From positions 1 to 33,127 of the forward strand of contig DYKZ01000010.1 of assembly GCA_020722345.1 (NCBI GenBank): DNA of 33,127 bases, given 5' to 3'. Within the stretch, counting starts at the first letter, position 1, and every line of letters begins with the position of its first letter. Under the pieces are notes generated by a model. That model was given only the letters and a program-made list of their open reading frames with translations, was not told where the DNA came from and searched no databases. Shown here piece after piece: positions 1 through 33,127 of this stretch. This DNA is from Anaerolinea thermophila. GTDB lineage: Bacteria; Chloroflexota; Anaerolineae; Anaerolineales; Villigracilaceae. The translations under genes were made by a program, and so were the position numbers.

Positions 1-130
1 CTTCGTTGCCTTTGTGTCCTTCGTGTTTAAAAAGGTTTTTGCAGTGGACTCAACATTTTCAAAGCGTCCGTGAATTTCCTTCGTTGCCTTTGTGTCCTTC
101 GTGTTTAAAAAGGTTTTTGCAGTGGACTCA
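1..130 (-). repeat. MITE-like repeat, nested partial copies
   Basis: Read on the minus strand this is the left part of the element found complete at 2555-2731 and 32937-33117. A 52-bp stretch occurs twice without mismatch, at 1-52 and 79-130, with a 78-bp period. On the minus strand the first unit runs from its terminal TGAGTCCACTGC to about 78 bp into the element. There, where a full copy continues into its middle, a new left terminus begins and runs off the window edge. This is either a tandem duplication of the left end or one copy inserted in another. It lies just past the stop codon of the M23 peptidase gene. Confidence 0.85.
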
Positions 131-141
131 CTTCTAAGTTT

Positions 142-864
142 CTAATTGCCTCCGCTCCCACACACCAGCGCTTCATCCGGCGCGCTCTTGGCGTTGAGCG
201 GGAGGCCGAAGTAAGGCGAGGGGTCGAGGGTGTTTTCGATTTCCAGTTCGTTCAGAAACTTGCCTTCTTCGTCGCTCAGCACAATGGAGAAATGCAGATG
301 CACGCCGCAGGGATTGGCGGGGTCGCCGGTGTAGTTGCCCTGGTAGCCGAGGAAGGTCCCGGCCTCGATGAATTTCTCTGTCGTTCCCGGCGGGAACTCG
401 GACGAGATGAACGAGTTGCCATGCGGGTCGGCCATGTGGGTGTAGTAGAGCCAGATCTGGCGCGAGGGCTGGAGCGGGTCTTCGGGGACGCGCACGATGA
501 CCGCCGACTTCCACTCCGGCAGGCGCCACAGGTAGCCGGGGTAGGCCGCCACGACCGGGGTCACGCCCACGTCTGCGCCGCCGAAGATGTCCAGCCCGGT
601 GTGGCGGTGGCCGGGGCGAAAGGAGTCGTCCCACAGGTAGCCGATCAGGCCGTCGGTGGGCATGAGGAACGGGGTCTCGGGCGCGCAGCGGGTCCCGGCG
701 CGCACGGACCAGCCGGGATGATCTTGCGCGTGGCGGATCCATTCGAGGACGCGGGCCGAGCGTCCTGTGGTGGGAGCCAGGGTGCGGTAGAAGTAGTATC
801 CTGCTCCTGCCAGAATGCCGAGCGCGGCGACAGCCAGCAGAAGGCTTTGATGGCGTTTTTTCAT
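142..864 (-). CDS. M23 (LytM-type) metallopeptidase, membrane-anchored
   Basis: Predicted 240-aa zinc endopeptidase of family M23, which cuts peptide bridges of peptidoglycan or acts as a murein-hydrolase activator. An N-terminal hydrophobic segment (about residues 7-27) after KKR suggests an exported protein anchored by a signal anchor. The catalytic set is visible: H88 and D92 in HTGLD, H143 in YTH, and H189/H191 in HLHF, the usual M23 arrangement. C60, C186 and C235 could form a disulphide outside the cell. It is transcribed divergently from hsp20. A TATAAT on its strand ends 7 bases before the ATG, so the mRNA may be leaderless. The family call is secure; whether it is an active hydrolase in the envelope is inferred. 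Confidence 0.88.
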   Translation of the reverse strand: MKKRHQSLLLAVAALGILAGAGYYFYRTLAPTTGRSARVLEWIRHAQDHPGWSVRAGTRCAPETPFLMPTDGLIGYLWDDSFRPGHRHTGLDIFGGADVGVTPVVAAYPGYLWRLPEWKSAVIVRVPEDPLQPSRQIWLYYTHMADPHGNSFISSEFPPGTTEKFIEAGTFLGYQGNYTGDPANPCGVHLHFSIVLSDEEGKFLNELEIENTLDPSPYFGLPLNAKSAPDEALVCGSGGN

Positions 865-871
865 GGGCAGG

Positions 872-877
872 ATTATA
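872..877 (-). promoter_or_regulatory. -10 box TATAAT of the M23 gene, probably leaderless
   Basis: On the minus strand a perfect TATAAT sits in a GGG-TATAAT-CC context and ends 7 bases before the ATG at 864. Normal spacing from -10 box to start site places transcription initiation at or next to the A of the start codon, leaving no room for a ribosome binding site. No convincing -35 box was seen 16-18 bases upstream. Confidence 0.5.
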
Positions 878-933
878 CCCTCCCATTCTTATAAAAAATC
901 TATTTTCCTTTGCCATGTTTCTTACATCCCCCG

Positions 934-941
934 GCTATCAT
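934..941 (+). promoter_or_regulatory. possible -10 region of hsp20 (GCTATCAT)
   Basis: The octamer GCTATCAT lies 41 bases before the Hsp20 start. The same octamer recurs in intergenic DNA at 9209-9216, 15820-15827 and 15841-15848, each time upstream of a gene, which suggests a lineage-typical -10 element (TATCAT). No good -35 partner is visible, and no CIRCE-type inverted repeat was seen. Confidence 0.3.
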
Positions 942-982
942 TCGGGCATCTTCAACCGCAGATATTCCAAAAGGAGATACCC

Positions 983-1387
983 ATGACTTACTTTCTTGCC
1001 CCTACCCCGTACCGCATGGCGCGCCGCTTTGCCCGCATGGCAGAATGTGAACAGCCTGATCCCTCGCGCCGCTACACCCTCTCTGTGGACATCCGCGAGC
1101 AGGATGACGCCTACGTCCTCAACGCCCTCGTCCCCGGGCTGAAAGCCGACGACCTCAACATCCAGGTGCTGGAGGACGTGGTCACCATCGAAGGTGAGTT
1201 CAAGGGCGACGAGAACGAGTACCTGATGCGCGAACTGCCGCACGGTTCGTTCCGCCGGACCCTGCGCCTGCCCGCCGCGCTGGACGCTTCGAAGGCCCAG
1301 GCGAAGATCACCGACGGCGTGCTTACCCTGACGCTGCCCAAGGCCGAGTCCGCCCGCCCGAAGAACATCAAGGTCACCGTCAAATAA
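983..1387 (+). CDS. Hsp20 / alpha-crystallin small heat-shock protein
   Basis: Small ATP-independent chaperone of 134 aa that holds unfolding proteins for later refolding. The alpha-crystallin domain spans about residues 32-134, with the typical stretch LVPGLKADDLNIQV, an IEGE strand, an FRRTLRLP strand and a GVLTLTLPK segment near the C-terminus. A short arginine-rich N-terminal arm (residues 1-25) precedes it. The ATG at 983 is chosen over upstream in-frame starts because AAGGAGA sits 7 bases before it. It is a single gene with its own terminator at 1415-1456, divergent from the M23 peptidase. Confidence 0.92.
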   Translation: MTYFLAPTPYRMARRFARMAECEQPDPSRRYTLSVDIREQDDAYVLNALVPGLKADDLNIQVLEDVVTIEGEFKGDENEYLMRELPHGSFRRTLRLPAALDASKAQAKITDGVLTLTLPKAESARPKNIKVTVK

Positions 1388-1414
1388 ATTCTGACCTTGC
1401 AGGCATTTCTCCTC

Positions 1415-1456
1415 CGCCGTCAGGAGCAGTTCCCGGCTGCCCCTGGCGGCGTTTTC
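1415..1456 (+). terminator. Rho-independent terminator after hsp20
   Basis: A 10-bp stem (1415-1424 with 1442-1451, one G-U pair) has a second small GCAG/CTGC stem inside its loop and is followed by TTTTC. It lies 28 bases after the hsp20 stop. Confidence 0.75.
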
Positions 1457-1506
1457 GCGCCGGTTTTCAGGTAAAATACCCGCATTCCCTTGCTTCGGAG
1501 ATCCAT

Positions 1507-2523
1507 GTGCGCATCCGACTCATTCTCCTACTGTTTGCATTTCTCTTCCTGACCTCCTGCTCTGGCAGCGCGACTCCCGATGCGGCCCTGCCGACGCCGA
1601 CTTTTACCCCGCAGCCGACTGCCACCCCTGCCAACCCGCTGGTCATTCTCATCCTGCCTGCCGACATGCCGGAGGAAGAATCCAACCAGTACCAGACGCT
1701 CATTTACAACCTGGCGCAGGAGAACGCGCTGCGCTTCCAGGTGCGCAACACGCTTTCGGTGGAGGAGTTGCAGGCCGAACTCCCGGCCCTGAAAGTGGTC
1801 ATTGCCCTCGCCCCGGATCCGGGTCTGGCGGCGCTCGCCGCGTCCGCGCCGGAAGTGCAGTTCCTGGCCGTGAACGTCCCTGGCCTGACTGCCGGGGGCA
1901 ACCTGTCCACCATCGGCGGCTCCGACCGCCCGGTGGACAAGCAGGCTTTCCTGGCCGGCTACATCACGGCCATGGTTGCCCCGGAGTGGCGGGCGGGCAT
2001 CCTTTCGCAACGCGACACCCCCGGCGGCGAGGCGGCGCGCACGGCCTTCACCAACGGCTACCGTTTTTATTGCGGCTATTGTCGCAGCCCCAATTTCACC
2101 CAGCCGTCCTACGATTACCCGATCATCGTCCGCATTCCCACCGACGCCCTGGAGAGCGAGTACCTCGGCTACGCCGCCGCCCTGCTCGATTACATGGTCA
2201 GGGCGGCCTACATCTACCCCGAGGTGGCAAAGCCCGACGTAATCGCCTACATGGCCCAGTCTGGCGTGCTGATGGTGGGGCAGGAATTGCCGGGCGAGGA
2301 AATCCGCCCCTATTGGATTGCCAGCATCCAGCCGAACGTCATCCCCGCCATCCAGAACGTTTTCGCGGACCTGCTGGCCGGGCGTGGCGGGCAGGCGATC
2401 CCTACCCCGCTGTATCTCACCGATGTCAATTCCAGCCTGCTGACGGAGGGCAAACTGCGCCTGGCGCAGGAGGTGCTCGACGGCCTGCAGAACGGGACGA
2501 TTGGGACGGGAGTCAATCCCTGA
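1507..2523 (+). CDS. BMP/PnrA-like substrate-binding lipoprotein, orphan
   Basis: 338-aa exported lipoprotein. A hydrophobic signal peptide ends in the lipobox LTSC (Cys18), followed by a Thr/Pro-rich linker (residues about 23-43) typical of Chloroflexota lipoproteins. The rest resembles the periplasmic-binding fold of the Bmp family (PnrA/TmpC, nucleoside or Med-type receptors): a beta strand VILILPADM, a middle section with IGGSDRPVDKQAFLAGYITAMV, and a late section reporting binding-site strands. The start is GTG: GGAG lies 6 bases upstream and no in-frame ATG fits the signal peptide. No ABC permease or ATPase is next to it, so the ligand and partner are unknown. Family assignment is by overall pattern and is moderate. 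Confidence 0.7.
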   Translation: MRIRLILLLFAFLFLTSCSGSATPDAALPTPTFTPQPTATPANPLVILILPADMPEEESNQYQTLIYNLAQENALRFQVRNTLSVEELQAELPALKVVIALAPDPGLAALAASAPEVQFLAVNVPGLTAGGNLSTIGGSDRPVDKQAFLAGYITAMVAPEWRAGILSQRDTPGGEAARTAFTNGYRFYCGYCRSPNFTQPSYDYPIIVRIPTDALESEYLGYAAALLDYMVRAAYIYPEVAKPDVIAYMAQSGVLMVGQELPGEEIRPYWIASIQPNVIPAIQNVFADLLAGRGGQAIPTPLYLTDVNSSLLTEGKLRLAQEVLDGLQNGTIGTGVNP

Positions 2524-2554
2524 TTTACCGGCGATGAACGGAGAGAAAAAGGAT

Positions 2555-2731
2555 TGAGTCCACTGCAAAAACCTTTTTAAACACGAAGGGACACAAAGGC
2601 AACAAAGGAAATTCAAGGACGCTTTGAAAATGTCGAACCACGACGCAGATTGAATAATGATTTGTGATTTTGCATTTTCCTGGCGGTCTTCGCATGCTGC
2701 GCGGTGCAATAACCTGTTTGCAGTACAGTCA
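2555..2731 (+). repeat. MITE-like element, complete copy (177 bp)
   Basis: Begins TGAGTCCACTGCAAAAA and ends in a near-complement of that (…TTTGCAGTACAGTCA), matching the copy at 32937-33117 over its whole length with a few substitutions and a 4-base deletion near the middle. It contains the motif CACGAAGG-GACACAAAGG. It has no open frame worth calling and no transposase. GGAT directly flanks both ends (2551-2554 and 2732-2735) and may be a 4-bp target duplication. It fills most of the gap between the lipoprotein stop and the metH promoter. Confidence 0.88.
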
Positions 2732-2797
2732 GGATTGCAATGGCAATCGTCACAAGAGGCGGGCGTTCTTCGAAGCGCATCTGCGAGGAGCGCAAAA

Positions 2798-2826
2798 TTG
2801 ACACGACTTTTCGACTGTGATACACT
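2798..2826 (+). promoter_or_regulatory. sigma70-type promoter of the metH block
   Basis: TTGACA (2798-2803), a 17-base spacer and TACACT (2821-2826) make a near-consensus promoter. Transcription would start near 2833, giving a leader of about 70 bases before metH. It lies 67 bases beyond the end of the repeat copy, so the repeat does not supply it. Confidence 0.75.
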
Positions 2827-2840
2827 GCCGTCCTCCCTTG

Positions 2841-2874
2841 CCGCCTCTCCAGCCTCTTTGGAGGCGGTTTTCGT
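2841..2874 (+). promoter_or_regulatory. leader hairpins before metH, possible attenuator
   Basis: Two mutually exclusive stems can form in the short leader: CCGCCTC (2841-2847) with GAGGCGG (2861-2867), or GCCTC (2852-2856) with GAGGC (2861-2865) around a TTTG loop. TTTTCGTTT follows immediately. The form is that of an intrinsic terminator inside the transcribed leader. The leader is too short for a SAM or cobalamin riboswitch and holds no leader peptide start, so any trigger is unknown. Confidence 0.4.
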
Positions 2875-2902
2875 TTAGCGTTATCTTTTTTGTGGAGTAA
2901 AC

Positions 2903-5900
2903 ATGTCTCTGCGTAAATACACCAACCGCCGCTACCTCGACGCTCTCGAAAAGAAAGTGCTTGTCTTCGACGGCGCAATGGGGACCAACCTGCAAAAAAT
3001 GAACCTCACCGCCGAGCATTTCGGCGGCGCACAATACTACGGATGCAACGACTATCTTGTGATTTCCTACCCTGAGGCCGTTGAGAAAGTCCACCGTTCG
3101 TTTCTGGAAGTCGGCGTGGATGTGATCGAAACCAATACCTTCCGGTCCAATCGCATCACGATGCAGGAATATGGTTTACAGGAGCGCGTCATCGAGATCA
3201 ACGAGACTGCGGCGCGGCTGGCAAGGCGACTCGCGGATGAGTACTCGACCGCGGACAATATCCCCTCCGCCGCAGAGGGTCAACGGTCAATGGTCAATGG
3301 TCATCCAAGATTTGTGGCAGGTTCGATGGGCCCGAGCGGCAGACTCCCTTCCGCTGATGACCCGGAACTCTCCAACATCACCTTCGACGAACTCGCCGAC
3401 GTTTTCCGCGAACAGGCTACCGGTCTGATTCGCGGCGGTGTGGATTTGATCTTGATTGAGACCTCGCAAGACATCCTCGAAGTCAAGGCCGCCATCCAGG
3501 GGGTGGTGAAGGCCTTCGAGGAAACCGGCGCCTGGCTGCCCATCCAGGCCCAAATTACCCTCGACACCACCGGGCGCATGTTGCTTGGCACCGACGCCGA
3601 AGCCGCCATTGCCATTCTGGAAGACTTGCCCATTGACGTCATTGGCTTGAACTGCTCCACCGGTCCCGAACATATGCGCGAGCCGATCCGCATCCTCGGC
3701 GAGGAGACGCGCCTGCCGGTCTCCTGCATCCCCAACGCCGGGCTGCCGCTCAACGTGGACGGCCAGGCTGTCTATCCGCTGGAGCCGGAGCCGTTCGCTT
3801 CGGCCTTGTACGAGTTCATCGAACGGAACCAGGTTTCGGTGGTGGGCGGCTGCTGCGGCACCACCCCTGCACACCTGCAAAAACTTATCGAAAAAGTACA
3901 CGGCCTGCCCCACCCGCCGCGTCCCAACCCAGAAACGCCGCGCCTGGCCTCGGGCATCAAGGCCATGACCATGCAGCAGGAGCCGCCGCCCTTCCTGATC
4001 GGCGAACGCTGCAATGCTCAGGGCAGCCGCCTCTTCAAAAAACTGCTGTTGGCTGAAGACTGGGACGCCATATTGACCGTGGCGCGCGACCAGGTGGACA
4101 ACGGCGCGCATGGCCTGGACATCTCGGTAGCCGTGACCGAACGCGGCGACGAGCCTTACCTGATGCGTCAGGTGGTGCGCAAACTCATCACCGCCGGCAT
4201 TGACGTGCCGCTGGTGATTGACAGCACCGAAGTGGATGTGCTTGAAACGGCGCTCAAGACTGCTCCTGGGCGCTGTCTGATTAACTCGACCCACCTCGAA
4301 GGCGGACGCGCCAAAGCCGACAAGGTTTTCAACCTGGCCAAGACCCACAACGCTGCCGTCATTGTGCTGACCATTGACGAGGCGGGCATGGCAAAAACCC
4401 GCGAACGAAAACTGGAAGTGGCCAAACGCATCTACGATATCGCCGTCAACGAACACGGCCTGCGTCCCAACGCGCTGGTCTTCGACGCCTTGACCTTTAC
4501 CCTGGCGACCGGCGACCCGGAATTTGCCGCTTCGGCCATCGAGACCATCGAGGGCATCCGGCTGATCAAGCAGGCCCTGCCCGGTGTGCTGACCTCGCTG
4601 GGGGTGTCGAACCTGTCCTTTGGCCTGGCGCAGAACGCCCGCCCGGTACTCAACTCGGTCATGCTCTATCACTGCGTGCGCGCCGGGCTGGACATGGCCA
4701 TCGTCAATCCTGCGCACATCAAACCCTACGGCGAAATCTCGCCCGAGGAGCGCGACCTGGCCGAAGACCTGATCTTCAACCGCCGCCCCGACGCCCTGCA
4801 GCGGTATATCGAATATTTCGCGGCCAATACCAACTTGGCTGAAACGACCGCGCGCGCCGATCCCACTGCAGGCATGACGGTCGCCCAGCGCTTGCACTGG
4901 CGCATCCTGGCGCGACACAAAGAAAACATCGAGGCCGACATTGACGAGATGATTGCCGCCGGGACGCATCCGTCGAAGCATGAGACCGCTGTGGAGGTGC
5001 TGAATACCGTCCTGCTGCCTGCCATGAAAGAAGTCGGCGACAAGTTCGGCGCAGGCGAATTGATTCTGCCCTTCGTGCTGCAATCTGCCGAGGTGATGAA
5101 AAAGGCCGTCGCCCGCCTCGAAACGTACCTGGAAAAACAGGAAGGCGTCAGCAAAGGCCTGGTCGTGCTGGCCACCGTTTACGGCGATGTGCATGACATC
5201 GGCAAGAACCTGGTCAAAACCATCCTGTCGAATAACGGTTACGATGTCATTGACCTGGGCAAACAGGTCCCCGCAGAAACCATCATCGGGAAAGCGGTGG
5301 AAGTCAACGCCGCGGCCATCGGTCTCTCGGCGCTGTTGGTATCCACCTCCAAGCAGATGCCGCTGATTGTCAACGAACTGCACCGGCGCGGGCTCAAGTT
5401 CCCCGTGCTGATCGGCGGCGCGGCCATCAACCGCCGCTTTGGGCGCCGCATCCTGTTTACCGAAAGCGAAGCCGCCTACGAACCCGGCGTTTATTACTGC
5501 AAAGACGCCTTCGAAGGCCTGGAAACGATGGATGCGCTCCTCTCGCCCGAAAAACGCGCCGAATTGCGCGCCAAGATCCAGCGCGAAGCCGAAATGGAAT
5601 TGGGACGCTCCCGCGTCGAACCTCCCGCCTCGAATGTTCAGCGTTCTTCGATCATTCCGCAGCCGGTTCCCCTCCCCGAAAAGTTGGGCGAGCGCCTGGT
5701 GCTGGACATGCCGCTTGAGATGATCTTCCAGCATCTCAACATCAACGAACTTTACCGCCTGTCGTGGGGCGCTAAGAACACCCATGGCGCGGAATGGGAA
5801 AAACTCAAAGCCGACTTCGATGCCCGCTTGGAGAAAATGAAAAAAGAGGCCCTGCGCGAAGGCTGGCTCAAGCCCCAGGCTGTCTACGGTTTCTTCCCCT

Positions 5901-6463
5901 GCCAGGCTGACGGCAACGACCTCATCGTTTACGACCCCGCCTCCGTTTCATCTGCTTATCCGCTTCAAAAGATCCGCTTTACGTTCCCCCGCCAACCCTA
6001 CGACGAACACCTGGCGCTCTCCGACTACTTTGCCGGCGTCGAATCCGGAAAAATGGATGTGGTTGCCCTGCAGGTCGTGACTGTTGGCCAGGCCGCCACC
6101 GGGAAATTCGACAGACTCCAGGCAGCCCAGGATTACACTGAGGCTTACTTCGTTCACGGCTTGGCTGTGCAGACTGCCGAAGCAACTGCCGCCTACCTGC
6201 ACGAACACATCCGCCGCGAACTGGGCATCGCCGAGGGGCAGGGAAAACGTTACTCGTGGGGCTATCCGGCCATCCCCGACTTGGAAGATCACCGCAAAGT
6301 CTTCGACCTGCTTCCCGGCGCCGAAAAAGTCCTCGGCATGAGTCTCAGCCCGGCCTATCAATTGATCCCCGAACAATCCACGGCGGCGATTATTGTCCAC
6401 CACCCGCAGGCGAAGTACTACTCGGTGGGCGAAAGCCGGGTGGAACAGTTAATGCGAACGTAG
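2903..6463 (+). CDS. metH: cobalamin-dependent methionine synthase
   Basis: Full-length (1186 aa) MetH, transferring methyl from methyltetrahydrofolate through cobalamin to homocysteine. Domains in order: homocysteine/zinc barrel (about 1-330; zinc ligands C251, C317, C318), pterin-binding barrel (about 360-620), cobalamin cap (about 650-745), B12-binding Rossmann domain (about 750-885) with the DVHDIG motif whose H764 is the lower cobalt ligand, and the SAM-dependent reactivation domain (about 930-1186) with RYSWGYPAIPDL. GGAG lies 6 bases before the ATG. Two heptamer arrays are translated inside it: at 3279-3306 in a loop of the first barrel (residues about 126-135) and at 5633-5653 in the linker before the reactivation domain. 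First gene of a block with HMT-MTHFR and coaX. Confidence 0.96.
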   Translation: MSLRKYTNRRYLDALEKKVLVFDGAMGTNLQKMNLTAEHFGGAQYYGCNDYLVISYPEAVEKVHRSFLEVGVDVIETNTFRSNRITMQEYGLQERVIEINETAARLARRLADEYSTADNIPSAAEGQRSMVNGHPRFVAGSMGPSGRLPSADDPELSNITFDELADVFREQATGLIRGGVDLILIETSQDILEVKAAIQGVVKAFEETGAWLPIQAQITLDTTGRMLLGTDAEAAIAILEDLPIDVIGLNCSTGPEHMREPIRILGEETRLPVSCIPNAGLPLNVDGQAVYPLEPEPFASALYEFIERNQVSVVGGCCGTTPAHLQKLIEKVHGLPHPPRPNPETPRLASGIKAMTMQQEPPPFLIGERCNAQGSRLFKKLLLAEDWDAILTVARDQVDNGAHGLDISVAVTERGDEPYLMRQVVRKLITAGIDVPLVIDSTEVDVLETALKTAPGRCLINSTHLEGGRAKADKVFNLAKTHNAAVIVLTIDEAGMAKTRERKLEVAKRIYDIAVNEHGLRPNALVFDALTFTLATGDPEFAASAIETIEGIRLIKQALPGVLTSLGVSNLSFGLAQNARPVLNSVMLYHCVRAGLDMAIVNPAHIKPYGEISPEERDLAEDLIFNRRPDALQRYIEYFAANTNLAETTARADPTAGMTVAQRLHWRILARHKENIEADIDEMIAAGTHPSKHETAVEVLNTVLLPAMKEVGDKFGAGELILPFVLQSAEVMKKAVARLETYLEKQEGVSKGLVVLATVYGDVHDIGKNLVKTILSNNGYDVIDLGKQVPAETIIGKAVEVNAAAIGLSALLVSTSKQMPLIVNELHRRGLKFPVLIGGAAINRRFGRRILFTESEAAYEPGVYYCKDAFEGLETMDALLSPEKRAELRAKIQREAEMELGRSRVEPPASNVQRSSIIPQPVPLPEKLGERLVLDMPLEMIFQHLNINELYRLSWGAKNTHGAEWEKLKADFDARLEKMKKEALREGWLKPQAVYGFFPCQADGNDLIVYDPASVSSAYPLQKIRFTFPRQPYDEHLALSDYFAGVESGKMDVVALQVVTVGQAATGKFDRLQAAQDYTEAYFVHGLAVQTAEATAAYLHEHIRRELGIAEGQGKRYSWGYPAIPDLEDHRKVFDLLPGAEKVLGMSLSPAYQLIPEQSTAAIIVHHPQAKYYSVGESRVEQLMRT
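3279..3306 (+). repeat. heptamer array inside metH
   Basis: Four units of 7 bp: GTCAACG, GTCAATG, GTCAATG, GTCATCC. They are translated as part of the segment EGQRSMVNGH, which sits in a surface loop between core strands, where E. coli MetH has a shorter, unrelated loop (comparison from memory). Confidence 0.8.
5633..5653 (+). repeat. weak heptamer array inside metH linker
   Basis: Three degenerate 7-bp units: AATGTTC, AGCGTTC, TTCGATC. They encode part of the flexible linker between the B12-binding and reactivation domains. The period is visible but imperfect, so this is one of the less certain arrays. Confidence 0.45.
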
Positions 6464-6483
6464 AGCGAGAGAACATCTCGCTC
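6463..6483 (+). repeat. palindromic hairpin over the metH stop codon
   Basis: Perfect 8-bp stem GAGCGAGA / TCTCGCTC with a 5-base loop GAACA. The left arm begins on the last base of the metH TAG. It lies just before the AGGAGA ribosome binding site of the next gene and has no T-run, so it is not a terminator. Its form (TAG, then CGAGA, five bases, TCTCG, then CTA) resembles the hairpin at 15114-15140. It may stabilise the upstream message or tune translation of the next gene. Confidence 0.65.
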
Positions 6484-6497
6484 GCTAGGAGAACAAT

Positions 6498-8348
6498 ATG
6501 CCTGACCTTTTGACCTTCCTCTCTTCCTCCGCTCCCCCTCTCCTCGCCGACGGCGCGATGGGAACCTTGCTCCACACCCATGGCGTGGAACATACCCACT
6601 GCTTCGACGAACTCAATCTGACTGACCCGGCGAAGGTGGCCGAGATTCACCGACAGTACATCGAGGCCGGCGCGCAGATCATTCTCACCAACACCTTCGG
6701 CGCCAACCGCTACAAACTCCACAAGCATGGGCTGGAGAACAAATTGGCCGAAATCAACCGCGCCGGCGTGGAACTCGCCCGCCGTGTGGTGGAGGCGTCA
6801 TTCAAGCATGTCCTCATTGCCGGGGATGTCGGTCCGCTTGGCGTGCGGATTGCTCCCTACGGACGCGTCCAACCTCACGAGGCGCGCGCGGCCTTTGCCG
6901 AGCAGATCCTCGCCCTCGCCGGCGTGGATCTGATTGTCATCGAGACCATGACTGATGTATATGAAACAGTGGAAGCCATTCATGCGGCGAAAGAAATTGA
7001 TCCGGCCCTGCCTGTCGTTGCCACGATGACCTTTACCCGCGACGACCGCACCCTGCTTGGCGACGACCCGGCGCGGGTGGCGCGCGCCCTTCGAGAGGCC
7101 GGGGCGGACGTGATTGGCGCCAACTGTTCGGGCGGCCCGGCGCAACTCCTGCGTATCCTGCGCCAGATGCGGCAGGCCGAACCGGAGGCCCGCTTCTGGG
7201 TCAAGCCCAACGCCGGCTGGCCGGAGCATGTCGGGGGGCGAGTGATGTACGCCGCCGCGCCAGAATATTTCCGCGATTACGCCTTGGAGTTCTGGAAAGC
7301 CGGGGCAAACGTCATCGGCGGATGCTGCGGCACCACGCCCGAACACATCGCCGCCATGCGCAAAACGCTGGATTCACGCCCGCATATTCAAGTCGAGTCT
7401 GTCCAGACTTTGGAAGTCTTGCAGAGCTCCGAAGTCTCCGGCGCCGAGGCGGCCTCCCAACTGGCGCAGAAACTCGCCGCCGGGAAATTCGTCTTCGCCG
7501 TCGAAATGGACCCGCCGCGTGGGCTGGCGACCCAGAAACTGGTCGCGGCCGCCTCCCTGTTCAAAGAAGCCGGCGCCGACGTGATTGACGTGGCCGACAG
7601 CCCAATGGCGCGCATGAGAATGTCTGCCTGGGCGGTCTGCGACGTCGTCCAGTGCAAGGTCGGAATCGAGACCACGCTGCACTTCCCCACGCGCGGACGC
7701 AACCTCCTGCGGGTCCAGGGAGACTTGCTCGCCGCGCATGCCCTCGGCATCCGCAACGTGTTTGTCGTCATGGGCGATCCGACCTCCATCGGCGATTACC
7801 CAGAAGCCGCCGATAACTATGACCTCGTCCCCTCCGGCCTCATCAAACTCATCAAGCAAGGCTTCAACGCCGGCGTGGACCATTCCGGCACGTCCATTGG
7901 CCAGCCGACCTCGTTCTTTGTCGGCGCGGCGCTCAACCTTTGCCCGCCCGACCCCGAAAGCGAGATCAAGAACCTGCGCCGAAAACTCAAGGCCGGGGCC
8001 GACTTTTTCCTGACCCAGCCGATCTACGACCCAGAAAAGGCCAAAGCCTTTCTGAATCAGTTCGCCGAAGCCGACGGCGCGCCGCTCGACAAACCCGTAC
8101 TCGTCGGCATTCTGCCGCTTGTCAGCGTGAAACATGCCAACTTCTTGAACAACGAAGTGCCGGGCATCGTCATCCCCGAAGAGACGCGTCAGCGGATGGA
8201 AAAGGCCGGGGAAAACGGCGGCAGGGAAGGGGTCCGAATCGCGACCGAACTGATTGAGCAGATCAAGCCATGGGCCAGGGGCGTCTATATCATGCCGCAA
8301 TTCCACCGCTATGATCTCGTCGCGGAAATCATAGAAGCGGTAAAATAG
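6498..8348 (+). CDS. bifunctional homocysteine S-methyltransferase / methylenetetrahydrofolate reductase
   Basis: 616-aa fusion. Residues about 1-290 form a homocysteine methyltransferase barrel with the zinc ligands C210 (GANCSGG) and C276/C277 (GGCCGTT). Residues about 330-616 form an FAD-dependent MTHFR barrel (FAVEMDPPRG, the VFVVMGDPT strand, FFLTQPIYD) that reduces methylene- to methyl-tetrahydrofolate, the methyl donor used by MetH next door. The architecture matches the YitJ-type proteins of Bacillus and is common in deep-branching phyla. AGGAGA lies 6 bases before the ATG; the metH stop is 34 bases upstream, so they are probably one operon. The linker (about 295-320) carries a small palindrome (7405-7419). 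Which methyl donor the first domain uses cannot be told from sequence. Confidence 0.93.
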   Translation: MPDLLTFLSSSAPPLLADGAMGTLLHTHGVEHTHCFDELNLTDPAKVAEIHRQYIEAGAQIILTNTFGANRYKLHKHGLENKLAEINRAGVELARRVVEASFKHVLIAGDVGPLGVRIAPYGRVQPHEARAAFAEQILALAGVDLIVIETMTDVYETVEAIHAAKEIDPALPVVATMTFTRDDRTLLGDDPARVARALREAGADVIGANCSGGPAQLLRILRQMRQAEPEARFWVKPNAGWPEHVGGRVMYAAAPEYFRDYALEFWKAGANVIGGCCGTTPEHIAAMRKTLDSRPHIQVESVQTLEVLQSSEVSGAEAASQLAQKLAAGKFVFAVEMDPPRGLATQKLVAAASLFKEAGADVIDVADSPMARMRMSAWAVCDVVQCKVGIETTLHFPTRGRNLLRVQGDLLAAHALGIRNVFVVMGDPTSIGDYPEAADNYDLVPSGLIKLIKQGFNAGVDHSGTSIGQPTSFFVGAALNLCPPDPESEIKNLRRKLKAGADFFLTQPIYDPEKAKAFLNQFAEADGAPLDKPVLVGILPLVSVKHANFLNNEVPGIVIPEETRQRMEKAGENGGREGVRIATELIEQIKPWARGVYIMPQFHRYDLVAEIIEAVK

Positions 8349-8353
8349 AAAGC

Positions 8354-8425
8354 GGACGATGGACTACAGACGATAAACCTTATCCCTCCTCCACCTCTAT
8401 CGTCTATCGTCAACGGTCTAATATG
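8354..8425 (+). repeat. two opposed heptamer arrays before coaX
   Basis: The whole gap before coaX is made of 7-bp units: GGACGAT, GGACTAC, AGACGAT (8354-8374), then after a pyrimidine-rich spacer TATCGTC, TATCGTC, AACGGTC, TAATATG (8398-8425), the last holding the coaX ATG. The two halves are inverted relative to each other: AGACGATA (8368-8375) can pair with TATCGTCT (8398-8405). No ribosome binding site is present. Confidence 0.8.
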
Positions 8426-9193
8426 CTCCTCACCATTGACATCGGCAACACCAACCTGACCATTGGCCTGTTCGAAGGCGAGACGCTCTCCCATCATTGG
8501 CGCCTGGCCACCGACCACGCCCGCATGCCCGACGAGTATGGCCTGCAACTGCTTGGCCTGCTCGAACATGCCGGGCGGGAACTTGCCGACCTGACCGGCG
8601 TCTGTCTCTCCTCGGTCGTCCCGCCGCTGACCGGGCGCGTGATCCAAGCCTGCCGCGAGTACCTCAGGCAGGAGCCGCTGGTGGTGGATACCGGCGTCAA
8701 GACCGGCGTCCGCATCCGCTACGAGGACCCGCGCGCGGTGGGCGCCGACCGGGTGTGCGACGCGGTGGCCGTCATGCACCACTACGGCGGCCCGGCCTGC
8801 ATCATTGACTTCGGTACGGCCACCACCTTCAACGCCCTGACGCGTGAAGGCGACTACCTCGGCGGGGCCATCACCGCCGGGGTGAACCTGGCCGCCGAAG
8901 CGCTCTTCACCCACGCCGCCAAACTGCCGGGCATAGACTTGCAGCGCCCGCCGAGCGTCATCGGGCGCAACACTGTCCACGCCATGCAGTCGGGCCTGCT
9001 GTTTGGCTACGTCAGCATGGTCGAGGGCATGGTCGAACGCTTCCGCGCCGAACTCGGTTCGGAGATGAAAGTCATCGCCACCGGCGGGCTGGCCGAGATC
9101 ATCGCCAGGGAGACGAAAGTCATCCACCACATCGCCCCCTGGCTCACGCTGGACGGTCTGCGGATTATTTGGGAACTCAATAAAAGTTCTTAA
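8423..9193 (+). CDS. coaX: type III pantothenate kinase
   Basis: 256-aa CoaX, which phosphorylates pantothenate in the first step of coenzyme A synthesis. It belongs to the ASKHA fold and is not feedback-inhibited by CoA in studied members. Visible motifs: the phosphate loop DIGNTN (D6), GADR at about 107-110 that binds pantothenate, and DFGTATTFN from D129, the second catalytic aspartate region. Length matches the family. The ATG follows a heptamer array with no recognisable ribosome binding site, so translation may depend on coupling to HMT-MTHFR 74 bases upstream. No nearby coaBC or birA was seen, so placement beside the methionine genes is probably incidental. Confidence 0.95.
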   Translation: MLLTIDIGNTNLTIGLFEGETLSHHWRLATDHARMPDEYGLQLLGLLEHAGRELADLTGVCLSSVVPPLTGRVIQACREYLRQEPLVVDTGVKTGVRIRYEDPRAVGADRVCDAVAVMHHYGGPACIIDFGTATTFNALTREGDYLGGAITAGVNLAAEALFTHAAKLPGIDLQRPPSVIGRNTVHAMQSGLLFGYVSMVEGMVERFRAELGSEMKVIATGGLAEIIARETKVIHHIAPWLTLDGLRIIWELNKSS

Positions 9194-9208
9194 TGCCGCA
9201 TTCATTCC

Positions 9209-9216
9209 GCTATCAT
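9209..9216 (+). promoter_or_regulatory. possible -10 region (GCTATCAT) of the small lipoprotein gene
   Basis: Another GCTATCAT octamer, 56 bases before the lipoprotein start and 15 bases after the coaX stop. Support is the recurrence of the octamer upstream of genes in this window; no -35 box is clear. Confidence 0.3.
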
Positions 9217-9272
9217 ACAATTGTCATCACACGGCCTCCCGCCGCTGAAACTCCAAGGAGAAGAGAAAAAAC

Positions 9273-9668
9273 ATGAAACGCTATCTGTCAATTTTGCTTT
9301 TGCTGCCGGTCTTCCTGCTTGCGGCCTGCGGCGCCGACGCTACTGCCACACCTGTTGCTGGCGATGGCAAAACCGGCATCAAGGGCCAGGTATTCCTGGC
9401 CGAATGCCAGGGGCCGGAAGTCGCTACCGACTGCTTCAGCCAGAAACCGTACCAGGCCACTCTCATCGTGTACAACGGCAAACTGGAGGAAATTGCTCGC
9501 ATCACCACCGAGAAGGACGGCACGTTCGAATACGAAGCCGAAGCCGGCGTGTACTTCATCCACCCATACAGCCCATCGCAGTATCCGATTGCGCCGGATT
9601 ACCAGGTGGTTGTGGCAGAAGGGACGATGACTGAACTGACCGTCATCTACGACAGCGGCATGCGTTAG
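9273..9668 (+). CDS. small secreted lipoprotein with predicted beta-sandwich domain
   Basis: 131-aa predicted lipoprotein: a short basic N-terminus, a hydrophobic stretch and a lipobox LAAC (Cys19), then ADATATPVAGDG as a short linker. The mature part (about 30-131) has alternating strands: GIKGQVFLAEC, YQATLIVYNGK, ARITTEKDGTFEYEAEAGVYFI. This is the pattern of carboxypeptidase-regulatory or transthyretin-like modules, in which a sugar- or ligand-binding sandwich is presented outside the cell. Two cysteines in the mature part (C45 and C53) could form a disulphide. AAGGAGAAG lies about 8-15 bases before the ATG. Monocistronic: terminator at 9705-9736. Function unknown; the fold call is by strand pattern only. 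Confidence 0.75.
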   Translation: MKRYLSILLLLPVFLLAACGADATATPVAGDGKTGIKGQVFLAECQGPEVATDCFSQKPYQATLIVYNGKLEEIARITTEKDGTFEYEAEAGVYFIHPYSPSQYPIAPDYQVVVAEGTMTELTVIYDSGMR

Positions 9669-9704
9669 GCGGCGGGCCCGGACCCGAGGCCTGCTCCTGT
9701 TGCG

Positions 9705-9736
9705 AGGGCCGACCGACGCCGGGTTGGCCCTTTTTC
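9705..9736 (+). terminator. Rho-independent terminator after the small lipoprotein
   Basis: Ten-bp stem AGGGCCGACC (9705-9714) with GGTTGGCCCT (9722-9731, one G-U pair), a 7-base loop and a T-run, ending 7 bases before the -35 box of the pheS leader. Confidence 0.85.
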
Positions 9737-9742
9737 GCGCCC

Positions 9743-9770
9743 TTGACAGGTTCCCCTTTCTGCGGATAAT
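9743..9770 (+). promoter_or_regulatory. promoter of the pheST T-box leader
   Basis: TTGACA (9743-9748), a 16-base spacer and GATAAT (9765-9770). Initiation near 9777 leaves about 30 bases before the conserved base of T-box stem I and a leader of about 420 bases before pheS. Confidence 0.75.
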
Positions 9771-9968
9771 AACAGCCAACAGGCGAGCCAATCGAAAGCG
9801 ATGACAGAGGAAAGTAGGTCAGCGGAAGCCGACAGGGAGGCGCGGGCGCAGACTGAGACCCGCTCCCGGCAGAACCTGACCGAAGTTCCCTCCCGAGCCG
9901 TTCCGGGGAAAGCGTGCCTCGGTGTCAAATGCGCCGGTGTCCAATGCTTCAATGTCACGTGACATGGG

Positions 9969-10000
9969 AACACCAGAACAGCAGAACACCTGACACGCTA
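9969..10000 (+). repeat. octamer-periodic stretch inside the T-box leader
   Basis: Degenerate 8-bp units AACACCAG, AACAGCAG, AACACCTG, ACACGCTA form the 3' arm of the long hairpin between stem I and the antiterminator. Related to the other short-period arrays, but the hairpin structure could equally explain the pattern. Confidence 0.4.
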
Positions 10001-10111
10001 AGTAGTCGGAACCGCAGCCCCAGCGTTAGCAGGGGAGCCGATGATGGTCGGCGTGAGCGGGTCGCACAAGCGGCCAAGTTGGGTGGTACCGCGGGACAGC
10101 GTAATAAGCGC

Positions 10112-10144
10112 CTCCCGTCCCAGAGTGGACGGGAGAACGTTTTT
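10112..10144 (+). terminator. regulated terminator of the pheST T-box
   Basis: Nine-bp perfect stem CTCCCGTCC (10112-10120) / GGACGGGAG (10127-10135), loop CAGAGT, then AACGTTTTT. It lies 18 bases after the T-box sequence, as expected for the terminator alternative to the antiterminator. Confidence 0.88.
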
Positions 10145-10186
10145 AACACGACGGACACAAAGGTTCACAAAGGATTTATGATTTTA
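10139..10186 (+). repeat. degenerate remnant of the MITE-like element
   Basis: GTTTTTAACACGACGG, then ACACAAAGG, then TCACAAAGGA, and after a gap TTATGATTTTAC. These follow the order of the inner left part of the element (CCTTTTTAAACACGAAGG, ACACAAAGG, CAACAAAGGA) and then its GATTTGTGATTTTGC, with an internal deletion. It begins in the U-tract of the T-box terminator and ends at the pheS ribosome binding site. No terminal repeats remain. Confidence 0.6.
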
Positions 10187-10197
10187 CAGGAGGCCGT

Positions 10198-11253
10198 ATG
10201 CTGGAACAATTGAAAGAAATCGAAAGGACTGCCCTGGCTGCCCTCGAAGCCGTCCAGGATGAGGCCGCCCTTGAAACCTGGCGCGTGGCGTATCTGGGGC
10301 GCTCCTCGCCGCTCATGCAAGTTTTCAGCAAATTGGGCGCGCTGGCGAAGGAGGAACGCCCGGTCGTCGGGCAGGCGGCCAACGAGGTAAAAAAAGCCCT
10401 CGAAGCCGCGTTCGGCTCCCGGTCCGAAATGCTGCGGCAGGCAGCGCTGGCGCGCGCCCTCAGCGAGGAGCGGCTGGATGTCACCTTGCCGGGCCGCCCC
10501 ATCGCCCGCGGTCGTCTGCACCCCGATACCCAGATTCTGCGCGAACTCTACCGCGTCTTTGCCGAGATGGGCTTCCAGGTCTATCGTTCGCGTGAAGTCG
10601 AGAGCGACGAGTACAACTTCCAATTGCTCAACTTCCCGGTCGGACACCCCGCCCGCGACATGCAGGATACCTATTTCATCGAGGCGGAGGGACGCGGCGA
10701 CAACCCGATTGTCCTGCGCACGCACACCTCCCCCGGTCAGATCCGCGCCATGCGCGAGATGGCAGCGCTCAACCCCCAGAATCCCCCGCCGGTGCGCATT
10801 ATCCTGCCCGGCATGGTTTACCGCTATGAGCAGGTGGACGCCCGCCACGAGACCCAGTTCGACCAGTTGGAGGGACTGGCAGTCGGCCCCGGCATCACCT
10901 TCAGCGACCTGAAAGGGACGCTGACCGACATGGCGCGGCGGTTGTTCGGACCTCAGGCCCGCACCCGTTTCCGGGCTTCGTTCTTCCCCTTCACCGAGCC
11001 AAGCGCCGAATTCGACATCGAATGCTTCCAGTGCGGCGGTAAGGGATGCGACGTCTGCGGCAGCGGCTGGCTGGAAATCGGCGGCAGCGGCATGGTGCAT
11101 CCGGTTGTGCTGCAAAACGGCGGCTATGACCCGGCGCGCTACACCGGCTTCGCCTTTGGCTTTGGCGTTCAACGAATTGCCATGCTGAAATACGGCATCC
11201 CGGACATTCGCTATTTCTGGGAGAATGATTTGCGCTTCTTGGAGCAATTCTAA
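10198..11253 (+). CDS. pheS: phenylalanine--tRNA ligase alpha subunit
   Basis: 351-aa catalytic subunit of the (alpha-beta)2 class II synthetase that charges tRNA-Phe. An N-terminal coiled-coil (about 1-85) that contacts tRNA is followed by the class II core: RTHTSPGQIRAM (motif 2 region), the FTEPSAEFDIEC strand, and motif 3 near the C-terminus (GFGVQRIAMLKYGIPDIR). C276, C279, C284 and C287 form a CX2C-X4-CX2C zinc-type cluster found in many PheS proteins. AGGAGG lies 4 bases before the ATG. Expression is set by the T-box upstream; pheT follows after 22 bases. Confidence 0.97.
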   Translation: MLEQLKEIERTALAALEAVQDEAALETWRVAYLGRSSPLMQVFSKLGALAKEERPVVGQAANEVKKALEAAFGSRSEMLRQAALARALSEERLDVTLPGRPIARGRLHPDTQILRELYRVFAEMGFQVYRSREVESDEYNFQLLNFPVGHPARDMQDTYFIEAEGRGDNPIVLRTHTSPGQIRAMREMAALNPQNPPPVRIILPGMVYRYEQVDARHETQFDQLEGLAVGPGITFSDLKGTLTDMARRLFGPQARTRFRASFFPFTEPSAEFDIECFQCGGKGCDVCGSGWLEIGGSGMVHPVVLQNGGYDPARYTGFAFGFGVQRIAMLKYGIPDIRYFWENDLRFLEQF

Positions 11254-11275
11254 CTTCAGAGAGTAGAGAGCAATT

Positions 11276-13819
11276 ATGAAAGCACCTTTATCCTGGTTGA
11301 ACGATTTCGTTGACATTGACCTCTCCATCCCCGGCCTCGCCCGCCTCATCACCATGGCCGGCATGGAAGTGGAAGCCATCCAGATCATCGGCCTGCCCAT
11401 GCCCGCCCCCGGCAGCGTGGACGCCCATGTCAGCGGCCTGGAATGGGATCGCGAAAAGATTGTCGTAGCCTCCATCTTGGAGGTCATGCCGCATCCCAAT
11501 GCAGACCGGCTTGTGCTATGCAAACTCTTTGACGGCCAACAGGAGCACATTGTGTTGACCGGCGCGCCGAACTTGTTCGAGTACAAAGGCAAAGGTCCGC
11601 TGGCGAAGCCGCTCATGGTGGCTTATGCCAAAGAAGGCGCGCGGATTTATGACGGACACCAGGATGGACAAGTTCTCACCACCCTCAAACGCGCCAAGAT
11701 TCGCGGCGTGGAATCCTACTCAATGGTTTGCTCGGAGAAGGAACTGGGCATCTCAGATGAGCACGAGGGCATCCTGCTCCTCGGCGAGGATGCCCCTCCC
11801 GCCGGCACGCCGCTGGCCGACTATCTCGGTGATGCCGTGCTGGACGTGAAACTGCTCCCCAGTTACGCCCGCTGCGCCTCCATGCTCGGCCTGGCGCGCG
11901 AGATCGCTGCCATGACCGGGAAATCCCTGACAACGCCGAACGTCGAACGTTACACGTCACCCGCCGGCGACTTTGCCGAGATAGAAATTACGAACCCCGA
12001 CCTGAACCCGCGCTTCGTGCTGGGTCTCATCAAAAGAATTGAAATCCGTCCCAGCCCGGAATGGGTGCAGCGGCGGCTCAAACTGGCCGGGATGCGCCCC
12101 ATCAACAACATTGTGGACGCCACCAACTACGCCATGCTCGAACTCGGCGAACCCCTCCACGCCTTCGACTATGATGTCCTGGTCAAACGCGCCCAAGGCA
12201 AAAAGGTCAAGATTATCACCCGCACTGCTCGTCCCGGAGAAAAACTGACCACCCTCGATAACATCGAACGGACACTGGACGAATCCACCGTCCTCGTCTG
12301 CGACACGGCTGGAGCGCTTTCCATTGCCGGCGTGATGGGTGGGCTAGAGTCCGAGGTCAGCGACAAGACCGTCAACGTCCTGCTCGAAGGCGCGGCCTGG
12401 AACTTCATCAACATCCGCAAGACTGCCCGCGCCCAGCAATTGCCCTCCGAAGCCTCCTACCGCTTCTCGCGCGGCGTCCACCCGGCGATGGCCGAGCGCG
12501 GCGTGCGCCGCTGTCTCGACCTCATACAGGCCTGGGCCGGAGGAACGGCCGCGCCCGGCCTGGTGGACAACTACCCCCTGCCGCCCGCCTCCCCGACCAT
12601 CGAACTGACCGCTTCGGACGTGAAGCGCTGGCTTGGCATTGATCTTGAAATCGGGCAAATCAAATCCATGCTCGAACGGCTCGAATTTCACTGTTTACTG
12701 ACAACTGACCAATGTTTACAGGTCACCGCCCCCGACCACCGCCTCGACATCGGCGAAGGCGTCACCGGCAAAGCCGACCTCGTGGAGGAGATTGCCCGCG
12801 TCTACGGCTACGAGAACATCCCCGAAACGCGCCTCTCCGACCTCCTGCCGCCTCAGCTCGGCAATCCCGAACTCGACAAGGAAGAGCGCATCCGTGACCT
12901 GCTGGTTTACCAGGGCCTGACCGAGATTGTCAGTTACCGCTGGACAACCCCCGAGCGCGAGTCCCGCCGACTGCTGCCCACCGCCCCGCCCGATGACAAG
13001 CCCTACCTGCGCATTGCCAACCCCCTGGCCTACGAAAAAGGCTTCCTGCGCCATAGCGTCCTCGCCAGCGTGCTCGACACCGCCGAACGCAACGCCCGCG
13101 TCCGAGAGCGCATTGCCCTGTTCGAGATCGGCCCGCAGTTCCTCGCCTCCGAAGACTCGCATGGCCTCCCCGACGAACTCCAACGCCTCGCCATCGTCCT
13201 CTCTGGTCCGCGCACCCTGCCCGGCTGGCAGCCCGCCGACCTGGCCCCGATGGATTTTTACGACCTGAAGGGCGTCCTCACCGCCCTCCTCGACGGGCTG
13301 CGCCTGCCGGAGGTTCGGGTTGAACCGGGCGAACATCCCTCCTTCCATCCTGGCAAGTGTGCAAAGATTTTGTCCGGCGAGAAACAGATTGGCGTCTTCG
13401 GCGAACTCCATCCCGAGGTCCGCGCCCGCTACGACTGGCCCGCCTCGTTCCGGACCCCGGTCCTGGCCGCCGACCTCGACCTGGCTGCGCTGCTGTCGCT
13501 CATTCCCGCCATCCGCACCACCAATCCGGTTCCCACCCTCCCGCCCGTCCTCGAAGACCTGGCCGTGGTTGTGGATGAGTCCGTACCCGCCGAGCGGGTA
13601 GAGACGCTCATCCGCCAAACCGGCGGCAGGATTGTCGCCGATGCGAGCCTGTTCGACGTGTACCGCGGCGAAAAGGTCGGCGCGGGCAAGAAGAGCCTGG
13701 CCTACAGCATCACTTACCAGGCGATAGACAAGACCCTCTCCGATAAAGACGTGGCCGGCTTCCGGGCGCGCATCCTGCGCAGGCTGGAGCAGGAATTGGG
13801 GGCAAAATTGCGGGCTTAA
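11276..13819 (+). CDS. pheT: phenylalanine--tRNA ligase beta subunit
   Basis: 847-aa tRNA-binding and editing subunit. Domains in order: an N-terminal segment (MKAPLSWLNDFVDI), an EMAP/OB-type tRNA-binding domain (about 45-165), B3/B4 editing domain (about 220-410), B5 domain (about 430-510), catalytic-like core (about 520-720), and a ferredoxin-fold anticodon-binding domain (about 755-847; PPVLEDLAVVVDE…KSLAYSITY). Length is slightly above the usual ~800. Two heptamer arrays are translated in place: 11938-11958 at the boundary before B3/B4 and 12691-12718 inside the B5 domain, where a variable loop is expected. A terminator follows at 13838. Confidence 0.97.
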   Translation: MKAPLSWLNDFVDIDLSIPGLARLITMAGMEVEAIQIIGLPMPAPGSVDAHVSGLEWDREKIVVASILEVMPHPNADRLVLCKLFDGQQEHIVLTGAPNLFEYKGKGPLAKPLMVAYAKEGARIYDGHQDGQVLTTLKRAKIRGVESYSMVCSEKELGISDEHEGILLLGEDAPPAGTPLADYLGDAVLDVKLLPSYARCASMLGLAREIAAMTGKSLTTPNVERYTSPAGDFAEIEITNPDLNPRFVLGLIKRIEIRPSPEWVQRRLKLAGMRPINNIVDATNYAMLELGEPLHAFDYDVLVKRAQGKKVKIITRTARPGEKLTTLDNIERTLDESTVLVCDTAGALSIAGVMGGLESEVSDKTVNVLLEGAAWNFINIRKTARAQQLPSEASYRFSRGVHPAMAERGVRRCLDLIQAWAGGTAAPGLVDNYPLPPASPTIELTASDVKRWLGIDLEIGQIKSMLERLEFHCLLTTDQCLQVTAPDHRLDIGEGVTGKADLVEEIARVYGYENIPETRLSDLLPPQLGNPELDKEERIRDLLVYQGLTEIVSYRWTTPERESRRLLPTAPPDDKPYLRIANPLAYEKGFLRHSVLASVLDTAERNARVRERIALFEIGPQFLASEDSHGLPDELQRLAIVLSGPRTLPGWQPADLAPMDFYDLKGVLTALLDGLRLPEVRVEPGEHPSFHPGKCAKILSGEKQIGVFGELHPEVRARYDWPASFRTPVLAADLDLAALLSLIPAIRTTNPVPTLPPVLEDLAVVVDESVPAERVETLIRQTGGRIVADASLFDVYRGEKVGAGKKSLAYSITYQAIDKTLSDKDVAGFRARILRRLEQELGAKLRA
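11938..11958 (+). repeat. heptamer array inside pheT
   Basis: GAACGTC, GAACGTT, ACACGTC, in frame, encoding the segment VERYTS between the OB domain and the editing domain. Confidence 0.6.
12691..12718 (+). repeat. heptamer array inside pheT (B5 domain)
   Basis: CTGTTTA, CTGACAA, CTGACCA, ATGTTTA, in frame, encoding CLLTTDQCL between the strand LERLEFH and VTAPDHRLDI. Other PheT proteins have a short variable turn here (from memory). Confidence 0.65.
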
Positions 13820-13837
13820 TGGGAAATAAGAAGGATG

Positions 13838-13868
13838 ACTTCCGAGGCCCCCGGCTTCGGAAGTTTTC
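13838..13868 (+). terminator. Rho-independent terminator after pheT
   Basis: Ten-bp stem ACTTCCGAGG (13838-13847) with CTTCGGAAGT (13855-13864; one G-U pair), loop CCCCCGG, then a short T-run. It lies 18 bases after the pheT stop. Confidence 0.75.
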
Positions 13869-13880
13869 ATTTGCCTGGGT

Positions 13881-13886
13881 TATAAT
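13881..13886 (+). promoter_or_regulatory. -10 box TATAAT before the glycosyltransferase
   Basis: Perfect TATAAT in the context GGGT-TATAAT-CC, nearly the same context as the -10 box of the M23 gene at 872-877. No -35 box of quality is seen. The first ATG after it (13897) opens a 19-codon frame, not the glycosyltransferase. Confidence 0.5.
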
Positions 13887-13896
13887 CCAGCCCGTT

Positions 13897-13956
13897 ATGG
13901 CACACGAATATACCCACATCCATGACCTCACCCGCTCCACTGTAACGAATGACTGA
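13897..13956 (+). CDS. possible 19-codon small ORF in the GT4 leader
   Basis: ATG 10 bases after the TATAAT opens a frame of 19 codons (MAHEYTHIHDLTRSTVTND) ending TGA at 13954, 10 bases before the glycosyltransferase ATG. The last codons and the stop lie in a heptamer array. It could be a leader peptide, the truncated start of a lost gene, or chance. No ribosome binding site is present; it would be translated from a nearly leaderless message. Confidence 0.3.
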   Translation: MAHEYTHIHDLTRSTVTND

Positions 13957-13967
13957 CGACTGACTCA
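13947..13967 (+). repeat. heptamer array before the GT4 gene
   Basis: GAATGAC, TGACGAC, TGACTCA, the last base being the A of the ATG at 13967. It leaves no room for a ribosome binding site. Confidence 0.6.
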
Positions 13968-15127
13968 TGCGCATTCTTACCGTCCTTACCTACTACCGCC
14001 CTCATACCTCCGGCCTGACCATCTACGCCGAACGGTTGGCGCGCGCCTTTGCCCGGCGCGGCCACCAGGTCACGGTGATGACCGCGCAGTACGACAAGTT
14101 CCTGCCGCGCCAGGAGATGGTGGACGGCGTGAACGTGATCCGCGTCCCGGTGGCTGTGCGCGTCAGCAAGGGCGTCCTCGCCCCGACCTTCGGCCTGGTG
14201 GCCACCAAACTTGTCTGGCAGCACGACGTTGTCCATCTCCACCTGCCGCAGTTCGACGCGCCCGGCGTGGCCTTGCGCGCCCGGCTCTTCGGCAAGCCCG
14301 CCATCCTGACCTATCACTGCGACCTTGACCTGCCGCCCGGCTTGTTCAATCATTTTGTCAACACGGTGGTGCATTTCCAGAATCACATGGCCGGACTACT
14401 GGCCAACCATATCGTGACGTACACGCAGGATTACGCCGACCACTCGCCGTATCTCTCCCGCTACAAGCACAAACTGACGGCTTTTCTGCCGCCGGTGGAA
14501 CTGCCGCCCCCTCTCCCCGGCGCGGCGGAGACGTTTGCCGCTGCCCACCACACTCGCGAGCGGCGTCCGGTCATCGGCATGGCGGCGCGCTTTGCCGCCG
14601 AGAAGGGCGTGGAGGTGCTTCTCGACGCCCTGCCGCAGGTACTGGAGAAGTACCCGAATGCCCAGGTGCTGTTCGCAGGTCAATACGAGAATGTGCTGGG
14701 GGAGCAGGCCTACGCCGAACGGCTGATGCCGCGCATCCGCGAGTACCAGGCGCGGGGTCGGTGGACGTTCCTGGGCGTGCTTTCCCCGCAGGAGATGACC
14801 GCCTTCTACCCCAATCTCGACGCGCTGGTGGTCCCCTCGCTCAATTCCACCGAAGCCTTTGGGCTGGTGCAGGTGGAGGCGATGATGCACAACATCCCCT
14901 GTGTAGCCTCGGCCCTGCCGGGCGTGCGCCGACCGGTGCAGATGCATGGAATGGGCAAGGTCGTGCCGATTGGCAATTCGACGGCGCTGGCAGAGGCGCT
15001 GCTGGAGGTTTTCGCCGAGAAAGAAAAATACCGCTGCGATACAGCGGCGCTGGCAAGACTGTACGACCCTGATACCGTGGCGCAGGAGTACGAGAAGTTG
15101 TTTGAGAAGTTGAGTAGGACGAGATAA
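13967..15127 (+). CDS. GT4-family glycosyltransferase
   Basis: 386-aa GT-B-fold enzyme of family GT4, moving a sugar from a nucleotide donor onto a lipid or glycan acceptor at the inner face of the membrane. The N-terminal domain begins MRILTVLTYYRPHTSGLTIYAE, the usual GT4 opening with a glycine-containing loop. The C-terminal donor-binding domain starts near RPVIGMAARFAAEKGVEVLL and holds STEAFGLVQVEAM, the E-x7-E type signature, with E286 region binding the nucleotide sugar. No membrane segments. The stop codon lies in the loop of the 15114-15140 palindrome, facing the convergent toxin gene. The neighbouring methyltransferases and GT-C proteins suggest surface-glycan work; donor and acceptor are unknown. 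Confidence 0.92.
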   Translation: MRILTVLTYYRPHTSGLTIYAERLARAFARRGHQVTVMTAQYDKFLPRQEMVDGVNVIRVPVAVRVSKGVLAPTFGLVATKLVWQHDVVHLHLPQFDAPGVALRARLFGKPAILTYHCDLDLPPGLFNHFVNTVVHFQNHMAGLLANHIVTYTQDYADHSPYLSRYKHKLTAFLPPVELPPPLPGAAETFAAAHHTRERRPVIGMAARFAAEKGVEVLLDALPQVLEKYPNAQVLFAGQYENVLGEQAYAERLMPRIREYQARGRWTFLGVLSPQEMTAFYPNLDALVVPSLNSTEAFGLVQVEAMMHNIPCVASALPGVRRPVQMHGMGKVVPIGNSTALAEALLEVFAEKEKYRCDTAALARLYDPDTVAQEYEKLFEKLSRTR

Positions 15128-15140
15128 TCTCTCGTCCTAC
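15114..15140 (+). repeat. perfect palindromic hairpin between convergent genes
   Basis: Eleven-bp perfect stem GTAGGACGAGA (15114-15124) / TCTCGTCCTAC (15130-15140) with loop TAATC. It contains the stop codons of both the GT4 gene (TAA at 15125) and the toxin gene (minus-strand TAG at 15137). There is no T-run on either side, but so strong a stem could still end or protect both transcripts. It shares the plan GTAG-NN-CGAGA, 5-base loop, TCTCG with the hairpin at 6463-6483. Confidence 0.8.
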
Positions 15141-15535
15141 GGAATCACGTTGAACCCTTCGTCGCGGAAATGCTCATCGAAAGTAAACACCGTTTCCACC
15201 CCGATGTGGCGCATAGTCTCGAAGGCGGAGCAATCCACCAGGCTCAGGCCGCGGCGGCCGGCGGAGAGGAGATGGTCAACCGCTGCCCGATGCGCTTCCT
15301 CGTCCACCCATTCGACTTGCAAGAACGGCGATAGTTTTTCCAGGAAAGTCTGCACCTTATCCAACCCAAAGCGATTCTGGAACAGAGCGATGCTTTCTAC
15401 AAGAACGTAATTGTTGGCCGCCAGTTCGTGTCCTTCCCGCAGCAGTTGCTCCCACGTGCGGACAGCCTCCGTGTAATGGCTGTCCTCCCCGCAGGAAAGG
15501 GCGTAGAGGGCCGAGGTATCCACGAAGATCACCAT
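15137..15535 (-). CDS. vapC: PIN-domain toxin (VapC type)
   Basis: 132-aa PIN-fold ribonuclease, predicted toxin of a type II pair. The acidic metal-binding set is present: D6 in FVDTSAL, E47 in VLVES, D101 in SLVDCSAF and D120 in TFDEHF. Studied VapC toxins cut tRNA or rRNA; the target here is unknown. The start overlaps the end of the antitoxin gene by 7 bases, so they are translated as a pair. The pair faces the GT4 gene and lies inside the surface-glycan block. Confidence 0.9.
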   Translation of the reverse strand: MVIFVDTSALYALSCGEDSHYTEAVRTWEQLLREGHELAANNYVLVESIALFQNRFGLDKVQTFLEKLSPFLQVEWVDEEAHRAAVDHLLSAGRRGLSLVDCSAFETMRHIGVETVFTFDEHFRDEGFNVIP

Positions 15536-15804
15536 TGCCCGTAAATCCCCGCCAGGTATTTGTCATGATTTTCGGAAACGTCCGTCGCGCCATCCTTATC
15601 GTGGAAGGGTTCATTTTTCATCATCTCAACAAACTCTAGCGCCCGGCGGCGTTTCTCCTCCCGCTCGGCCTGCTTGTCCGTAGCCGCCACATACTGCGCC
15701 ACAGACTCGCGCACCAGTTTGGCGACAGACGTTTTCCTCGCCTTCGCCAGTTCTTTCAGCGCCTTGACCTGTTCCTCGGTCAGTTGAACCATCACGCGTT
15801 TCAT
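15529..15804 (-). CDS. vapB: ribbon-helix-helix antitoxin (VapB-like)
   Basis: 91-aa protein with an N-terminal ribbon-helix-helix DNA-binding motif (MVQLTEEQVKALKELAKARKTSVAKLVRESVAQYV, residues about 5-40, of the CopG/Arc type). A charged middle and a C-terminal tail (about 55-91) would wrap the toxin. It probably represses its own promoter with the toxin as corepressor. TTGGAG lies 8-9 bases before the ATG. Transcription is divergent from the methyltransferase at 15855, so both share about 50 bases of control DNA. Confidence 0.85.
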   Translation of the reverse strand: MKRVMVQLTEEQVKALKELAKARKTSVAKLVRESVAQYVAATDKQAEREEKRRRALEFVEMMKNEPFHDKDGATDVSENHDKYLAGIYGQW

Positions 15805-15819
15805 CGGTACGCTCCAAGC

Positions 15820-15852
15820 GCTATCATTTTTCGGAAAACTGCTATCATTATA
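15820..15852. promoter_or_regulatory. divergent control region with 21-bp spaced direct repeats
   Basis: GCTATCATT occurs at 15820-15828 and 15841-15849, exactly 21 bases apart (two helical turns), a spacing suitable for two ribbon-helix-helix dimers on one face. On the plus strand the second copy places TATCAT (15843-15848) 6 bases before the methyltransferase ATG. On the minus strand the same DNA reads TATAAT (15847-15852), about 40 bases before the antitoxin. So one segment may hold both -10 boxes and the antitoxin operator. Confidence 0.45.
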
Positions 15853-15854
15853 TC

Positions 15855-16634
15855 ATGCCTGACAAAGATTTCCTCTTTCTCCACCTGCGCGACCTGCCCT
15901 ACTTCCGCGCCCTGATCCGGGCGGTGGAAGCGGCCTTCTACCAGACCCTCGACCTGCCCGCCCCAACCCTGGACGTGGGCTGCGGCGACGGGCATTTCGC
16001 CTCCCTGACCTTCGACCGCTCCATTGACGTTGGCCTCGACCCCTGGCATGCCCCCATCCGCGAGGCGGCCCGGCGCGGGACCTACAGCCTGCTCGTCGAA
16101 GCGGACGCGGCCGCGGCCCCCTTTGCCGAGGCAACCTTCGCCTCCGCCTTCAGCAACTCCGTGCTGGAACACATCCCGCACATCGAAGCCGTGCTGGCTG
16201 ACGTGGCCCGCGTTCTGAAACCGGGCGCGCCGTTCTACTTCTGCGTGCCGAACGAACGTTACCTCTCCGCGTTGTCCATCTCGCGCCTGCTGGGGCGCGG
16301 CTACACGGAATGGTTCCGGCGCATCTCGCGCGTCCATCACGCCGACGGGCCGCAGGTCTGGGAAGCGCGGCTGGAGCGCGCCGGTCTTGAACTGGTACGC
16401 TGGTGGCACTACTTTTCCCCCTCTGCCATGCGCGTGTTAGAATGGGGACATTACTTCGGTCTGCCGTCGCTGATTGCCAAAAAAATGACCGGCAAGTGGA
16501 TCATCGCCCCGGCAAAGTGGAATCTCCGGCTGACGGAACACTTCGTCCGCCGCTATGCTTCCACAGAGCCGGTAGAAGACGGCACATTTACGTTTTATAT
16601 TGCCCGAAAAAAAATCCTCAATCCTCAATCATAA
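15855..16634 (+). CDS. class I SAM-dependent methyltransferase
   Basis: 259-aa Rossmann-fold methyltransferase (Methyltransf_11 type). SAM-binding motif I is LDVGCGDGHFA (about residues 36-46), followed by D57 region (VGLDPW), and the post-motif strand NSVLEHIPHIEAVLADVARVLKPGAPFYF. The C-terminal third is specific to the protein and gives no substrate. The start ATG sits 6 bases after a TATCAT box and has no ribosome binding site, so it may be leaderless. The last codons and stop lie in a heptamer array. It is followed 8 bases later by another methyltransferase, suggesting a pair acting on the same glycan or lipid product. Confidence 0.88.
   Translation: MPDKDFLFLHLRDLPYFRALIRAVEAAFYQTLDLPAPTLDVGCGDGHFASLTFDRSIDVGLDPWHAPIREAARRGTYSLLVEADAAAAPFAEATFASAFSNSVLEHIPHIEAVLADVARVLKPGAPFYFCVPNERYLSALSISRLLGRGYTEWFRRISRVHHADGPQVWEARLERAGLELVRWWHYFSPSAMRVLEWGHYFGLPSLIAKKMTGKWIIAPAKWNLRLTEHFVRRYASTEPVEDGTFTFYIARKKILNPQS
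16614..16634 (+). repeat. heptamer array at the methyltransferase stop
   Basis: ATCCTCA, ATCCTCA, ATCATAA: the array encodes the C-terminal residues LNPQS and provides the TAA. The start codon of the next gene is 8 bases on. Confidence 0.75.
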
Positions 16635-16642
16635 ATTGCTCC

Positions 16643-17356
16643 ATGCCCTTCGACGAAAACTACTTCTCCACCCACACCTACAAAGACGTCTCATTCGCCA
16701 AATACAGCCAGTACTGGTGGTCGAACCGTTTTTACGCCATTATGGCGCGGCGCTACGGGCAGCGCGGGACGCGCCTGCTGGAAATCGGCTCCGGGCTGGG
16801 ACATCTCGTCGGGCAGTTGGAAGATTCGTTCCAAACCTTTGCCTCGGATGTGAACCATTGGGCGCTGAAACGATCGTTGAATGTCGCACGTCAAACGTCG
16901 CATGTCGCCTCGAGCGCGGAGGAACTTCCGTTCAAAGATGGGACGTTCGACGTTGTCATCATCAAGCATGTCGTCGAACATCTTCCTCGCCCGGAGCGCG
17001 CCATTGCCGAGATTGGCCGCGTCACCGCGCCGGGCGGGACGCTCATCCTCGCCACGCCGAACCTTTCATCCCTGCTCAAGCCGTGGAAGGGCGAGCGCTG
17101 GATTGGCTACCAGGACCCGACGCACATCGCGCTCAAACCGCCGGAAGAGTGGCTGGCGATGATGCGCGGCGCGGGCTTCTGCCCCCTGCGCGTCTTCTCG
17201 GATGGCTTCTGGGATGCACCCTATATCAAGTTTGTGCCGAAATCCCTCCAAAAACTGTTTTTCGGCGCGCCGGGGGGCTTTCAGGCCATTACCGGAATCC
17301 CCTTTTTGCCGCTAAAATGGGGGGAAAGCCTGATTGCCATCGCTCGCAAAGAGTAA
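16643..17356 (+). CDS. class I SAM-dependent methyltransferase
   Basis: 237-aa methyltransferase. Motif I is LLEIGSGLGHLVGQL (about residues 43-57), D68 region (ASDVNHWAL) and the motif IV stretch GTFDVVIIKHVVEHLPRPERAIAEI (about 100-124) fit the UbiE/Methyltransf_11 group. ATG 16643 is chosen over upstream in-frame starts because those would lie far inside the previous gene. The residues VARQTSHVAS (about 82-91) come from a heptamer array at 16883-16910, in the loop before the acidic strand. No ribosome binding site precedes the ATG. Substrate unknown; context suggests glycan or lipid modification. Confidence 0.87.
   Translation: MPFDENYFSTHTYKDVSFAKYSQYWWSNRFYAIMARRYGQRGTRLLEIGSGLGHLVGQLEDSFQTFASDVNHWALKRSLNVARQTSHVASSAEELPFKDGTFDVVIIKHVVEHLPRPERAIAEIGRVTAPGGTLILATPNLSSLLKPWKGERWIGYQDPTHIALKPPEEWLAMMRGAGFCPLRVFSDGFWDAPYIKFVPKSLQKLFFGAPGGFQAITGIPFLPLKWGESLIAIARKE
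16883..16910 (+). repeat. heptamer array inside the second methyltransferase
   Basis: GTCGCAC, GTCAAAC, GTCGCAT, GTCGCCT, read in frame. One of the clearest arrays inside a coding region. Confidence 0.75.
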
Positions 17357-17364
17357 ATATCCCA

Positions 17365-17412
17365 ACGTGTGAACGTTCGAACCTGTCAACGTGTAAACGT
17401 ATCAACGTGGAG
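17365..17412 (+). repeat. octamer array before the GT39-like gene
   Basis: Six 8-bp units: ACGTGTGA, ACGTTCGA, ACCTGTCA, ACGTGTAA, ACGTATCA, ACGTGGAG. They fill nearly all of the 60-base gap between methyltransferase stop and the next start. The last unit contains GGAG, 4 bases before the ATG at 17417, so the array itself carries the ribosome binding site of the downstream gene. Confidence 0.8.
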
Positions 17413-17416
17413 ATGA

Positions 17417-19606
17417 ATGGAAGAGCCAAGCGTTCTTGATTATCTCAAATCGAAACTGAAGTTCTGGGAAAAGGGGAACAAGATTGAAATTCCCTCCGAA
17501 GAGGAAGCGGGAACCGCGGCGGCCGAACCTGTTCAGCCGCCGGAACAGCCCTCGGTCTCGGCGGAGCAACTCGAAACACCGGCAGCCGAGCCGCTAAAAC
17601 GTCCGCCGTTCGATTGGACGAAATTCCCCTGGCGCGCCCTCCTGGCGCTGGTCTTCATCCTCTTCGCCCAACGGACGTTCGAGCCGTCCGAGAACCGCGC
17701 TGCCGCTCCCGGCTTGTTCTTGTATGCCATCGGCCTGGCCTGGCTGGTGCTGGCCTTCCTGCGCGGGGAGTGGAAACCGGCCGATTTGGCGGAGGCAGGC
17801 GCCGGGTCCGATACGCTGCGGGCGCGAGCCATCCCCCTGGCGCTGGCGGGCGTCTTATCCGTTGTGGCATTTGCTTTCCTGGGCAACAACATGTTCACGC
17901 TGCTCAATGTCACCCTCTGGCTGGCGGCGCTGGCCTGTTTCATCTGGGCGTTCTGGGTTGAACAACCGGATCGCGAACCATGGTGGCAGCGCGCCTGGCG
18001 TACCCTGGCAAGCAGCGAATGGCGCATCTCCATCACCCGCCGGAGCCTGCTCGTGCTGGCCGTGATCGGCCTGGTGGTCTTCTTCCGCGTCCACAATCTC
18101 GGCGGCGTGCCGTCCGAGCCGTTCAGCGACCACGCCGAGAAGATCCTGGATGTGTACGATGTGACCCAGGGACAGACGAGCATCTTCTTCCCGCGCAATA
18201 CCGGGCGGGAGGCCATCCAGATGTACCTGACCGTAGCGGTGGCCTGGCTGTTTGGCACGGGGCTGTCGTTCCTGAGCCTGAAGATCGGCACGGTGCTGTG
18301 CGGGCTGGCGACCCTGCCTTATATCTACCTGCTTGCCAAAGAATTGGGGGGCAAACGGGTTGCTTTGCTGGCCCTGCTCTTCGCCGGGATCGCCTACTGG
18401 CCGAATGTCATTTCACGCGCCGGCCTGCGCTTCCCGCTCTATCCGCTGTTCGTCGCGCCGACGCTTTTTTATCTCCTCCGCGGCCTGCGGACGCGCAACC
18501 GCAACGATTTCATCCTCTCCGGCATCGCCCTCGGCATCGGCTTGCACGGCTACAGCCCCATCCGCATCCTGCCGTTCGTGGTGGTGATTGCCATCCTCCT
18601 GTACCTGCTGCACCGCCAGTCGCAGGGAGCGCGCAAGCAGGCAGTTATCTGGTTGGTCATCCTGGCTTCGGCCTCGCTGGTGGTCTTCCTGCCGTTGCTG
18701 CGTTTATGGCTCGAATACCCCGACCTGTTCGGCTACCGGGCATTTTCGCGCCTCGGCAGCACCGAAACGCCGCTCCCCGGCCCGGCCTGGCAGGTTTTCT
18801 TCTCGAACCTGTGGAACGCCCTCAAAATGTTCAACTGGGACGACGGCGAGATCTGGGTCCATTCGGTGACTCACCGCCCGGCGCTGGACGTGGTCACGGG
18901 AGCGCTGTTCCTGGCGGGCGTCGTCCTGCTGCTTGTCCGCTACGTCCGCTCCCGGAACTGGACCGACCTGTTCCTCCTGCTTTCGGTGCCGCTGCTACAA
19001 CTGCCGTCCATCCTCTCGCTGGCTTATCCCGGCGAGAACCCGGCTCTCAACCGGGCGGGCGGCGCGCTGGTGCCGGTTTTCGTCATCGTGGCGCTGGCGC
19101 TGGATGGACTGTGGACCGGCCTCCGGTCCCGCTTGACCGGACGGGGCGGCGCGATCCTGACCTGGAGCCTGATGCTGGTCCTTGCCGCCTGGTCCTCCTT
19201 CCAGAATTATGATCTGGTCTTCCGGCAGTATGCCCGCCAGTTCGACGGCGGGGCGTGGAATTCGTCCGAGATGGGCGCGGTCATCGAGCAGTTCGGCCTG
19301 ATCTACGGCGAAACGGACACGGTCTGGATTGTGCCGTATCCTTACTGGGTGGACACGCGCCTGCCGGGCGTCTGGGCGGGCATCCCAAACCGCGATTTTG
19401 CTGCCTGGCCGGAGCAGTTGGAGACTACACTGGAGGTCTCCGGGCCGAAGTTGTTCATTCTGAATGTCGAAGACGCCTCCAGCCTGGCGCGCTTGCAGGA
19501 ACTCTATCCGCAGGGGACATGCAGCCGTTTTGTCTCGGAAACCGGGCTGGAAGGCAAGGATTTCCTGATTTACTTTGTCCCTCCGGCAGCCGCAGGTGAA
19601 CAATGA
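17417..19606 (+). CDS. GT39-like GT-C membrane glycosyltransferase
   Basis: 729-aa integral membrane protein. Residues about 1-75 are soluble, acidic and Pro-rich (cytoplasmic tail). About ten or more hydrophobic helices follow, with the first long outside loop holding GGVPSEPFSDHAEKILDV (about 230-247). That acidic SDHAE segment is the place of the catalytic acids in GT-C enzymes such as ArnT and protein mannosyltransferases, which use polyprenyl-phosphate sugars. A C-terminal outside domain of about 130 residues ends VEDASSLARLQELYP…FLIYF. Stop and next start overlap as ATGA. It probably transfers sugars outside the membrane to lipid, glycan or protein. Confidence 0.85.
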   Translation: MEEPSVLDYLKSKLKFWEKGNKIEIPSEEEAGTAAAEPVQPPEQPSVSAEQLETPAAEPLKRPPFDWTKFPWRALLALVFILFAQRTFEPSENRAAAPGLFLYAIGLAWLVLAFLRGEWKPADLAEAGAGSDTLRARAIPLALAGVLSVVAFAFLGNNMFTLLNVTLWLAALACFIWAFWVEQPDREPWWQRAWRTLASSEWRISITRRSLLVLAVIGLVVFFRVHNLGGVPSEPFSDHAEKILDVYDVTQGQTSIFFPRNTGREAIQMYLTVAVAWLFGTGLSFLSLKIGTVLCGLATLPYIYLLAKELGGKRVALLALLFAGIAYWPNVISRAGLRFPLYPLFVAPTLFYLLRGLRTRNRNDFILSGIALGIGLHGYSPIRILPFVVVIAILLYLLHRQSQGARKQAVIWLVILASASLVVFLPLLRLWLEYPDLFGYRAFSRLGSTETPLPGPAWQVFFSNLWNALKMFNWDDGEIWVHSVTHRPALDVVTGALFLAGVVLLLVRYVRSRNWTDLFLLLSVPLLQLPSILSLAYPGENPALNRAGGALVPVFVIVALALDGLWTGLRSRLTGRGGAILTWSLMLVLAAWSSFQNYDLVFRQYARQFDGGAWNSSEMGAVIEQFGLIYGETDTVWIVPYPYWVDTRLPGVWAGIPNRDFAAWPEQLETTLEVSGPKLFILNVEDASSLARLQELYPQGTCSRFVSETGLEGKDFLIYFVPPAAAGEQ

Positions 19607-22600
19607 TGAACGCAGAGCCTATGGATAAGCCCAAAGAAAAATTTACCTGGCTGTACGATATTTTGCTCCTGCTCGTGCTGGCGCTGGCGGCCTTTTTGCG
19701 TTTCACCGGCAGCGGCTGGGGCGAACTCCAGCACCAGCACCCGGACGAGTTGTTCCTGACCTCCGTCACGTACAACATCGCCCTGCCCGGCACGGACCCG
19801 GCGGTGCTGGGCGCGCCGCCCACCGCCGCGACGGCTCCCTGGCGCGCCAATTACCCGACCGTCTATCACGACTGCACAGAATGGGGCGGTTATTTCAGCA
19901 CGGCCTGCTCGCCGCTCAACCCGCACAACCGCGGCGACGCTTTCTATACCTACGGCGACCTGCCTATTTTCATGGTGCGGACTCTGGCCGAATGGAGCGG
20001 CCAACTGGACAACCTGAAACTCTTCGGGCGGCAGATGTCGGCCGCGGCGGATCTGGTCACCGTCTTCCTGCTCTATCTGACCGCGGCGCGTCTCTATAAC
20101 CGGCGCGTGGCCCTGCTGGCGGCGGCTTTCTCGGCCCTGGTCGTCATGCAAATCCAGCAGTCGCATTTCTACACCACCGACAACTTTGCCGTCACCTTCA
20201 TGACCCTGGCGGCGTATCTGGCAGTCTTGATTGTGACGGAAAGAGAACCGGCTGGTGACCCTGAGTCTCTTCCTCTTCGACATTCCGCCTTACACGCCGC
20301 GCTTCGCAGCCGCCTCTTCTGGTTCAGCGTTCTCTTCGGGATTGCCTTCGGGATGGCGATGGCCTGCAAGGTCAATGCCGCGCCGCTGGCCTTGCTCTTG
20401 CCGCTGGCGTTCTTCATCCGTTCCTGGAAACGCGGCGAGGCGCTGTCCCATGAAAAATGGACGCTCATCCTGCTCTCGCTGTTGGCAGGCGGCCTCTTTG
20501 CCATCCTGTCGTTCCGCGTCTTCCAGCCGTATGCTTTCGACGGTTTGGGGCTGAATCCGGCTTGGCTGGCAAATATCCGTGAACAGCGGGCGCAGGCCAC
20601 ACCCAACTCCGACCTGCCCTGGAACCTGCAATGGGCGCGGCGGACGCATCTCTACTCCTTCGAGAACCTGACCGTTTGGGGACTCGGCCTGCCGCTCGGT
20701 ATCCTTTCCTGGATCGGTTTCCTGTGGATGGGATGGCGCAGCCTCAAAGGCGAGTGGCGTCAGCACCTCCTGCTTTGGTCGTGGACGGCGCTCTACTTCG
20801 CTTGGCAGTCGCTCCAGTACAACCCCACCATGCGCTACCAACTGCCCATCTACCCCTTCCTGGCGATGATGGCGGCCTGGTTTATCATCTGGCTATGGGA
20901 TAAAGGGAAACAAACGACCGATCGAAAAGTGTGGTCCATCGTCTATCGTCTATCGTCTGCTGTTGCCGGCATTTTTGTGCTTCTGGCGACGGCGGGCTGG
21001 GCGTTTGCCTTTGCGAGCACCTACACCCGCGACGAGCCGCGCATTGCCGCATCGGAGTGGATTTACCAGAACGTTCCCGGTCCCATCAACCTGCAAATCC
21101 AGGCCCCGGAAGGAGGGGAATATCAGCAGCCCCTGCCTTTCCTGACCGGGATACAGGTCCAGGCCGGAATCCCCTACCAGTCGGCGTTCGTGGCCTACGA
21201 AGACGGCGCCTTGACCTCGGTCCTGCTCCTGCACGTGGCCGATTCTGCCCTCTCCGGCACCCAGACCCTCATCCTGCGCCTCGCCACCGCCCCGGACCCG
21301 CTGCCGGAGCAAATCCTCGCCTCGGCCTCCGTAACGGCGGACTTTGCCCCCCGCGCCGACCCGCGCGGCGAACCTGTCAGCCTGATCTTCGATTCACCGG
21401 CGGCCCTGGTCAACGGGCAGACGTATTTCCTCGTCTTCGAGACCTCCGGCGGCTCTCTGACCCTCTCCGGCTCGGCAGTGGTCAACGAGACCGATTACGA
21501 TTTCACCCTGCCCTTCCGCATTAACGGCTACGACGGCTTCGGCGGCCTCTATCGCGGCGACCTGAATCTGCAAGTCTACTGGCCTGATAACGCCGATAAA
21601 CTGGCGCGCTTCCTGTACACGCTGGATGAAGGCGATTACATCCTCATCCCCACCAATCACCAATACGCCCAGATCACGCGCCTGCCGGAGCGTTACCCGC
21701 TGACGACCGAATACTACCGCGCCCTCATCGGCTGCCCGGCGGAGGAGAACATCATCCGGTGCTACCGCGTGGCCGAACCGGGCATGTTCCAGGGCGAACT
21801 CGGCTTCGACTTGGTGGCGGTGTTCACCAACTACCCGACGCTGGGGCCGCTGGTCATCAACGACCAGGCGGCGGAGGAAGCCTTCACTTTCTACGACCAT
21901 CCCAAGGTACTCATCTTCAAGAAAAGCGCCGACTACGACCCGGCGCGAGTGCAAGCCCTCCTCGGCGCGGTGGACTTGAGCAGCGTTGTCCAGCTCCTGC
22001 CCGGCCAGGCCGACGATTACAAAGGCCTGATGCTCTCGGAAGAACAGGCCGCCATCCAGCAGGCAGGCGGCACCTGGTCGGACCTCTTCGACCGCGCCGC
22101 CCTGTTGAACAAGTATCCCGGCCTGGGGCTGGTGGTCTGGTACCTGCTCATCTTTCTCGTTGGACTGTTCGCCTTCCCCGTCGTCCGCGCTGCCCTGCCC
22201 GGCCTGGCCGATAACGGTTATCCCCTGGCGCGCGCCGCCGGTCTGTTGCTGTGGGCCTGGCTGGTCTGGCTGGCCGGTTCGAACGGAATCCCCTTCAGCG
22301 GGACGACCATCGGCATCGCCCTCGGGCTGGTAGCGCTGGTTGGGGCGTGGCAGGCCTGGCGTCAACGCGCCGCGCTGAAAGAAGAGTGGGGCCGCCGCTG
22401 GAAGTTGTACCTGTTCCTCGAACTCCTGTTCCTGTCCTTCTTTCTGCTCGACCTGTTCATCCGCCTCGCCAACCCCGACCTGTGGCATCCATCCAAAGGC
22501 GGCGAGCGCCCGATGAACATGGCTCAGTTGAACGCCGTGCTGAGAAGTACGATCTTCCCGCCCTACGATGCCTGGTTCGCGGGCGGTTACATCAACTACT

Positions 22601-24627
22601 ATTACTTCGGCAATGTGATTGTCGGCACACCGGTCAAATTGCTCGGCATTGTGCCTTCGATTGCCTTCAACTTCATCCTGCCGACCCTCTTCGCCATCGT
22701 GGCGACTTCGGCCTTCTCGATCGGCTACAACCTGCTCAAGCCCCGCCTGCCGGACCCGGAACGCTGGTCGCTGAAGACCGAGCCGCGTGCCCTGCTGACG
22801 GGGTTCAGCGCCTCGGCGGCGATGGTCTTGCTCGGCAATCTCGGCGTGGTGCGCCTGTTCGTGCTAGGCTTCCAGCGTAACGCCGCGCCCGGCGGCGTCA
22901 TCGAAGGGGCGAACCTGTTCGAGAAAATCTGGTGGACGCTCAAGGGCTTTTTCCTGACCCTGGGCGGGCTGAACCTGCCCTATGCAAGCGGCGACTGGTA
23001 CTGGTTCGCCAGCCGCATCTTCCCGTGGTCGGAACTATATCCGCACGATACTTTCTACGAATTTCCAGCCTTTTCTTTCCTCTACTCTGACTTGCACGCC
23101 CACGTCATCGCCTACATGCTGACCCTGCTGGTCATCGCCTGGATCATCTCGCTCCTGGCCTCGAAAGCAAAGTGGGGGAGCAGGCTCGACGCCGCGCTGG
23201 GTTTCTTCCTCGGCGCGCTGGTGATTGGTTCCCTGAAACCGACCAACACCTGGGACTTTTACACCTATTTTGTCTTTGGACTGGTCGGCCTGTTCTATGC
23301 GACCGTCAGGCATGGAGAGGCAGGTTGGGTGTCCTCCAAAGCCCCGCAGTGGGCCAGACGCCTCTTGCTGGCAGGCGGGGCGACGCTCCTCGCCGCCGGG
23401 CTGGCGATGTTGTTCTTCCAACCGTTCACGCACTGGTTCGGGCAGGCCTATTCTTCCATTAGCGCCTGGAGAGGTCTGCGCACTCCGCTGACCACCTATC
23501 TCATCCAGTGGGGCATGTTGCTCTTCTTCATCGTTGCTTGGATGGCCTGGGAAACGCGCCAATGGCTGGCCGAGACGCCCGTCTCCGCCCTGCGTAAGTT
23601 GCGTCCTTACCGCGAAGTCATCTTTGCTGCACTTATCATCGTCCTGCTGGTGCTGGCCATCCAGCAAGTCTGGGTGGGCCTTCCCACCCAAACCCCGCCC
23701 TGGAAGGGCATGACCATTCTCTGGCTGGCCCTGCCGCTGGCGCTCTGGGCAGGGGTGTTGATGGTTTTCCGCCCCGGCCTCTCGGACGCCAAACGGCTGG
23801 CGCTCTTCATGACCGGCACCGGCCTCCTGCTGACCATGTTTGCCGAGTTGTATGTCGTTGAGGGCGATGTGGGGCGCATGAACACGCTCTACAAGTTCGG
23901 CGTCCAGTCCTGGGTGCTGCTGGCCCTCAGCGCCGCGGCCGCCTTTGGCTGGCTGCTGGCCGAAGTCCGCAAGTGGCTGCCCGGCTGGCGCGCCTTCTAC
24001 CAGGCGACGGCCACCCTGCTCGTCACGGGCGGGGCGCTCTTCCTGCTCATCGCCGGCCTGGACAAGATGCGCGACCGATGGGTCCCCGAAGCGCCGCACA
24101 GCCTCGACAGCATGGAATACATGCAGTACGCCCTCTACGCCGAGTACGGGCGCACCTTCAGCGCCGCCGAGGATTACCGCGCCATCCGCTGGATGCAGGA
24201 GAACATCGAAGGCTCGCCGGTCATCGTCGAGGCCGCGCCGGCCGGCATCCAGTACACCTGGTTCTCGCGTTACTCCATCTATACCGGCCTGCCGGCTGTG
24301 ATCGGCTGGCAGTGGCACGAACAGCAGCAGCGCGTTTATTTCCAGCCCCAGGTCATCGAGCGCGGCCAGGAGGTGGACGCCTTCTACGCTACCACCGACG
24401 TCAACGCCGCCCTGGCTTTTTTGGAAAAATACGACGTGCGCTACATCATCGTCGGCCAGTTGGAGCGCGCCAAATATGCCCCCGGCGCGCCGAGCGGCCC
24501 CGTGCTGGAGGGACAGCCGGATGGCTTGCTAAAGTTCGAGCAGTACGACGGCCTCCTTTGGCAGGAAGTGTACCGCGACGGCGAGACGGTCATCTACGAA
24601 GTGCCTGCGGATGGGGTGTTGCCATGA
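19603..24627 (+). CDS. GT-C glycosyltransferase fused to YYY (DUF2298) membrane protein
   Basis: 1674-aa polytopic membrane protein with three parts. Residues 1-480: GT-C module, with HPDE at 46-49 in the first outside loop as the likely catalytic acid site. Residues about 485-810: an outside region with beta strands (GPINLQIQAP, SLIFDSPAALVNGQTYFLVFETSGG). Residues about 836-1674: a full YYY module matching the separate 869-aa protein at 25648 along its length, with YYYFG at 999-1003, DLHAH at 1163-1167, NTWD, RMNT at 1425-1428 and a C-terminal RYIIVGQLER. A heptamer array (20935-20955) is translated in a linker between helices. Its start overlaps the previous stop (ATGA) and its stop the next start, so four genes are coupled. 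The YYY function is not established; the acidic loop suggests a GT-C-like enzyme. Confidence 0.87.
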   Translation: MMNAEPMDKPKEKFTWLYDILLLLVLALAAFLRFTGSGWGELQHQHPDELFLTSVTYNIALPGTDPAVLGAPPTAATAPWRANYPTVYHDCTEWGGYFSTACSPLNPHNRGDAFYTYGDLPIFMVRTLAEWSGQLDNLKLFGRQMSAAADLVTVFLLYLTAARLYNRRVALLAAAFSALVVMQIQQSHFYTTDNFAVTFMTLAAYLAVLIVTEREPAGDPESLPLRHSALHAALRSRLFWFSVLFGIAFGMAMACKVNAAPLALLLPLAFFIRSWKRGEALSHEKWTLILLSLLAGGLFAILSFRVFQPYAFDGLGLNPAWLANIREQRAQATPNSDLPWNLQWARRTHLYSFENLTVWGLGLPLGILSWIGFLWMGWRSLKGEWRQHLLLWSWTALYFAWQSLQYNPTMRYQLPIYPFLAMMAAWFIIWLWDKGKQTTDRKVWSIVYRLSSAVAGIFVLLATAGWAFAFASTYTRDEPRIAASEWIYQNVPGPINLQIQAPEGGEYQQPLPFLTGIQVQAGIPYQSAFVAYEDGALTSVLLLHVADSALSGTQTLILRLATAPDPLPEQILASASVTADFAPRADPRGEPVSLIFDSPAALVNGQTYFLVFETSGGSLTLSGSAVVNETDYDFTLPFRINGYDGFGGLYRGDLNLQVYWPDNADKLARFLYTLDEGDYILIPTNHQYAQITRLPERYPLTTEYYRALIGCPAEENIIRCYRVAEPGMFQGELGFDLVAVFTNYPTLGPLVINDQAAEEAFTFYDHPKVLIFKKSADYDPARVQALLGAVDLSSVVQLLPGQADDYKGLMLSEEQAAIQQAGGTWSDLFDRAALLNKYPGLGLVVWYLLIFLVGLFAFPVVRAALPGLADNGYPLARAAGLLLWAWLVWLAGSNGIPFSGTTIGIALGLVALVGAWQAWRQRAALKEEWGRRWKLYLFLELLFLSFFLLDLFIRLANPDLWHPSKGGERPMNMAQLNAVLRSTIFPPYDAWFAGGYINYYYFGNVIVGTPVKLLGIVPSIAFNFILPTLFAIVATSAFSIGYNLLKPRLPDPERWSLKTEPRALLTGFSASAAMVLLGNLGVVRLFVLGFQRNAAPGGVIEGANLFEKIWWTLKGFFLTLGGLNLPYASGDWYWFASRIFPWSELYPHDTFYEFPAFSFLYSDLHAHVIAYMLTLLVIAWIISLLASKAKWGSRLDAALGFFLGALVIGSLKPTNTWDFYTYFVFGLVGLFYATVRHGEAGWVSSKAPQWARRLLLAGGATLLAAGLAMLFFQPFTHWFGQAYSSISAWRGLRTPLTTYLIQWGMLLFFIVAWMAWETRQWLAETPVSALRKLRPYREVIFAALIIVLLVLAIQQVWVGLPTQTPPWKGMTILWLALPLALWAGVLMVFRPGLSDAKRLALFMTGTGLLLTMFAELYVVEGDVGRMNTLYKFGVQSWVLLALSAAAAFGWLLAEVRKWLPGWRAFYQATATLLVTGGALFLLIAGLDKMRDRWVPEAPHSLDSMEYMQYALYAEYGRTFSAAEDYRAIRWMQENIEGSPVIVEAAPAGIQYTWFSRYSIYTGLPAVIGWQWHEQQQRVYFQPQVIERGQEVDAFYATTDVNAALAFLEKYDVRYIIVGQLERAKYAPGAPSGPVLEGQPDGLLKFEQYDGLLWQEVYRDGETVIYEVPADGVLP
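20935..20955 (+). repeat. heptamer array inside the GT-C/YYY fusion
   Basis: TCCATCG, TCTATCG, TCTATCG, in frame, encoding SIVYRLS at the start of a hydrophobic helix after a charged loop. Confidence 0.7.
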
Positions 24628-25013
24628 CCGAATTCATCTACCACATTACCTCCCGGACCTCCTGGTCTGCCGCGCAGGAAGCGGGTTTCTACACCGCCCC
24701 CTCGCTGGAGGCGCAGGGCTTCATCCACTGCTCCAAAGCAGACCAGGTGCTGCGGGTAGCCAACGCCATCTACCGCGGCGCGACCGGCCTGGTGCTGCTG
24801 GAGATTGATTTAACGGCGCTCCGGCCCGAGGTCCGCTGGGAGGCGGGGACGGATACCGTTCGTGCCGTGAACACCGGCGGCGCGCCGGCGCGAGACGGCA
24901 AACCGGACGAGTCCTTCCCGCACGTGTACGGCGTGCTGAACCTGGAGGCTGTCCGCCGCGTCCTCGATTTCCCGCCCGATGAGGACGGTCTCTTCCGGAG
25001 TTTGCCGCAGTGA
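24624..25013 (+). CDS. DUF952 family protein
   Basis: 129-aa soluble protein matching DUF952 by its opening YHITSRTSWSAAQEAGFYTAPSLEAQGFIHCSKADQV and the later VRWEAGTDT and FPHVYGVLNLEAV. Family members are small single-domain proteins of the ADP-ribosyltransferase-like shape; their reaction is not established. The ATG overlaps the fusion stop (ATGA) and the stop overlaps the GTG of the acetyltransferase, so it is coupled to the YYY genes. It is probably a passenger or regulator, not a membrane enzyme. Confidence 0.85.
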   Translation: MTEFIYHITSRTSWSAAQEAGFYTAPSLEAQGFIHCSKADQVLRVANAIYRGATGLVLLEIDLTALRPEVRWEAGTDTVRAVNTGGAPARDGKPDESFPHVYGVLNLEAVRRVLDFPPDEDGLFRSLPQ

Positions 25014-25636
25014 ATATTTGCATCCGCCCGTCCCAGCCTGCCGATTCCGCCTTGGCGGTGAAACTCATCCATCTCTCGATGGGCAGCGAGATGGATTGGC
25101 TCTTCGGGCAGGAGGCCGGCTATCCGGCGGAGGCGGTTATGGCGGCGCTCTATGCCCGGCGCGGCAACCGTTTCAGTTGGGATCTGTGCTGGGTGGCCGA
25201 AGCGGATGGGCAGGCCGTTGGCTTGCTGCTGGCCTTTGCAGGGCGGCGGCTGCCTGTGTTGGAGGCTGTGACCGGTCTGCACCTGCTTGGCATCTTTGGC
25301 CTGCGGGCCACCTTGCGCCTGCTGCGCAAACAGCGCCTCTACGGCGACCTGGTGGAAGCCCGCCCGGACGAGTTCTACGTCAGCAACGTGGGCGTCCTGC
25401 CGGAGTTCCAGGGGCGCGGCATCGGCGGCGCTCTGCTAGACCTTGCCGAGGAGCAGGCGCGGGCAGCAGGGCTGGGCAAGTGTTCCCTGCTTGTTGTCCA
25501 GGACAACCCGGCGCTGCGCCTCTACCGTCGGCGCGGCTATGAAATTGTGACCTCCTACAGCTTCCCGGTTCCCGAAATTGACCACGGCTTTTACCGCATG
25601 GTCAAGCAACTCCAACAACTAACGACTAACGACTGA
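25010..25636 (+). CDS. GNAT family N-acetyltransferase
   Basis: 208-aa GCN5-related acetyltransferase. The acetyl-CoA site is seen as VSNVGVLPEFQGRGIGGALLDLAEEQARAAGL (about 123-154), with the QGRGIGG loop and the conserved NPALRLYRRRGYEIV near the C-terminus. The start is GTG at 25010 (GTGA overlap with DUF952). The last four residues and stop come from a heptamer array. The acyl acceptor is unknown. Coupled position between two YYY genes may mean acetylation of a surface sugar, but GNAT proteins are too diverse to say. Confidence 0.88.
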   Translation: MNICIRPSQPADSALAVKLIHLSMGSEMDWLFGQEAGYPAEAVMAALYARRGNRFSWDLCWVAEADGQAVGLLLAFAGRRLPVLEAVTGLHLLGIFGLRATLRLLRKQRLYGDLVEARPDEFYVSNVGVLPEFQGRGIGGALLDLAEEQARAAGLGKCSLLVVQDNPALRLYRRRGYEIVTSYSFPVPEIDHGFYRMVKQLQQLTTND

Positions 25637-25647
25637 CGACTAACCCC
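25613..25647 (+). repeat. heptamer array between the GNAT and YYY genes
   Basis: CAACAAC, TAACGAC, TAACGAC, TGACGAC, TAACCCC. It encodes the C-terminal residues of the acetyltransferase, supplies its TGA (25634) and ends at the base before the ATG of the next gene. No ribosome binding site remains. Confidence 0.85.
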
Positions 25648-28257
25648 ATGCTCTCCTTCCTCTCCTGGTATCTCCTCCTCACCCTGCTTGGCTGGCTGAC
25701 CTTCCCGCTGGCATGGCGGCTCTTCCCGGCCCTGGCCGACCGCGGCTTCAGCCTGGCGCGCGCCCTCGGTTTGCTGCTGTGGGGCTGGCTGTTCTGGATG
25801 CTGACCTCCCTGGGCGTTACCCACAACGACGGCGGCGGGCTTTTACTCACCTTCCTGCTGGTGGCAGGTCTGAGCGTCGCCGCGCTGTGGAGGATCGACT
25901 CGTCCACTGTCCACGCCCCATCGTCCATCGTCGCATGGCTTAAAACGAACCGCCGCCTGGTCATCACCGTCGAGGCGCTCTTCTTCCTCGCCTTCGCCGC
26001 CTGGACATTCGTGCGCGCTTCCAACCCAAACATCGAAACGGCAGGCGGCGAGAAGACCATGGAACTGGCCTTCATCAACTCCATCCTGCGCTCGCCGACC
26101 TTCCCGCCGCGCGACCCCTGGATGTCGGGCTACTCCATCTCGTATTACTACTTCGGCTACGTGATGACCGCCATGCTGGCCAAGGCGACTGCCACGCCCG
26201 GCGCGGTGGCCCACAACCTGATGCTGGCGCTGGTCTTTGCCCTCAGCGCTGTCGGCGCGTATGGCATCTTGTACAACCTGCTGGCGGCCGGGCGCAAGCA
26301 TCGTTCCTCGGCCGCCAATGTTCACTCGCCACTCGTAAATCGTGAATCGTCCCTCGGTTTGCCCTTGCTCGGTCCGCTTTTCCTGCTTTTCGTTTCCAAC
26401 GCGGCCGGCTTCCTCGAAGTACTCCACCGCCGCGGTTTCTTCTGGAGCGGCCAGCCCGGCGACTCGAACCTGTGGACTGCGCTCGGACGCCTGGCACACC
26501 CGAATTTGCAAGCCTACAACTTCTGGACCTGGCTCGACATCCTGCATCTCAACATGCCGCCCAGCCAGCCGCCCGCCTGGGCGCCCGACCGTTACATTTG
26601 GTGGTGGCAGGATTCGCGCGTCATCCAGGATTACGACCTGGCAGGCAACTTCCGCGAGATCATTGACGAGTTCCCGGCCTTCTCCTACATGCTCGGCGAC
26701 CTGCACCCGCACGTGCTGGCCATGCCCTTCGTCCTGCTGGTCGCCGCCGCCGCTCTCAACATCTTCTTCGGCGGCTGGAAGGGCAGCCTCGACCTGCGCT
26801 TTGCCCGCCTCCCCCTCGCCCCGCTTCACCTCGCTGCCGGCGCGCTCCTGCTCGGCGGACTGGCCTTCCTGAACACCTGGGACATCCTGGTCGGATTCGC
26901 CCTGCTGGCTGGCGCTTACGTCCTCGCGCGCGCCCTCGCCTCCGGCTGGACCTGGCAGCGGCTGGCCGACCTCTTCCTCTTTGGCCTCCCGCTCGGACTG
27001 CTTGCCATCCTGCTCTACCTGCCGTTCTATCTCGGCTTTGCCTCGCAGGCGGGCGGCATCCTCCCCAATCTCGACGCGCCGACGCGCGGCGCCCACCTGT
27101 GGGTCATGTTCGGTCCACTCTTTGCACCGTTGTTTGCCTACCTCGTCTTCCTGCGGCGCGGACAAAAATTGCCGGCGCGCTGGAAGACCGGCTTCGGGCT
27201 AGGTCTTGGCTTGGCCTTCTTTCTGTGGCTTTTCTCGTGGGCGCTCGTTTTGCTGGCGCAACTCAAACTGCCTGATTTCGCCGCCGGTTACCTGCAAATG
27301 CAGGGCTTTACCAGCCCTGCCCTCTTCTTCGGCGCGGCCACATTCAAGCGCCTTGGCTCCATTGCCAGCCTGCTGACCCTCCTGGCTTTGCTCATCCCGG
27401 CTATTGCTTTCCTGGCGCGCCCGCAGCGCATATCGCAGGCTGAACCGGAGCAGGAAGTCCACTCATCCGTCACTCCTTACTTCCCCATCCTCCTCGTTCT
27501 TCTCGGCGCATTGCTCGTCCTGACCCCGGAGTTCGTCTTCCTGCGCGACCTGTTCGGCAACCGCATGAACACCATCTTCAAGTTCTACTACCAGGCCTGG
27601 ATGCTGTGGAGCCTGGCGGCGGCCTTTGGCGCGGCGGTGATGCTCCGCCAACTGCGCCGCGCCTGGAAATGGGTGCATGCCGGCGGCCTGGCGCTGATGC
27701 TGATGGTCGGATTGGCCTTCCCGGTCTTCGCCCTGCCCAACAAAACGGACGACTTCCAATTCCCTGTCTTCGCGCAGGTGTTGGACGCGGCGCGCGCGGC
27801 AGGCGACCTGTCCTCCCTGCGCACCGCCGCCTCGGTCTGGACCCTGGACGGGGCGCAGTTGTTCCACCGCCAGTATCCCGACGATGCCGCGGCGGCGGAT
27901 TGGTTGTCCCTGGCGCCGTTTGGTGTCATTGCCGAAGCGGTCGGCGGTCAATACAGCGACTACGCCCGCATGTCGGCCTACAGCGGCCTGCCGGCTGTCG
28001 TCGGCTGGATTGGCCACGAAGACCAGTGGCGCGGCACCTTCGACGAGCAGCGTCAGCGCGGTGAGTGGGATATCCCCGCCCTCTACCAGACCAACAACTG
28101 GGACGAAGCGCGCTCCATCATCGAGAAATACAACATCCGCTACGTTGTCGTTGGCACGCTGGAGCGTAACGCCTACCGCGTCAACGAACTCAACTTCCAG
28201 CGTAACCTGGCGGAAGTCTTCCGCTCCGGCGATGTTGTCATTTATCAGGTGCCGTAG
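25648..28257 (+). CDS. YYY (DUF2298) polytopic membrane protein
   Basis: 869-aa membrane protein with many hydrophobic helices, similar end to end to residues 836-1674 of the fusion protein at 19603. Shared motifs: GGEKTMELAFINSILRSPTFPP before YYYFG (166-170), NTWD, DLHPH (351-355), RMNTIFKF from R639, and a C-terminal RYVVVGTLER. The paired acids in the first outside loop (GGEK and PPRDPW) stand where GT-C enzymes hold catalytic residues; that this is a glycosyltransferase is an inference. Two heptamer arrays are translated: 25899-25933 and 26323-26350, both in loops between helices. The epimerase-like gene begins 7 bases after the stop. Confidence 0.88.
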   Translation: MLSFLSWYLLLTLLGWLTFPLAWRLFPALADRGFSLARALGLLLWGWLFWMLTSLGVTHNDGGGLLLTFLLVAGLSVAALWRIDSSTVHAPSSIVAWLKTNRRLVITVEALFFLAFAAWTFVRASNPNIETAGGEKTMELAFINSILRSPTFPPRDPWMSGYSISYYYFGYVMTAMLAKATATPGAVAHNLMLALVFALSAVGAYGILYNLLAAGRKHRSSAANVHSPLVNRESSLGLPLLGPLFLLFVSNAAGFLEVLHRRGFFWSGQPGDSNLWTALGRLAHPNLQAYNFWTWLDILHLNMPPSQPPAWAPDRYIWWWQDSRVIQDYDLAGNFREIIDEFPAFSYMLGDLHPHVLAMPFVLLVAAAALNIFFGGWKGSLDLRFARLPLAPLHLAAGALLLGGLAFLNTWDILVGFALLAGAYVLARALASGWTWQRLADLFLFGLPLGLLAILLYLPFYLGFASQAGGILPNLDAPTRGAHLWVMFGPLFAPLFAYLVFLRRGQKLPARWKTGFGLGLGLAFFLWLFSWALVLLAQLKLPDFAAGYLQMQGFTSPALFFGAATFKRLGSIASLLTLLALLIPAIAFLARPQRISQAEPEQEVHSSVTPYFPILLVLLGALLVLTPEFVFLRDLFGNRMNTIFKFYYQAWMLWSLAAAFGAAVMLRQLRRAWKWVHAGGLALMLMVGLAFPVFALPNKTDDFQFPVFAQVLDAARAAGDLSSLRTAASVWTLDGAQLFHRQYPDDAAAADWLSLAPFGVIAEAVGGQYSDYARMSAYSGLPAVVGWIGHEDQWRGTFDEQRQRGEWDIPALYQTNNWDEARSIIEKYNIRYVVVGTLERNAYRVNELNFQRNLAEVFRSGDVVIYQVP
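25899..25933 (+). repeat. heptamer array inside the YYY gene (first)
   Basis: CTCGTCC, ACTGTCC, ACGCCCC, ATCGTCC, ATCGTCG, in frame, encoding SSTVHAPSSIVA in the loop between the third and fourth hydrophobic segments. Confidence 0.75.
26323..26350 (+). repeat. heptamer array inside the YYY gene (second)
   Basis: CACTCGC, CACTCGT, AAATCGT, GAATCGT, in frame, encoding HSPLVNRES in a cytoplasm-like loop before a hydrophobic helix. The fusion paralogue has no such array at the matching place. Confidence 0.75.
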
Positions 28258-28263
28258 ACTCCC

Positions 28264-29205
28264 ATGATTCTCCTCACCGGCGCCACCGGCTTCATTGGAC
28301 GTTCCCTCACCCGCCACCTGGTGGAGAGCGGGCAGCGCGTCCGCATCCTCCTGCGTCCCTCGCCGCGCACCCCGAACCTGCCGGTTGGCGTGCCGGTGGA
28401 GGTAGCGGTCGCCAGCCTGGCGGACGCGCGCGGCCTGCGCGCTGCCCTGCGCGGCGTTCGGGTGGTCTATCATCTGGCAAGCGGTGAGGCAGAAGGCGGA
28501 CGCGCCAACCTCCAGTCAGTGGACATTGAAGGCACGCGCAATCTCGTCGAGGCGGCGGTAGATGCCGGGGTGGAGCGATTTTTCTACCTCAGCCACCTCG
28601 ACGCTGACCGCGCCTCTGCCTTCCCGGTGCTGAAGGCCAAGGGCATTGCCGAAGAATTCATCCGCAAATCGGGTCTGGCTTACACCATCCTGCGCGGCGC
28701 GATCCTCTTTGGCCCAGGCGATACCTTCACCTCCGGGCTGGCGATGCTGCTGGCCATGTCCCCCGGTCTCCTACCCCTGCCCGGCGGCGGCAAGACGCTT
28801 GTCCAGCCTCTTTGGGTGGAAGATCTGGCGGTATGCCTGACCTGGGCGCTTGACAACCCCGCCACGCTGAACCAGACCTTTGAAATTGGCGGCAGCGAGG
28901 CGCTGACCTTGCGCCAGGTGGTGGAAGCAATCATGGAAGTTACCCGCCGGCCGCGCCTGCTCATCCCGGGCGGCGCGCCGCTGATGCGCGCCCTGACCGT
29001 GACCATGGAGGCCGCCTTCCCGTCCTTCCCCGCCTCAGTATTCTGGCTCGATTACCTGGCCGTGGACCGCACCTGCCCGGTGGACGCCATCCCGCGCCTC
29101 TTTGGGCTGATGCCGGCCCGCTTTACCTCCCGCCTCGATCACCTGCGGGGCGTCAAATGGGGACGCGAAGCCTTCCGGCGGCTGTTCACCCGCCCGCAGC
29201 AATAG
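28264..29205 (+). CDS. NAD(P)-binding atypical SDR (NmrA/NDUFA9-like epimerase family)
   Basis: 313-aa Rossmann protein starting MILLTGATGFIGRSLTRHL, the nucleotide loop TGATGFIG of extended/atypical short-chain dehydrogenases. V-V-Y-H-L-A at about 70 and YTILRGAILFGPGDTF (about 139-154) match the group. The usual catalytic Tyr-x3-Lys is not at its expected place (…SHLDADRASAFPVLKAKG), as in atypical members that bind nucleotide without classical dehydrogenation. The last 80 residues resemble the C-terminal part of complex I NDUFA9-like proteins. It is last in the glycan block, 6 bases after the YYY gene. Confidence 0.85.
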   Translation: MILLTGATGFIGRSLTRHLVESGQRVRILLRPSPRTPNLPVGVPVEVAVASLADARGLRAALRGVRVVYHLASGEAEGGRANLQSVDIEGTRNLVEAAVDAGVERFFYLSHLDADRASAFPVLKAKGIAEEFIRKSGLAYTILRGAILFGPGDTFTSGLAMLLAMSPGLLPLPGGGKTLVQPLWVEDLAVCLTWALDNPATLNQTFEIGGSEALTLRQVVEAIMEVTRRPRLLIPGGAPLMRALTVTMEAAFPSFPASVFWLDYLAVDRTCPVDAIPRLFGLMPARFTSRLDHLRGVKWGREAFRRLFTRPQQ

Positions 29206-29243
29206 AAAACCAACTCCCTATTTTTCTCTCAAAAACAAAGCCA

Positions 29244-29264
29244 TTGACGATTAACGATTGGGGG
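29244..29264 (+). repeat. short heptamer array at the nadD stop
   Basis: TTGACGA, TTAACGA, TTGGGGG. The middle unit contains the minus-strand TAA that ends nadD (29251-29253). Only two units are close to identical. Confidence 0.45.
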
Positions 29265-29856
29265 GTTGGTAGAGGTGATGCTCCCGGATGTAAGCGGCAA
29301 CGCCAGGCGGGACGAGGCGCTCGAAAGGTTCGCCGCGCCGGACGCGGGCGCGCACTTCGCTGGCTGAGATGTCCACCGGGGGCGCGTCCACGAAGCGGAC
29401 TTTGGCCGTCAGGCCGGGCAGAATTTGTTCGAGGGCGGGCAGGTCGGGGGTCTCGCCGGGGCGGCGCATCACGCCCAGGTAACGGAGGGCAGAGAGCAGG
29501 TCCGCGGGGCGGCGCCAGGTGGGTAGGTCGTTGAGCGAGTCGGAACCCATCAAATAGAGCAAGTCTGCGCCGGGGTTTTGGGCGGCCAGCAGGCGTGCGG
29601 TTTCGAAGGCGTAGTGCGGGGCGGGGCGTTCGATGTCCACGTGCGAGAGTTCGAAGGGCTGGCCTTGCAGGGCAAGTTCCACCATGGCGAGGCGGTGGGG
29701 GAGGGGGGTGATGCGGCGGCCGCGCTTGTGGGGCGGGTTGGGAGTCAGCACCCACAGCAGGCGGTCGGGGCCGAGGCCGGCAAGGGCGGCGCGGCAGAGC
29801 GCCAGGTGGCCGAGGTGGGGCGGGTCAAACGTGCCGCCAAAGATGGCGAGGAGCAT
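29251..29856 (-). CDS. nadD: nicotinate-nucleotide adenylyltransferase
   Basis: 201-aa NadD, joining ATP and nicotinate mononucleotide in NAD synthesis. The nucleotidyltransferase motif GGTFDPPHLGH (7-17, with the catalytic H14-x-G-H17) and the C-terminal ISASEVR are present, as is the DLLYLMGSDSL strand. Length matches the family. It is convergent with the epimerase-like gene. A TATACT on its strand (29863-29868) ends 6 bases before the ATG, so this mRNA may be leaderless. The usual partner genes (obgE, rsfS) are not next to it. Confidence 0.95.
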   Translation of the reverse strand: MLLAIFGGTFDPPHLGHLALCRAALAGLGPDRLLWVLTPNPPHKRGRRITPLPHRLAMVELALQGQPFELSHVDIERPAPHYAFETARLLAAQNPGADLLYLMGSDSLNDLPTWRRPADLLSALRYLGVMRRPGETPDLPALEQILPGLTAKVRFVDAPPVDISASEVRARVRRGEPFERLVPPGVAAYIREHHLYQPPNR

Positions 29857-29862
29857 GGGGGA

Positions 29863-29868
29863 AGTATA
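29863..29868 (-). promoter_or_regulatory. -10 box TATACT of nadD, probably leaderless
   Basis: Minus-strand TATACT ends 6 bases before the ATG at 29856, the same arrangement as at the M23 and methyltransferase genes. No -35 box is evident. Confidence 0.4.
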
Positions 29869-29966
29869 TCACCGGCGGCGGCAACTATACTGACTAGGCA
29901 AGGCCGCCATGCGCACCCAGCAGGCGGTCTTCCTGGTAGAAACGTTCGATTTGTCGTAAGACCAAC

Positions 29967-29996
29967 AACCGCTCTCCTGTCGAAGGGAGAGCGGTT
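29967..29996. terminator. strong hairpin between nadD and the cNMP-binding gene
   Basis: Eleven-bp perfect stem AACCGCTCTCC (29967-29977) / GGAGAGCGGTT (29986-29996) with an 8-base loop. On the plus strand it is followed by a T-rich tract; on the minus strand by a GU-rich tract. It lies 41 bases past the stop of the minus-strand gene at 30037 and most probably ends that transcript. The 180-base gap holds no other feature I could support. Confidence 0.6.
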
Positions 29997-30036
29997 TCCT
30001 TTTAGCGCTTTTATTGGAGGGTGTGTTTCCGGCAAA

Positions 30037-30531
30037 CTATTTTGCTTTTTGCCCGTACAGGAGCGTTTCACGGATCCGCAGGTCGGTGTTGCGGATCTTC
30101 ATTGCCAGGTCGGCTGCCAGGTTGTACATCAACCGGTAGCCTAATTGGGGATACGTTTCGCACAGCATCAGTATTTTGTCGCGCGGGATGACGAACAGGC
30201 GGGTATCTTTCTGCGCCGCGCGCGCGGTCGCCGAGCGAAGTCCTTCATCCACCAGGGCAACCTCGCCGAAACTTTGTCCCCGGCGCAGGGTCGCGATTGT
30301 CACCAGGCCGGCAGGAGAAGAAGGCCCTCCTACCAGCGCCGGGTTGACGAGGATGTCCACTTCGCCCTGGGCGATGATGTAGAGTTCGTTGCTGCCGGCG
30401 CCTTCCTGGAGGATCGTTTCCCCGCGTGCATAGGTGCGTTCCTGGCAAAGGTTGGCAATCATCTTCAATTGTGTGGCGGTGAGTTGATAGAAAATATCGG
30501 CCTGTTTGAGGAAATTGATCAGTTCAGTCAT
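30037..30531 (-). CDS. stand-alone cyclic-nucleotide-binding domain protein
   Basis: 164-aa protein of the Crp/cNMP-binding fold: RGETILQEGAGSNELYIIAQGEVDILV and GQSFGEVALVDEGLRSATARA, with the phosphate-binding cassette FGEVAL…RSATA that holds cAMP or cGMP. There is no helix-turn-helix after it (the C-terminal 30 residues are a helix ending LRIRETLLYGQKAK), so it is not a classical Crp regulator and probably acts on a partner protein. The ATG at 30531 is preferred over one 17 codons upstream because GGAGG lies 5 bases before it. Ligand and partner unknown. Confidence 0.82.
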   Translation of the reverse strand: MTELINFLKQADIFYQLTATQLKMIANLCQERTYARGETILQEGAGSNELYIIAQGEVDILVNPALVGGPSSPAGLVTIATLRRGQSFGEVALVDEGLRSATARAAQKDTRLFVIPRDKILMLCETYPQLGYRLMYNLAADLAMKIRNTDLRIRETLLYGQKAK

Positions 30532-30624
30532 CGCAGCCTCCATCCTTGATGCAGACAGTTTAGCATAGGTTTTTGTTTGCATGCAATCGCATTTTTATCC
30601 TATCCCCGCCGTTTCGGCATCTCC

Positions 30625-32043
30625 CTACGGATGCGGGAACGCCTCTTCCAGCCATTGCAGGGGGTTGACTTGTACGCCGTTGGCCCAGACTTCCCAGTGG
30701 AGGTGAGGCCCCGTCACCCGCCCGGTGGCGCCGATCTTGCCAATCAGTTGCCCGGCTGTGACTGTCTCTCCCTCCGTCACGTACATTTCATCTTGATGCC
30801 AGAAACCGCTGTAAATTCCCCAGCCGTGGTCAATCACTGTGGCGTTGCCGCGCACGGTGAGCGGACCGACGAACACAACCACTCCCGCGGCGGGCGCATA
30901 GATGTCGAAGGGGTGCGCCTTCGAGCAGATGCCGTAGTCCACCCCGGTGTGGAAGTAGATGAAATCGCTGCCGTTATAGGAGCGCCGGTTCCCGTACATC
31001 GAGCGGATACAGAACTCGGAATCCACAGGCAATTGGAACAACCCATCCCAATATTTTTCCGGTGTGACGGTGGCTGTGAGCGAGAAAAGCCACTCGTTTT
31101 CAGGCTCCGTAATGGCCGGGTCAATTGTCGAAGGATCAACTTGCAGGATGGGATCCTGACGGAAGTGTCCATCCTGCACCAGCACCATCTGCTCGAAGGA
31201 CTGGACAGTTCCATCACTCAGCGTCACATCCAACCGCAGCGGATGCAGGCCGGGATCGGTCATCGCATGCACGCCCTGGAGCGCCACCCAGGCGCCGCCC
31301 TCGGTTTGGAAGAATTGCAGGGGTCGGTCCACCAGGAGGCCGCTCAGGGTGGCCTCGGAGGCCAGGGACACGCTGATCTGCGCCGTCTGCCCCTGGGTGA
31401 GGGGCAGGGGATCCAGGCTGGCGGAGGAAATGGCGGCGGGCAGCCCCGCGCCCGGACCGGCATCCTGCGCGCCCGGAACGAAGAGCGGATCCCCTGGCAG
31501 CACGGCAGCCGTCCGGTCCAAACCGTTGGTCTGGGCGAGGCTCCACAGGCTGGAACCCTGCCGGACGGCCAGTTCCAGCAGCGTTTCACCCGTTGCCAGC
31601 GAGACGCGTCCACCGGATACGGGTTCGGTCTCGGGCTGGAGCAAGATCAGCCCATAACCGGCGTAAAGTTCCATCGGGCTGACGATGCGGTTCAATTCAA
31701 TCAGGATGGCCGGGTCAACCCGGTTCAGGCGGCTCAAACTGCGCAGGGTTTCTCCGAGCGGCATGGGCTGGATGCTCAACACCCCGCTCAGGTTTTCCAG
31801 CCCGGGGATGACGAGCCGGTCTCCCACGTAGATGTTCTGGCCGGCAAGATTGTTGTACGAGACGAGGCTATCCAGGCTGACGTTGAAGCGGATGGCAATA
31901 TCCCAGAGCGTATCTCCCTCCTGGACGATGTACACCGGGCCGGCAGGCGGCTCCGGCGTCTGCGCCGCGGCAGGGAAGGCCGCCAGGATCAGGCCGATGG
32001 CAGCCGACAAGTTGGCAATGACAGAGACCAAGCGCCTATTCAT
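30625..32043 (-). CDS. LysM-M23 peptidoglycan endopeptidase
   Basis: 472-aa exported protein. Signal peptide about 1-27 (AFPAAA-Q). LysM 1 is clear at 37-81 (VYIVQEGDTLWDIAIRFNVSLDSL); two weaker LysM-like segments follow at about 85-135 and 145-195. A beta-rich linker of about 120 residues then leads to the M23 domain (about 335-472): H365 and D369 in HTGVD, H416 in FWHQ, H447 and H449 in HLHW. It resembles NlpD/EnvC-like cell-wall hydrolases or their activators. The start overlaps the DUF192 stop by 8 bases, so they are one transcript. Confidence 0.93.
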   Translation of the reverse strand: MNRRLVSVIANLSAAIGLILAAFPAAAQTPEPPAGPVYIVQEGDTLWDIAIRFNVSLDSLVSYNNLAGQNIYVGDRLVIPGLENLSGVLSIQPMPLGETLRSLSRLNRVDPAILIELNRIVSPMELYAGYGLILLQPETEPVSGGRVSLATGETLLELAVRQGSSLWSLAQTNGLDRTAAVLPGDPLFVPGAQDAGPGAGLPAAISSASLDPLPLTQGQTAQISVSLASEATLSGLLVDRPLQFFQTEGGAWVALQGVHAMTDPGLHPLRLDVTLSDGTVQSFEQMVLVQDGHFRQDPILQVDPSTIDPAITEPENEWLFSLTATVTPEKYWDGLFQLPVDSEFCIRSMYGNRRSYNGSDFIYFHTGVDYGICSKAHPFDIYAPAAGVVVFVGPLTVRGNATVIDHGWGIYSGFWHQDEMYVTEGETVTAGQLIGKIGATGRVTGPHLHWEVWANGVQVNPLQWLEEAFPHP

Positions 32044-32404
32044 GGATAAATTCGATCTTGTCTCCGCAGTGGAATTCGGTTAAGCGGTCAGGGTGGATTT
32101 CGAGGATGTAACGCGCCGCGCCTTTGGGAACATAGACGGGGCGCCAGGCGCGCGCCAGAGTGGTGTCCACGACGCTCATCTCAGAGTTGATCCAGATGAC
32201 GGCCAGGTCCATGAAGACGAAGAGCATATGGATGGCGCTGTCGAGGCGGCTGTCGCGCGGTTGGATGAGGAGAAGCCCCCGGTCGCGGGCGAGGCGGGAA
32301 CGGAACATCAACCCGAGCAGGCGGCAGGAGAAACTCTCGCACTCCCCGGCTTTGAGAGGGGCGTCTAGAGGATGATTCTTATTTTGAATGTGGATCGTGT
32401 TCAT
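32036..32404 (-). CDS. DUF192 family protein
   Basis: 122-aa protein of the DUF192 family (conserved small proteins often near the outer surface, function not established). Typical strands: CRLLGLMFRSRL, LLLIQPRDSRLDSAIHMLFVFMDLAVIWIN and the C-terminal DRLTEFHCGDKIEF. No signal peptide, unlike many family members. Overlaps the start of the LysM-M23 gene by 8 bases. Confidence 0.88.
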   Translation of the reverse strand: MNTIHIQNKNHPLDAPLKAGECESFSCRLLGLMFRSRLARDRGLLLIQPRDSRLDSAIHMLFVFMDLAVIWINSEMSVVDTTLARAWRPVYVPKGAARYILEIHPDRLTEFHCGDKIEFIHE

Positions 32405-32457
32405 GGATAAAAACTATGCAGGGCGCCGGCGCGCCCCGTGCCGGTAACTGACGGCAG

Positions 32458-32847
32458 TTATTCGACGCCGCTGAGCACTCTCTCCACGCTGTTCATTAGT
32501 TCTTGCGGGCTGAATGGCTTGGCGATGTAATCGTCCACTTTGGCGATATGCAGGCCGAGCACTTTGTCAATGCTCTGGGCTTTGGCGGTCACCACGATGA
32601 CGGGGATGTCGCGCATCTGCTCATCGGCTTTCATTTGCTGGTAGACTTCCCAGCCGTCCATGTCGGGCATCATCAGGTCGAGCAGGACCAAATCTGGGCG
32701 CTGGGTGCGGATCGCTTCCAGTCCCTCTTTGCCGCCGTTCGCTCCTTTCACCTCGAAGCCGCGCCGGGTGAGGATAAGGCGGATTAGTTCTATCATTTCC
32801 TGCTCATCTTCGATGCATAGAATGCGTTTGATTTTTTTCTCTGCCAT
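32458..32847 (-). CDS. receiver-only response regulator (CheY-like)
   Basis: 129-aa single receiver domain with no output part. E13/D14 hold Mg2+, D57 (LLDLMMPDMDG) is the phosphoacceptor, T87 and K110 (KPF) complete the switch set. GAGG lies 8 bases before the ATG. It is 54 bases upstream of DUF192 on the same strand and could share its transcript. No histidine kinase is in the window, so it is either served from elsewhere or part of a phosphorelay. Confidence 0.93.
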   Translation of the reverse strand: MAEKKIKRILCIEDEQEMIELIRLILTRRGFEVKGANGGKEGLEAIRTQRPDLVLLDLMMPDMDGWEVYQQMKADEQMRDIPVIVVTAKAQSIDKVLGLHIAKVDDYIAKPFSPQELMNSVERVLSGVE

Positions 32848-32936
32848 AGGGGGTACCTCAACTTATTTAGTTTACCACAAAAGGGTTTTGGCAAGAATTG
32901 TATTTTCGAGCGAACAATCCGCCTGTTTGGAATTTA

Positions 32937-33117
32937 TGAGTCCACTGCAAAAACCTTTTTAAACACGAAGGACACAAAGGCAACGAAGGAAATTTAAGGA
33001 CACTTTGAAAATGTTGAACCACGACGCAGATTATCTTGAATAATGATTTGTGATTTTGCATTTTCCTGGCGGTCTTCACGTGCTGCGCGGTGCAATAGCT
33101 TTTTTGCAGTAGAGTCA
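32937..33117 (+). repeat. MITE-like element, complete copy (181 bp)
   Basis: Terminal inverted repeats TGAGTCCACTGCAAAAA (32937-32953) and TTTTTGCAGTAGAGTCA (33101-33117) match at 15 of 17 positions. The interior repeats the copy at 2555-2731 and carries ATCT in the middle that the other lacks. No coding frame of note, no transposase, no clear target duplication. It lies upstream of the response regulator gene. Confidence 0.88.
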
Positions 33118-33127
33118 TTGTTAGAAG

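Follow-up and report, generated by a model that had tools for sequence, protein, structure and literature searches.

The window analysed here, a whole stretch of 33,127 bp from Anaerolinea thermophila, encodes two modules of the YYY family, and on the strength of a predicted model we consider YYY quite likely to be a GT-C-class membrane glycosyltransferase of STT3/AglB-type plan that takes part in the outward-facing assembly of a lipid-linked glycan. This joint explanation brings together the computed family membership, predicted fold, orientation, conservation, gene linkage and old duplication of the modules. The window is an entire contig (C50) of a 3.07 Mb assembly in 398 contigs, and the following features of the cluster were identified.

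13837-13865: strong terminator-like hairpin (13 pairs), 3' of the phenylalanyl-tRNA synthetase genes and just 5' of the GT4 gene
13967..15127 (+): GT4-type cytosolic glycosyltransferase, 386 aa, first gene of the cluster (Glycos_transf_1, 97 bits)
15855..16634 (+): methyltransferase MT1, 259 aa (Methyltransf_11)
16403..17356 (+): methyltransferase MT2, 317 aa (Methyltransf_23/11, residues 119-259)
17417..19606 (+): stand-alone PMT_2 GT-C protein, 729 aa (PF13231, 42.3 bits)
19603..24627 (+): 1674-aa fusion of a GT-C half (residues 1-838) and a YYY/DUF2298 module (residues about 836-1674)
24624..25013 (+): DUF952 small protein (PF06108, 95 bits)
25010..25636 (+): GNAT acetyltransferase, 208 aa (PF00583)
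25648..28257 (+): stand-alone YYY/DUF2298 GT-C protein, 869 aa (Pfam, NCBIfam, AlphaFold model and structure comparison)
28264..29205 (+): SDR/NmrA-like protein, 6 bp 3' of the YYY gene

The start codon of the fusion overlaps the stop of the PMT_2 gene, the stop of the fusion in turn overlaps the start of DUF952, and from the PMT_2 gene through the SDR gene all starts and stops overlap or lie at most about 12 bp apart. Because of these tight or overlapping genes and the terminator-like hairpin upstream, the cluster may form a single transcription unit beginning at about 13967. The true start of MT2 is probably downstream of its overlap with MT1. A promoter scan of the window gave no excess over shuffles, and no Rfam family or tRNA was found in the window.

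YYY is an already catalogued family (TIGR03662 Chlor_Arch_YYY; PF10060, DUF2298) to which the catalogue assigns no function, and our literature search found no functional study of DUF2298/TIGR03662 and no biochemical data. As an earlier note on this DNA had read from the letters, the 1674-aa protein joins a GT-C glycosyltransferase to a complete YYY module (DUF2298 at residues 883-1440, 363 bits in Pfam, cut-off 27.8), and the 869-aa protein repeats that module alone (351 bits, same cut-off). In NCBIfam, TIGR03662 matched the fused module with 471 bits and the 869-aa protein with 452 bits (cut-off 300). The two modules showed 31-32% identity in BLASTP segments (E 2e-27), and they are the only YYY modules in the whole genome.

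TIGR03662 was over its cut-off in 102/151 sampled Chloroflexota genomes, usually with a short frame of about 800 aa next to a long one of about 1450-1800 aa; in one genome set the long frame reached 2300-2700 aa and held two YYY copies. By this distribution, Chloroflexota that have the family normally carry it as such a long and short pair. The arrangement that the earlier note had singled out is thus not special to the window, being a catalogued one that occurs in about two thirds of the sampled Chloroflexota genomes: the pair scores far above the curated cut-offs and has the same arrangement as most relatives, and no tested feature distinguishes it from the family. All 80 named YYY loci were from Chloroflexota, mainly Anaerolineae. 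Beyond this phylum we found YYY in Haloferax volcanii, Methanosarcina acetivorans, a Halarchaeum plasmid, in which the copy runs off the record end so that its context is uninformative, and a Pseudobutyrivibrio plasmid; no YYY relatives were found in the viral contigs searched. In the Pseudobutyrivibrio plasmid pNP95 (L134:8462-10717) the DUF2298 gene, possibly acquired laterally, lies within a polysaccharide cluster with GT2, O-antigen ligase, glucosyltransferase and nucleotide-sugar epimerase genes, a setting independent of Chloroflexota. The stand-alone YYY gene of one genome (G150, L051:4167-6101) runs out of frame after about residue 490, as a pseudogene or through an assembly error.

The motifs located in the two window proteins are as follows.

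19738..19749 (+): HPDE, residues 46-49, first outer loop of the GT-C half, invariant in 40/40
22126..24510 (+): YYY module of the fusion, TIGR03662 match, residues 842-1636
22498..22509 (+): GGER of the fused module, loop-1 Glu
22597..22611 (+): YYYFG of the fused module
23089..23103 (+): DLHAH of the fused module, Asp-x-His at the start of predicted TM4
23245..23256 (+): NTWD of the fused module
23875..23886 (+): RMNT of the fused module
26044..26055 (+): GGEK of the 869-aa protein, E135, loop 1
26143..26157 (+): YYYFG of the 869-aa protein
26698..26712 (+): DLHPH of the 869-aa protein, D351/H353/H355, N-terminal end of predicted TM4
26872..26883 (+): NTWD of the 869-aa protein, N409
27562..27573 (+): RMNT of the 869-aa protein, R639 and N641, followed by K645, outer end of predicted core TM12
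27859..28254 (+): C-terminal outer domain of the 869-aa protein, residues 738-869, holding E763, H790 and LER

All motifs listed in the earlier note were present in both copies and conserved across 124 modules, so that their sharing is far beyond chance; the membership motif YYYxG occurs as YYYFG in both window modules. Fourteen positions were identical in 124/124 aligned modules (E135, P153, Y166, Y167, G170, R324, E341, D351, H353, N409, R639, N641, K645 and E839), with D156 in 122/124 and H355 in 123/124.

An AlphaFold (AF2) model of the 869-aa protein was built from 124 relatives and reached pLDDT 92.5 and pTM 0.94. The predicted YYY structure is GT-C, so the outcome that the earlier note had named as refuting, a model lacking this topology, did not arise; the note had made no outright claim that the YYY module itself is GT-C. 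In the comparison with solved structures, the top 41 entries were all GT-C-fold proteins or their C-terminal domains, spanning Z 15.0 to 7.4, and the next entry, an unrelated fold, had Z 5.3. The best match was STT3 (Z 15.0, rmsd 6.8, 465 residues), followed by ALG12 (Z 14.4), DPY19 (14.0), AglB (13.4), Pmt4 (12.5), ArnT (12.4) and AftA (12.2). A Z of 15 is moderate for a helical protein, and the sequence identity to the GT-C matches was 8-14%. Foldseek concurred (DPY19 6.8e-5, AftA 2.3e-4), but its TM-scores were low (0.2-0.3) and the rmsd large, and the assignment was based instead on the order of the VIA Z scores and the gap in them. The structural match spans residues about 93-869, leaving the first three helices as extra; the core has 13 helices after merging of helix segments, the same number as stated for STT3/AglB/PglB. 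Residues 738-869 matched the C-terminal domain of AglB-S2 (Z 10.1, rmsd 2.5, 111 residues), and this domain also aligned with Chloroflexota STT3 by profile (P 1.8e-6; domain alone 7.8e-5). When PDB chains were searched by sequence with profiles of YYY and of GT-C, only low-complexity or chance matches and no GT-C came up, so the fold is not placeable by sequence alone. By its similarity to the modelled protein, the fused YYY module presumably has the GT-C fold as well. The novel part would be this GT-C assignment of YYY from the predicted model, the arrangement itself being ordinary. Pfam may already place some such DUF families under GT-C; if DUF2298 is included, the novelty is lower still.

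The N-terminal half of the 1674-aa protein matched PMT_2 (PF13231) at residues 143-215 with 33.6 bits (Pfam, cut-off 26.1), and gave 27 bits with TIGR04154, for which the cut-off is 450. Its model (pLDDT 89.4) matched AglB (Z 32.5), STT3 (29.7), Pmt4 (29.4) and ArnT (26.8). From this model and the YYY fold, the 1674-aa protein is predicted to be two GT-C units in tandem, and the invariant HPDE of its first half is a candidate for carrying the catalytic acid. In the PF13231 match, the strong structural match and the loop-1 HPDE, this half is like the GT39/GT83-type PMT_2 enzymes Pmt4 and ArnT, but differs from them in an additional beta-rich outer domain and in being joined C-terminally to a second GT-C module. 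The beta-rich domain, at residues about 495-628 (21085-21486), follows the helices of the GT-C half and precedes its C-terminal domain; it has weak Foldseek matches to PHR and laminin LF beta-sandwich domains and is possibly a carbohydrate-binding insert. In addition to what the earlier note had described, the first protein of the interval (17417-19606) is also a PMT_2 GT-C protein.

Helix boundaries and orientation were assigned by hand from the YYY model, with alternating helices and the C-terminal domain outside. Lysine and arginine made up 17.8% of the inner loops and 6.7% of the outer loops. Of the 60 positions with a conservation of 95% or more, 56 were on the outer face (23 in outer loops, 16 in outer helix halves and 17 in the C-terminal domain) and four on the inner. 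The invariant acid E135 (124/124) is in the first outer loop of the core, which is a GT-C hallmark, and the loop acid and His pair that had been proposed as active-site candidates held up as such, E135, D351 and H353 being invariant and on the outer face, and H355 nearly invariant.

In AfAglB the metal is held by Asp47 of loop 1 and by Asp161-x-His163 at loop 2 (PMC8342417). YYY has an invariant G-G/T-E135 in loop 1 and an invariant Asp351-x-His353 at the predicted start of TM4, whose order and placing parallel the AfAglB metal motifs, in alignments that are non-significant (E 0.22, 0.29). In a low-confidence profile alignment, with no threshold, E135 falls on the first-motif Asp of STT3 loop 1; a non-significant sub-region alignment puts D351 on the Asp of the STT3 DHH motif, and the full-length version puts the second motif elsewhere. 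Our leading hypothesis is that E135 and Asp351-x-His353 correspond to the AglB metal site. E135 would then likely be the catalytic or metal-binding acid, Asp351-x-His353 likely the second metal/donor motif, and Arg639 and Lys645 likely phosphate contacts.

We counted the same-strand neighbours of the long frame at 70 loci, and these counts are lower bounds. The short YYY gene was found in at least 67/70, an Agl23-like gene in at least 50/70, PMT_2 in at least 47/70, GT4 and MT1 each in at least 37/70, MT2 in at least 15/70, DUF952 in at least 24/70 and GNAT in at least 6/70. As a control, the MetH, MTHFR, PanK and PheST genes of the window had no match in the 70 neighbourhoods. The SDR had no same-strand homologue among them and is probably therefore outside the conserved unit; DUF952 and GNAT appear to be variable passengers. 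The DUF952 gene, which sits between the fusion and YYY genes, recurs in these 24 related clusters though its family is without evident glycan link. The mixed glycan-assembly operon proposed in the earlier note thus stood for its GT4, methyltransferase and GT-C genes, which are conserved neighbours, and did not stand for the acetyltransferase and the SDR, which at 6/70 and 0/70 say little on the pathway. What had been observed in the sequence is confirmed, and the interpretation is partly supported; to call the glycan system an undescribed one was overstated, though the cluster may encode such a system.

In the source genome the Agl23-like gene (41% identity) is on a separate contig (C61:615-2312), so that the window leaves the common gene order after YYY. 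The best gene matching TIGR03663, annotated as flippase-activity-associated Agl23, was within about 6 kb of YYY in 30/66 listed genomes, and the Agl23-like genes that adjoin YYY in Anaerolineae score under the TIGR03663 cut-off. In most Anaerolineae loci (L053-L132) the gene after YYY is such a divergent relative of 560-590 aa, and these relatives possibly form a separate Agl23 subfamily. Agl23 is a separate family from YYY, a genomic partner conserved beside it across Chloroflexota, and both families also occur in Haloferax and Methanosarcina. In two cultured strains GT4 is preceded by a GDP-mannose-dehydratase-type gene. The YYY cluster shares with multi-component transmembrane glycosylation systems (GT-A, GtrA-type flippase and GT-C) the logic of outer-face sugar addition by GT-C, but its own components are a GT4, four to five GT-C modules and an Agl23-like protein; the window has no gene of the GtrA family, of which the genome has one elsewhere.

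The nearness of YYY to STT3/AglB raises the reading that YYY is an oligosaccharyltransferase or ligase, which passes a finished glycan from lipid-pyrophosphate to protein by GT66-like chemistry. YYY and STT3/AglB/PglB are alike in the predicted fold with 13 core helices, in the C-terminal outer domain, where the similarity reaches the sequence level, and in the loop-1 acid, and the second motif has the same Asp-x-His form as in AfAglB; YYY differs in its three additional N-terminal helices and long EL2, and in having neither WWDYG nor PF02516. This oligosaccharyltransferase signature, WWDYG, was present in 22/27 true STT3 proteins of Chloroflexota and in 0/124 YYY modules and 0/40 GT-C halves (164 sequences), and PF02516 had no match in the proteins of the window or in the genome, which rules out membership of GT66 by motif. 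The distribution at first sight favours the reading, as the source genome has YYY and lacks STT3, and STT3-family matches were found in 57/84 genomes of one Chloroflexota order (that of G082) and YYY in 0/84. However, this complementary distribution is clade-bound and counts only once or twice, and Haloferax and Methanosarcina carry both families; a replacement of STT3 by YYY was set aside for these reasons. We regard the oligosaccharyltransferase reading as unlikely. The donor is typically a lipid-PP-oligosaccharide in GT66 and a lipid-P-monosaccharide in GT39/53/57/83 (PMC10920833).

A GT-C fold alone is no proof of transfer, since Agl23, which scores as GT-C-like, is reported to flip lipid-linked sugars. 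The Haloarcula protein is a putative hexose-P-dolichol flippase that suppresses loss of yeast rft1 and in proteoliposomes moves lipid-linked Man5GlcNAc2 across the membrane (PMC11182771), and TIGR03663-like proteins match PMT_2 in some loci and adjoin YYY. YYY might accordingly be a GT-C-fold translocator or scramblase of lipid-linked sugars and not a transferase, but conservation in a translocator might be expected along the path and on both sides, and the invariant charged set of YYY (Glu, Arg, Asp-x-His and Lys) is confined to the outer face, as in transferases, which makes this reading very improbable. As in multi-component systems that have been proposed to bind the acceptor with separate proteins (PMC8035078), the YYY modules could also be non-catalytic and serve the neighbouring GT-C enzymes by binding the acceptor or as a scaffold. 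Pseudoenzymes usually lose the residues concerned, yet some 20 residues, many of them charged or polar, are invariant across the two anciently separated paralogue clades of YYY, and we think a non-catalytic role very improbable.

These clades were seen in a tree of 82 YYY modules (FastTree, local supports). The fused copies form one group (support 99), the stand-alone copies are separate from it, and the label changes on the tree are near the minimum, a value never reached in shuffles; in the double-YYY frames both copies nest in the fused group. The split of the stand-alone copies from the rest has a support of 56 only, and the placing of two long outgroup branches is unsure. By this tree, the fused form had already diverged from the stand-alone form when the sampled classes split. 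The YYY pair of the window appears orthologous to both paralogue groups, and a local duplication would not be its origin.

Returning to the preferred reading of YYY as a GT-C-class glycosyltransferase, each module would have a GT-C core of 13 helices, preceded by three additional N-terminal ones and followed by a C-terminal domain on the outside. The 1674-aa protein would be two tandem enzymes, a PMT_2-type GT-C followed by YYY, and the 869-aa protein a YYY paralogue that split off long ago and has evolved separately since. The lipid-linked glycan may be begun on the cytosolic side by GT4 together with a nucleotide-sugar enzyme, the methyltransferases may modify it, and the glycan or lipid-P-sugars may cross the membrane, perhaps with the Agl23-like protein, after which the PMT_2, fusion and YYY proteins would carry out outer-face sugar additions or the final glycan transfer. 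It is from the computed results that we infer the enzymatic activity, donor type, residue roles, step order and acceptor. More speculatively, YYY could be a distinct GT-C family with a metal-binding site of Glu and Asp-x-His that acts on glycans linked to lipid-pyrophosphate; together with Agl23 it would make up the outer-face half of a glycoconjugate pathway that Chloroflexota and Archaea share, and the fusion would channel a lipid-linked product between its two active sites. We consider this extended version doubtful.

As a feature of this window alone the YYY pair is ordinary, and the family assignment is the useful and moderately interesting part. Little is known of the envelope glycans of Chloroflexota. 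For a widespread family of Chloroflexota and Archaea without function, the assignment supplies an enzyme class that can be tested, names candidate catalytic residues and points to a conserved Agl23-like partner backed by experimental data. The prediction is testable because archaeal hosts with genetics carry both YYY and Agl23 genes.

Some further features were noted in the window and the genome. The ORF at 30577-32049 (+) was rejected as a shadow ORF, the real gene being an M23/LysM protein on the opposite strand. Short, degenerate repeats (GACTGACGACTAACC-like and AACGTGT-like units) lie between genes at 13940-13966, 17355-17416 and 25600-25647, preceding the GT4, PMT_2 and YYY genes respectively. 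Elsewhere in the same genome (G000:C287:33799-36441), a 1698-aa frame with two PMT_2 matches represents a second, different tandem GT-C fusion.
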